Part shown: positions 1 to 45,826 of the stretch, in pieces
How positions within the stretch are numbered: the stretch's first letter is position 1
How the letters are laid out: each line of letters starts with the position of its first letter
The notes under the pieces: generated by a model
Told to the model about the DNA's origin: nothing
Seen by the model: only the letters and a program-made list of their open reading frames with translations
Database searches by the model: none
Position numbers and translations under genes: made by a program
Origin: a bacterium
GTDB taxonomy: Bacteria > Zhuqueibacterota > Zhuqueibacteria > Residuimicrobiales > Oceaniaggregativiventaceae
Direction of reading: 5' to 3'
Length of the DNA: 45,826 bases
Assembly (NCBI GenBank): GCA_029565675.1
Contig: JAKQNP010000030.1
Span: 1 to 45,826, forward strand

Positions 1-30
1 CGGCGATTCGATGAGAAAAATGAAGAGAAA

Positions 31-135
31 TTCCGGCTGAAAACTGCCACCCTTGTAATTTTATTTTAAAGAATGTTCGAGAAAATAAAGTGGTAAACTT
101 TCAAACGGAATAGGTGGCAAGTTTCACCGGAATAT
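31..135. repeat. Three copies of a ~22-bp motif resembling IS21-family terminal repeats
   Basis: A motif of the form GGTGGCA-n2-TTT-n3-CCGGAATA occurs twice in direct orientation (90-112 and 114-135) and once inverted (31-52). Arrays of such motifs with GGTGGC and CCGGAAT ends are typical of the multiple transposase-binding repeats at the termini of IS21-family elements. Reading from base 1, one frame stays open to a stop at about base 69, so the body of an element may lie to the left, but no istA or istB motif is visible. From 136 to 335 I see no gene, only the ribosome binding site of the next gene. The IS21 assignment rests on memory of the family's end sequences. Confidence 0.45.
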
Positions 136-335
136 GCAATACCAATATCCTGGCGGTGAACGAAATCGTTTCCAGTTCATATTGTCTGCAATCCTGTCGA
201 ATGTACAAGTTGATTCAAGTTCCTTTTATCCTGTAATCTCAGTGATTGAGCTTGTTTTCAATTCAGTTCTGAGAGTTACACGGCGCTGACAAAAGAATTT
301 CCAAGTGCAAGGGTATCAAAGAAACGGAGGTCAAC

Positions 336-2246
336 ATGTACAATTCATCATCGCGAACTGACGTGTATTACCATTGTGGTATAACGGGCCATTACTTTCT
401 GCTCATGATCGTGCTTTTCGTCCTTCCTCCGGCACAGGCGCAGACACAACGATACAGTTTTGAGTTCGAAGGAGAAACACGCGAGTATCTTGTCTTTCTG
501 CCGCAGAATTTTAAGGCCAATATGCCGGTCGTATTCAATTTACATGGTTACACCGACAACGCTCAATGGCAGATGGACTATTCCTTGATGAATGAAGTGG
601 CCGATACAGCGGGATTCATTCTGGTTTACCCGGAGGCTATCTATCCTGGATTTAATACCGGACTTGTCGAACCTAACTGGATTATGGTCCCACCCGATGT
701 AAATGATGTTGGATTGATATCTGCCATCATTGATACCCTGAAGATCCATTATGATATCGACATGAAGCGCATTTACTGTTGTGGCTATTCAAACGGTGGC
801 ATTATGACGAATAAATTGGCCTGTCAGTTAAGGCATCGTTTTGCAGCTATAGCACCGGTTTCCGCCACTCTGATCGATACCATTGCGAATACCAGTCGCC
901 TGTTTAGCTCCTTGCCCATTCTAATGTGCAATGGTACAAAAGATGACAAAGTCACATACAATGGTAATATTGTAAAATGGTCTGTGGAAAAAACCTTGAA
1001 TTTTTGGATTGAGAACAACAGCTGTATCTTGCCGGCCGATAGTGTGGCTTTACCCGATACCTGTTCGAGCGACAGTTGTCGGGTTGAAAAGTTTACCTAT
1101 TCAGACGCGTTGGGAGAACCAGTATTGGTATTTTACAAGATTATCGACGGCGGACATGCCTGGCCGTCAAGTGGCTTTACCGGCGAGTGGGCGGGAAATA
1201 CCAACCGCGACATCAATGCGAGTGTCGAAATCTGGAATTTCTTCAAGGATAAAGAAAATCCGTATGCTGAACTTGCCTGGGGGCAGAGGCTGGAAATTCA
1301 GATGGGCTATCTTGTGCCAGCAGGTGATACCCTGCAGCTGACCGCAATAGTGCGCAACCCGGCCAACCATCCGGTCAGCGTCCAGGGCATTATACAACAA
1401 GAGGAATCGGCATTTAAGGATTCACTGCAATTGTTTGATGACGGGGCACATGGAGATGGCGAGGCCCTCGATAATGTTTGGGGCGGCTTGAAATGGCTGG
1501 CGGGACTCGAAGAGACGACCTATCGAGTTAACCTGAACGTAAACGATCTGGCCGTCGATATCATTACAGACCTATGCGATCCCGATTATTTCTCCACGAT
1601 CGGCCCAGTTGAGCTACGCGGTTATCAGATCGGATCCTACAATTCACGGTTTAGAAGACAGAGTTTCACCGTCGAATTGGAAAACAAAAGCGCCTCGGTG
1701 GTCGCAGAAGAAATATCCGCTACCCTATCAACCACCGATACCCGCATTCAATCCATTCCCAACGCAACTGTCGAATTTGGAGACATCGGCCCCGGGCAAA
1801 AGATCACTTGCGAAAACTCATTTGCATTTTGCTATACTCCGGAAGCTGCAGAAAAAAGAGATTCGCTCCGCATCCCCTTTACCCTTGCTATCAACAGCCG
1901 GGGACACGATTTTTGGACGAGTCAGATTGACTTTGCTCTTGTCGAAACCATTATTCATCAAAAGGGGCCATCTGCTCTGCCCGCCCGGGTTGTCCTCAAT
2001 CAAAATTACCCCAATCCCTTCAATGTCACCACCACGATATCATTTGATCTGCCAACCGAAGAGCATGTCAGACTCGATATTTTTGATGTGCGGGGAAGTT
2101 TACTTTCCACTCTTATTAATGAAAAAATGGCAGCGGGGCATCATGCGGTGAACTTTTCATGTCAAGATTATGCAAGCGGCTTATTTTATTACAAGCTTAT
2201 GACCGGAGAAAATATACAGGTGGGTAAGGCTTTACTGCTTAAGTAA
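336..2246 (+). CDS. Secreted LpqC/PHB-depolymerase-like esterase with T9SS sorting domain
   Basis: 636 aa. An N-terminal hydrophobic segment (residues 19-35, ending AQAQ) looks like a signal peptide after a longer than usual n-region. Residues 40-310 form an alpha/beta-hydrolase domain of the LpqC / polyhydroxybutyrate depolymerase type (COG3509). Visible motifs are the oxyanion strand NLHGYTDN, the nucleophile elbow CGYSNGG (Ser152), an acidic stretch GTKDD (Asp203/204) and DGGHAWP (His274), consistent with a Ser-Asp-His triad. A central Ig-like or beta region follows. The last ~85 residues hold the type IX sorting signature NYPNPFN and end in a short basic tail, so the protein is probably exported by the Por system and anchored or released. 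The start is supported by GGAGGT 6 nt upstream. Natural substrate (polyester, feruloyl or acetyl ester) cannot be told. Confidence 0.88.
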   Translation: MYNSSSRTDVYYHCGITGHYFLLMIVLFVLPPAQAQTQRYSFEFEGETREYLVFLPQNFKANMPVVFNLHGYTDNAQWQMDYSLMNEVADTAGFILVYPEAIYPGFNTGLVEPNWIMVPPDVNDVGLISAIIDTLKIHYDIDMKRIYCCGYSNGGIMTNKLACQLRHRFAAIAPVSATLIDTIANTSRLFSSLPILMCNGTKDDKVTYNGNIVKWSVEKTLNFWIENNSCILPADSVALPDTCSSDSCRVEKFTYSDALGEPVLVFYKIIDGGHAWPSSGFTGEWAGNTNRDINASVEIWNFFKDKENPYAELAWGQRLEIQMGYLVPAGDTLQLTAIVRNPANHPVSVQGIIQQEESAFKDSLQLFDDGAHGDGEALDNVWGGLKWLAGLEETTYRVNLNVNDLAVDIITDLCDPDYFSTIGPVELRGYQIGSYNSRFRRQSFTVELENKSASVVAEEISATLSTTDTRIQSIPNATVEFGDIGPGQKITCENSFAFCYTPEAAEKRDSLRIPFTLAINSRGHDFWTSQIDFALVETIIHQKGPSALPARVVLNQNYPNPFNVTTTISFDLPTEEHVRLDIFDVRGSLLSTLINEKMAAGHHAVNFSCQDYASGLFYYKLMTGENIQVGKALLLK

Positions 2247-2747
2247 CGGTGGATTTATTTTTAGTCGAACATTTTGTACCGTGAAGCAATTTGGGGGGAG
2301 GGATAGACAAATCCCCTACGGTAATTTTAGAATACCTGCAAATACTACACTTCTTCCAGCATATCAAAGGTGTCCATCATCTTGATCATGTTGTCTTGCC
2401 TTTGCACCTGCAGGGTCCGGATTTTATACGGCCCTGTCCCGATTATTTTTATCGGGGCTCCACGCGTTCCCTAAACCGCAACAGCAGTAGACTCGGCGAT
2501 CGTGCTCCGCTGGATTTGGTCCATTTTTCTGTTTGCAAATAGATTGTTTTATCCGTATATACTTTTACCCTAATGGGGGATTTTATTGTCTAGCCGGGAC
2601 GAGAATCATGTGTGATGGAGGCCGCAATGCACTTGCACCCAGGCTCGAATGGCCGGCCGCCTCCAGTCAAGCGCGTTTTGCTTTTTTCAACGCCAGGTCA
2701 GCACAACCCAATCGAATAAAGGTAATCAATCATGGGTGTCCGGGCCG
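2247..2747. other. Intergenic region without a convincing gene
   Basis: About 500 bp between the esterase gene and the hsd remnant. The only clear structure is a hairpin with CCCGAT (2438-2443) pairing ATCGGG (2451-2456) around a T-rich loop, lying about 190 bp past the esterase stop. It could be a weak terminator or a leftover palindrome. Short open stretches on both strands give no recognisable protein. The region looks like decayed accessory DNA. Confidence 0.5.
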
Positions 2748-3218
2748 AACACGATCGACTACAAGATTGGCGAGATCTTTGGCGATATCAAGTACAAGAT
2801 CCAGAGCGGCTACAACCTGCGCGAGATCATCGATAACATCGACGAACTGCTTTATCGTTCCCAGGCAGAAAAACACGAATTGTCCGCGCTCTATGCGGAA
2901 AAGATCAAGCGTATGGGCAATGCCGGCCACAAAGGCGGCGAATATTACACACCGCGGCCGCTGATCCGCGCCATCGTCCGGGCCGCTCGCGCCCGAGTCT
3001 CGATCGACAGCGAATTCACCGCCAAACAGCGGGCTTTTCTCGATTTTGTCTTGCAGCACTATGTCCGCGTAGGAGTGGAGGAGTTGGACCGGGAAAAGTT
3101 GTCGCCTTTGCTGCGGCTGATGTAGCACAACTCGATTGCCAATCTTGGAAGACCCGAAGAAATCGGCGCGCTGTTTGCGGGGTTCCAAAAATGTCTCTTT
3201 CAGGTTGTTGCGGCCTGA
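2748..3218 (+). pseudogene. Type I restriction-modification remnant: hsdM fragment fused to hsdR C-terminus, with internal stop
   Basis: The first ~75 codons match the region of HsdM methylases just before and including the SAM-binding entry (QSGYNLREIID, EKHELSALY, GGEYYTPRPLIRAIV). The frame then runs directly into the conserved C-terminal region of HsdR (FTAKQRAFLDFVL, YVRVGVEELD, KLSPLLRL). A TAG at 3123-3125 interrupts it where HsdR proteins have a Tyr codon, and the same frame continues with HNSIANLG-PEEIGALFAGFQ, the usual HsdR ending, to a TGA at 3216-3218. So a deletion removed the rest of hsdM, any hsdS and most of hsdR while keeping frame, and a point mutation followed. No methylase catalytic NPPF motif or helicase motif remains, so no activity is expected. 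Confidence 0.85.
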
Positions 3219-3310
3219 GGTGTCTTATTTTTTTAACGTTCCTTTATTGCAGATTTTAGCCACTTTTTTATCGCTGTTTACAGGCTTGAATACATTACGG
3301 GATTTTAGCC

Positions 3311-5458
3311 ATGCGATATTCGCTCATCCTGCTTGCTGTTTTGTTGCCTACAATCCCCGTCATTACTCAGCAACTGCCGCAGATGCACCTGATCGGCGAA
3401 CCGGAACTGGCTCAGGACGAGCTGGTCGGGGTGCGCGACGTCAACGGCCGTGACTGCGCTGCCGTGCAGGTTCTGACTGATCTCAGGAGCCTGGCATATG
3501 ATGCCTACAACGGTGTAGTACGCGTCGACCATGCACCAGGCAGGGATATGGTTTTTTTATCTCCGGATGAGCGCGTACTCGAGATCCTGCATGCAGATCA
3601 TGAACGTCTCAAACTGATCCTGTCGGAGATCGGTATCCAACTCAAGCCGCGGCAGGTATGGCGCATCCGTCTGACCGGCGAGCAGAAACCCGGAAGGATT
3701 CCTGTGGTCATTCTGAGCGATCCGCCAGGAGCAGAGATTTCGATAGACAGCAAGCGTATGGGCGCCGACAAACAGCAAACGCTTTCTTCCGGCTCCCACG
3801 AGTTGCGGCTTGCCAAGGACGGTTACCAGCCGGTCATTCAGCGGATTCAAGTGGATGAGAATAACAATCTCTTTGAGATCAAGCTGGAAAAAGAGCAGGA
3901 CGTGCTGGTACAGATCGACAGCAAGCCAAGTGGTGCTGCAGTCTTTCTGGGTGAGATAAAACTCGGCGAGACGCCGGTCAGCCAGTTCTTTCCAGCGGGA
4001 CGCTATCGGCTGCGGCTGGTGAAAGAATGGTATGTGACGTATGAGGATCTCGTCGACATTCAGCCTCCCAAAGTTGGCCAAACGGTTACCCTGCAGGAAG
4101 ATTTTGCTTCTCTGACCGTGAATTCAGCACCCGAATCCAGGCTTACTATCTATCTTGATGGGATTAAACAGGAAGAACAAACACCCCACACGTTTGCCCG
4201 CTTGCGGCCTGGCATCTATCGGGTGCATGCGCAATCGGAAGGATACGAGACTGCAGAAGAGAATCTGGAGCTCAAACGAGGCGAAAAAAGGAGCCTGCAA
4301 TTGGCCAGCACGGCTAACTTTGCCGAGTTGACCATTAAAACCCATGCCAACGCCAAAGTGACGATAGACGGGCGCGAGGTCAAGCAATTGCAGAACATTC
4401 GCATGGCGCCGTCCGTGGTGCTGGTGCGCGCCGAACTTCCAAAGGCGAAACCGGTTGAAGAACGGGTTGTGTTGCATAAGGGAGAGAGGCGGACAATTGA
4501 TCTCTATCCCCAGGTGCCGACCGGCACGATTCAGGTGGCGGTGGTGCCGTTTGATGCTCAAATTGAACTGCAAGGCGATATGGGTGAATATTATACCGCG
4601 ATGGGTGGTAGAAGTTTTTCAGATATTCCTATAGGTCGATATGTACTCAAGGTCAGCAAAATCGGCTATGAAGAAGCCGAGGAGAACCTGGAGCTTAAAA
4701 ATGGAGAAAAGTTGACCCAAAACATTATATTACGGAATCAAGAAAGTAAAACTAAAAGAGATTCGGGTTCTATTGGTGTTCGATACAAATCTGGTCATAG
4801 CCCAAGTATTTCGGGCGAAAAACTTTTACGTAAAAGTAAGACTGATTTAGATCCTCTAACCAGAGCAAGTGCCAACACCGTAACAGATATTGATGGTAAT
4901 GTATATAAAACTGTTCAGATCGGTAATCAAATATGGATGGCAGAAAATTTAAAAGTGTCTCGTTACCGCAATGGAGATTCCATTACTAAATCGAGTGATA
5001 GCGGAAATTGGACTTTTTTGCAGAATGGTGCTTATTGTTATTACAGCAACCAGCTGTCCAATTTGACAACCTATGGTTGTTTGTATAACTGGTTTTCGGT
5101 AAACGACCCCAGGGGACTGGCTCCGGAAGGCTGGCATGTGCCGAATAATGCTGAATGGCAAAAATTGATAGATCATCTGGGAGGATATTCTATTGCCGGC
5201 AGCAAGCTTAAAGAGAAAGGAACGGCTCACTGGAGAAATAGCAACGATGGTACAGATGAATTCGGATTTTGCGCGTTACCTGGCGGATATCGCCGAATTC
5301 AATTCGCGAATTTAGGCGAATATGCCTACTTTTGGTCTTCTTCGGAAAACGATAGATTTAAAGCATGGTTGCTGATATTGAATTCTTACCAGACAGCAAT
5401 TGGTTCCAGCTGTGAAGATAAAAGACACGGATTCTCAGTTCGTTGTGTGAAGGATTAG
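3311..5458 (+). CDS. PEGA-repeat protein with C-terminal FISUMP domain, secreted
   Basis: 715 aa. A signal peptide (residues 1-20, MRYSLILLAVLLPT) precedes an N-terminal domain. Several PEGA-type surface repeats follow (about 131-192, 197-262, 265-331, 338-398, 403-474), each with the dPpGA-v-iDG...G-y-v-r--k-GY pattern. Two carry near-identical motifs, GYETAEENLEL (311-321) and GYEEAEENLEL (452-462). After a low-complexity linker, residues 525-715 form a Fibrobacter succinogenes major paralogous (FISUMP) domain: IDGNVYKTVQIGNQIWMAENL, WHVPNNAEW, FWSSSE, and a final G-SVRCVKD. PEGA proteins are thought to act at the cell surface; FISUMP function is unknown. No Shine-Dalgarno sequence is seen. 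Base composition changes from GC-rich to AT-rich near 4580, suggesting that the C-terminal part was acquired separately. Confidence 0.85.
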   Translation: MRYSLILLAVLLPTIPVITQQLPQMHLIGEPELAQDELVGVRDVNGRDCAAVQVLTDLRSLAYDAYNGVVRVDHAPGRDMVFLSPDERVLEILHADHERLKLILSEIGIQLKPRQVWRIRLTGEQKPGRIPVVILSDPPGAEISIDSKRMGADKQQTLSSGSHELRLAKDGYQPVIQRIQVDENNNLFEIKLEKEQDVLVQIDSKPSGAAVFLGEIKLGETPVSQFFPAGRYRLRLVKEWYVTYEDLVDIQPPKVGQTVTLQEDFASLTVNSAPESRLTIYLDGIKQEEQTPHTFARLRPGIYRVHAQSEGYETAEENLELKRGEKRSLQLASTANFAELTIKTHANAKVTIDGREVKQLQNIRMAPSVVLVRAELPKAKPVEERVVLHKGERRTIDLYPQVPTGTIQVAVVPFDAQIELQGDMGEYYTAMGGRSFSDIPIGRYVLKVSKIGYEEAEENLELKNGEKLTQNIILRNQESKTKRDSGSIGVRYKSGHSPSISGEKLLRKSKTDLDPLTRASANTVTDIDGNVYKTVQIGNQIWMAENLKVSRYRNGDSITKSSDSGNWTFLQNGAYCYYSNQLSNLTTYGCLYNWFSVNDPRGLAPEGWHVPNNAEWQKLIDHLGGYSIAGSKLKEKGTAHWRNSNDGTDEFGFCALPGGYRRIQFANLGEYAYFWSSSENDRFKAWLLILNSYQTAIGSSCEDKRHGFSVRCVKD

Positions 5459-5578
5459 GTGTTCCGATGACTAACATTGATGAACAGAGGTAAACAGAAA
5501 TTGCAGGACCATCCTTGAGTAACACCTAAAGTGATGACCTAAATGGCCACGGCGACCTACTTGACCAGAAGGATAAAG

Positions 5579-6046
5579 ATGAAAACCTTAAAAATTCTTT
5601 GGCAGCGCCTCGTGGACGAGCACGGACAAACCTGTGCCCGTTGCGGTGTAACAGAAACAGCGGTGGAGGAAACAGTCAAGAAGCTCAAGCGTTGCCTGAA
5701 AGAACTGGATATCGATGTTGATCTTGAAAAGAAGGTACTCAGTTCCTCTGCATTCCTCAATAATCCGCTTGAGTCGAATCGTATTTGGATCGGCGGAGAA
5801 CCAATCGAGACGTGGCTGTCGGCAACAAGCGGGCAAAGCAAGTGTTGTTCTGCTTGTGGAGATTCAGATTGCCGAACTCTAACAGTTGACGGCAGAACTT
5901 ATGAAGCCATTCCGCCCGAACTGATCGTCAAAGCGGCTTTGCTTGCAGCTGCTCAACTGCTTCAGGGCGAATCCTGCAGCTCATGTTGTCCGCCTGTGGA
6001 ATCGCCAAACAAAAGTGGCGGATGTTGTCCATCATGCAAGCAATGA
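5579..6046 (+). CDS. DUF2703-like cysteine-rich protein
   Basis: 155 aa from the ATG at 5579; AGAAGG lies a few bases upstream, and an upstream in-frame ATG at 5543 would add 12 unconserved residues. The body resembles DUF2703 proteins: MKTLKILWQRLVDE at the start, CARC (Cys19, Cys22), LESNRIWI, then CC-AC-DSDC (Cys89, 90, 93, 98) and IPPELIVKA. The last ~25 residues add six more cysteines (Cys133, 136, 137, 149, 150, 153) arranged as CSSCC and CCPSC. This looks like a metal- or thiol-binding tail. DUF2703 has no established biochemical role known to me. Soluble and without a signal peptide, so cytoplasmic. Confidence 0.75.
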   Translation: MKTLKILWQRLVDEHGQTCARCGVTETAVEETVKKLKRCLKELDIDVDLEKKVLSSSAFLNNPLESNRIWIGGEPIETWLSATSGQSKCCSACGDSDCRTLTVDGRTYEAIPPELIVKAALLAAAQLLQGESCSSCCPPVESPNKSGGCCPSCKQ

Positions 6047-6742
6047 AAACATTATCCAACGGGCCAGTGGAGTCGACCTGTTTTTTTTATTCCAAGCAAA
6101 AAAATGTTGCGCTTTATCGACATAATCGCTATTTTCGAATCAGTGAAATGAACGGTGTTCAAGTGCTGTTGCGATTCCCTGGCACACTGACTCGCTGCGC
6201 CGCCGATACGGGCAATTAGTGCTCTTCCACAGGACCGATATGCCGACGCGACTGACACCGCTTGCCAGCCCAAACCTTCATTTCACCTGCGCACAAACTC
6301 ATGCCCGTGAAACGGATTCAACGGAGACGATCTGTGGTTCCGAACGGCTATTTAGCGGAAACGACGCGAAGCTTGGCGACGGTTTGTGGAAATGTTTGGG
6401 CGATCTATCCCACCCCGATTTTGGCCAATATCCAAAAATCACCTTGTTTAAAACTTTGAGAACAAAAGAGCACACCGCGCCGATACAGATCAGCGCAGTT
6501 GGTGTTGCTTGCAGGTGATTTTATACGCTTTCGCAAGGATTGTCAAACAGGCAGATTGTGCTCCCATTTTCTCTGCTGAAAGCCGAAACAGAGAGTCGGT
6601 TGCTCGGTTTCCACAAGTTCCTTGCAATTTTTCGACTTCCGGCTCGGTAATCCTGCCGGCCTTTCAGAGATAGCCAACTCCGGTATCTTCGCGACTCTGC
6701 GGGTTGCGGATAAGGTTTGTGCTCTAACCCAGGAGGAAGGTT
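6047..6742. other. Long leader / intergenic region ahead of the hydrogenase operon
   Basis: About 700 bp with no supported gene. Two sigma70-like promoter candidates point toward the hydrogenase operon: TTGCGC (6107-6112) with a 17-bp spacer to TATTTT (6130-6135), and TTGGTG (6499-6504) with a 17-bp spacer to TATACG (6522-6527). Neither has a perfect consensus, so both are tentative. The length of the leader leaves room for regulatory input, but I see no convincing palindrome or riboswitch fold. Confidence 0.4.
6107..6135 (+). promoter_or_regulatory. Candidate promoter (-35 TTGCGC, -10 TATTTT)
   Basis: TTGCGC and TATTTT are separated by exactly 17 bp, in an AT-rich stretch downstream of the DUF2703-like gene. 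It would drive the hydrogenase operon with a leader of about 600 nt. Sequence match only. Confidence 0.3.
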
Positions 6743-7792
6743 ATGATCGTGAAAGCCGATGATCTGTTCGCTTTTCTCACGCGCTGCGCCAAACAAGAAC
6801 TGCCGTACTATTCCCGTGTTTTTTTCCCTCAGCGACCTTTTACCCATCCCGACACTCTGGTGTTGGGAAACAATCCCGATCTCGGAATCCTGGAAATCGA
6901 CTCATACCGGCCGGTTGATCCGGTCAAGCTGTTGCTCTACGGCGTGAGGGAGCGCGTTTATCCCGAACCGCGCAAGATCGCGGACCAATTGGTGATCGGC
7001 GTCAAGGCTTGTGATCTGCACGCCATTGAACTGTTGGATCGCGCGATGATCAACGAACAATTTGTGGATGCCGCCTATGAAGCTTGGCGAAAAGCGACCA
7101 CCATCATCAGCTGTGATTGCACGGCAACCGCGCCGACCTGCCATTGCACGTTGGTCGGTGGCAATCCGTACTCTGAAAGCGGATACGACGCCAATTTGGC
7201 AAGGATAGGCGACGATTATCTGCTGATGGTTGCAACCGCCAAAGGCAAAAAGTTTGCCCAGGCATTGCAAGAACACGCACATACAACCGCAGCCTCGCTG
7301 GACGATCGCAAGAGATTGGCGCAATTTCGCAAAAAGATGACCCAAAAGGTGGAAAAAAAGAATACCAAATTCCGTCGCTCAGAGGATTACAGCGGTCTGC
7401 GCAAATCCGGGATGGAACCGTGGCAAATCGAGTCCAAAGAATGCGTCGGATGTGGAGCATGCACCCATATCTGTCCAACCTGTTATTGTTTAATTCTCAA
7501 CGATGAAAGCAAAGGCAAGCGTTTTGTCAAGGTGCGCAGCTACGATTCATGTCAATGGCACGGTTATGCGCGGGTTGCCGGCGGCGGCACTCCGCGACCG
7601 CACATGACCGATCGATTTCGCAATCGCTATCTGTGCAAATTTGACTACATGCCGAGCAATTTCGATAGACTCGGCTGCACAGGTTGTGGCCGTTGCACCG
7701 ATGCCTGTCCGGCCAAAATCGATTTTCGCAGTGCCGTGCATTCGATCCTCAAAAGCGAAAAAACGGTCCAGATCGAAATTCAGAGAAAATAG
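6743..7792 (+). CDS. HydB/AsrA-like iron-sulfur electron-transfer subunit of the hydrogenase complex
   Basis: 349 aa, with AGGAGG 6-7 nt before the ATG. The family (beta subunit of soluble sulfhydrogenases, also AsrA of anaerobic sulfite reductase) relays electrons between an NAD(P)H-oxidising flavoprotein and the partner catalytic unit. Visible: the conserved GVKACDLHAIELLDR (residues 86-100), a cysteine patch CDC-n6-CHC (124-135), and two [4Fe-4S] motifs, C234-x2-C-x2-C-x3-C244 and C312-x2-C-x2-C-x3-C322. It is the first gene of the operon and is followed 17 nt later by its usual flavoprotein partner. In soluble group 3b enzymes these two sit with a HydD/HydA pair; here they head a membrane-bound group 4 cluster, which is unusual. 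Cytoplasmic, no membrane segment. Confidence 0.85.
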   Translation: MIVKADDLFAFLTRCAKQELPYYSRVFFPQRPFTHPDTLVLGNNPDLGILEIDSYRPVDPVKLLLYGVRERVYPEPRKIADQLVIGVKACDLHAIELLDRAMINEQFVDAAYEAWRKATTIISCDCTATAPTCHCTLVGGNPYSESGYDANLARIGDDYLLMVATAKGKKFAQALQEHAHTTAASLDDRKRLAQFRKKMTQKVEKKNTKFRRSEDYSGLRKSGMEPWQIESKECVGCGACTHICPTCYCLILNDESKGKRFVKVRSYDSCQWHGYARVAGGGTPRPHMTDRFRNRYLCKFDYMPSNFDRLGCTGCGRCTDACPAKIDFRSAVHSILKSEKTVQIEIQRK

Positions 7793-7809
7793 GGAGGAGG
7801 GAGTCTCTG

Positions 7810-8631
7810 ATGAGCAATCCCTACCGCGTCATTCCGGCAACGATCACCGAAGTGATTCAAGAATCGCCGATGATTCGAACCCTAAAATTGTTGCCGGAGG
7901 AACCGATCGTCTTTAAAACCGGGCAATTTGTTGAACTCTCCATTCCATCGGTTGGCGAAGGCCCCTTTACTCCATCCTCATCGCATTACATCAGCGATTG
8001 GATGGATATCACGATCATGAAAACCGGATTTGTGACCGAAGCTGTTCATCGCGCCCAGGTCGGCGATCGCGTCGGGTTGCGAGGGCCCTATGGCAGCCAT
8101 TATCCGCTGGATAAATTCGCCGGCAAAGACGTGTTGATTTTGGGCGGCGGCTGCGGTCTGGCTCCTCTCCGTTCGCTGTTCACGACCATGCTGCATGATG
8201 TCGAACGCTACAACAGCATCACTTTCTTTGCCGGCGCCAAGAGCCCCAAAGATTGCATCTACAAGGATCAGGTAACCGGATGGCGGCAATTTGCCAACGT
8301 GCGGTTTGTCCGCTCTGTCGATGTGGTACCTGAGGGTGATCAGTGGAACGAGGACGTTGGTCTGGTCACCAAATTGTTGGCCAAACTCGACATCGATCCA
8401 AAAACCAATCCAGCGGTTGTCTGTGGCCCGCCGTTGATGATGAAATTCGGCACCTGGGAATTGCTCAAGATCGGTTTTCAGGAATCCAATATCTATCTCT
8501 CGATGGAAAAAAAGATGTATTGCGGTTTCGGCCAGTGCCGGCATTGTGTGATGGGTAAATATTATGCCTGTAAAGATGGCCCGGTCTTTACCTATGATCA
8601 GATCAAAAACGAGGAGGGCATTTGGGAATGA
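7810..8631 (+). CDS. HydG/AsrB-like FAD/NAD(P)-binding subunit with [2Fe-2S] site
   Basis: 273 aa. ATG at 7810 is preceded by GGGAGGAGGGAG. This is a ferredoxin-reductase-fold protein of the sulfhydrogenase gamma / AsrB type. An FAD-binding barrel occupies residues 1-100, the nucleotide-binding motif GGGCGLAPLR lies at 112-121, and CGPPLMMKF lies near 205-213. C-terminal cysteines C238-x4-C243-x2-C246-x7-C254 form the usual [2Fe-2S] ligand set. It should exchange electrons with NADH or NADPH and pass them to the HydB-like subunit. Whether NAD or NADP is used cannot be read from sequence by eye. The stop overlaps the next start (ATGA at 8628-8631), indicating translational coupling. Confidence 0.87.
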   Translation: MSNPYRVIPATITEVIQESPMIRTLKLLPEEPIVFKTGQFVELSIPSVGEGPFTPSSSHYISDWMDITIMKTGFVTEAVHRAQVGDRVGLRGPYGSHYPLDKFAGKDVLILGGGCGLAPLRSLFTTMLHDVERYNSITFFAGAKSPKDCIYKDQVTGWRQFANVRFVRSVDVVPEGDQWNEDVGLVTKLLAKLDIDPKTNPAVVCGPPLMMKFGTWELLKIGFQESNIYLSMEKKMYCGFGQCRHCVMGKYYACKDGPVFTYDQIKNEEGIWE

Positions 8632-9131
8632 AACGGCTGTTTATCGACATTCCGCAGCTGCTCCGCGCCGGAGACTCGATCAAATCGATTTCATGTGAAT
8701 ATCTGTTTCACCGCACCAATGACGGCCATTTTTCCCTGCTGGAAGTGGCAGAGTTTGCATCCTACTGCCGGCAGTGCCTGGACGCATTTTGTGTCCTCGC
8801 CTGTCCAGTCGAGGCTCTGGAACGAACCCCCTCCGGAACAATCAAACGCTTCAACATGCGCTGCGTTGGCTGCAAGAGTTGCATTCTGGCTTGCCCCTTT
8901 GGCACCATATTCCCGCAGGTGATCAATTATGTGACCACGCACTGCGATTACTGTCTCAATCAACTGGCAGACAACCCGGATTATGTGCCTCTGTGCGCCA
9001 AGACGGCACCTCCCAACACCTTCCAGATGCTTGAAATCGAAGCAGATAATCCCAAAAAACAAATCTTTTTGGTCGGCGACCATCTGGCGATCAAGAGCCC
9101 GAACTGGCGAAAAAAGGAGGGGCGGATATGA
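8628..9131 (+). CDS. HycB-like ferredoxin-type subunit
   Basis: 167 aa from the ATG at 8628, which overlaps the previous stop; AGGAGG lies 10 nt upstream, and a TTG two codons earlier is the alternative start. Cysteine sets C47-x2-C-x4-C-x3-C59 and C79-x2-C-x2-C-x3-C89 can bind two [4Fe-4S] clusters. C106-x2-C109 and C123 may bind part of a third site. Proteins of this shape (HycB, CooF and relatives) wire a peripheral electron-input module to a group 4 hydrogenase core. Its position between the flavin module and the NuoH-like gene fits that job. It overlaps the next gene by 4 nt. Confidence 0.8.
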   Translation: MKRLFIDIPQLLRAGDSIKSISCEYLFHRTNDGHFSLLEVAEFASYCRQCLDAFCVLACPVEALERTPSGTIKRFNMRCVGCKSCILACPFGTIFPQVINYVTTHCDYCLNQLADNPDYVPLCAKTAPPNTFQMLEIEADNPKKQIFLVGDHLAIKSPNWRKKEGRI

Positions 9132-10057
9132 GTCTGCAAATGGTGTTCTACCTGCTCGTCTTTCCGGGATTGCTCTTCACCGCCGTGCTGGGGTTGTCGA
9201 TCGGTTGGCTGGATCGCAAATTGTCAGCGCGTTTTCAGTATCGGGTTGGACCGCCGTTTTTGCAAAATTTTTATGATTTTATCAAACTGCTGGGCAAAGA
9301 GACGATTGTCGTGCGCGACTCGGTGCATTCGCTCTTTATCGCCGCCCCATTTGTCGCTTTTGCCATGCTGGTCTGTATCTCCACATTGATCGGGGTCGCA
9401 CTTTTTTATAAACAAGGTTTTCTCGGCGATCTCTTTGTGCTCATGTACCTGCTGATGATCTATTCGATTGCGCTTATCCTGGGCGGTTCCGCAACCGGCA
9501 ACGTCTACTCAAGCCTGGGTGCAGGACGCGAAATCAAGATGCTGCTGGCCGACGAACTCGCCTTTATTCTGATCTGCCTGGTAGCGATTGTCAAGGCAGG
9601 CTATGAAATCGGGTTGGCCGAAATTGCTGCGGTGCAACAGGCGCGAGGCGCTTTCATCGCCTCGCCGTCGGGAATCATCGCTTTTTTAATCGGGTTGATC
9701 TGCATTCAGGCAAAAATGGCCCTGCCGCCATTCAATATAGCGGAAGCTGAGACCGAGATCGTCGAAGGACCGTTGATGGAATACAGCGGACCGCCGCTGG
9801 CATTTTGGTATCTCAACCATTTCATGATGTTCACCATCTATCCGTTTCTCTTGATCTTGTTGTTCTGGGGCGGTTTTTCGGCAAACGGTCTGGGAATTTT
9901 GTGGTTCTCGCTCAAGTATCTGTTGATTGTGGTGGTCATGATTATCCTGAAAAACACCAATCCACGCGTGCGCATCGATTCCGCGCTGCGATTTTTTTGG
10001 CGAATAGCCTTTCCCATCAGTTTTATCGCCTTGGTCCTAGCCGTATTAGGAGTATAG
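9128..10057 (+). CDS. NuoH/MbhM/HycD-like membrane anchor subunit
   Basis: 309 aa with about eight hydrophobic helices. It belongs to the respiratory-chain NADH dehydrogenase subunit 1 family, which in group 4 hydrogenases anchors the soluble arm in the membrane and lines the entry of the ion path. Family signatures: GWLDRKLSARFQYRVGPP near residues 25-42, ALPPFNIAEAETEIVEGP near 197-214, and a acidic stretch ADELAF. It starts in a 4-nt overlap with the ferredoxin-type gene, with AAGGAGGGG upstream, and stops 3 nt before the NuoB-like gene. Confidence 0.9.
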   Translation: MSLQMVFYLLVFPGLLFTAVLGLSIGWLDRKLSARFQYRVGPPFLQNFYDFIKLLGKETIVVRDSVHSLFIAAPFVAFAMLVCISTLIGVALFYKQGFLGDLFVLMYLLMIYSIALILGGSATGNVYSSLGAGREIKMLLADELAFILICLVAIVKAGYEIGLAEIAAVQQARGAFIASPSGIIAFLIGLICIQAKMALPPFNIAEAETEIVEGPLMEYSGPPLAFWYLNHFMMFTIYPFLLILLFWGGFSANGLGILWFSLKYLLIVVVMIILKNTNPRVRIDSALRFFWRIAFPISFIALVLAVLGV

Positions 10058-10060
10058 AAT

Positions 10061-10480
10061 ATGGGATGGTACAACAAACGCCTGGCCAAATCAATCTGGG
10101 TTTTCCATATGAGCGGGTCGCCGTGCAACAATTGCGACATCGAAATCCTGGATTTGTTGACCCCGCGCTATGATTTGGAACGCCTGGGCATCAAGCTGGT
10201 CGGTTCGATCCGGCATGCCGATGTTTTGCTGGTCACCGGCATATTCAATCAGAAAGTCGCACCCAAACTCAAACGCATTTATGAACAAGCGCCCAAACCA
10301 ATTTTTGTCGTAGCCATTGGCACATGCCCGGCTTCCGGCTGTTGCTTCAAGGACAGCTATAACGCAGTTGCCAAGAGAGAAGATATCTTGCCGATTGACC
10401 TCTATATCCCGGGTTGCCCGCCAAAACCAGAAGCGATGATCGAGGGAGTTGCCAAGCTGGTGGAGGTGCTCAATGGCTAA
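10061..10480 (+). CDS. NuoB/MbhJ-like small subunit of group 4 [NiFe] hydrogenase
   Basis: 139 aa. It carries the proximal [4Fe-4S] cluster next to the Ni-Fe site. The four expected ligands are visible: SPCNNC (Cys22, Cys25), GTCPASG (Cys89) and IPGCPPKPE (Cys119). Two further cysteines (94, 95) are present. The protein is short, without the N-terminal flavodoxin-like extension or twin-arginine signal of uptake-type small subunits, as is normal for group 4 enzymes facing the cytoplasm. The last 8 nt overlap the NuoC-like gene. Confidence 0.92.
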   Translation: MGWYNKRLAKSIWVFHMSGSPCNNCDIEILDLLTPRYDLERLGIKLVGSIRHADVLLVTGIFNQKVAPKLKRIYEQAPKPIFVVAIGTCPASGCCFKDSYNAVAKREDILPIDLYIPGCPPKPEAMIEGVAKLVEVLNG

Positions 10481-10904
10481 AATGGACCAGTTTTTCGCTG
10501 AAATGGGAGGTCTGATCGGCAAGACCATCCGCAAACCCAAACGCATCTACTTCGATGTGGATAAAAACAATTTAACTCAGGTTGTCGAATATCTCTTCAA
10601 CCGGATGCACTGCCGATTATCGACCGCAACCGCCACCGAAACCTATCACAATCTGGAGGTGCTCTACCATTTTTCGCATGATGCAAGCGGCGATTACTAT
10701 TGTCCCCGCGTTTTGATCACGGACAAGCAAAAACCCGCTATCCCATCGATCACCCCCATCGTCAGAGGCGCCGAATGGATTGAACGCGAAATGTTTGATT
10801 TTTGGGGGATCGAATTTATCGGCCATCCCAATCTTATCCGGTTGCTGGCCAGGGATCATCCACAAGGGCTTGACAAGCCGCTGCGATTCAGGAGGGATAA
10901 ATGA
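10473..10904 (+). CDS. NuoC/MbhK-like 30-kDa subunit
   Basis: 143 aa from the ATG at 10473, preceded by GGAGGT at a good distance; a second ATG at 10482 is possible. The C-terminal part shows the complex I 30-kDa signature, EREMFDFWGIEFIGHPNL, followed by RLLARD. This subunit supports the interface between the large subunit and the rest of the peripheral arm and carries no cofactor. It is a free-standing gene, unlike HycE-type fusions of the C and D parts. It overlaps the large-subunit gene by 4 nt (ATGA). Confidence 0.9.
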   Translation: MAKMDQFFAEMGGLIGKTIRKPKRIYFDVDKNNLTQVVEYLFNRMHCRLSTATATETYHNLEVLYHFSHDASGDYYCPRVLITDKQKPAIPSITPIVRGAEWIEREMFDFWGIEFIGHPNLIRLLARDHPQGLDKPLRFRRDK

Positions 10905-12088
10905 ACAAAAACCAGATTCCGGTCGGCCCTTTCCATCCGCTTTTGGAAGAAGCGGAATATTTTAATATCACGGTCGAAGGAGAGACGGTGACCGATATCG
11001 AAATGGATATCGGTTGGATGCACCGCGGCCACGAGTTCATTTCTGAACAAAAGACCTTTACGCAATCCATTTTTTTGGTGGAGAGAATCTGCGGCATCTG
11101 TTCCACTTCGCATCCGATTGCATGTGTGCACGCTATCGAAGATATCGATAATGTCGAAATTCCATTGCGCGCGCGCTACATCCGTACATTGGTCGCCGAA
11201 TTGGAGCGCATCCACAGCCATTTGCTTTGGCTGGGTTTGGCCGGCCATTTTATCGGTTATGACACTCTGTGGATGTGGGCGTGGAAATACCGCGAACCGA
11301 TTTTGCAAATGTTTGAAATCATCTCCGGCAATCGCAATCACTACGGCATGATGCGGGTGGGGGGAGTCGCCCGAGACGTCGATGTCGACAAAATTGCTGC
11401 GTTGTCGAAAATACTCGATCAAGTCGATGAGAAAATGGAAATGATCGCCAAGGCAGCCAATGACGATCCAGTGCTGAAAAGCCGCTTGCAAGGCGTCGGC
11501 ATTCTCAAGCACCAGGATGCCGTCAATTTTTGTGCGGTTGGCCCGACCGCCCGCGCTTCGGGAGTCAAAATCGATGTGCGCAAAGACGAGCCGACAGATG
11601 CCTATGATCTGGTCGATTTCAAGGTTATCGTCCTCAAAAACGGCGATGTTTACGACAAAACCGTGGTGCGCCTGCTGGAAATTTTCGAATCGAGCAAAAT
11701 CATTCGCCAATGTATGAAAAAGCTGCGCACGGCAAACGGCCCGATACTCAATTCGGTCAAGGAAATCCCGCCAGGAGAGGGGATCGGCCGCTATGAAGCA
11801 CCGCGCGGCGAAGTTTTTCATTACATGCGCTCGGATGGCTCGAATCGGCCCATTCGCCACAAAGTCCGCGCTCCCAGTTTCAACAATATTCCGACTTATA
11901 TCGCGTCGTGCAAAGGTATCCCTTTGGCTGATGCATTGATCACTCTGGCGGCGGTGGATCCCTGCTACTGCTGCACCGAACGGGCGATTCGCATCAACCA
12001 CTCTGCGGAAGGGGCTCAGCCAATCGATCTGTTGCGTCTATCCCGTGAAAAGACAGAACGAATCAGGAGAACAATCCATGGAGCCTAG
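10901..12088 (+). CDS. Group 4 [NiFe] hydrogenase large (catalytic) subunit, NuoD/MbhL-like
   Basis: 395 aa. Both Ni-binding motifs are intact: L1, ERICGICSTSHPIACVHAIE (Cys64, Cys67, with His71), and L2, DPCYCCTER (Cys355, Cys358). This separates it from NuoD and from MbxL, which lack these cysteines, so it should be a true hydrogenase catalysing 2H+ + 2e- to and from H2. After Arg361 there is a 34-residue tail (AIRIN...IHGA). It resembles the C-terminal extension of HycE removed by the HycI protease, and such a protease gene closes this operon. The extra cysteine inside L2 (CYCC) is uncommon. The 3' end overlaps the next gene by 11 nt. Confidence 0.93.
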   Translation: MNKNQIPVGPFHPLLEEAEYFNITVEGETVTDIEMDIGWMHRGHEFISEQKTFTQSIFLVERICGICSTSHPIACVHAIEDIDNVEIPLRARYIRTLVAELERIHSHLLWLGLAGHFIGYDTLWMWAWKYREPILQMFEIISGNRNHYGMMRVGGVARDVDVDKIAALSKILDQVDEKMEMIAKAANDDPVLKSRLQGVGILKHQDAVNFCAVGPTARASGVKIDVRKDEPTDAYDLVDFKVIVLKNGDVYDKTVVRLLEIFESSKIIRQCMKKLRTANGPILNSVKEIPPGEGIGRYEAPRGEVFHYMRSDGSNRPIRHKVRAPSFNNIPTYIASCKGIPLADALITLAAVDPCYCCTERAIRINHSAEGAQPIDLLRLSREKTERIRRTIHGA

Positions 12089-13895
12089 TGCGCTGCTCAC
12101 CTTTTTGTTCTTGCCAGCTGCCGTTGCGGTGATCAACCTGTTTCTGCCGGTCCGGGCGGCAAAAGCGCTGACCCTCTTGACGCTGCTCTATCTGCTGTAC
12201 TGCGCCATCACACTGTGGCCATCTGCGTCCCTGGGATCGAGTTCAGTCTATCTGGGAGTCGACAGACTGGCTGCTTTTGTGCTGCTCTTCGCGCAGATTC
12301 TTTCAACCGTCATTCTGTTGTTTTCTCTCAAGGGAGTTCGGCGCGATATCGAGAGATTCTTTTTCGTCCTGTTTCCCTTGACTGTCGCCTTTTGCAACGG
12401 CGTTCTGCTCAGTCGCCATGCATTGCTGTTTCTCATCTTTTGGGGTCTGTCTGGAGTCAGCCTTTACCTATTTGCTCTGCTCGGCAAAGACGCAGAAGCC
12501 TCAGCGGCAGCCAAAAAGACTTTTATCATCATCGGCGGCAGCGACGTCTTTTTGATTCTGGGGCTGGTCTTGCTCATCGGATCGCGGCCGGTCGACCTTT
12601 GGTGGCTGGACAAACTCAACCTGCGGCCGGAAGCGCCGCTCTATTGGTTGGCATTTGTCTCGCTTTTGATCGCCAGTCTGGCCAAAGCCGGCGGTTTTCC
12701 GCTGCACACCTGGGTGCCTGATTTCAGCAAAAGCTCACCTATCGAGTCTGTGGCTTTGTTGCCGGCCTCGCTGGACAAATTGCTGGGCATTTTTTTGCTG
12801 GCTCGCATGATGACGTCATTGTTTGTCGTCGGTTTGACCGTCAAGATGATCGTCGTCAGCATCGGCGCATTTACCATCATCAGCGCTGTCATGATGGCTC
12901 TGAGCCAGCACAATGGAAGGCGCATGCTGGGTTATCACGCGGTGAGCCAGGTGGGATATATGATCATGGGGGTGGGCAGTGGGAATCCTCTTGCCTTTGC
13001 CGGCGGGCTTTTTCACATGATCAATCACACTATTTACAAATCCAACCTCTTTCTATCCCTGGGGTCAGTCGAAAAACAAACCGGCAGCAGCGAATTTGAT
13101 GATCTGGGTGGACTCGCCAAATCGATGCCTTTGACGTTTATCATGGCATTGGTCGGGGCATTGGCGATCTCCGGCATTCCGCCCTTTAACGGCTTCTTTT
13201 CCAAATGGATGATCTATCAAGGGTTGCTGGAAACTGCAAAAACACTGCCGGTCGGTTACCAGCTGTGGATGTTGATCTGTTTGATCCTCGCCATCTTTGG
13301 CAGCGCCTTGACTTTGGCCAGTTTCGTCAAATTTCTCCATGCGGTTTTTCTCGGCCGCAATCCCGGCACCCATAAAGTCCGCGAAGCACCGATCAATCAA
13401 TGGCTGGCAACCGGTATTCTGGCAATTCTTTGCGCGATTTTTGGTCTCTTTGCTGTGGCCTTACCGCTTAAAAAGCTGATCGTACCGGTCATGGTCGATC
13501 TGGGGATGCCAGAGGCCATGCAGTTTATCGGTTTCTTTCATCCGCTGCTGCTGTTGGGTCTGTTTGCTGTTGTTTTTGGCCTTGGAATATTGCTCTATTT
13601 TCTGGTACGAACAGTACGCTATGACGATGTTTATCTCGGCGGTCAGCCGGCGGATCCGCGTTTTCGCATCACAGGCAGCGATTTTTACCGCGAAGTGCGG
13701 GAAATGCCGGTGCTCAACAAAATATTTGCCGCGGCAGATAAAAAATACTGCGATGTCTATGAAATGGGGAGCAAAGGTACCTTTGCTTTTTCCGGTTGGC
13801 TGCAAAAGTTGCATCCGGGTCTTTTACCGCTCTATATTTTATATATTTTCCTCGGTCTGCTGATTTTGGGACTCGTGATCAATATCGGAGGGTGA
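12078..13895 (+). CDS. NuoL/MrpA-N-terminal-like antiporter subunit
   Basis: 605 aa, roughly 14-16 membrane helices. ATG at 12078 has CAGGAGAAC just upstream; earlier in-frame codons lie inside the large-subunit gene. It belongs to the proton-antiporter-like family (NuoL, MrpA N-terminal part, HyfB). SLAKAGGFPLHTWVPDF around Lys203 (TM7 lysine), ASLDKLL and INHTIYKSNLF are retained. The TM5 glutamate, in a W-E context in most relatives, is replaced by glycine (FWGLSG, Gly123). A soluble C-terminal extension (about 515-575) resembles that of hydrogenase-type antiporter subunits. Only 1 nt separates it from the gene for the missing MrpA C-terminal part. Confidence 0.86.
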   Translation: MEPSALLTFLFLPAAVAVINLFLPVRAAKALTLLTLLYLLYCAITLWPSASLGSSSVYLGVDRLAAFVLLFAQILSTVILLFSLKGVRRDIERFFFVLFPLTVAFCNGVLLSRHALLFLIFWGLSGVSLYLFALLGKDAEASAAAKKTFIIIGGSDVFLILGLVLLIGSRPVDLWWLDKLNLRPEAPLYWLAFVSLLIASLAKAGGFPLHTWVPDFSKSSPIESVALLPASLDKLLGIFLLARMMTSLFVVGLTVKMIVVSIGAFTIISAVMMALSQHNGRRMLGYHAVSQVGYMIMGVGSGNPLAFAGGLFHMINHTIYKSNLFLSLGSVEKQTGSSEFDDLGGLAKSMPLTFIMALVGALAISGIPPFNGFFSKWMIYQGLLETAKTLPVGYQLWMLICLILAIFGSALTLASFVKFLHAVFLGRNPGTHKVREAPINQWLATGILAILCAIFGLFAVALPLKKLIVPVMVDLGMPEAMQFIGFFHPLLLLGLFAVVFGLGILLYFLVRTVRYDDVYLGGQPADPRFRITGSDFYREVREMPVLNKIFAAADKKYCDVYEMGSKGTFAFSGWLQKLHPGLLPLYILYIFLGLLILGLVINIGG

Positions 13896-13896
13896 G

Positions 13897-14442
13897 ATGC
13901 CGATAGAAAGCTGGTTGATCTATACACTGGGAATCATGTTGCTCGGTTCGATTGTGGCTCTGGAAATCCGCGATATTCTCTCGGCGATCATCGCCATTGG
14001 CATCGTCGGACTCGCGGTTTCCGCCGCTTTTCTCTTCCTGCAGGCGCCTGACCTGGCAATTGTGCAATTCTTGTTCGAAATCTTTGCCCTGGTCATCCTG
14101 GTGCGCGCCTTTATTGGCAAAAAGGCGCATGCCGATACTTTATCGATTCACAAGGTTTATGCCTTTCTGGTTGCTCTGGCGCTGGTGGCGTTTTTTTTCC
14201 TCTTCACACCCGTTTTTCGATCTTTGCCGCCGTTTGGTGAACCTCTGCTGACCACCAGCAGCCATTATCTCACGCATGGCCCGCAGGAGACAGGGGCAGC
14301 CAATATCGTCGCATCGATCGTCCTCGATTACCGCGCTTACGATACGATGGGAGAGGTGACGGTCCTGTTTACCGCCATTCTTGGGGCCCTGACCGTCTTG
14401 CGCATGTCGCGCCAGACCCAAAAGGGGAGGGAGCCAAAATGA
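13897..14442 (+). CDS. MbhD/MbhE-like subunit (MrpA C-terminal part)
   Basis: 181 aa with about six helices. The first half matches the DUF4040/MbhD type (QAPDLAIVQFLFEIFALVIL). The second half matches MbhE and the end of MrpA, with TGAANIVASIVLDYRAYDT followed by GEVTVLFTAILGAL. In Bacillus MrpA these follow the NuoL-like part in one chain, and in Pyrococcus Mbh they are two genes, so here an intermediate arrangement is seen: D and E fused, and split from the NuoL-like part. The role is in the ion path between antiporter-like subunits. It overlaps the mrpB-like gene by 4 nt. Confidence 0.85.
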   Translation: MPIESWLIYTLGIMLLGSIVALEIRDILSAIIAIGIVGLAVSAAFLFLQAPDLAIVQFLFEIFALVILVRAFIGKKAHADTLSIHKVYAFLVALALVAFFFLFTPVFRSLPPFGEPLLTTSSHYLTHGPQETGAANIVASIVLDYRAYDTMGEVTVLFTAILGALTVLRMSRQTQKGREPK

Positions 14443-14888
14443 AGGATTCACATGGCATGACACCCATCGTCAAAACCGTTACCAGGGTAAGCGTTTGGCT
14501 GATTCTTCTCTATGGTTGTTACATCATATTGCATGGCCATCTGACGCCGGGCGGAGGTTTTGCCGGCGGCGTCGTGATCGCCTTGGCCTTTTTGAACGTC
14601 ATGCTCGCTTACGGCAAATCTTTCACGGCTGAATGGCTCAATATTCGGCTGCTCAAGGATATTGAAGCCGCCAGCATTACCCTTTTTCTCGTCCTGGGCT
14701 TGCTGGGCATCGCTTTTGGCAATGCCTTTCTGGCCAATTTTCTCGGCAAAGGTGAAATGTTCTCCCTCTTTAGCTCCGGCACCATTCCTCTCTTCAATAT
14801 TATTATCGGCATCAAAGTGGCTCTTTCGCTTTTTCTGGTCGTCTGGGTATTGGCCGATATCGACTCAGCAAAAGGAGGGGATTTATGA
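14439..14888 (+). CDS. MrpB/MbhF-like subunit
   Basis: 149 aa with four helices. The MnhB signature is clear: TPIVKTVTRV at the N-terminus, then HGHLTPGGGFAGGVVIALAF. Small Mrp subunit required for assembly and Na+/H+ exchange. ATGA overlaps with both neighbours show strict coupling in the operon. Confidence 0.9.
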   Translation: MKDSHGMTPIVKTVTRVSVWLILLYGCYIILHGHLTPGGGFAGGVVIALAFLNVMLAYGKSFTAEWLNIRLLKDIEAASITLFLVLGLLGIAFGNAFLANFLGKGEMFSLFSSGTIPLFNIIIGIKVALSLFLVVWVLADIDSAKGGDL

Positions 14889-15223
14889 TTCTCTACCTGA
14901 TGTGTTTTGCACTGTTTTTGGTCGGACTGTATGGTTTGCTGACGAAACGAGACCTGATCAAAATCATCCTCTCCAGCGCCATCATGGGCTATTCCACCAA
15001 CCTTTTCTTGGTGCTTTTCGGCTACCGACGCGATGCGACCTATGCGATTCTGACGCCGAACAACAGCGGTCAAGCTATGGTTGATCCACTGCCGCAAGCT
15101 CTGGTTCTGACATCGATCGTGATTGAACTGGGAATTACCGCGCTTCTGGTCGCGCTGGCGATTCGCTTGTATCAAAAGTATGGCACTTTTGATATCACAA
15201 AAATGAGGAGCTTGAAAGGATGA
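14885..15223 (+). CDS. MrpC/MbhG-like (NuoK-type) subunit
   Basis: 112 aa, three helices. It matches MrpC / NuoK: GLYGLLTKRDLIKIILSS, then NSGQAMVDPLPQALVLTSIV and IELGITALLVALAIRLY. NuoK-like subunits carry acidic residues in their helices that take part in ion transfer; Glu in VIELGIT is present here. Overlaps the mrpD-like gene by 4 nt. Confidence 0.92.
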   Translation: MILYLMCFALFLVGLYGLLTKRDLIKIILSSAIMGYSTNLFLVLFGYRRDATYAILTPNNSGQAMVDPLPQALVLTSIVIELGITALLVALAIRLYQKYGTFDITKMRSLKG

Positions 15224-16701
15224 TTCTTCCTTATTTTGTCCTTCTGCCGCTGCTCGCCGCATTCTTGATCGCTTTGCTCGCTGGAAAGAAAGACGATTGG
15301 GCCATCGCACTCTCTTTTATGGCAACCCTGTCGATCCTGGCGCTTTCGGTTTTCGGTTTTATAACCATGCGCGAACAGACTTTCACCTATGCCATGAGCG
15401 GCTGGAATATCCCAATTGGTATCTGCCTTGTCCAGGATGCTCTCAGCCTGTTTATGCTCTTTATGATCAGTTTGATCGCCCTGACGTCCCTCTGTTTTTC
15501 GGTGCAGTATATCCGACATCTGGCACAGGACTGGAAATATTACGCTCTTTTTATGCTTTTGCTGACCGGCATGAACGGAGTTGTGGTTACCGGTGATCTT
15601 TTTAATCTCTACGTTTTTATGGAGATCGCATTGATCGCCGCTTTTGCCCTGGTGGCCTATGGTTGCCGCGCCGAGGAATATGAAGCCTCCTTCAAGTATG
15701 CCATTATGGGCGGCTTTTCATCTTCCGTGATCCTGATAGCCATTGCCCTGACCTACAGTTCCACTTCAACTTTAACTCTTGCCGGTATTGCTCAAGCGTT
15801 GCCGGGCCTGGATCAGCGGTTGGTGATGTGGATTGCGGCTCTTTTTCTGGTTGGATTTGGCTTGAAAGCCGCGGCCATACCTTTTCACACCTGGTTGCCG
15901 GATGCCCATTCATCTGCGCCAGCGCCAATTTCGTCGATGCTTTCGGGTGTGTTGATCAAGGCTCTCGGCATTTATGTGCTGATCAGGTTATTTTACAATG
16001 TCTTCAACGCACCACCCCTGTTCATGAATCTTTTGCTGATCATCGGATCGGTGTCGATCATGCTGGGTGTCTTCCTGGCCATTGGCCAATGGGATCTCAA
16101 ACGCTTGTTGGCTTATCACAGCATCAGTCAGATCGGCTATATTTTGCTCGGTTTGGGGTTGGCGACTCCGTTGGGAATCCTGGGTGCTGTTTTTCATCTT
16201 TTCAATCATGCGATTTTCAAATCGTTGCTCTTTTACGGCGCCGGAGCGGTGGAAATGGTTTTGGGAACCCGCAATCTCAAAAAAATGGGCAAACTTGCCC
16301 ATCTTTTACCAATCACCGCCGGCACCAACATGGTGGCTTCCCTGTCGATTTCCGGCATTCCGCCATTCAATGGGTTTTTCAGCAAATTGATCTTGATCAT
16401 TGCGGCCATTCAAGCTGGCCACCCGGTCTATGCCTTTTGGGCGATTCTCGGCAGCCTGTTGACGCTGGCTTCGTTTATGAAGGTGCAGCGCTACGGTTTT
16501 TATGGTGAAGTCGAACACCAAAAGCCGAACATCATGCCTGGCAAACTGATTCACGCTGCAATGCTGATCCTGGCGGTGATCTGTCTCTTGTCGAGCCTTT
16601 TTATAGTGCCGGGTATTCGCGAACACACATTGGATCCCGTGGTTGATGTGATTAACAACAAGATCCACTATATCGAGTTGGTTTACGGGAGGGCGCTATG
16701 A
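15220..16701 (+). CDS. MrpD/MbhH-like antiporter subunit
   Basis: 493 aa, about 14 helices. The key residues of the antiporter family are present: the TM5 glutamate in NLYVFMEIALIAAFAL (Glu135), the TM7 lysine in VGFGLKAAAIPFHTWLPDAH (Lys216), and FNHAIFKSLLF. It therefore looks competent for ion translocation, unlike the other antiporter-like subunit of this operon, which lost the TM5 glutamate. It is the counterpart of MbhH in Mbh hydrogenases and MrpD in Mrp antiporters. Overlaps the mrpE-like gene by 4 nt. Confidence 0.93.
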   Translation: MILPYFVLLPLLAAFLIALLAGKKDDWAIALSFMATLSILALSVFGFITMREQTFTYAMSGWNIPIGICLVQDALSLFMLFMISLIALTSLCFSVQYIRHLAQDWKYYALFMLLLTGMNGVVVTGDLFNLYVFMEIALIAAFALVAYGCRAEEYEASFKYAIMGGFSSSVILIAIALTYSSTSTLTLAGIAQALPGLDQRLVMWIAALFLVGFGLKAAAIPFHTWLPDAHSSAPAPISSMLSGVLIKALGIYVLIRLFYNVFNAPPLFMNLLLIIGSVSIMLGVFLAIGQWDLKRLLAYHSISQIGYILLGLGLATPLGILGAVFHLFNHAIFKSLLFYGAGAVEMVLGTRNLKKMGKLAHLLPITAGTNMVASLSISGIPPFNGFFSKLILIIAAIQAGHPVYAFWAILGSLLTLASFMKVQRYGFYGEVEHQKPNIMPGKLIHAAMLILAVICLLSSLFIVPGIREHTLDPVVDVINNKIHYIELVYGRAL

Positions 16702-17204
16702 CCACGCAAACCAAAAGCCGTCTGATTGTCTTTGTGTTGTCTGCCCTGGTGTGGTGGGCTTTGACCGATATCGGCAAGATCGAGGAAGCTTTGATCGGAG
16801 TCATCGTAGCAGCGATTGTCAGTTTGTTGGCCGGCAAGTTTCTTCTCACTGCCGAAAAACCAGGCCGCTGGCTTCGACGGCTGAAATATGCACTGATTTA
16901 TTTTTTCCACTTCCTGTGGGAAATGGTCAAGGCCAATTTTCATGTCGCCTATCTGGTCATTCATCCCATGACACCGATTAAACCTGGAATTGTGCGTATC
17001 AAAACCAAACTGACAGGCGAAATCGCCCAAACCGTGCTGGCCAATTCCATCACCTTGACTCCCGGCACGTTGACCGTCGACATCGATCCGCAAAAGCAAC
17101 TGCTCTACATCCACTGGATCGATATGAAAAGCACGGCACTGGAAGAGTCGACTGAGCAAATCGCCGGCCGTTTCCAGAATCTATTGCTGGAGGTGTTTGA
17201 ATGA
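16698..17204 (+). CDS. MrpE/MbhA-like subunit
   Basis: 168 aa. Two or three N-terminal helices are followed by the characteristic MrpE cytoplasmic part: IVRIKTKLTGEIAQTVLANS, ITLTPGTLTVDID, LYIHWID. This is the usual first gene of Pyrococcus mbh operons, but here the E-F-G group comes after D, as in Mrp antiporter operons. Overlaps the mrpF-like gene by 4 nt. Confidence 0.9.
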   Translation: MTTQTKSRLIVFVLSALVWWALTDIGKIEEALIGVIVAAIVSLLAGKFLLTAEKPGRWLRRLKYALIYFFHFLWEMVKANFHVAYLVIHPMTPIKPGIVRIKTKLTGEIAQTVLANSITLTPGTLTVDIDPQKQLLYIHWIDMKSTALEESTEQIAGRFQNLLLEVFE

Positions 17205-17539
17205 AACTCGTCCGTTGGATTCTCGGCCTGATCATTTTGATGGCATTCTTTATTGCCAACTTTTTTGTCTATGATGGTGCCATCTATGCCAAATTGATCA
17301 ATGTCTATCTGTTCAGCTGCCTCTTTGTTCTATACCGGGTTTTGGCCGGCCCGTCAGCCGCCGACCGCTTGGTTGCGGTCGATATTTTCGGCATTTTGAT
17401 TATCGGCATGCTCAGCATCATCGGTTTGGCGTATCAAAATGACTTTTTTATGGATATCGGATTGATCTGGGCACTCTTGAGTTTTGTCGCGTCGTTGGCT
17501 TTTGCCAAAATATTGGAAGGGAGATCGCTCGATGATTAG
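17201..17539 (+). CDS. MrpF/MbhB-like subunit
   Basis: 112 aa, three helices, somewhat longer than the ~90 aa typical of MrpF because of an N-terminal extension. The signature RVLAGPSAADRLVAVDIFG is intact; its acidic residue in the conserved DR motif is part of the Na+ path in studied Mrp complexes. Overlaps the mrpG-like gene by 8 nt. Confidence 0.9.
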   Translation: MKLVRWILGLIILMAFFIANFFVYDGAIYAKLINVYLFSCLFVLYRVLAGPSAADRLVAVDIFGILIIGMLSIIGLAYQNDFFMDIGLIWALLSFVASLAFAKILEGRSLDD

Positions 17540-17867
17540 AGAAACCATCGGCCTGATCCTCATTTTTGTGGGAACGGCGTTCGATTTTTTGGGGGTGCTG
17601 GGGCTGGTTCGTCTCCCAGATGTCTATAACCGATTGCAGGCTGCCACCAAATGCGTCACTTTCGGCTCCGCCGGCATTTTGTGCGGTGTGTTTATCCTGC
17701 AAGGCTTCAACACCTTCGGATTCAAGGCTTTGCTCGGCATTGCATTTATTTTCATGGCTTCACCGGTCGCTGCGCACGTTATTGCACGCGCTGCGCATCG
17801 AAGCAAAATCGCACTGGCACCGGGAACCAAAACCGATCAATATGCCGAGGACAAGGAACTGCGCTAA
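17532..17867 (+). CDS. MrpG/MbhC-like subunit
   Basis: 111 aa, three helices. ATG at 17532 is preceded by GGAAGGGAGAT. Matches MrpG: GVLGLVRLPDVYNRLQAATKC, then SPVAAHVIARAAHRSKI. It completes the A-to-G set of Mrp-type genes in this operon. Confidence 0.92.
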   Translation: MIRETIGLILIFVGTAFDFLGVLGLVRLPDVYNRLQAATKCVTFGSAGILCGVFILQGFNTFGFKALLGIAFIFMASPVAAHVIARAAHRSKIALAPGTKTDQYAEDKELR

Positions 17868-17915
17868 ACAGTGATCTGCCCTGCGAATGGCTGCAGATTT
17901 TATCAGGAGGTTGCC

Positions 17916-18518
17916 ATGATTCTTCCGAAAATTCGGGAAATCAAAGAAGCTTTGACCGCGCTTTTTTCCGCACCCTACACCACACGATTTCCCTCCCAAC
18001 CTTTTGAGGCGGTAAAAGAATATCGCGGCATACCGCGATACCATGCGGAATATTGTATCGGCTGCGGAGCTTGTGCACAGGTCTGCCCGGCAAAAGCGAT
18101 TACGATGCAGGACGACCTGAAAAGAAACATGCGGGTTCTGACCGTCGATCTTGCCTCCTGTATGAATTGCGGACAATGTGAAGAGAAATGCATCACCATA
18201 AAAGGCATCCAGCTTTCCAACGAACATTCCCTGTTCTATGCCCAGCGCACGGAACCCCAGGTATTTGAGAGAGTGGAAAAACCGCTGATTTGCTGTGAGA
18301 GCTGCGGAGCGCCTATTGCGTGTGTCGACCATCTCGAATGGATCAAGCTGCGCCTGGGTGCCAAGGCTTATGCGCACCCAAACTTTTTGTTGTTGCTGCA
18401 AACCAAGCGCGGGGAAGTGGAACCCGGCAAGATTAAAGAGCAGCTGCGCCGTGAAGACCAGATTAAATGGACCTGCGCTCGTTGTCGCCAAATGATAGTC
18501 ACGATCGATGAATTTTGA
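17916..18518 (+). CDS. NuoI/MbhN-like two-cluster ferredoxin subunit with extra C-terminal cysteine domain
   Basis: 200 aa; ATG at 17916 has AGGAGG 7 nt upstream. Two [4Fe-4S] motifs (C47-x2-C-x2-C-x3-C57; C82-x2-C-x2-C-x3-C92) are arranged as in NuoI, EchF and HycF, which pass electrons to the NuoB-like subunit. The C-terminal half adds CCESCG and ACVD (Cys126-136) and WTCARC near residue 184. This could be a small zinc ribbon or an additional metal site not found in plain NuoI proteins. The gene lies after the Mrp genes rather than with the catalytic subunits. It overlaps the protease gene by 11 nt. Confidence 0.85.
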   Translation: MILPKIREIKEALTALFSAPYTTRFPSQPFEAVKEYRGIPRYHAEYCIGCGACAQVCPAKAITMQDDLKRNMRVLTVDLASCMNCGQCEEKCITIKGIQLSNEHSLFYAQRTEPQVFERVEKPLICCESCGAPIACVDHLEWIKLRLGAKAYAHPNFLLLLQTKRGEVEPGKIKEQLRREDQIKWTCARCRQMIVTIDEF

Positions 18519-18984
18519 AGATTTTTACAATCACCTCTCTGGGTACAACCCGGGGAGCATCGTGTTTATCGCGCTGGGCAATGAAAACCGTGCCGATGAT
18601 GCTTCTGCCTATCATTTTATCGACAAACTCAAAAAACAACACCCTTTTGCTGCCGCTCATTACATCAGTGCGGGCAGGAATCCCGAAAACGTTCTGCAAC
18701 AAATTCTCGACCGCCATCCAAAAGCGGTGATTTTGATCGATGCAGCCGAATTTGCTGCGCAACCAGGCGAAATTGCTTTTTTGCCCACGCATCACATGCA
18801 GAACAGCCTCAGCACCCACGGCTATTCTTTGGCGCTGATCAAAAAATACCTGCAGAGCACCATACCTGTTGACGTTTACTATCTGGGAATTCAACCCCAA
18901 ACGCTGGAATTCCATCACCCTCTTTCTGCCGCTGTTCGCCAAGGGATTAAGCGATTTTTTGCCAGTTCGACTGCATCAAGCTAG
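18508..18984 (+). CDS. HycI-type hydrogenase maturation endopeptidase
   Basis: 158 aa of the HycI/HupD peptidase family (M52), which removes the C-terminal tail of the hydrogenase large subunit once nickel is inserted. Visible: GNENRADDASAYHF near residue 24 (usually GN--R-DDG-G), ILIDAAEF (second acidic ligand) and STHGYSL with the metal-binding His. The first motif has Ala-Ser in place of the usual Gly-Gly pair, a modest deviation. As last gene of the hydrogenase operon, its likely substrate is the large subunit at 10901-12088. Confidence 0.85.
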   Translation: MNFEDFYNHLSGYNPGSIVFIALGNENRADDASAYHFIDKLKKQHPFAAAHYISAGRNPENVLQQILDRHPKAVILIDAAEFAAQPGEIAFLPTHHMQNSLSTHGYSLALIKKYLQSTIPVDVYYLGIQPQTLEFHHPLSAAVRQGIKRFFASSTASS

Positions 18985-19060
18985 TTCCCGGATTCGGTGC
19001 GCAGCGCCGGATCTCACAGAAAATCAATCTGATAGCCATACACAAATGATGAAAATTGCC

Positions 19061-19125
19061 CTTTTCGCAACCGTTTAAAGAATAATCGAGTGAATGTTTT
19101 TTAATTCGATTAACACCGAATCCGG
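19061..19125 (+). repeat. 65-bp direct repeat, copy 1 (upstream of the histidine kinase gene)
   Basis: Matches 26512-26576 at about 56 of 65 positions, same orientation. The core ATTCG-n8-CGAAT (19104-19121) is an imperfect palindrome. It lies 53 bp before the ATG of the kinase gene. It could be a regulatory site shared by two genes or a boundary repeat of a moved segment. Confidence 0.8.
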
Positions 19126-19177
19126 GTAATTAAACGCCAAATTTGGACCTGCTCTCTGGACCAGGGGATATCCAAAG

Positions 19178-20554
19178 ATGTTGTCCCAGTGGAAAATCGT
19201 CATGCCCTTCCATACCATGGAAACACTGCGCACGCGATTGAGCTGGTATGTCAATTTGCGCTGGCTGGCGATCTTTGCCATTCTCGCTGCGGTGCCGTTG
19301 GGACAGCGCGTTTTAAACTTTACCCTCGCTTATCCGCAAATCGTGCTGGTAGCTTCAATTCTATTGCTGCTCAATTTGTGCTATTTTATTCTTTGCCGTT
19401 ATTTGCCCATCAAGAGCATGGTTCAGGAATTGGTCTTTTCACAAGTTCAGATAGTCGGTGATTTGCTGCTGGTTTCTCTGTTGATTCATTTTTCCGGCGG
19501 CATCGAAAATCCATTTTTCTTTCTCTATATCGTCCAGGTGATCCTTTCAGCCATCATGCTGCCAGGAAATCAGCTCCCCTTGTTCAACGGTTTGCTCGCC
19601 GCTTTGTTGATTACAGGCTGGACAGTTGCAGAGTACAATGGCGTGGTGCCCGGCTATACTCTGGGAACAGGACGACTCAGCTTGCCGTACATCTTTACCG
19701 CATTATGCGCGTTCTATGTCACCAATTTCACCGGGCTCTATATCATTCAAAATTTTATGGTTCGTTATCGCCATCTCAAAGAGATGATCGATAATAAAAA
19801 CCGTCTGTTGCACAAATCAATTCGTCAGCGCAAGACCATATTTCGCTATGCCGCGCATGAATTGAAATCGCCGCTGGTCATGGTTAAAAGCACTTTGCAG
19901 GCGGTGCGCGTGTTGAGCGGTGATATCCTGCCACCCGAAGTTGCCGATATGGTGGAACGCGGGGAAAACCGTTCCTCGCAAGTGTTGGAAATGGTCAACG
20001 AAATGATCGCCATCACCCGTTATAATCAGGGGGCTGAAAAGCACGTTCTGGAAACCATCGACTTGCAGGAATGGTTGCAGCAGGTGGTTGACTTGCAGCG
20101 CGATTACGCATTGACCAAACGCATCGATTTGCAGATGGTGCGCAAACTTGAGTCAATTCATGTGGTCGTCGATCGCATCGATATGGAACGCGTCGCCAGG
20201 AATCTGGTCAACAACGCTTTGCGCTATACACCGGAAGGGGGCAAGGTGGTCGTCGAGCCGTTTTTGTTGAGTACCCACTATGGTTTTTCAGTGCGTGACA
20301 GCGGCATCGGCATCGCCAGAAAAGATCTCGACAAAATATTCAACGAGTTTTATCGAGCCCCGAATGCCAAAGAAATGGAACGGGTCGGGACAGGCCTGGG
20401 CTTGATACTGGTCAAAGAGATCATGCGCCGCAACGGCGGCCATATCCGGGTTCGCAGCGCCATCGGCCGTGGTTCGACTTTTACCGCTGAATTTCCCCTC
20501 GATGTCCATGCACCGTTTACCGCCAGCACCGAAGTCGTCAAAATCGAGAAATGA
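19178..20554 (+). CDS. RegB/PrrB-like membrane sensor histidine kinase
   Basis: 458 aa. About six membrane helices fill residues 25-195. The third carries GGIENPF (107-113), matching the GGxxNPF heptapeptide through which RegB/PrrB kinases sense quinone redox state. The kinase core follows: H-box AAHELKSPL with His227, N-box RNLVNNALRYTPEGG (341-355), G1 VRDSGIGIA (372-380) and G2 GTGLGL (404-409). The redox cysteine of RegB near the H-box is absent. Alternative starts at 19204 and 19219 are possible; AGGGGAT precedes 19178. No response-regulator gene lies nearby, so its partner is elsewhere. Sitting between the hydrogenase and hyp operons, it may control one or both; RegBA regulates hydrogenase genes in Rhodobacter (known), while the role here is inferred. 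Confidence 0.85.
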   Translation: MLSQWKIVMPFHTMETLRTRLSWYVNLRWLAIFAILAAVPLGQRVLNFTLAYPQIVLVASILLLLNLCYFILCRYLPIKSMVQELVFSQVQIVGDLLLVSLLIHFSGGIENPFFFLYIVQVILSAIMLPGNQLPLFNGLLAALLITGWTVAEYNGVVPGYTLGTGRLSLPYIFTALCAFYVTNFTGLYIIQNFMVRYRHLKEMIDNKNRLLHKSIRQRKTIFRYAAHELKSPLVMVKSTLQAVRVLSGDILPPEVADMVERGENRSSQVLEMVNEMIAITRYNQGAEKHVLETIDLQEWLQQVVDLQRDYALTKRIDLQMVRKLESIHVVVDRIDMERVARNLVNNALRYTPEGGKVVVEPFLLSTHYGFSVRDSGIGIARKDLDKIFNEFYRAPNAKEMERVGTGLGLILVKEIMRRNGGHIRVRSAIGRGSTFTAEFPLDVHAPFTASTEVVKIEK

Positions 20555-20630
20555 GTTCAGGCGCTCGCTGATACTTTCGTCCAAACAGCCAGAAATGCAC
20601 AAAAACGCACGTTCGCTGATGGCGGAAAAA

Positions 20631-21689
20631 TCAACAGATTCGCGGCAGCTGTTCACCGCTGAGCAGATCGAGAATCCGTTGCCCACCATAGCTGTTCAAC
20701 AGACGGACTTGTCCATGGCTTTTTTTCTCACCCACGGTGCCGATCTTTCTGACCGGACCCGGGCTTTCCTGTTCCAATATCGACAGAGCCCGTGCCGTGT
20801 CTTGCGGGTGAACAAATGCGACAAATCGTCCTTCATTGGCCACCGACAGCGGGTCGAGGCCAAATAGATCACAAGCGCTCTGCACCGGAGGAATGACCTC
20901 GATCGCCTCTTCCTGCAAATCGATTCCGACTTGCGCGCACTGCGCCAATTCGACCATCGCTGAGGTCAAGCCTCCGCGGGTCAAATCGCGCATACAATGG
21001 ATCCGGCAGCCGGACCGCAAAAGAGCTTCGGTCTGTCGGTGCAGCGGTGCGCAGTCGCTTTCAATTTCCGGCGAAAATTGCAGATTTTCGCGCAAGGCCA
21101 TGATGCAAGTGCCGTGGCGGCCGATATCGCCGTTCAGCAATACCGCATCGCCGGTACTTATGGCAAAAGGCGACAAAGGCGGATCGATTGTGATTTCGCC
21201 GATTCCGCTGGTGTTGATATAGAGGCCAGGATTTGCGCCTCCTTCGATGACCTTGGTGTCGCCGGTTACGATGCAGACGTCGGCCTGTTCTGCTGCACGG
21301 CGGATGCTGTGCAAAATCCGCTGCAGCGTTTGCATTTCCAGACCTTCCTGCAGAATGAACGACAGACTCAGATATTTTGCTGATGCTCCAGCCATGCTCA
21401 AATCGTTCACGGTCCCATAGACCGCCAAAGAACCGATGTCTCCGCCGGGGAAAAAAAGCGGCCAGATCACATAAGAGTCGGTGGTGAACGCCAGCTTTTT
21501 GCTTGACAATTCGATGGCAGCGCTGTCGTGTTGCTGATCGAGAATTGGATTGCGCAGCTCCGGGCGGATGATCTGGTCGATAAGATCGCGCATCAACCGG
21601 CCGCCGCCGCCATGCCCCGTCACAATCCGGGTATAGTGGTCCGCAGGCAGCGGACAACTCAGATCCATCACTTCACTTTCAGCACTCAT
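20631..21689 (-). CDS. hypE: HypE, carbamoyl dehydratase for CN ligand synthesis
   Basis: 352 aa. PurM-like fold: N-terminal TGHGGGGRLMRDLID, AFTTDSYVIWPLFFPGGDIG, VYGTVNDLSMAGA, central ATP-binding region, and the invariant C-terminal tail ending PRIC. The terminal cysteine receives the carbamoyl group from HypF and is dehydrated to a thiocyanate, the source of the Fe-CN ligands. Last gene of the hypABFCDE operon; its start overlaps the hypD stop by 4 nt. Confidence 0.95.
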   Translation of the reverse strand: MSAESEVMDLSCPLPADHYTRIVTGHGGGGRLMRDLIDQIIRPELRNPILDQQHDSAAIELSSKKLAFTTDSYVIWPLFFPGGDIGSLAVYGTVNDLSMAGASAKYLSLSFILQEGLEMQTLQRILHSIRRAAEQADVCIVTGDTKVIEGGANPGLYINTSGIGEITIDPPLSPFAISTGDAVLLNGDIGRHGTCIMALRENLQFSPEIESDCAPLHRQTEALLRSGCRIHCMRDLTRGGLTSAMVELAQCAQVGIDLQEEAIEVIPPVQSACDLFGLDPLSVANEGRFVAFVHPQDTARALSILEQESPGPVRKIGTVGEKKSHGQVRLLNSYGGQRILDLLSGEQLPRIC

Positions 21690-22777
21690 TCATTCCTCCG
21701 ATAGCGGTAATAGGCCGCACAGGCGCCTTCTGAGGAAACCATTGGCGCACCGAGCGGATGTTCCGGCGAACACCTTGTGGCAAAGTATGGGCATTGATCC
21801 GGTTTCATCAATCCCTGCAACACTTTGCCGCCCATGCACAGATCATCGGCGGCAACCGAAACAGGGGAGAGGTGGCTGAAACGCCGCAACGCGTCGAATT
21901 GGCCGTATTCTTCCCGAATTTGAAAACCTCCCAGGGGAATCAGACCCAAGCCGCGCCAATTGCGATCGACCACCTGGAAAACCTGCTGCAAGATCTGTTG
22001 CGCCGTCGCGTTGCCCTGCTCACGGGTAACCCGCGCATAGGCGTTCTCGACTCCAGGTTGCTTGTCTTCCAGGCGAACGATACAGCGATAAACACCATAG
22101 AGAATATCGAGCGGTTCAAAACCCGTGATCACAATCGGAACGGAGAATTTTTTCGCGATTTCATAATATTCATTGCTGCCCATTACCGTACACACATGTC
22201 CGGCGGCCAAAAAGCCATCGATGCGATGCGCAGGATTGCTGAGCAGCGCTGTCATGGCCGGCGGAACACGGACATGCGCACATAGAACAGAAAAGTTGCT
22301 GATCTGGTTTCTCTGTGCATTGACGATGGTCAAGGCGATCGCCGGAGCGGTTGTTTCAAAGCCAACGGCAAAGAAAACCACCTGGCGTTTGGGCTCTTTT
22401 TGCGCAATTTCGAGCGCATCGAGAGGCGAATAGACCATCTGTACTGCAGCGCCCTCTGCTCTGGCCGACAGCAGATCCAAACAGCTTCCAGGTACACGCA
22501 GCATATCGCCGAACGACACCACCAGGGTATCGGGCTGTCGGGCGATTTGGATCGCCATATCGATGAATTCCGCGGCGGTCACGCAGACCGGACAGCCCGG
22601 CCCATGCAGCAAATCGATTTGCGACGGCAACAGCTTGTCCAGACCATACTTGAGAAAAACATGAGTCTGACCACCGCAGATCTCCATGATCGACCAGTTT
22701 TTGCTGGTTTTTTGGGCGATGGCATCGAGCAGGTGTCTAACTTTTTCCGGATCGCGGAAATCGCCTTGCGTTTTCAT
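21686..22777 (-). CDS. hypD: HypD, Fe(CN)2CO scaffold protein
   Basis: 363 aa from the ATG at 22777. Conserved motifs: MEICGGQTHVFLKYGLD with the Fe-binding Cys, LLHGPGCPVCVT, and FFAVGFETTAPA. The C-terminal part shows MGGKVLQGLM and several cysteines (including YFATRCSPEHPLGAPMVSSE) for the [4Fe-4S] cluster. With HypC it assembles the Fe(CN)2CO unit. The start lies 41 nt inside hypC, an unusually deep overlap; the next in-frame Met would cut into the conserved core. Confidence 0.94.
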   Translation of the reverse strand: MKTQGDFRDPEKVRHLLDAIAQKTSKNWSIMEICGGQTHVFLKYGLDKLLPSQIDLLHGPGCPVCVTAAEFIDMAIQIARQPDTLVVSFGDMLRVPGSCLDLLSARAEGAAVQMVYSPLDALEIAQKEPKRQVVFFAVGFETTAPAIALTIVNAQRNQISNFSVLCAHVRVPPAMTALLSNPAHRIDGFLAAGHVCTVMGSNEYYEIAKKFSVPIVITGFEPLDILYGVYRCIVRLEDKQPGVENAYARVTREQGNATAQQILQQVFQVVDRNWRGLGLIPLGGFQIREEYGQFDALRRFSHLSPVSVAADDLCMGGKVLQGLMKPDQCPYFATRCSPEHPLGAPMVSSEGACAAYYRYRRNE

Positions 22778-23021
22778 CGAGTTTTTGTTGATTTTGTTGT
22801 CCAATCTGCTCAAGGTGTTCAAGAACAAGACGGGCTTCTTCGGAATCCATGATCGACAAACCAAAGCCCACATGCACAGTCACATAGTCGCCGACTTGCG
22901 CTTCAGGAAGAAAAGTCAAGTTAATGGATTTGCGGATACCGCCAAAATCGACAATTCCCAGGCGGTTTTCAGGATCCAAATGGGTGAGTTCGATGATTTT
23001 TCCAGGTACAGCCAGGCACAT
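22737..23021 (-). CDS. hypC: HypC/HupF-family hydrogenase maturation chaperone
   Basis: 94 aa from the ATG at 23021. This start gives the essential N-terminal MCLAVPGKI, where Cys2 binds the iron unit after Met removal; an in-frame start 10 codons upstream would bury that cysteine. AAAGGT lies 8 nt before the chosen ATG. Further family motifs are VDFGGIRKSINLTFLPE, VGDYVTVHVGFGLSIMD and EEA. A C-terminal extension rich in Gln, Lys and Arg overlaps hypD. Confidence 0.94.
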   Translation of the reverse strand: MCLAVPGKIIELTHLDPENRLGIVDFGGIRKSINLTFLPEAQVGDYVTVHVGFGLSIMDSEEARLVLEHLEQIGQQNQQKLDENARRFPRSGKS

Positions 23022-23028
23022 TGTTTTT

Positions 23029-25362
23029 TTACCTTTGGTCTGAGTGGACATGCTTTTTTATGGTGTCGCAATCCTTGTGGAATGGCAGATAGGAAAGCGC
23101 CGCCAGTTGGCCGACACTGATGCCACCGTCATTGGGCGGAATGCAGTGATGAACAATTGGCGTAAAGCCCGCCTGCGCAAGCCGCGCGATTGCGGCTTCC
23201 ACCAACAGCTTGTTCTGAAAACAACCCCCGCTCAATACCACTTGCTGACATGCCGCCCGCGTGGCAATTGCCAGCAAAATTTCTATTAAAGTATTGTGGA
23301 ATCTTTTACAAATGATTTCTTTATAGTGCTTTGAATGTTTTATATCAAGTATTGCTTTAATTATGGATTCAATTTCGATTTTTATAGGGGTATGATTTGC
23401 AAGAGAAAAGGGGAATGACTGGTTATCGGTTGTTCTTTGCATGGCACAAAATTCGACCTTTTGGGCAGCTTGGCCTTCAAAGAGATTGATTTGCTGCAGA
23501 TCGGTCAATGAGGCGATGGCGTCGAATAGACGGCCGACGCTGGTGCAGTGGAATTGATGCCTGCCGCTGCAATAGAGTTTAAAAAGATTGTTGGCTTGTG
23601 CTTTGGTTAACCCCGTGCTTGCGAAAAAATCCCGCTGTAACGCTTTTTCACCTTCCATTTGGAAGAGAAGCGCTGCGGCGCATCGCCGCGGTTCTCTAAT
23701 GGCTTGTTCACCGCCAAGCAGCGGAAAAGACGGGAAATGAGCGAAACGCAGCCAATGGTTGGATTTAATGCTGAAAAATTCGCCACCCCAAAGCGCGCCA
23801 TCAAGGCCATAGCCAATACCATCCCAGGCAACACCGAGAACGGGAGGGGCGATATTGTTTTCTGCCATGCAGGCAAAAACATGTGCGAGATGGTGTTGAA
23901 CAGGAACAGGATGAGCTGTCCTGGACAGCGCAAAATGGGTCGAGCGGTAGTCCGGGTGGAAATCGCAAGTTATGGTCCTGGGGACAGTGCTCAACAATTT
24001 GCTCAAGTCTCGTTCAATTCGTTGAAAAGTTTGCCAGGCCGGCAGTGAATCGAGATCGCCAATGTGTTGACTGACGAATATCTGTTTTTTTTTGCTGACC
24101 GCCAAAGTGGATTTGAGTTGTCCACCGACCGCCAATGCATCCGGGAGTTCCTTGGCAAGAGAAATCGGCATCGGCACATAGCCGCGGGCTCGACGCAAGA
24201 GCATGTGTTGGCCGGCCATCATCCTGCCAATCGAATCGTCTACATGGCGCACAATCCTGCGATTGTGCAACAAAAATGCATCAGCGATGGTACCGAGACG
24301 TTCAATCGCTTCCTCGTTGTCGATGCAAATGGTCTCTTCTGCCACATTTCCGCTGGTGGCGATCAACGGAAAGCCGCAAAAATGCATGAGCAAATGGTGC
24401 AAAGGCGAATAGGGGAGCAGCACCCCCAGAAAAGGATTATCCGGTGCGATTGAAGGCGCCAGCTGATCGGCAAAGCAGGATTTTTGTTTCTTTTCGAGCA
24501 ATAAAAGAGGAGCTTGCGACGATTGTAGCCACTCTGCTTCGAGGTTTGTCACGCGACAATAGCGCTTGACCTGTGCAATCTCCGAAAACATGACAGCCAA
24601 AGGTTTGTTTTCACGTTGTTTGCGAAATCGCAAACGTTTGACGCTCTCGTCATTTCGGGCATCAGTCATCAGGTGAAAACCACCGATCCCTTTGACTGCG
24701 ATGATTGCGCCTTCCCGCAACGCTTCCGCAGTTTTATCCAAAACCAGTTGATCCGATTTGCTGCAAGTCGTATTTGGACTGTAGAAAGAGAGATGCGGAC
24801 CGCAGACAGGACAAGCGTTTGGCTGGGCATGAAAACGCCGGTCACCCGGATCATTGAACTCGCGATGGCATTCAGGGCAAAGGGAAAAATCCGCCATCGA
24901 AGTGTTTTCCCGGTCATACGGCAATGCAGTGAGAATGGAAAAACGCGGACCACAGTGAGTGCAGTTGATAAACGGGTATAAATACCTTCTATTCTGTGGA
25001 TCAAACAGTTCTTTTAAACAATCACTGCAAATGGATAAATCGGGGAGAATCCAGGCCTGTGATTTCATATTCGACAGACTGCGGAGAATTTCAAACGTTG
25101 CAGCTCCTGCAGGCGGGCGCCAGGAAATTTCCAGGGTATAGATTGTTGCGTGCGACGGTTTTTGCGTCTGCATGGCGTGCAAAAACTGCTCAAGTTTATC
25201 GGCTTGACCTTCAACTTCGATGTGGACCCCCTGGGCAGTGTTGCGAACCCATCCGGCAAGCTGCAGCCGGTTGGCCAGCCGGAAGAGAAAAGGGCGAAAT
25301 CCCACTCCCTGTACAGCGCCTTGCACCGTGACGATCATCCGCTTTTTGCTCTGGTTCAGCAT
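23029..25362 (-). CDS. hypF: HypF carbamoyltransferase
   Basis: About 777 aa. Domains in order: acylphosphatase-like (VQGAVQGVGFRPFLFRLAN), zinc-finger region (CSDCLKELF, CTHCGPRF, CPECHREF, CPVCGPH), YrdC-like (IIAVKGIGGFHLM, KPLAVMF), and a C-terminal Kae1-like domain with LAHVFACMAEN, LGVAWDGIGYG and VLSGGCFQN. It makes carbamoyl-adenylate from carbamoyl phosphate and ATP and transfers the carbamoyl group to HypE. The start is uncertain: ATG at 25362 overlaps hypB by 7 nt; ATG at 25338 and a start at 25413 are alternatives, and no strong Shine-Dalgarno decides. Confidence 0.94.
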   Translation of the reverse strand: MLNQSKKRMIVTVQGAVQGVGFRPFLFRLANRLQLAGWVRNTAQGVHIEVEGQADKLEQFLHAMQTQKPSHATIYTLEISWRPPAGAATFEILRSLSNMKSQAWILPDLSICSDCLKELFDPQNRRYLYPFINCTHCGPRFSILTALPYDRENTSMADFSLCPECHREFNDPGDRRFHAQPNACPVCGPHLSFYSPNTTCSKSDQLVLDKTAEALREGAIIAVKGIGGFHLMTDARNDESVKRLRFRKQRENKPLAVMFSEIAQVKRYCRVTNLEAEWLQSSQAPLLLLEKKQKSCFADQLAPSIAPDNPFLGVLLPYSPLHHLLMHFCGFPLIATSGNVAEETICIDNEEAIERLGTIADAFLLHNRRIVRHVDDSIGRMMAGQHMLLRRARGYVPMPISLAKELPDALAVGGQLKSTLAVSKKKQIFVSQHIGDLDSLPAWQTFQRIERDLSKLLSTVPRTITCDFHPDYRSTHFALSRTAHPVPVQHHLAHVFACMAENNIAPPVLGVAWDGIGYGLDGALWGGEFFSIKSNHWLRFAHFPSFPLLGGEQAIREPRRCAAALLFQMEGEKALQRDFFASTGLTKAQANNLFKLYCSGRHQFHCTSVGRLFDAIASLTDLQQINLFEGQAAQKVEFCAMQRTTDNQSFPFSLANHTPIKIEIESIIKAILDIKHSKHYKEIICKRFHNTLIEILLAIATRAACQQVVLSGGCFQNKLLVEAAIARLAQAGFTPIVHHCIPPNDGGISVGQLAALSYLPFHKDCDTIKKHVHSDQR

Positions 25363-26024
25363 GGTTGGGTCTTGTTTGTTTGCATCGCTGTTTGTTGGAT
25401 CCAGCTCAGCCAATCGTTCATGCCCTCTCCGGTTTTGGCAGAAATCTCGATTACCTTCAGATCGGCATGCACGGACTGAATATGCGAGTAAAAAGCACGG
25501 CGGTCAAAGTCAAGCACAGAGACAAGATCGATTTTATTGAGCAGGCAAAGCGATGCTTCGCGAAAAACGCGGGGGTATTTGATCGGTTTATCCTCGCCTT
25601 CGGTGGTGCTGGCGATCACCACTTTGCAGTCCTCGCCCAAATCAAAGGCCGCGGGACAAACCAGATTGCCGACATTTTCGATGAACAGGAGGCGGCACTC
25701 TGGCAATAGAAGAGAATTCAAAGCATCGCGAACCAGGGCGGCATCCAGATGGCAGCCGCCCTGAGTGATGATCTGCACCGCCTGAAATCCGATCGCCGAA
25801 ATGCGCTGCGCGTCGCGGTCGGTTTGCACATCGCCTTCAATCACCGCAACATGAAGCGGATCCAGATGCAGCAAGGTTTTTTCGAGCAAAGTGGTTTTTC
25901 CAGCACCTGGCGAACTGAGCAGATTGACGGTAAATGTATGGTTTGTTTGCAATAATCGGCGATTCTGTGCCGCAATCTCGTCATTTTTTTCCAATATTCG
26001 TTTTTCGATTGTGATCACTGACAT
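25356..26024 (-). CDS. hypB: HypB nickel-insertion GTPase
   Basis: 222 aa. G1 loop LLSSPGAGKTTLLEK, Switch region GDVQTDRDAQRI, metal-binding QGGCHLDA, IENVGNLVCPAAFDLGE, and base-recognition NKIDLV. It lacks the N-terminal CxxCGC motif and the His-rich stretch of some HypB proteins, so it probably has no nickel-storage role. It works with HypA to insert Ni into the large subunit. Overlaps hypA by 10 nt. Confidence 0.95.
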   Translation of the reverse strand: MSVITIEKRILEKNDEIAAQNRRLLQTNHTFTVNLLSSPGAGKTTLLEKTLLHLDPLHVAVIEGDVQTDRDAQRISAIGFQAVQIITQGGCHLDAALVRDALNSLLLPECRLLFIENVGNLVCPAAFDLGEDCKVVIASTTEGEDKPIKYPRVFREASLCLLNKIDLVSVLDFDRRAFYSHIQSVHADLKVIEISAKTGEGMNDWLSWIQQTAMQTNKTQPC

Positions 26025-26365
26025 GTGTCCGTCTCCAGATCAGAAATCAACAGCTCATCGCCGCTCAGGATAACCAATTGGGTGGATTGACAGTGCGGAC
26101 AGAACAGATGGAGCTCATCGAGATCGAATTCCCTACCACATTTTCGGCAACGCGCTTGTGCCGGAACACGTTCGATGTGAAGGCAAGACCCGGCCAGCCG
26201 GGTGTTTTCGATGAGGATTTGATAACAGCTTTGCAATTGTTCTTCGATCAAAGGCTGCAATTCGCCGATTTTGCAATGCACGATTTTAAGCGATTTCATG
26301 GCATGTTCCTGCAGCGCAGCATCGACAAGATCGAAAATTTCTCTGGCCAGTTTCAACTCGTGCAC
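26015..26365 (-). CDS. hypA: HypA nickel chaperone
   Basis: 116 aa with a GTG start at 26365. This choice gives MHELKLAREIFD; HypA binds nickel through its N-terminal amine, His2 and Glu3. A TTG one codon upstream would give MVHEL and misplace the histidine. GGAGG ends 7 nt before the GTG. The zinc site CRKCGREF-n12-CPHC is intact. First gene of the hypABFCDE operon. Confidence 0.93.
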   Translation of the reverse strand: MHELKLAREIFDLVDAALQEHAMKSLKIVHCKIGELQPLIEEQLQSCYQILIENTRLAGSCLHIERVPAQARCRKCGREFDLDELHLFCPHCQSTQLVILSGDELLISDLETDTCQ

Positions 26366-26398
26366 CAACCATCCTCCAAGCGAAAAGACTTTCCAAGT

Positions 26399-26427
26399 AA
26401 AGTAACCGACTTGTGGATAAAACGCAA
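26399..26427 (-). promoter_or_regulatory. Candidate promoter of the hypABFCDE operon
   Basis: On the minus strand TTGCGT (26427-26422) is followed after 17 bp by TACTTT (26404-26399), about 34 bp upstream of the hypA start. Spacing is ideal, hexamers are moderate matches to sigma70. Confidence 0.45.
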
Positions 26428-26511
26428 TAAAAAAGGTGAGCAGCGGTCAGAAGCATTCAGGGTGTTTTTTGATTTCAGAGCCGACGTTTGAGTTGGGTTG
26501 CGAAAAAGGCA

Positions 26512-26576
26512 CTTTTCTCAACCGCATCAAGAATAAGCGATTGAATGTTTTTTGATTCGGTTAACACCGAATCTGG
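26512..26576 (+). repeat. 65-bp direct repeat, copy 2 (upstream of leuS)
   Basis: Partner of 19061-19125, same orientation, about 86 percent identical by eye. The palindromic core is perfect here: GATTCGG (26554-26560), spacer TTAACA, CCGAATC (26567-26573). It lies about 95 bp before the leuS ATG and at the outer edge of the hyp operon, so the two copies bracket the kinase and hyp genes. Confidence 0.8.
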
Positions 26577-26670
26577 CTACAATTTTAGCTTGTTTTAGTG
26601 CATTGGTTTTGATACATTTCCTGTTAATACAATGCAATGTTTTTGATCGCAAACCTGTACAAGGATCTGC

Positions 26671-29127
26671 ATGGAGAAAGAATATCAAGCCGCGCCAGTC
26701 GAAGCCAAATGGCAAAAGCAGTGGGATGAATCCGGTCTCTACCGGGTCGATATCCGCAACAGCGAGCGCAAACTATATTGTCTGGTGATGTTTATCTATC
26801 CATCTGGCGATAAAATGCATATCGGCCATTGGTACAATTACGCTCCAACCGACACCTGGGCTCGTTTTAAACGCATGCAGGGATACACCGTCTTTGAACC
26901 CATGGGGTATGATGCCTTTGGGCTGCCAGCGGAAAACTATGCCATAAAAAAGGGATTGCACCCGAGAATCAGCACGCAGAACAATATCCGTGTGATCCGC
27001 GAACAGCTGAAGAAAATCGGCGCCATGTATGACTGGGAAAAAGAGATCGATACCAGCGATCCCGAGTACTATAAATGGACGCAGTGGATGTTCTTGCAGA
27101 TGTACAAAAACAATCTGGCTTATCGCAAAAAAGCAGCCGTCAACTGGTGTCCGTCCTGCGCTACCGTTTTGGCCAGAGAACAAGTGATCAACGGCCATTG
27201 TGAACGATGTGACACTGAGGTGAGCACCCGCGACCTAGAACAGTGGTTTTTCAAGATCACCGATTATGCGGAACGGTTGCTGGAAGGGCATGACCGCATC
27301 GATTGGCCGGAAAAAACCATTGTGCAACAAAAGTACTGGATTGGCAAAAGCATCGGTGCCGCGATTCGGTTTCCTCTGAGCAAGGGTGGGGAGACCATTG
27401 AAGTTTTTACAACCCGCCCGGATACGGTCTACGGGGTGACCTATATGGTGTTGGCACCCGAACACCCGTTGGTCGACAGCCTGACCACGCCGGATCACCG
27501 GCAACAGGTAGAGGCCTATATCGACCAGACCCGGCGCATGAAAGAGATCGATCGAATGTCCCTGGAACGGGAAAAAACCGGTGTCTTTACCGGGAGCACC
27601 TGCATCAACCCGGTCAACAACAAGGAAATTCAAATCTGGATCGCCGATTATGTATTGGTGACCTATGGAACAGGTGCCGTGATGGCAGTTCCGGCTCATG
27701 ATCAGCGCGATTTTGAATTTGCCAAGCGCTATGGACTGGAAATCCTGGAGGTGATCGCGGCCGATGGTCAATCGGCGCAGCACGAAATGGATCGCGCTTA
27801 TGAAGATCCTGGTATCATGATCCATTCCGGGCCCTTCAACGGCACGCCGTCGACAGAAGGTATCCAGGCGGTGATCGATTTTCTCACTGAAAAGGGCTGG
27901 GGAGAGGCAAAAGTCAATTATCGTCTGCGCGACTGGTTGATTTCGCGGCAGCGCTATTGGGGAGCGCCGATTCCGATCGTCTATTGCGACCGGTGCGGCC
28001 AGGTACCGGTACCAGAAAAGGACCTGCCGGTTTTATTGCCGGAAAACGTTGAATTTAGCGGTAAAGGTCAATCGCCGTTGGCCAACAGTCCTGGATTTGT
28101 CAACGCCGCCTGTCCAAAATGCGGCGCACCTGCCCGGCGCGAAGTCGATACAATGGACACCTTTGTCTGTTCATCCTGGTATTTCTTGCGATTTCCCAAC
28201 CCGCACCTCAGCGATCGCCCCTTCGATGCCGATATCGTCCAAAAATGGCTGCCAGTCGATCAATACGTCGGCGGCTCTGAACACACGAATATGCATTTGC
28301 TCTATGCGCGGTTTTTCACCAAAGCTCTGCATGATTTCGGATTGATCGAGTTTGACGAGCCATTTAAACGCCTGGTGCATCAAGGAATTATCACTCATTC
28401 AGGCGCAAAAATGTCCAAATCGCACGGCAATGTTGTCAATCCGGATTCTTATGTGCAAAAATATGGTGCCGACACATTTCGCGTTTATATGATGTTTATG
28501 GGATCGTATGCAGATGGAGGCGACTGGAACGACGAGGGTATCGTTGGGGTTTCCAAATGGCTCAAGCGAGTTTGGCGCTTGATCTATCAGATCAAGGATA
28601 ATCCCCCTCAAGGCAATGAAAAAAATGAAATTAAAAAAGTTTCAAAGCAAATGCACCATGCCATAAAGATGATCAGCCTGGATATCGAGCGATTTCATTT
28701 CAATACCTGTATAAGCCGCCTGATGGAATTGGTCAATGAGATGTATCTTTACATCCAGAATGTTCCGGCCACCTCACAAAATCAAAAAGAATTGACGATG
28801 GTCGTCGAAAATCTGGTGCGTTTATTGGCGCCGTTTACGCCGCATTTTGCCGAGGAATTATGGCATGAATTGGGGCATCGCAACAGCGTTTGCAATGAAA
28901 CATGGCCATTATACGACGAATCACAGCTGGGTCTGGAAACCGTGCAGTTGGGCATACAAATCAACGGTAAAATTCGCGGACAAATTGTGATTCAGGTCGA
29001 CGCTGCAGATGAAGAAATTATTCAGAAAGCGGTTGAGGATGAAAAAATGAGCCGATATTTGACCGGCAAAGAAATCGTCAAATCGTTTGTCATTCAGAGG
29101 AAATTGATCGTTTTGGTTGTCAAATAA
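26671..29127 (+). CDS. leuS: Leucyl-tRNA synthetase
   Basis: 818 aa, class I synthetase attaching Leu to tRNA-Leu. The HIGH motif reads MHIGH (in YPSGDKMHIGHWYNYAPTD), with EPMGYDAFGLPAENYA after it. The CP1 editing domain contains TTRPDTVYGVTYMVLAPEHP and the DYVLVTYGTGAVMAVPAHD stretch. The KMSKS loop is GAKMSKSHGNVVNPD. The C-terminal anticodon and ubiquitin-like regions are complete. The start has no strong Shine-Dalgarno. A copy of the 65-bp repeat precedes the gene and a clear terminator follows it. Confidence 0.97.
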   Translation: MEKEYQAAPVEAKWQKQWDESGLYRVDIRNSERKLYCLVMFIYPSGDKMHIGHWYNYAPTDTWARFKRMQGYTVFEPMGYDAFGLPAENYAIKKGLHPRISTQNNIRVIREQLKKIGAMYDWEKEIDTSDPEYYKWTQWMFLQMYKNNLAYRKKAAVNWCPSCATVLAREQVINGHCERCDTEVSTRDLEQWFFKITDYAERLLEGHDRIDWPEKTIVQQKYWIGKSIGAAIRFPLSKGGETIEVFTTRPDTVYGVTYMVLAPEHPLVDSLTTPDHRQQVEAYIDQTRRMKEIDRMSLEREKTGVFTGSTCINPVNNKEIQIWIADYVLVTYGTGAVMAVPAHDQRDFEFAKRYGLEILEVIAADGQSAQHEMDRAYEDPGIMIHSGPFNGTPSTEGIQAVIDFLTEKGWGEAKVNYRLRDWLISRQRYWGAPIPIVYCDRCGQVPVPEKDLPVLLPENVEFSGKGQSPLANSPGFVNAACPKCGAPARREVDTMDTFVCSSWYFLRFPNPHLSDRPFDADIVQKWLPVDQYVGGSEHTNMHLLYARFFTKALHDFGLIEFDEPFKRLVHQGIITHSGAKMSKSHGNVVNPDSYVQKYGADTFRVYMMFMGSYADGGDWNDEGIVGVSKWLKRVWRLIYQIKDNPPQGNEKNEIKKVSKQMHHAIKMISLDIERFHFNTCISRLMELVNEMYLYIQNVPATSQNQKELTMVVENLVRLLAPFTPHFAEELWHELGHRNSVCNETWPLYDESQLGLETVQLGIQINGKIRGQIVIQVDAADEEIIQKAVEDEKMSRYLTGKEIVKSFVIQRKLIVLVVK

Positions 29128-29159
29128 CACAAAGTGGGCAATCGAGCGAAAAAAAAATG

Positions 29160-29192
29160 AGCGGCGTCTATTAAAATAGAGCCGCTTTTTTT
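29160..29192 (+). terminator. Rho-independent terminator of leuS
   Basis: AGCGGC-G-TCTATT pairs with AATAGAGCCGCT with a single bulge and a 2-nt loop, followed by a run of seven to eight T. It starts 33 nt after the leuS stop. Confidence 0.9.
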
Positions 29193-29207
29193 AACCAATA
29201 AAGAGAT

Positions 29208-29240
29208 AAAGAACGGGAAAAAAGAACGGGAAAAAAGAAC
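29208..29240. repeat. Short tandem repeat of AAAGAACGGGAAA
   Basis: Two perfect 13-bp units (29208-29220 and 29221-29233) plus a partial third, between the leuS terminator and the end of the TPR gene. Probably slippage; no function apparent. Confidence 0.7.
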
Positions 29241-29391
29241 AGCACCAAGCATGATTTGCAGCAGAATGGTTAAACAGATCAAATGGGGAGGGGGGAAAAC
29301 AGCAACATCGAAAAGGATCATTGCAGCATCGTTTTAGATCTTCATGTTAACATAACTAATATTATGCACAAATAAGTGCGCAAATTTACCG

Positions 29392-30783
29392 CTAATCCTT
29401 GCTCAGCTTCTCAAGCGCCTGCCGAGCCTTTTCCTTTAGCGGCGAATCGATCTTGTTCCACAAAATCTCTTCTAAATTCTGCTTGCCAGCGTCCGCTTGA
29501 CCCAACGCAATCAACAACTCTGCAAAATGATATCGCGCATTCAAATTGTTCGGATTCTGCCGAATCGACTCCTGCAAATATTTTAAACCTTCCTGCGATT
29601 TGCCCTGTGCAGCCAGATTCCTGCCCAGCAGAAAGAATGTCATGCTGTCCGATTTCCCCAAATCTATCGCCTTTTGCGCTGCGGCTGCCGCTTCCTGTGG
29701 ATTTTCTCGTATGTCGTGGATCATCGACAATTGCTTGTATAGACTGCCTTGATTCGGCGACAGAGCGATCGCTCGCTTGATCGATTGCATCGCTTCATTC
29801 AACAACCCCAACCGCAATTCACAGGACGATAGCGTTGACCACACTTCAGCATCTTTGCCGTCAATCGCCAAATATTTTTTGTATGCGACGCGCGCTGCTT
29901 GCAGGTCTCCATGGATAAATGACTGATAACCAATACGATATAGCTCCTGAGTGTCAGTAATCCCGGCGATGAAATCGCTGCCAGCACTTGTTGTGTTGCT
30001 TTCAGTCGTCTCGGTTTGGATCGATTGCCTCGCCAGATGACCCAGTTTGCCGTCCGGATCCAATTTCACCACCGCATTGAAACATCGATTGGCGTTGTCG
30101 CTGTCCCCTTGCGCAGTATAAATCTTGCCCAGACCAAAATAGGCGCGCGCTTCCTTTGGCGATTGGCTGATGGCCTTTTCGAAGCAGCGCACTGCATCCT
30201 CATAACGCCGTATAATGCTCATCACCGCGCCCAAATTGATCAGCGCATTGATGTTGTTTCGATCCAGCTGCAAACACGCCTTCAAATAGCTTTCCGCTTG
30301 CTCAAATTGGCGAAGTTTGCTGTAGACGCTGCCCAGTACCAAATAGGCCCGCTTGTAAACAGGACAAATGCGCACGGTTTCGAGCAACTGTTCGATCCCC
30401 TTTTGGCTTTCGCGCAACTCCAGGTAGGTCAATCCTAGGTTGTAATGCATATCGGGATCGATGCTATAAATTGAGAGCGCCGTCTGCCATCTTTCGATAG
30501 CCTGGCGATATTCTTTGCGTTTGAGATGAACCAGCGCAGCGCGATTTTCGGTGTCTGCCTCGACACCGGCTGAGGGGATATTCCAGGTGAGACGAACTTG
30601 AGGGCCGGAAAAAACGATCTGAAAATCGGTTGCAGCGCCGCGGTAACGCTCCGTCAGCAGCTGCCGCAACCGTGTTTGCTTCTCCCGTTCATCAATTGCA
30701 TCGGTTGGAGATAGTTCGCCAATGAGATCAGCCAGATCGATATCGACCTGTATCGACTTGTGCAGCATTTGTTCTGCAGTCAT
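29392..30783 (-). CDS. Cytoplasmic tetratricopeptide-repeat protein
   Basis: 463 aa without a signal peptide. A ~90-residue N-terminal region of unknown fold is followed by about ten TPR units, for example AALVHLKRKEYRQAIERWQTAL, AYLVLGSVYSKLRQFEQAESYL and ARAYFGLGKIYTAQGDSDNANR. A Ser/Thr-rich linker near residue 255 splits them into two blocks. TPR arrays mediate protein contacts; the partner cannot be named. It lies 38 nt downstream of a tRNA-Arg gene on the same strand, with no close protein-coding neighbour that hints at a role. Confidence 0.85.
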   Translation of the reverse strand: MTAEQMLHKSIQVDIDLADLIGELSPTDAIDEREKQTRLRQLLTERYRGAATDFQIVFSGPQVRLTWNIPSAGVEADTENRAALVHLKRKEYRQAIERWQTALSIYSIDPDMHYNLGLTYLELRESQKGIEQLLETVRICPVYKRAYLVLGSVYSKLRQFEQAESYLKACLQLDRNNINALINLGAVMSIIRRYEDAVRCFEKAISQSPKEARAYFGLGKIYTAQGDSDNANRCFNAVVKLDPDGKLGHLARQSIQTETTESNTTSAGSDFIAGITDTQELYRIGYQSFIHGDLQAARVAYKKYLAIDGKDAEVWSTLSSCELRLGLLNEAMQSIKRAIALSPNQGSLYKQLSMIHDIRENPQEAAAAAQKAIDLGKSDSMTFFLLGRNLAAQGKSQEGLKYLQESIRQNPNNLNARYHFAELLIALGQADAGKQNLEEILWNKIDSPLKEKARQALEKLSKD

Positions 30784-30821
30784 TCAAGCACCACCGCAGT
30801 TCCATTGGCATAATCAGTTTG

Positions 30822-30895
<74 letters not shown>

Positions 30896-30904
30896 GCTTG
30901 GTGA

Positions 30905-31786
30905 TCAGGTAAGCGAATTTTCTGCCGCCCGCACGGTATTCATCAACAGCATGGCTATTGTCATTGGGCCCACACCGCCGGGGACCGGGGTGATCGCCGC
31001 CGCTTTTTGCGAAACTCCGGCAAAATCGACGTCGCCGATTAAACGATAGCCGCGTTCGGCAGATGGATCTTCAACACGATTGACTCCAACATCAATGACC
31101 ACAACCCCTTCGCGAACCATATCGGCAGTGATCGTATTGGGTCGGCCGGAAGCTGCCACCAAGATATCCGCGCTGCGGGTGTGATCAGCCAAATTCTTGG
31201 TGCCGGTATGGCAAATTGTCACCGTGGCGTTGGCATGCTCTTTTTTTAACACCATCATAATGGCAAATGGCAGACCGACAATCAAACTTCGGCCAACCAC
31301 GACCACATGCTTGTTTTCCGGTGAATACCCATATCGCGCCAGCAGCTGTTGCATGCCAGCCGGTGTACAAGGCAAAAAACAATCCTGGCCGGCGACCAAA
31401 CGGCCGCGATTGATCGGATGAAACCCATCGACGTCTTTTTCCGGCAGAATCTGTTCGATTACGCGCTGTGTGGAAATTCCTTTTGGCAATGGCAATTGCA
31501 CGAGTATGCCGTGCACCTGCGGATTTTTGTTGAGCTTGTCGAGCAGATCAAGCACTTGTTTTTCTGGGGTTTCAGCCGGCAACCTGAGCGTTTCCGAACC
31601 GAGTCCGTACTTTTCACAGGTTTTCTGTTTGGTGCGGACGTAGACTTGCGATGCCGGATCATCTCCAACCAAAACAACCGACAAATGCGGAATGATTCCT
31701 TTGGCACTGAGGGCTGCAAGGCGCATTTGCAATTCGGTATAGATCTGCGCAGCAATTTCTTTTCCGTCGATCAATTTTGCCTGCAT
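30905..31786 (-). CDS. folD: FolD, methylenetetrahydrofolate dehydrogenase/cyclohydrolase
   Basis: 293 aa from the ATG at 31786 (MQAKLIDGKEIAAQIY), which has GAGGTG about 8 nt upstream; an upstream in-frame start would add 60 unrelated residues overlapping ymdB. Bifunctional C1-folate enzyme: 5,10-methylene-THF to 10-formyl-THF using NADP+. Motifs: YVRTKQKTCEKYG with the catalytic Tyr/Lys, VQLPLPKGI, PEKDVDGFHP, VVVGRSLIVGLP (NADP loop) and PVPGGVGPMTIAMLL. Ten nt after ymdB, so probably co-transcribed. Confidence 0.96.
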   Translation of the reverse strand: MQAKLIDGKEIAAQIYTELQMRLAALSAKGIIPHLSVVLVGDDPASQVYVRTKQKTCEKYGLGSETLRLPAETPEKQVLDLLDKLNKNPQVHGILVQLPLPKGISTQRVIEQILPEKDVDGFHPINRGRLVAGQDCFLPCTPAGMQQLLARYGYSPENKHVVVVGRSLIVGLPFAIMMVLKKEHANATVTICHTGTKNLADHTRSADILVAASGRPNTITADMVREGVVVIDVGVNRVEDPSAERGYRLIGDVDFAGVSQKAAAITPVPGGVGPMTIAMLLMNTVRAAENSLT

Positions 31787-31796
31787 AAAGTTCACC

Positions 31797-32582
31797 TCAA
31801 GGTAGAAATAAACGCTCGATCTCCCGAGCTCGGCCGCTTTCCTTCTCGATTCGCACCACCACACCGCATAACCGGTTGTTGCCATGCCCCACACGGTACC
31901 GCTCAGGCAATTGAGTGATAAATCTTTTAATTGCCACGTCGGTATCCATGCCGATGACCGAATCATGCGGACCGGTCATGCCTGCATCGGTGATATAGGC
32001 GGTTCCGCCTGGCAGAATTCGTTCATCTGCAGTTTGCACATGTGTATGGGTGCCGATGACGGCACTGACCTGTCCATCGAGAAACCAGGCAAATGCCATT
32101 TTTTCCGCCGTCGCTTCGGCGTGAAAGTCGATGAGCAGGATAGGAGTCTCTTGTTTGAGCTTTTCGATTTCGTGTTTGGTGCGTAAAAACGGGCAGTCAA
32201 TCGCATACATAAATGTTCGCCCCTGCGCATTGAGAACCGCTATTTTTCCTTTGCGGGTCTCCACCACAATTGAGCCTTTTCCCGGAACTGCTTCGGGATA
32301 ATTCAGAGGGCGCAAAACCCGGCTCTCATTGCGCAGATAGTTGCGAAACTCAGGTTGATTCCATGTGTGATTGCCGCCAGTTATGACATCGATGCCGAGA
32401 TTGCGATATTGGGTTGCCAATTGTTCGGTCAGTCCCAGACCATTGTATCCGTTTTCACCATTGGCGATGCAAAAATCGATATCATGTTTTTTACGCAGCC
32501 CAGGAAGAAAAAACTGCACCAACTCCAAACCCGGGCGTCCGATGATGTCGGCGATAAATAAAACATTGATTAAATCGCTCAC
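31797..32582 (-). CDS. YmdB-family metallophosphoesterase
   Basis: 261 aa with a GTG start. Matches the TIGR00282 / YmdB family, di-iron phosphodiesterases active on 2',3'-cyclic nucleotides in Bacillus. Metal-ligand motifs are visible: FIADIIGRPG, ANGENGYNG, GGNHTWNQPE, IDFHAEATAEK, IGTHTHVQTADE and TDAGMTGP. It follows the RNase Y gene by 45 nt, the same pairing seen in Firmicutes and many other bacteria. Confidence 0.93.
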   Translation of the reverse strand: MSDLINVLFIADIIGRPGLELVQFFLPGLRKKHDIDFCIANGENGYNGLGLTEQLATQYRNLGIDVITGGNHTWNQPEFRNYLRNESRVLRPLNYPEAVPGKGSIVVETRKGKIAVLNAQGRTFMYAIDCPFLRTKHEIEKLKQETPILLIDFHAEATAEKMAFAWFLDGQVSAVIGTHTHVQTADERILPGGTAYITDAGMTGPHDSVIGMDTDVAIKRFITQLPERYRVGHGNNRLCGVVVRIEKESGRAREIERLFLP

Positions 32583-32627
32583 ACAATTTCCATTCTACAT
32601 AAAAAATAGATCAATTCAAACACTTTT

Positions 32628-34190
32628 TTAACGAGCATACTCGATTGCCCGATACTCCCGGATTACAGTCACTTTGATTTGCCCAGGATATTCCATGGTG
32701 CCCTGAATTTTTTCGGCAATCTCATTGGCTAGAGTCTCAGACATGGCGTCGTCTATCTTTTCATGTTCAACGATCACCCGGATCTCTCTGCCGGCCTGAA
32801 TCGCAAAGGCTTTTCCGACGCCGGCAAAAGAAGTGGCTATAGTCTCCAGATTGGACAGCCGCTTGATATAACTTTCCAAGGTTTCGCGCCGCGCTCCCGG
32901 CCTGGATCCGCTCACCGCATCGGCTGCCTGCACCAGAATGGCAATCGGTGAAATCGGCTCCACATCCTCATGGTGTGCCAGGATAGAATTGACGACAATG
33001 GGATGTTCACCGTATTTTTGTGCCATTTCTGCGCCGATCTGTGTGTGGGTGCCATCGGCGTAGCGGTCTATCGCTTTGCCGATATCGTGCAACAATCCGG
33101 CGCGCTTGGCCAGATTGCCATCCAGTCCCAAACTGGCGGCCATGAGGCCTGTCAGATAACTGACTTCGATGGCATGCAGCAGGACATTTTGTCCATAGCT
33201 GGTTCGGTATTTGAGTTTGCCCAGTAGTTTGACCAATTCAGGATGAAGGCTGGCGATGCCGGTTTCCAAAAGAGCCCTCTCCCCTTCTTCGACCACTTTT
33301 TCTTCCATCTCTTGCTGGACTTTGGTGACGACCTCCTCGATGCGACTTGGATGAATTCGGCCGTCGGCGATCAATCTTTCCAACGAGATGCGCGCGATTT
33401 CGCGGCGCAAAGGATCGAATCCGGACAACACCACGGCTTCAGGGGTATCATCGACAATCACTTCGACTCCGGTCGCCTGTTCAAAGGAACGAATATTGCG
33501 CCCTTCGCGTCCGATAATTCGACCTTTCATTTCGTCGTTTGGCAAGTTAACCACCGATACGGTGGTTTCAGTTGAATGGTCGGCCGCGGTCCGCTGTATG
33601 GCCTGAATGATGATCTCTTTGGCCTCCCGGTTGGCTGTTTGTCGTGCGCGGTCTTTGATCTCTTTGACGATTTGTGCAGCCTCTTGCTTGGCTTTTTCGG
33701 TCATATTTTGCAGGAGAAGTCGTTTGGCGTCCTCGCTGGTCATGCCGCTCAGCTTTTCCAGGCGGCTGTTCTGTTCTTCCATCGACTGCTGCAGCTCGTC
33801 GCTCAATTTCTTGAGCTCTTCTTGCTGGGAACGAAACTTCTTTTCGGTTTCATTGAGTTCGTTTTCTTTTTTGGTGATAAAATCATGACGTCGATCGAGG
33901 TTCAGATCACGGGCATTGAGCTTGTTTTCCAGCTTGCTCAATTCGTTGCGCCGTGATTTGATTTCATTATCGAGATTCTGCTTCAGGTGCAGCCACTCGT
34001 CCTTTGCCTCCAAAAGCTTTTCTTTTTTCAGAGTTTCGGCTTTTTTCTCCGCTTCTGCGAGAATGACCTCGGCTGATTTTTCTGCATGGCCAATTTTTTT
34101 CTTGGCAACACTCTTGGAAACAAACCATCCAATAACAAAAGAACATATGGCAACAACCACCGCCAAAGGAATGGCGACAAGAAGATTCAT
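32628..34190 (-). CDS. rny: Ribonuclease Y
   Basis: 520 aa. N-terminal membrane helix (residues 2-25), long charged coiled coil (about 30-190, many [10 protein letters not shown]-type heptads), KH domain ([20 protein letters not shown]), and HD domain with [20 protein letters not shown] and [11 protein letters not shown]. Membrane-bound endoribonuclease that starts mRNA decay. GGAGGGCAC just precedes the ATG. A structured RNA gene lies between this gene and zapA. Confidence 0.96.
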
Positions 34191-34205
34191 GTGCCCTCCA
34201 TAACT

Positions 34206-34323
34206 AAAAAACCCGGTTCATGCAATGAATTGGTCCAAACAAAGATCGCCGCGCGCTGCTGTGACCGTTGCGCGATCGACTGCCTTTGTTTGGCAACCAG
34301 ACAATTCCGGCATTCCGGGTTGC
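34206..34323 (-). ncRNA. Structured RNA between zapA and rny, 6S-like candidate
   Basis: On the minus strand an outer stem AACCCGG/CCGGGTT (34321-34315 with 34216-34210) encloses small asymmetric loops. Next come GAATT/AATTC (34307-34303 with 34231-34227) and a perfect 10-bp helix CCAAACAAAG/CTTTGTTTGG (34293-34284 with 34244-34235), then GATCGC/GCGATC near the apex. The 3' side ends CCGGGTTTTTT, so transcription should stop there. A long irregular rod directly downstream of zapA is where 6S RNA (ssrS) sits in many bacteria. At about 118 nt it is shorter than usual 6S RNA and its central bubble is small, so the family call is tentative; it could instead be an elaborate terminator. Confidence 0.5.
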
Positions 34324-34353
34324 AAAAAAATGAAACTAATGTGCCGACAGGAT

Positions 34354-34671
34354 CTAGAGCTGGCGCTCCTCCGTCAAATCGTTGAACCCTTTTTCGAGTC
34401 TTCTGGTCAGCTCGTTAACTTTTTCTTGTAGTTGAGCGACCCGCTTTCTCTCGATCTCGCGCTGTTGCAACAACTCATCAGTGATATTCATCGCCGCCAA
34501 AATGGCGATTTGATGCAAAGGACGATTCGGTTTGCTGCGTTGGACTTCATGCATTTTGGCGTCCACATAATCCGCTACCTTGCGTATGTAATGCGCGTTG
34601 GCATTTGACTTGAGCGGATATTCGTAACCAAATATCTGCACCTTGAGTATATTGTCGTCACTTGTCATCAT
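34354..34671 (-). CDS. zapA: ZapA-like cell division protein
   Basis: 105 aa. N-terminal beta part with VQIFGYEYPLKSNANAHYIRKVADYVD, then QIAILAAMNITDELLQ and a coiled-coil helix to the C-terminus, the ZapA layout. ZapA crosslinks FtsZ protofilaments at the division ring. Two adjacent Met codons leave a one-residue start ambiguity. It lies 11 nt after a small coiled-coil gene on the same strand. Confidence 0.88.
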   Translation of the reverse strand: MMTSDDNILKVQIFGYEYPLKSNANAHYIRKVADYVDAKMHEVQRSKPNRPLHQIAILAAMNITDELLQQREIERKRVAQLQEKVNELTRRLEKGFNDLTEERQL

Positions 34672-34682
34672 CAGACCTGATG

Positions 34683-34979
34683 CTAATCAAGCTGGTCGAG
34701 ATCATTCAAACGAGAAAGCATGCTCTGGATACGCTGCTTTATCTGTTCGACTTTTTGTCGATATCGTTTTAATTCGCTTAGATCCGTACTTGTCTGCAAT
34801 TCTTCAATATTTTTTTGCAACCCCGCAATGCGGTACTCCAGTTCAGAACAAAACGCCTCGCGTTCTTCTTTCTCCTCCAAAATTAGGCTATACTTTCTCT
34901 TAAGCTCTGCATAGCGATCTATCGCTCGACCAATCAGATCGTCGAGGCGGCCGATGATATCCTCATCGCTATCTGTCAT
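34683..34979 (-). CDS. Small coiled-coil protein next to ZapA
   Basis: 98 aa, almost entirely helical heptads (AELKRKYSLILEEKEEREAF, LQKNIEELQTS, YRQKVEQIKQRIQSMLSRL). No enzyme motif. Small coiled-coil proteins directly upstream of zapA are common in this setting and some are called ZapB-like. I infer a division-related role from the neighbour only. Confidence 0.75.
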   Translation of the reverse strand: MTDSDEDIIGRLDDLIGRAIDRYAELKRKYSLILEEKEEREAFCSELEYRIAGLQKNIEELQTSTDLSELKRYRQKVEQIKQRIQSMLSRLNDLDQLD

Positions 34980-35234
34980 TTTCGGCCCAATCGTGCTAAC
35001 CCATTACCAAATGGCTCTTTGACAGTAAATGTAATACCTTTTAGACAAAAGAGCAATATAAATGTTCCAACCCTTTCGGTAAAACGCTGCAACTTTAGCC
35101 GTGAGAATAACTTTATCAGCGAAGCCATGAACAAGCATGTCTATCCTCTGCTTCTCGTCAGGCCTGACATGACTTAGCAATCAGCTTTAAGTGAATAATG
35201 AAATCCACTGTATGCCAACGGGTTCTTGTGAACT
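34980..35234. other. Intergenic region between zapA operon and ribosomal protein operon
   Basis: About 250 bp holding the start region of the zapA operon (minus strand). No convincing -35/-10 pair with ideal spacing stands out and no gene is seen. Confidence 0.5.
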
Positions 35235-35274
35235 AAAAAAGTCGGTTGCGATGGAAAAAGGCAGCCGACTTTTT
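35235..35274 (-). terminator. Terminator of the thrS-infC-rpmI-rplT operon
   Basis: AAAAAGTCGGTTGC and GCAGCCGACTTTTT form a 14-bp stem with one mismatch or G-U pair and an 11-nt loop. T-runs on both strands make it bidirectional; it lies 27 nt past rplT. Confidence 0.88.
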
Positions 35275-35301
35275 ACAATAGCAAGAGCTTTTTGTACAGG
35301 T

Positions 35302-35649
35302 TTAATTCTGGACATTCGCGACCAGTTCGCCGAAAGCTTTGTTGTCTTTGACGGCGAGGTCAGCAAGCATCTTGCGATCGATGGCGATGTTTTTCTTGTT
35401 CATCGCGTCGATCAAGGTCGAATAGTTCATACCGTGCAAACGCGCCGCTGCATTGATTCTGGCGATCCACAGAGCGCGAATCGCTCTTCGGCCGTTGCGG
35501 CGGTCGCGATAGGCGTATTGCCAGCCTGTTTCAACCTGTTCTTTTGCCGCCTTGAATTGACTGTGTTTGCCGCCGAAGTAACCTTTTGCGGCTTTAAGAT
35601 ATTTATTTCGTCGGTGTCGGGTCGGCACCGACGAATGGGCTCTGGGCAT
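35302..35649 (-). CDS. rplT: 50S ribosomal protein L20
   Basis: 115 aa from the ATG giving MPRAHSSVPTRHRRNKYLK; six upstream in-frame codons are not part of the family. GYFGGKHSQFKAAKEQV, YRDRRNGRRAIRALWI and INAAARLHGMNYS are diagnostic. L20 binds 23S rRNA early in 50S assembly and in several bacteria represses its own operon. Last gene after rpmI. Confidence 0.97.
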   Translation of the reverse strand: MPRAHSSVPTRHRRNKYLKAAKGYFGGKHSQFKAAKEQVETGWQYAYRDRRNGRRAIRALWIARINAAARLHGMNYSTLIDAMNKKNIAIDRKMLADLAVKDNKAFGELVANVQN

Positions 35650-35704
35650 ATGAAACCTCCAATGCATTCATATTTGGACATCACGCGAATTGTTGCGGAA
35701 CCGC

Positions 35705-35899
35705 TCAACTCAGGATCATGCGATTGACGCGTCTGGCGTCACTATCGGCAACAATCGCGCTCTTGCGCAAATTGCGTTTCCGTTTTTGTGATTTTTTGGT
35801 CAAAATATGTCGTCCATGTGACTTGTAGCGCCGTATACGCCCGCTGCCGGTGACGTGAAAACGCTTTGCTGCGGCACGATTTGATTTCATCTTTGGCAT
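35705..35899 (-). CDS. rpmI: 50S ribosomal protein L35
   Basis: 64 aa from the ATG giving MPKMKSNRAAAKRFHVTGSG. Highly basic, with RRYKSHGRHILTKKSQKRKR typical of L35. It sits between infC (17 nt upstream) and rplT, the standard order. Confidence 0.97.
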   Translation of the reverse strand: MPKMKSNRAAAKRFHVTGSGRIRRYKSHGRHILTKKSQKRKRNLRKSAIVADSDARRVNRMILS

Positions 35900-35916
35900 T
35901 GCACTTCCTCGCACAG

Positions 35917-36426
35917 TTATTTTTTAGTTAAAAACATGATAATTTGATTGCCTTCTAATTTGGGCTCGCGTTCGATCTTGGCGACCTCAATGGTATCTTC
36001 CATAAAACGGTTCATAATAGCGAACCCGAGATCGCGATGAACCATCTCGCGGCCGCGGAAAAAAAGCGATACTTTCACACGGCAGCCGCTTTCTAAAAAT
36101 TTGCGCGCATTGCGCACCTTGAATTGAAAGTCGTGCTCCTCTATTTTTGGCCGTAATCGCACTTCTTTTGTGACGACAACGTGCTGCTTTTTCTTGGTTT
36201 CTTTCTCTTTCTTGCTCTGTTCGTATTTGAATTTGCCAAAATCCATGATTTTGCAGACTGGCGGTTTTGATGTCGGAGCGATTTCCACCAGGTCCAATCC
36301 CGCTTTTTCGGCGTTTTCCAGAGCCTCTTGTATTGTGACAACTCCTATCTGTTGACCGTCCGCGCCGATGAGCCGCACTTGTGGGACTCGGATTTCGCTG
36401 TTGATCCGAACAGTTTCTTGTTTAAT
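35917..36426 (-). CDS. infC: Translation initiation factor IF-3, AUU start
   Basis: 169 aa. The start is taken as ATT at 36426: AGGAGG lies 5 nt upstream and the product then begins KQETVRINSEIRVPQVRLIG, as IF-3 does. The in-frame ATG 30 codons upstream (36516) lies at the thrS end and adds unconserved sequence. N-domain IGVVTIQEALENAEKAGLDL, linker KPPVCKIMDFGKFKYEQ, and C-domain VKVSLFFRGREMVHRDLG are intact. Rare AUU starts let IF-3 limit its own synthesis in Escherichia coli, and the same control is likely here. Confidence 0.94.
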   Translation of the reverse strand: MKQETVRINSEIRVPQVRLIGADGQQIGVVTIQEALENAEKAGLDLVEIAPTSKPPVCKIMDFGKFKYEQSKKEKETKKKQHVVVTKEVRLRPKIEEHDFQFKVRNARKFLESGCRVKVSLFFRGREMVHRDLGFAIMNRFMEDTIEVAKIEREPKLEGNQIIMFLTKK

Positions 36427-36531
36427 GGCAGCCTCCTTTTGCCTAATCCACCAAACGCCATCGCCCTTTCCAGAGCCCAGCACTTCTTTTGCGCTAAAAG
36501 CGCAATAACTTAACAATTTTATTGCTGATTA

Positions 36532-38451
36532 TCAATTCTTTTTTTCCGCAACCTGCAGTTCGATCTCTTTGATGACTTCAGCAAGAGATCCGCTGCCAAC
36601 ATCCCCTACCCCACGCTTGCGGATTGCAACCGTTTGTTCCTGCACTTCTCTGGGCCCGATCACCAGCATGATTGGTATTTTTTGCGTCGATGCTTCGCGG
36701 ATTTTATAACCGACTTTTTCGTTGCGGTCGTCCAGTTCGGCGCGAATTCCAGCTTCTTCCAGTTGGTGAAAGACTTCTGCCGCATAACTCTGTTCTTTTT
36801 CGGTGATCGGGATCACGCACACCTGCACCGGGGCGAGCCAAAGTGGAAAAGCGCCGCTATAGTGTTCGATCAAAACGCCAAAAAAGCGCTCCAAAGAGCC
36901 GAGCAAAGCCCGGTGGATCATGATCGGCCGATGGCGCTCGCCATCCTGGCCGATGAAACTGAGATCAAAACGCTCCGGTTCGTTGAAATCCACTTGAATC
37001 GTGGAACACTGCCAACTGCGGCCGATGGCGTCGCGGATTTTAATATCAATTTTGGGTCCATAAAAGACGCCTTCACCTGGATCGACCTGATAGGGAATGG
37101 ACAATCGTTCCAGGCTGTTTTTCAACGCCTGGGTAGCCGTCTCCCAGTTTTCCACGCTGCCCACGGCATTTTGGGGGCGCGTGGAGACATAGACATCATA
37201 GCCGCTGAAACCAAAGCTGTCCAACATGCTCATGGAAAATTTAACCGTGCGTTCGGTCTCAGCATCCAGTTGGTCTGGTCGGCAAAAGATGTGGGCGTCG
37301 TCTTGGGTGAAACCTCGTACCCGCATGAGGCCATGCATGACACCGGAACGCTCATATCGGTAGACGGTTCCGAGTTCAGCCCAGCGAATCGGCAAGTCTC
37401 GGTAGCTCCGCGTCGCGCTCTTGTAGATGTGAAGGTGAAAGGGGCAGTTCATCGGTTTGATCTGGTACTGCATCTCTTCCACTTTCATCGGCGAAAACAT
37501 GTTTTCCTTAAAAAAGTCGACATGGCCGCTGGTTTTCCATAAATCGAGTTTGGCCACGTGCGGTGTGTTGACAAATTGGTAACCGCCTTTAAGATGTTGC
37601 TCTTTCCAGAATTCTTCAATTTTATGGCGGATAAATGCGCCTTTCGGGTGCCACAAAACCAGTCCCGGGCCGATCTCGTCGTTTATGGAAAAAAGATCCA
37701 GTTCGCGACCGAGCTTGCGGTGGTCGCGCTTTTTGGCTTCTTCCAGACGAATGAGATAATCATCCAATTGTGATTTTTTAGGAAACGAGATCCCATATAC
37801 CCTTTGCAGCATGGCGTTTTTCTCATCGCCAAGCCAATAGGCACCCGCTATACTCAGCAGTTTGAAATGCCGCACCAGACCGGTTGAAGCCAGGTGCGGA
37901 CCGCGACAGAGATCGACAAAGTCGCCATCGGTATAGATGCTCGGCGGTTCGCCGAGTCTTTCGATCTGCTCGACCTTGTAGCTTTCATTGCGGGCGCGAA
38001 ATAGCGCCAGCGCTTTTTCCGTGGTCATTTCCTGACGAACAAAAGAGAGGTCGGCAGAGACAATCTCCTGCATTTTAGCTTCGATTTTTTCGAGATCGCC
38101 GACCGTCAATGGTGTGGTCAGCTCAAAGTCGTAATAAAAGCCGTTCTCGACTGGTGGGCCAAAGGCAAACTTGGCTTCCGGATAAAGCGCTTTAATGGCA
38201 TGCGCCAGGATATGGGCGGAACTGTGCCAAAAAGCATCCCGGCCGTCTTCATCAGCAAAAGTCAGGAATACCAATTTCCCGTCCACGCTCAATGGACGGC
38301 TCAGGTCGATGAACTGATCGTTAAAGCGCGCAATAAGAGCTTCCTTGGCGATGCGGCCGCCGATTTCCTGTAAAATCTGTTGTGGCACCGTGCCAATGGG
38401 ATAGCTTTTCTGCTCGCCGTTCGGAAATTCTATTTTAATTTTTGCCGCCAT
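36532..38451 (-). CDS. thrS: Threonyl-tRNA synthetase
   Basis: 639 aa, class II synthetase. N-terminal TGS domain (residues 1-65), editing domain with HSSAHILAHAIK, then the catalytic core: GPGLVLWHPKGAFIRHKIEEF (motif 1), YRYERSGVMHGLMRVRGFTQDDAHIF (motif 2, split here for reading) and GSLERFFGVLIEH (motif 3). Anticodon-binding domain at the end (VQVCVIPITE). First gene of the thrS-infC-rpmI-rplT operon. Confidence 0.97.
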   Translation of the reverse strand: MAAKIKIEFPNGEQKSYPIGTVPQQILQEIGGRIAKEALIARFNDQFIDLSRPLSVDGKLVFLTFADEDGRDAFWHSSAHILAHAIKALYPEAKFAFGPPVENGFYYDFELTTPLTVGDLEKIEAKMQEIVSADLSFVRQEMTTEKALALFRARNESYKVEQIERLGEPPSIYTDGDFVDLCRGPHLASTGLVRHFKLLSIAGAYWLGDEKNAMLQRVYGISFPKKSQLDDYLIRLEEAKKRDHRKLGRELDLFSINDEIGPGLVLWHPKGAFIRHKIEEFWKEQHLKGGYQFVNTPHVAKLDLWKTSGHVDFFKENMFSPMKVEEMQYQIKPMNCPFHLHIYKSATRSYRDLPIRWAELGTVYRYERSGVMHGLMRVRGFTQDDAHIFCRPDQLDAETERTVKFSMSMLDSFGFSGYDVYVSTRPQNAVGSVENWETATQALKNSLERLSIPYQVDPGEGVFYGPKIDIKIRDAIGRSWQCSTIQVDFNEPERFDLSFIGQDGERHRPIMIHRALLGSLERFFGVLIEHYSGAFPLWLAPVQVCVIPITEKEQSYAAEVFHQLEEAGIRAELDDRNEKVGYKIREASTQKIPIMLVIGPREVQEQTVAIRKRGVGDVGSGSLAEVIKEIELQVAEKKN

Positions 38452-38502
38452 TTTGCCTCTGATTTTTGCGATCCGGCGCCGTCCCCTGCTCTTCGGATCC
38501 TG

Positions 38503-38537
38503 TAAAAAGAAAACCGCCTGTTCGGGAGGCGGTTTTT
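38503..38537 (-). terminator. Terminator between the tRNA cluster and thrS
   Basis: AAACCGCCT and AGGCGGTTT form a 9-bp stem with loop GTTCGGG; T-rich tails on both sides. On the minus strand it closes the tRNA transcript, about 50 nt before thrS. It might also act as an attenuator for thrS, for which I see no further evidence. Confidence 0.85.
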
Positions 38538-38582
38538 CATTGCTGTTGAAAGATCACAAGCGACACGAACTGACCTTCGGAG

Positions 38583-38656
38583 TGGGCGGTACTGGAATTG
38601 AACCAGTGACCCCTTGCATGTCAAGCAAGTACTCTAACCAGCTGAGCTAACCGCCC
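38583..38656 (-). tRNA. tRNA-Val (anticodon GAC)
   Basis: Minus-strand cloverleaf: acceptor GGGCGGT/ACCGCCC, anticodon stem CTTGC/GCAAG with loop TTGACAT, T-arm ACTGGTTCAATTCCAGT. No encoded CCA. Last of four clustered tRNAs. Confidence 0.95.
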
Positions 38657-38718
38657 GGTAACATTGCCACATTATAAAAAAAGCGCAATCAAATTACGCT
38701 TCTTTCATTTCGCTCACG

Positions 38719-38804
38719 TGCCGAGGGCCGGAATCGAACCGGCACGGATCCTTGGATCCGAGGGATTTTAAGTCCCTTGCGTCTACCATTTCCGCCACCC
38801 CGGC
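38719..38804 (-). tRNA. tRNA-Leu (anticodon TAA)
   Basis: 86 nt, class II with a long variable arm (CGGATCC-AA-GGATCCG). Acceptor GCCGGGG/CCTCGGC, anticodon stem AGGGA/TCCCT with loop CTTAAAA. Confidence 0.95.
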
Positions 38805-38821
38805 GTAGCTCTATGGCCTGT

Positions 38822-38896
<75 letters not shown>

Positions 38897-38908
38897 CTTA
38901 CGGATGTG

Positions 38909-38980
38909 AGCGGGAGACGAGACTTGAACTCGCGACCCCAACCTTGGCAAGGTTGTGTTCTACCACTGAACTACTCCCGC
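38909..38980 (-). tRNA. tRNA-Gly (anticodon GCC)
   Basis: Acceptor GCGGGAG/CTCCCGC with U discriminator, anticodon stem CAACC/GGTTG with loop TTGCCAA, T-arm GCGAGTTCAAGTCTCGT. First tRNA of the cluster, directly behind the promoter. Confidence 0.95.
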
Positions 38981-38993
38981 TTTTTGGTTATAT

Positions 38994-39022
38994 AATATAT
39001 CAACTAAATTAAAGTTATGCAA
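38994..39022 (-). promoter_or_regulatory. Promoter of the tRNA Gly-Cys-Leu-Val cluster
   Basis: On the minus strand TTGCAT (39022-39017), 17-bp AT-rich spacer, TATATT (38999-38994), ending 13 bp before the tRNA-Gly 5' end. Spacing and position fit a strong sigma70-type tRNA promoter. Confidence 0.7.
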
Positions 39023-39115
39023 GCATTTTTTTATTTGATTGACTTTTTTTTAACCGATTCGGACACTTTTGCTGTCTTTTCCTTCCGCAACCACGATCTT
39101 ATACGGTATAGTTAA

Positions 39116-39367
39116 GTGTGTTCATCTAAAAACAATATCAACTCTCACCATTCAGCTGCTGCGGAGGTCTATACGAATTTCCCGGACGAAAAACTCGTAC
39201 AACAGCAGGAGATCATTTTCACCTGCGAAAGCTGTGGTGAAGTCATCCACATGAAGATCGAATGCGACGAAGAAATCGAAACCATCTTGCGTTCACATCA
39301 CTGCAAAAACAATTGCAAAGCGGAATTCCGCAGTTACATCATCATCGGCAAACTCAACCTCGATTAA
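39116..39367 (+). CDS. Small zinc-ribbon-like hypothetical protein
   Basis: 83 aa with a GTG start. Residues 34-70 contain FTCESCGEVIHM and later HHCKNNCKAEF, so two cysteine pairs (with a His next to the second) could hold a zinc ion. Acidic in the middle (ECDEEIETIL). No family recognised. It stands alone between the divergent tRNA cluster and a convergent T9SS protein gene; no Shine-Dalgarno is evident. The orderly cysteine pattern and codon use favour a real gene. Confidence 0.55.
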   Translation: MCSSKNNINSHHSAAAEVYTNFPDEKLVQQQEIIFTCESCGEVIHMKIECDEEIETILRSHHCKNNCKAEFRSYIIIGKLNLD

Positions 39368-39527
39368 CAAGAAGCCGCTGGCAAATCAGATTAATGCAAT
39401 TTCCGGCAATGAAATCTTGCAAGCATCAAATCCGCTGGGATGGCAAAGAAGAAATGGGATCAGCGGTTGGAATGATTCATGCAAGAAAACAGCGGAGCAA
39501 CTTTGGTCTCGCTGAGTAAAATTTTGC

Positions 39528-42500
39528 TTATTCTACCAATATCATCTTTTTCACAGCGCAATAGTCCGCAGTTTTAATCCGGTAAAGATAAATCCCGCTT
39601 GGCAATCCACTCCCGTCGAACTCGATCTGATGATAGCCGGGTTCAAAATGGCGATCGGCCAACTGGGCAACCTGCCGTCCGAGCAAATCAAAAACCGAGA
39701 GCATAACAACACCCGCCCGCTCAAGGTGAAAACCGAGGGTCGTCTGCGGATTGAACGGATTGGGATAGGCCGGATCAAGAAATAATGCCCCAGGTGTATC
39801 CGCCTTCTCCGACTCAACGGCAACCGCTTGTTCCGTGAACAAAGCGCCCATGTCAGCTAATGTTCCATCTGGATCGAGCGGCGAGCTTGGATCACCGGCA
39901 TCGATACAGGGCGATCCCGCAGCCAGGTGATAATCGGCCGGCGTGCCACCGACGAAAAGCGGATCGCTGTATAGATCGCCCGTGCCTGGTTCAGGTGTCC
40001 AGGCGGTTCCATAGAAATTGAAATCGATCACATTGTTGAAGTAATCGTTGTACTGCAGGAAGGGGCTGCCCAAAGAATGGGCGGTGTTTCGATTGATTCC
40101 TGACTCTGTATTCATGCAGATGATGTTGTTGAAAATCTTCGGTGCCGGATTGATCTGCATATAAATGCCGCCGTGGTTGGCAACGATGGTGTTGTTGGAA
40201 ATGACCGCTTGCGAGCTGTTGTCCAAATAGATGCCTATTCGATTGTTCTGCACGATGCAATTCGAGATGATTGCATTATCGCCGTCAGACAGGATCCCGT
40301 TGCCGGCTTTGTTTTCGCCGTTGTAGTTGTCCGCAATGGTAAAACCGTTGATCACCGCATCTTTTGCCGTTTTGATCAAGGTGTTGACGCCATTGGATGA
40401 GATAATGGTTTCCAGTGGACCTGTTCGGCTAAGCAATTTGACACCTGGTTTCATTAAAAAGTATTCATGATAGGTTCCAGCGGCAACAGAGATCGTGTAC
40501 CCGGAATCTGCTGCAGTCATTGCTTCGACAATGGTTGCGTAATCTTCAGGAACCAGTAGAGTTGGAGGGGTTTCGCAAGTCGCCAAGGTCAATTCACCTA
40601 GCGACGCGGCGCTGCTCCAAAGCGAGCCCAAGGGCCATTCAGCGGCATAACCATAGTGATAACTGTAAAAAGTGCTTGGATCGATGAGCACGATCGCCAA
40701 ACCGATGGTGCTGCCAGGTAAAACATTCAGAGGACTGGTTTCCAAATCGAATGCCGCCTCCCAACGATAACTTTCTTCATCCCTTTTCGCATATTGGGCG
40801 ACCCCAGAGGCCGAGATTGGTTCGTCAAAATGCAAGTCATTTGGATAATCGCCCCAATAGCCGCAAAACAACTCACCTGAATTGATCTCGATAAGCCCCT
40901 CGTCGCTGGGGTGGTCAGCGTCCCAACTCTTGTTGTTGTCCTTATCAAAAATCCATGTCATTCGATCTTCTGTTTCGAGTATCTCATCGTTAGGATTATC
41001 GATCGCAAAATAGAGATAGTCAGCATCGTTTTTGACATACAGCGTGATCGGCGAACCGGCACCAGGATTGGCGATATCCAGCACAGTCGCATCATCCCAT
41101 TCGCCAGCCGAGAATTCGCCGTCGATTCTGACCATCGTCGAGCTCCAGCCCGATACGATTGCATGTCCGGCACTCGAAGGAGTGGCACTTACCGCGGTTG
41201 AACGCTGTCCCTCAACTGAGGAAACGACAGCGCTGATCTGGTAGAAATAAGTGGTCCCGTTAACGACATCGGTGTCGATAAAATCCCGCATTTGTCTTCC
41301 ATTGGTGCCGCGTGCCGAAAGATCGACAGTGGCCAGCAGGTTGTATGGACCGTCAGCTGTCAGGCTGCGATATATTTTATAGACATCAATGTTTGAATAG
41401 GCATAGATGGGATCCCAGGAAAGCGGCACGAGGTCGCGATAGCCTGATCCGGCAGTCGGATTGAGCGGCGCCAGTGGCACCACTGCATATGCGTAAATAT
41501 CTTTATCGGTTCCGCGACTATCTTCCCAGACCGCCACTGCCACCCTGCGATCGTCGATCGCCAGGGCAGGAGCGGTCTGATCGCCGGGCATATCGCTTAC
41601 CCGAAAACTGGCCGCAACCGGTGTCCCTGTATTGGTAAAATTTCGCGCAAAGATATCAAAAGTTCCATTTCGATCTGAACTCCAAACTGCGGTAAAACCG
41701 CCATTGGGATGGGCGGCTAAGGCCGGCCGGTTGTTGTTACAGGCTCCCCCCCACTCTGGTATTTCCAAATAATCGATCAAAGAGGAGCCGTCGCTGTCAT
41801 AGAGATGTGCATAGAGGACATCTTTCGTGTCACGAACGGTATAGGCTATCATCATTTTGCCGTCTTTTTGCAGCGCGATCGACGCGAATTTGTGAGTTTT
41901 GCTGGTTATGGGGTCCAGGTTGACCACAAAATCATCGCCGAGGGCGTTGCCATCGCTGTCATATTGACGAGCATAAATGTAATAGTTAGGTGATGTGCGC
42001 TCCTGTTCCCAGGCAATGACAAATCCTCCCTCTTCATCAGAAACGATATCGGGCAAGTAGCTGACTCCAGAAGGATCCGAGTTCACCAGGAAATTTTCGC
42101 CAATTTTTCTGCCATCGGCCTGGTAGCGCTGCGCATAAATCGCTGGGGTGAAATTGCGATAGTCGGTCCAGCAGATCACAAAATTGCCTTGTGAATCCAT
42201 GGCAATGGATGGATAATATTGTTCTCTGCCTGACCCATCATCATTGACTCGAAAAGGGTTGTAAAAATTAAATGGCATCAAATTGGCTTTGAAAATTTGG
42301 AAATAGATGTCCATATCGCCGGTCTGATCCTCCGCCCAAACCACGACAAAGGTGCCGAAATCATCGATGGCCACGTCCGGGTCTCTCTGTACCACACCTT
42401 CGAGCGCCGGCCAGACCTCCCTGTTGCTTCCTTTTAAAAATCCGGTGTTGCCGACAAGCTGATACAGGATTCGGGATTCACCGCCGCGCTGATCTTCCCA

Positions 42501-42722
42501 GGCAATGATGCCAGAGCCATAGCGGTTGAGGGCCAGGGCTGGAGCACTTTGTTCGGCATCACCGGTGTCATCGGAGATCTTGAGATCATTGATCATACTT
42601 TCTGTGTTCTCGGCAAAAATTCCAGGTGCAATCATTGGTTGATTGGGCAGGGCAAACAAGAAATGAAATCCCATGAGAAAAGCTGCTAACAAGACCAGTA
42701 AAAGACTTTTGTTCTCTTGCAT
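39528..42722 (-). CDS. Large T9SS-exported multidomain surface protein
   Basis: 1064 aa. Signal peptide (residues 1-25). Residues 58-415 hold seven similar segments, each P-alA-d--G-fvi-W-d-r----dIya--y (starting near 60, 115, 171, 224, 280, 333, 385), which suggests a seven-bladed beta-propeller. An FN3-like region follows (about 417-516; YKIYRS, YFYQISAV). Then comes a CBM9/DOMON-like region (525-715; RIDGEFSAGEWDDATVLDI, DADYLYFAIDNPNDE) and a right-handed beta-helix (720-900; GIYLDNSSQAVISNNTIVAN). The C-terminus has the T9SS sorting domain (PAYPNPFNPQTTLGF, SGIYLYRIKT). Likely surface carbohydrate or polymer binding; no catalytic residues identified. GGAGGT lies 7 nt upstream of the start. 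Confidence 0.88.
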   Translation of the reverse strand: MQENKSLLLVLLAAFLMGFHFLFALPNQPMIAPGIFAENTESMINDLKISDDTGDAEQSAPALALNRYGSGIIAWEDQRGGESRILYQLVGNTGFLKGSNREVWPALEGVVQRDPDVAIDDFGTFVVVWAEDQTGDMDIYFQIFKANLMPFNFYNPFRVNDDGSGREQYYPSIAMDSQGNFVICWTDYRNFTPAIYAQRYQADGRKIGENFLVNSDPSGVSYLPDIVSDEEGGFVIAWEQERTSPNYYIYARQYDSDGNALGDDFVVNLDPITSKTHKFASIALQKDGKMMIAYTVRDTKDVLYAHLYDSDGSSLIDYLEIPEWGGACNNNRPALAAHPNGGFTAVWSSDRNGTFDIFARNFTNTGTPVAASFRVSDMPGDQTAPALAIDDRRVAVAVWEDSRGTDKDIYAYAVVPLAPLNPTAGSGYRDLVPLSWDPIYAYSNIDVYKIYRSLTADGPYNLLATVDLSARGTNGRQMRDFIDTDVVNGTTYFYQISAVVSSVEGQRSTAVSATPSSAGHAIVSGWSSTMVRIDGEFSAGEWDDATVLDIANPGAGSPITLYVKNDADYLYFAIDNPNDEILETEDRMTWIFDKDNNKSWDADHPSDEGLIEINSGELFCGYWGDYPNDLHFDEPISASGVAQYAKRDEESYRWEAAFDLETSPLNVLPGSTIGLAIVLIDPSTFYSYHYGYAAEWPLGSLWSSAASLGELTLATCETPPTLLVPEDYATIVEAMTAADSGYTISVAAGTYHEYFLMKPGVKLLSRTGPLETIISSNGVNTLIKTAKDAVINGFTIADNYNGENKAGNGILSDGDNAIISNCIVQNNRIGIYLDNSSQAVISNNTIVANHGGIYMQINPAPKIFNNIICMNTESGINRNTAHSLGSPFLQYNDYFNNVIDFNFYGTAWTPEPGTGDLYSDPLFVGGTPADYHLAAGSPCIDAGDPSSPLDPDGTLADMGALFTEQAVAVESEKADTPGALFLDPAYPNPFNPQTTLGFHLERAGVVMLSVFDLLGRQVAQLADRHFEPGYHQIEFDGSGLPSGIYLYRIKTADYCAVKKMILVE

Positions 42723-42723
42723 C

Positions 42724-42819
42724 TCAAACCTCCATACTCATCGTATTGTTCATTTGTCCCATCCCGATAAAGATGATGGCGAACAAAGGTGCGATAAAGG
42801 ATTTTGACAGGCGATTCAT
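42724..42819 (-). CDS. Possible 31-aa membrane leader peptide ahead of the T9SS protein gene
   Basis: ATG at 42819 has GGAGAT a few bases upstream. The product MNRLSKSFIAPLFAIIFIG... has one hydrophobic helix and ends 1 nt before the downstream ATG, so its stop overlaps that gene's ribosome binding site. This arrangement fits a translationally coupled leader, but the peptide is too short to be sure. Confidence 0.3.
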   Translation of the reverse strand: MNRLSKSFIAPLFAIIFIGMGQMNNTMSMEV

Positions 42820-43110
42820 GGCAATCTCCGGCATTTGTTGGTGTTGAAATTTTTCGTTCAAAATAAAAGGCCTATCCTGGAAAGCAGACTGTTGTACTGA
42901 AAGATAGTCAAACCGGAATAGGACAAATTGCGTATTTGTGTCATTTATTTGCTGTTTTGTTGCAGTTTTACCGCTTTTCACGAAAAGAGAAGGAATTGGC
43001 AGAAAGGTTTGTGCACAAAACAGGAGAAGAAAAAGAGGCTGTGTTTTTTGGCAGAATGGATGCAAAATGGCAATATTGGCGGGAGACCGGTCGACTTTGG
43101 AGCATCAGCG
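42820..43110. other. Intergenic region upstream of the T9SS protein gene
   Basis: About 290 bp between the possible leader peptide and the tRNA-Ala terminator. Open stretches exist on both strands but none looks like a protein. A promoter for the minus-strand gene should be here; I cannot single one out. Confidence 0.45.
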
Positions 43111-43147
43111 AAAAAAAAAGGGCTTGTGCATCATCGCGCAAGCCCTT
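43111..43147 (-). terminator. Terminator behind the truncated tRNA-Ala
   Basis: On the minus strand AAGGGCTTG and CAAGCCCTT form a 9-bp stem followed by nine T. It lies 16 nt past the tRNA 3' end, so it ended the original tRNA transcript. Confidence 0.9.
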
Positions 43148-43163
43148 GCAAGCAAATTCATTG

Positions 43164-43222
43164 TGGAGCTAAGGAGGATCGAACTCCTGACCTCTTGACT
43201 GCCAGTCAAGCGCTCTCCCAGC
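43164..43222 (-). pseudogene. tRNA-Ala (anticodon GGC) lacking its 5' end, attR-like
   Basis: On the minus strand the sequence from the D-loop onward is intact: GCTGGGAGAGC, anticodon stem CTTGA/TCAAG with loop CTGGCAG, T-arm CAGGAGTTCGATCCTCCT, acceptor 3' strand TAGCTCC and discriminator A. The first ~15 nt (acceptor 5' strand GGAGCTA and the start of the D-stem) are replaced by unrelated sequence from 43223 on. A 3' fragment of a tRNA next to foreign-looking DNA is what remains at the distal junction of an element integrated into a tRNA gene. Confidence 0.8.
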
Positions 43223-43277
43223 ATTATCAACGACTTAGGTGTTTTGTGTGATGCCCCTGTGCTGATACCATCCGATT

Positions 43278-43338
43278 GATTTGCTTGTTGTTAAGAAACA
43301 AACTGTGCTATTTTAGCACACTTTAACATAAGCAAATC
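43278..43338. repeat. Nested inverted repeats beside the tRNA-Ala junction
   Basis: The outer arms GATTTGCTTGTTGTTAAG (43278-43295) and CTTTAACATAAGCAAATC (43321-43338) pair with one small gap. Inside them TGTGCTA-TTT-TAGCACA (43304-43320) is a perfect 7-bp palindrome. Located about 55 bp from the truncated tRNA, they could be binding sites for an integrase or other recombination proteins. Confidence 0.75.
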
Positions 43339-43462
43339 AGCAACACGAAGCAAATAGAAATTACAAGGATAGTGCATTTAGAGGTAGTGAATCAAGCAAT
43401 AAAACCAGGGGTAGATTGGGGACTTGAGATCTGCAACAATTTATAGAGGGATCACTGTGGTA

Positions 43463-43737
43463 GGCAGGTCGCTTCCCTGCCCTTCATTACCCTTCACCCA
43501 TAACCAGGGGGCCAACCCGGCTATGAGTGAGGGAATGTGTTCAGCATGCTGATATTCTGGCCTCCACCCGAGCCCCCTGAAACCGGCCGAGTCTCAGGGG
43601 TTCAGATGGTCTTTCTCACCGCACGTCTACCCGATGGGGGTGCGTCATGGATGCCTGACTGATGTTGCTGATAAGGGGTTCAGATCCGCGCAGACAGTCC
43701 ACTCAGGGGTGTTGTCTGCTTTGCTCTTCTCTGAACC
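43463..43737. ncRNA. Hairpin-rich segment, possible structured RNA or retroelement remnant
   Basis: Successive stems: GGCAGG/CCTGCC (43463-43481); CACCCATAACC/GGCTATGAGTG (43495-43529); CCCCTGA/TCAGGGG (43574-43600, perfect); and GGTTCAGA/TCTGAACC (43677-43684 with 43730-43737) enclosing GCAGACA/TGTCTGC (43690-43719, perfect). GGGGTTCAGAT occurs twice (43597, 43676). The block is clearly more GC-rich than its surroundings. I do not recognise an RNA family; transcription direction is unknown. Confidence 0.4.
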
Positions 43738-43931
43738 GGGAATTCCCTGTTGCTGTGATAATGTAATTCTATGACTATACGATTGTCAACAGAATAATTG
43801 ATTGATTGGCCCAAACGGGCAGGTGAGGTGCTTGTCTGTTTGATAACGACTTGCGATAATTTCAGCAACCCGCGTCCAAGGAAATGGCAAGTTGGGTAGG
43901 TCCGAATTTTCTGGTTTTTATCGGAAACATA

Positions 43932-43960
43932 TTGACTATGTTAAAGACTTTTTCTATGTT
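43932..43960 (+). promoter_or_regulatory. Candidate promoter (-35 TTGACT, -10 TATGTT)
   Basis: TTGACT, 17-bp spacer, TATGTT, about 100 bp ahead of the ATG at 44062. Good sigma70-like match in AT-rich DNA. Confidence 0.5.
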
Positions 43961-44061
43961 GTCTTTATAAAATCTCTAAAGAAAAACAGCAGTAAAATTG
44001 GGAGTACAACTTTTCATGCAAAGATAACACGATTACAATAATTCGCCAAGGGGACCCTGCC

Positions 44062-44586
44062 ATGAAAAAGTATGTATCAACAATACTGGTATTCTTTAAT
44101 TGTTTGTATCTAATGCTTCCTTCCATATCCTTCTCAAATCCTGATACTAATTTGTCCATGACGATATTGGCAATCAAGGATAATAATATCGTTGCCAATA
44201 AAGGTGTACAACATGGCATTTCAGAGAAAATGACATTCTATATTGTTAGAGTTGTAAACGAACGAGAAATAAAAATAGGGGCTGCCGAAGTTGCTTTAAC
44301 CAGAAGTACAAAATCCGGATTGAGAATAATATATTTAGTTTCTGGTGAACAGGCAAAAATTGGTGATATATTGGTACAAAGAGAGGTTGAAGATATCCTT
44401 TCTATTTTAGATGATACACAAAAGCCAGAAAACTACTATCAAGATGATAAATATGTCAGACTTTTAGAGAATCAGATACAGGAAGAAAAAGTTGAAGATT
44501 CTCATAACAGCGGAATAGTTGCTGGAATGGCCATTTGCTGTGGATTGGTTCTTCTTTTAGACATGTTAGCAGCAGCTTCTGAGTGA
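44062..44586 (+). CDS. Secreted or membrane-anchored protein of unknown function
   Basis: 174 aa. Signal peptide MKKYVSTILVFFNCLYLML to about residue 27. A beta-rich domain follows (ILAIKDNNIVANKGVQHGIS, MTFYIVR, KIGAAEVALTR, GEQAKIGDILV). Its pattern recalls the C-terminal domain of FlgT-like or SH3-like proteins that end with K-GD-v. Residues 150-170 are a C-terminal hydrophobic helix (SGIVAGMAICCGLVLLLDML). AAGGGGA lies upstream of the ATG. Notably AT-rich compared with the chromosomal genes to the left. It directly precedes the YidD-domain gene (3 nt gap), so the two are probably co-translated. Confidence 0.7.
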   Translation: MKKYVSTILVFFNCLYLMLPSISFSNPDTNLSMTILAIKDNNIVANKGVQHGISEKMTFYIVRVVNEREIKIGAAEVALTRSTKSGLRIIYLVSGEQAKIGDILVQREVEDILSILDDTQKPENYYQDDKYVRLLENQIQEEKVEDSHNSGIVAGMAICCGLVLLLDMLAAASE

Positions 44587-44589
44587 TTG

Positions 44590-45117
44590 ATGAAAATAAT
44601 TACAACAACAGTTTTTATGGTCATCACAACAACTGGATTGAGTTTTTCTGCCAGCAGTGGTTCAAAAATTGAGAAGCCGATTGAAGCTACATGCATAAAC
44701 CTGATAAAATTGTATCAAAAAATTGGCCGCTTAATACCAGTTGAGATGTGTGTATTTGAGCCATCGTGCTCAAACTTTGCCATTGAATCAATCCAAATGT
44801 ATGGTCCATTTAAAGGTATACAAGTTTCTGCCAACAGGTTAATAAGATGCAATCCGAGCAGAATATTTGAAAAAGATAGTCAATATATCCCAATAGGCGG
44901 TAAATTGTATGATCCTCCTTCTGACTATGCAAATAAAATTAATGACTTTGCCCCAAGCTTCCTGGTCCCTGGTTTGGTTCAATTTAAGAAAAAGAAAATG
45001 ATGGATGGTATACTCGCGATTGCATTTACATCAATTCCAATCTACGGAATGGCTAATAATGATTATAAGTTGGATGTGCTAACCTGCATTATTCATAAAA
45101 AAAGCTGTTTCGTCTAA
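44590..45117 (+). CDS. YidD-domain protein with C-terminal membrane region
   Basis: 175 aa from the ATG at 44590 (a TTG one codon earlier is possible). After a signal-like N-terminus, residues ~48-90 match YidD, the membrane protein insertion efficiency factor: CVFEPSCSNFAIESIQMYG, then PFKGIQVSANRLIRCNPS, including the paired cysteines. Normal YidD is ~70-110 aa and ends soon after; here a linker and two hydrophobic segments follow, APSFLVPGLVQFKKKKMMDG and ILAIAFTSIPIYGMA, resembling DUF5683-type membrane proteins. The final KKSCFV and stop lie in an inverted repeat next to the transposase gene, so the C-terminus may be altered by the insertion. It is unlinked to the usual rpmH-rnpA-yidC context. 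Confidence 0.75.
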   Translation: MKIITTTVFMVITTTGLSFSASSGSKIEKPIEATCINLIKLYQKIGRLIPVEMCVFEPSCSNFAIESIQMYGPFKGIQVSANRLIRCNPSRIFEKDSQYIPIGGKLYDPPSDYANKINDFAPSFLVPGLVQFKKKKMMDGILAIAFTSIPIYGMANNDYKLDVLTCIIHKKSCFV

Positions 45118-45181
45118 CAAGTTTTTGATTTATATTGATTTGACGATCAGTATAAACCAAAACTAAATTAGAGAAACAGCT
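45103..45181. repeat. Imperfect inverted repeat ahead of the IS1380 transposase
   Basis: AGCTGTTTCGTCTAA (45103-45117) and TTAGAGAAACAGCT (45168-45181) pair except for one unpaired base. The left arm covers the stop of the YidD-domain gene; the right arm abuts the transposase ATG. This may include the left end of the IS or sequester the transposase start. Confidence 0.7.
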
Positions 45182-45826
45182 ATGACTGAATATACGAATC
45201 AATTGATGCTTTTTAAAGAACTTTTTCATAAAAAAGTCCAGATTGATTTTCAAGGCGGTCAGATTACCTCGGATGCGGGCATTCTTTTTTTGAGAGAAAT
45301 TGAAAGCCGAATCCGACTGATTGCGCGAGTCGCTTCCAGTCTGACCGATAAAAGACATCCGGGATATGTCAAACACAAAATCACTCAACTTTTAACCCAA
45401 CGTGTTTTTCAAATCGCCTGTGGCTATGAAGATGCCAATGACAGCAACGATCTCAGAAAAGATGGTGCATTCAAAATATGTTGTGATGAATTTCCGGATT
45501 CAGAAAATTTCCTGGCCAGCCAACCGACAATCAGCCGGTTTGAAAATGCACCATCAAGAACAGATTTATATCGCATCGCACATTCTCTTGTAGACGCTTT
45601 TCTCGCTTCTTATGCCAAACCGCCGGAAGCAATACTAATCGATATCGACGACACAGATGATCCAACCTATGGATCACAACAACTGAGTTTTTTCAATGCC
45701 TATTACGATTGCTACTGTTACCAGCCCATGCACATATTTGAGGGTACCAGCGGCAAATTGATCACATCCATCCTCAGACCCGGCAAAAGACCGAAAGGTG
45801 ATGAAATAGCAATGATCCTTTCCAGA
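45182..45826 (+). CDS. IS1380-family transposase, cut by the window end
   Basis: 215 codons are open from the ATG at 45182 to the last base, so the 3' part is outside the window. IS1380-type DDE transposase: N-terminal KVQIDFQGGQITSDAGILFL, then DKRHPGYVKHKITQLLTQRV, QIACGYEDANDSNDLR, LASQPTISRFEN, and ILIDIDDTDDPTYGSQQLSF with the first catalytic Asp, followed by YYDCYCYQPMHIFEG. About half of the usual ~430-aa protein is present and looks intact. It marks a mobile stretch next to the tRNA-Ala junction. Confidence 0.92.
   Translation, partial: MTEYTNQLMLFKELFHKKVQIDFQGGQITSDAGILFLREIESRIRLIARVASSLTDKRHPGYVKHKITQLLTQRVFQIACGYEDANDSNDLRKDGAFKICCDEFPDSENFLASQPTISRFENAPSRTDLYRIAHSLVDAFLASYAKPPEAILIDIDDTDDPTYGSQQLSFFNAYYDCYCYQPMHIFEGTSGKLITSILRPGKRPKGDEIAMILSR

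Follow-up and report, generated by a model that had tools for sequence, protein, structure and literature searches.

A HydBG-linked group 4 [NiFe] hydrogenase operon with a Mrp-type membrane arm in candidate division KSB1: a probable NAD(P)H-dependent, ion-translocating complex

Results

The operon at positions 6743–18984 (+ strand) of the window (the whole 45,826-nucleotide stretch of DNA that was analysed; source organism, an uncultured anaerobic bacterium of candidate division KSB1) rather likely codes for one membrane complex in which, as judged from sequence, electron exchange between NAD(P)H and H+/H2 would be coupled to ion movement via a Mrp-type arm. Since the same operon recurs in ca. 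20 bacterial phyla, NAD(P)H rather than ferredoxin is probably the electron partner of a large class of hydrogenases now catalogued as ferredoxin enzymes.

Operon structure

Seventeen tightly packed genes, HydB through HycI, were found; neighbours overlap by 4–11 bases or are separated by at most 17 bases, with the exception of 48 bases ahead of NuoI. Because the genes overlap or are closely spaced and most of them are preceded by a Shine-Dalgarno site, they very likely form one transcriptional unit; the overlaps resemble those of a translationally coupled operon. Profile matches on the + strand placed a HydB-like and a HydG-like gene at its head, as the first-pass annotation had proposed, and the NuoH-, NuoB-, NuoC-, NuoD- and NuoI-like subunits and the HycI protease that it had listed were recovered with the expected Pfam and NCBIfam matches.

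Electron-entry module

The HydB-like Fe-S subunit (sulfhydrogenase beta/AsrA family; 6743–7792, +, 349 aa) matched NCBIfam ShyB (5.8e-41) and HydB (1.7e-39) and the beta subunit of Pyrococcus furiosus SHI (PDB 9nez_B, 6.6e-36); 15 Cys are invariant in the homologue alignment. The HydG-like subunit (sulfhydrogenase gamma/AsrB family, with FAD, NAD(P) and [2Fe-2S] sites; 7810–8631, +) matched AsrB (1e-62), HydG (4.4e-54) and PDB 9nez_C (8.5e-52); its structure model (pLDDT 91.7) gave as best predicted fold match the NADPH-bound SHI gamma subunit (9nf0_C, TM 0.92). The flavin, NAD and Fe-S site residues of both subunits are all retained across relatives; HydB and HydG are the subunit trait of the group 3b sulfhydrogenases. 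HydG positions 144 and 152 are basic (K/R in nearly all homologues), which may hint, weakly, at a site closer to the NADPH-dependent SHI than to NqrF.

The CooF/HycB-like ferredoxin subunit (8628–9131, +; Pfam Fer4_11, NCBIfam DmsB/HydN-type matches, conservation) has 12 invariant Cys, corresponding to three [4Fe-4S] clusters, and is likely the electron bridge from HydBG to the hydrogenase. This gene, lying between HydG and NuoH, had been left unnamed in the first reading. Gene fusions of HydB, HydG or CooF with hydrogenase subunits, which would be evidence of contact, were looked for and none was found.

Hydrogenase core

The core comprises a NuoH/MbhM-like membrane subunit (9128–10057, +; Pfam NADHdh 3.2e-62), a NuoB/MbhJ-like small subunit with one [4Fe-4S] cluster (10061–10480, +; Oxidored_q6 2.1e-28; C22, C25, C89 and C119 invariant), a NuoC/MbhK-like subunit (10482–10904, start 10473 or 10482, +; Complex1_30kDa) and the NuoD/MbhL-like [NiFe] large subunit (10901–12088, +; Complex1_49kDa and NiFeSe_Hases; best PDB match MbhL 6cfw_L, 1e-82). 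A NuoI/HycF-like subunit with two [4Fe-4S] clusters and a C-terminal Cys2-Cys2 site (17916–18518, +; Fer4_7, HycF/HyfH-type NCBIfam matches, conservation) and a HycI-type maturation endopeptidase (18508–18984, +; Pfam HycI, TIGR00072 1.9e-23) close the operon. All four Ni-binding cysteines that had been read in the large subunit are in place, in the motifs RICGIC (C64, C67) and DPCYCC (C355, C358), and each is at least 99% conserved among 84 homologues; the NuoB/C/D/H/I-type subunits together with intact L1 and L2 cysteines assign the enzyme to [NiFe] group 4.

In the large-subunit tree, a check that had been called for, the window clade falls apart from MbhL (group 4d), the reference branches being long. 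The nearest metagenome-assembled genomes with published HydDB calls are assigned to 4g; their large subunits are ca. 70% (Ca. Celaenobacter antarcticus, locus L080) and ca. 59% (Ca. Saelkia tenebricola, locus L100) identical. Group 4g is described as of "undetermined role" and putatively ferredoxin-coupled (PMC8542988, PMC5037454) and has been termed polyphyletic (PMC11291895).

Membrane arm

Two antiporter-like subunits are encoded. The first, NuoL/MbsX-like with a C-terminal extension (12078–13895, +; structure model), matched best PDB 6u8y_X of MBS (1.2e-42, residues 46–595) and carries Gly in place of the TM5 Glu, as in 63 of 66 homologues; the second, MrpD/MbhH (15220–16701, +; Proton_antipo_M 1.4e-65), has an invariant TM5 Glu135. 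The small Mrp subunits are all present alongside NuoH: the C-terminal part of MrpA as a fused MbhD + MbhE (13897–14442, +; Pfam MbhD, MbhE), MrpB/MbhF (14439–14888, +; MnhB), MrpC/MbhG (14885–15223, +; Oxidored_q2), MrpE/MbhA (16698–17204, +; MNHE), MrpF/MbhB (17201–17539, +; MrpF_PhaF) and MrpG/MbhC (17532–17867, +; PhaG_MnhG_YufB). The earlier count of seven kinds of Mrp genes holds if MrpA is taken as split into the N-terminal-like antiporter subunit (12078–13895) and the MbhD/MbhE piece.

Distribution and genome context

HydB-HydG-CooF stands directly upstream of NuoH in 65 of the 67 relatives with enough upstream DNA, from ca. 20 phyla, so the synteny proposed for checking is borne out in other genomes; because this order recurs in 65 other loci, it is not due to chance, and the gene order of the operon as a whole is constant in nearly all relatives. 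The distance correlations with the large subunit (HydB r = 0.89, HydG 0.91, CooF 0.92; 0 of 2000 permutations) show that the three genes track it as well as NuoB (0.90) and MrpD (0.82) do. Common operon order and co-inheritance fall short of proof of a single physical complex.

At two loci from Cloacimonadota (L076, L080), CooF and the hydrogenase are present and an Ehr-like complex takes the place of HydBG. CooF may accept other donors, since locus L108 encodes a molybdopterin oxidoreductase between HydG and CooF, and L101 and L105 each have one close to the operon.

The genome gave a single PF00374 match, that of the group 4 large subunit; no second HydB, no other close HydG and no AsrC match above the cut-off were found in it. 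With no other [NiFe] hydrogenase in the genome either, HydBG is thus left without another classical partner. RnfC, several [FeFe] hydrogenases and POR are present in the same genome and COX1 was not found; the fermentative context fits a NAD(P)H-linked hydrogenase.

Discussion

Comparison with known systems

The composition is less novel than the first-pass annotation supposed. In the one earlier report of a similar gene set, a group 4 cluster of Saganbacteria RX5A, called 'enigmatic' in 2019, contains the hydrogenase, Mrp subunits, asrA, asrB and cooF; its nearest relatives were reported in Omnitrophica and Zixibacteria, its function was left open and a Mbh-like one proposed (PMC6349859). It differs from the window in an extra molybdopterin oxidoreductase. 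The two 4g genomes named above, Mrp-linked like the window, were published as H2-evolving and, by analogy, ferredoxin-driven, the HydBG module being unmentioned (PMC8542988); the operon of Saelkia is the same as that of the window, HydB-HydG-CooF included, whereas HydBG is missing from the Celaenobacter locus. A literature search for earlier accounts in Kosmotoga/Mesotoga and Ignavibacterium yielded nothing usable.

P. furiosus MBH (group 4d, 6CFW) has the closest solved large subunit, and most of its subunits have homologues in the window; it uses ferredoxin as donor and a single antiporter subunit, whereas the window encodes a second antiporter-like subunit in addition to HydB, HydG and CooF. 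Assignment to group 4d was rejected on account of these extra subunits and of the position of the large subunit outside the MbhL clade. MBS/MBX (6U8Y) shares the two antiporter subunits but is no hydrogenase and lacks the Ni site, and MBS-X keeps the TM5 Glu that the window subunit has lost; MBS/MBX proper was rejected in view of the four Ni-ligand Cys. Complex I was rejected (Ni ligands present, no NuoEFG in the operon), and so was a group 3b sulfhydrogenase: P. furiosus SHI (9NEZ/9NF0) resembles the window in HydB and HydG, down to their cofactor sites, but its core (HydA/HydD) is that of a soluble group 3b enzyme and is absent from the genome of the window. Mbh-Bfu of Dehalococcoides, predicted to be a group 4 membrane hydrogenase with a NAD(H) module attached (PMC9304861), has BfuABC (bifurcating) in place of HydBG and six hydrogenase genes only; no BfuABC (NuoE/F-like) subunits occur in the operon, and this candidate was also rejected.

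Proposed function and alternatives

A pyridine-nucleotide-linked, ion-translocating hydrogenase, as first suggested, stands as the best-supported reading of the sequence data (HydBG fixed across phyla, residues kept, no other partner); it is the novelty attached to it that is weakened. Electrons would pass from NAD(P)H via FAD and [2Fe-2S] of HydG to HydB, CooF, NuoI, NuoB and the NiFe site, HydB-HydG taking the place of ferredoxin as entry point, and the NAD(P)H:H+ oxidoreductase would be reversible. A dual-donor (confurcating) enzyme, forming H2 from NAD(P)H via HydBG together with reduced ferredoxin via CooF or NuoI, is rather unlikely: several distinct Fe-S entry points, the predicted Mbh-Bfu precedent and the [FeFe] hydrogenase gene sets of bifurcating type that the genome also carries speak for it, but the operon is without a BfuB/NuoF-like bifurcating subunit and the fold modelled for HydG corresponds to that of a SHI subunit with one flavin. 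Similarly improbable is a ferredoxin-coupled Mrp-linked hydrogenase merely co-transcribed with HydB-HydG, which would form a soluble NAD(P)H oxidoreductase of their own; the HydDB description of 4g, the two [4Fe-4S] clusters retained in NuoI and the Cloacimonadota loci devoid of HydBG agree with it, yet HydBG-CooF is fixed and co-inherited, has no alternative partner in the genome, and HydB-HydG has no catalytic centre of its own except flavin. The constant presence of HydB-HydG-CooF in the operon was the reason for setting aside a ferredoxin-only Mbh as the best reading. Reduction of sulfur compounds by HydBG (a sulfhydrogenase or AsrAB-like H2:polysulfide or sulfite system) is very improbable, the family matches to HydB/HydG and AsrA/AsrB notwithstanding, as sulfur reduction by SHI belongs to the group 3b enzyme and AsrC, with no match above the cut-off in the genome and none in the operon, is wanting for an AsrABC sulfite reductase, which was likewise rejected.

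Energetics and significance

From published potentials (NADPH ca. −380 mV and NADH −280 mV in vivo, H2 −414 mV standard; PMC9304861) and a H2 potential of ca. −296 mV at 1e-4 bar H2 (arithmetic, this analysis), the NAD(P)H-linked complex could pump about one ion in NADPH → H2 at syntrophic H2 pressures; with NADH, or at higher H2, the gradient would be consumed or the enzyme would run as H2 uptake. The membrane arm would contain an MBS-like second antiporter subunit with its TM5 glutamate lost. It is put forward tentatively, as a possibility, that this is a widespread mis-assigned class in which the ion gradient drives the transfer of electrons from NAD(P)H to protons (reverse electron transport), or the opposite direction is taken, that the arm, in which TM5 of one antiporter subunit is disabled, matches the small driving force, and that the class is a main NAD(P)H-dependent H2 exchange route in many uncultured phyla.

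HydDB-based surveys take group 4g as probably ferredoxin-driven and energy-conserving. If the HydBG-bearing 4g enzymes are NAD(P)H-linked, they may spend the ion gradient making H2, or pump ions reducing NAD(P)+ with H2; the metabolic models of Marinimicrobia, Cloacimonadota, Ignavibacteria, Omnitrophota and KSB1 would change. With its Ni site, its two antiporter-like subunits and a dedicated pyridine-nucleotide module, the class would then also link MBH, MBS/MBX and complex I in a modular way.

Adjacent genes and a sister family

A PilS-type 6TM histidine kinase follows HycI (19178–20554, +; Pfam; homologues 39–77% in relatives) and is conserved there at many loci from KSB1, Marinimicrobia and Ignavibacteria; it is possibly a regulator, outside the hydrogenase complex. 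The maturation genes hypE, hypD, hypC, hypF, hypB and hypA lie at 20631–26368 on the − strand (Pfam; HypC signature).

In a sister HydBG-linked group 4 family of the same class, the position of the second Ni-ligand cysteine of L1 is occupied by an in-frame TGA, and a conserved SECIS-like hairpin comes after it; single-sequence RNA folding energies of the hairpin were not significant (z ca. 0 to −2), and it was significant by the synonymous-codon test. The family is a probable [NiFeSe] hydrogenase with selenocysteine at an unusual place.

Operon structure and genomic context

The 17 genes at 6743–18984 (+) form one operon in the order hydB, hydG, cooF-like, nuoH, nuoB, nuoC, nuoD, nuoL/mrpA-N-like, fused mbhD-mbhE, mrpB, C, D, E, F, G, nuoI and hycI; they overlap by 4–11 bases or are separated by gaps of ≤17 bases (exception: 48 before nuoI), and ribosome-binding sites are good for most of them. 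The single-strand, HydB/HydG-headed operon of the first-pass annotation, with NuoH, B, C, D and I-like subunits, Mrp genes and HycI, was found complete, and its large subunit (NuoD) keeps the four Ni ligands reported there (4/4; RICGIC, DPCYCC); only the CooF-like gene (8628–9131, +, between hydG and nuoH) had been overlooked. Genes hypE, D, C, F, B and A lie downstream on the opposite strand; a Cys-rich DUF2703 protein (5543–6046; E 6e-39) is encoded upstream. A PilS-type 6TM histidine kinase (19178–20554) directly follows hycI, a position it also occupies in numerous loci from KSB1, Marinimicrobia and Ignavibacteria (39–77% identity); it is possibly a dedicated regulator.

The draft genome to which the window contributes one contig measures 4.4 Mb and is 95% complete; its closest named relative is a candidate division KSB1 MAG assigned to the same genus, JAFGJN010000014 (NuoD, 87% identity). 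Genes for RnfC, a POR and several [FeFe] hydrogenases, the last with NuoF-like genes beside them, were found in this genome and COX1 was not, which indicates that the host is a fermentative anaerobe. An Ehr-like NuoCD homologue lacking the Ni cysteines, with antiporter subunits, is also present (G000:C32:49490-50527).

Proposed association of HydB and HydG with the hydrogenase

Three lines of evidence, all from sequence rather than physical, argue that HydB and HydG are part of the hydrogenase complex: co-varying distances, invariant cofactor residues and absent classical partners. Pairwise distances at 45 loci correlated with those of the large subunit for HydG (r = 0.91), HydB (0.89) and CooF (0.92) as closely as for NuoB (0.90) and MrpD (0.82). 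The FAD/NAD motifs and four [2Fe-2S] cysteines of HydG are invariant, as are fifteen cysteines of HydB and twelve of CooF. The window's genome holds exactly one HydB; neither a second close HydG nor another [NiFe] hydrogenase was found in it, and AsrC gave no match above cut-off; HydB and HydG thus lack their classical partners here. The predicted HydG structure (pLDDT 91.7) is closest in fold to NADPH-bound gamma subunit of P. furiosus SHI, the group 3b sulfhydrogenase (TM 0.92).

Distribution, phylogeny and earlier reports

One genome per species was scanned for large-subunit relatives (576 confirmed, best 80 kept). By record title, these 80 include KSB1, Marinimicrobia, Ignavibacteria, Aminicenantes, Cloacimonadota, Thermotogota, Aerophobetes, Omnitrophota, Desantisbacteria, Chitinispirillaceae, Elusimicrobia, Latescibacterota, Kiritimatiellota, Lentisphaerae, Clostridia, Calescamantes, Caldisericota, WOR-3 and others; most are MAGs, so that individual labels may be in error. 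The genes stand in nearly the same order throughout; the synteny search proposed in the first-pass annotation placed HydB-HydG-CooF immediately 5' of NuoH in 65/67 loci with sufficient upstream sequence. The two exceptions (L076 and L080, both Cloacimonadota) lack HydB and HydG and carry upstream of CooF an Ehr/MBS-like complex without Ni ligands, which may supply this hydrogenase with electrons in their place. The large-subunit phylogeny, likewise proposed, separated the window clade (45 of 63 rows, support 92/96) from MbhL, HycE and complex I; long reference branches leave the deep order unsure.

Ca. Celaenobacter and Ca. Saelkia have been published as HydDB group 4g (PMC8542988), the role of which was given as undetermined, perhaps ferredoxin-coupled (PMC5037454). 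The earlier statement that no characterised enzyme of this exact composition was known is weakened. A cluster of asrA, asrB, cooF, Mrp and group 4 hydrogenase genes with a molybdopterin enzyme was described in Saganbacteria RX5A (PMC6349859), and locus L108 likewise has a molybdopterin oxidoreductase gene between HydG and CooF (L108:1980-3722), so the composition is not unseen; its fixity, its breadth and the consequence for the electron donor were not found in the literature searched. Further molybdopterin oxidoreductase genes lie near the operon in two relatives (L101:361-2430, L105:768-3542); the three genes suggest that CooF can accept formate-dehydrogenase-like donors.

Proposed electron path and energetics

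From the cofactor sites and subunit composition read in the sequence, electrons would pass from NAD(P)H via FAD, [2Fe-2S], HydB, CooF, NuoI and NuoB to the NiFe site. With potentials of −380 mV (NADPH) and −280 mV (NADH) (PMC9304861), and −296 mV calculated by us from that source for H2 at 1e-4 bar, H2 formation from NADPH at this pressure would be ~80 mV downhill, roughly one ion's worth, and that from NADH would not be downhill; near standard H2 pressure neither would be. The enzyme is therefore probably reversible, its direction being set by H2 pressure and gradient.

Membrane arm

The NuoL/MrpA-N-like subunit (12078–13895, +; 605 residues) most closely resembles subunit X of MBS, a complex that lacks the Ni site (6U8Y; 550 residues aligned, C-terminal extension included); its model has an antiporter-like fold and C-terminal helices. 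The predicted complex has two antiporter subunits, as in MBS, whereas MBH has one; a different Asgard group 4 enzyme has also been reported with a second antiporter and HL helix (PMC11291895). Glycine stands in place of the TM5 glutamate in 63/66 homologues of the NuoL/MrpA-N-like subunit, lysines 203, 234 and 418 being invariant; Glu135 of MrpD, the other antiporter subunit, is kept in all homologues. Loss of the TM5 glutamate would have disabled or altered one of the two channels; such a change would match the small NAD(P)H–H2 energy gap. One relative (L027, G017) has this second antiporter-like gene broken into three open frames, perhaps by sequencing or assembly errors.

Sister family with an in-frame TGA

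A sister family in the same class comprises genomes G002, G003, G004, G009, G011, G015, G022, G023, G027, G028, G032 and G033 (large subunits read out as L010–L021; for example, L014), together with G005 and G013. The window-type operon is absent from them; a HycE-like group 4 operon is found instead, headed by HydB-HydG at almost every locus whose sequence reaches that far. Each large subunit of the 14 genomes has one in-frame TGA, located exactly at the second L1 cysteine (ERICGI-U-GxVHS) in 12/12 read out, with L2 intact. Shortly 3' of it, a SECIS-like hairpin, ACAGTAC-GGS-GTACTGT, is common to 12/12 (one variant outer-stem base in one); in the hairpin stretch, 6/11 amino-acid-invariant codons are identical in all sequences vs 4/184 elsewhere. 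Most genomes of the family also have a selB match that passes the curated cut-off. The TGA, hairpin, frozen codons and selB make selenocysteine at an L1 Ni ligand probable, whereas natural [NiFeSe] enzymes have it in place of the non-bridging L2 cysteine, a different Ni ligand (PMC11212049); this may be more surprising than the window operon itself. Window-type and TGA-type operons never occurred together in one genome among the relatives at order and class level searched (G000–G033) and alternate even inside one family (G000/G001 vs G002/G003), as if they replace one another.
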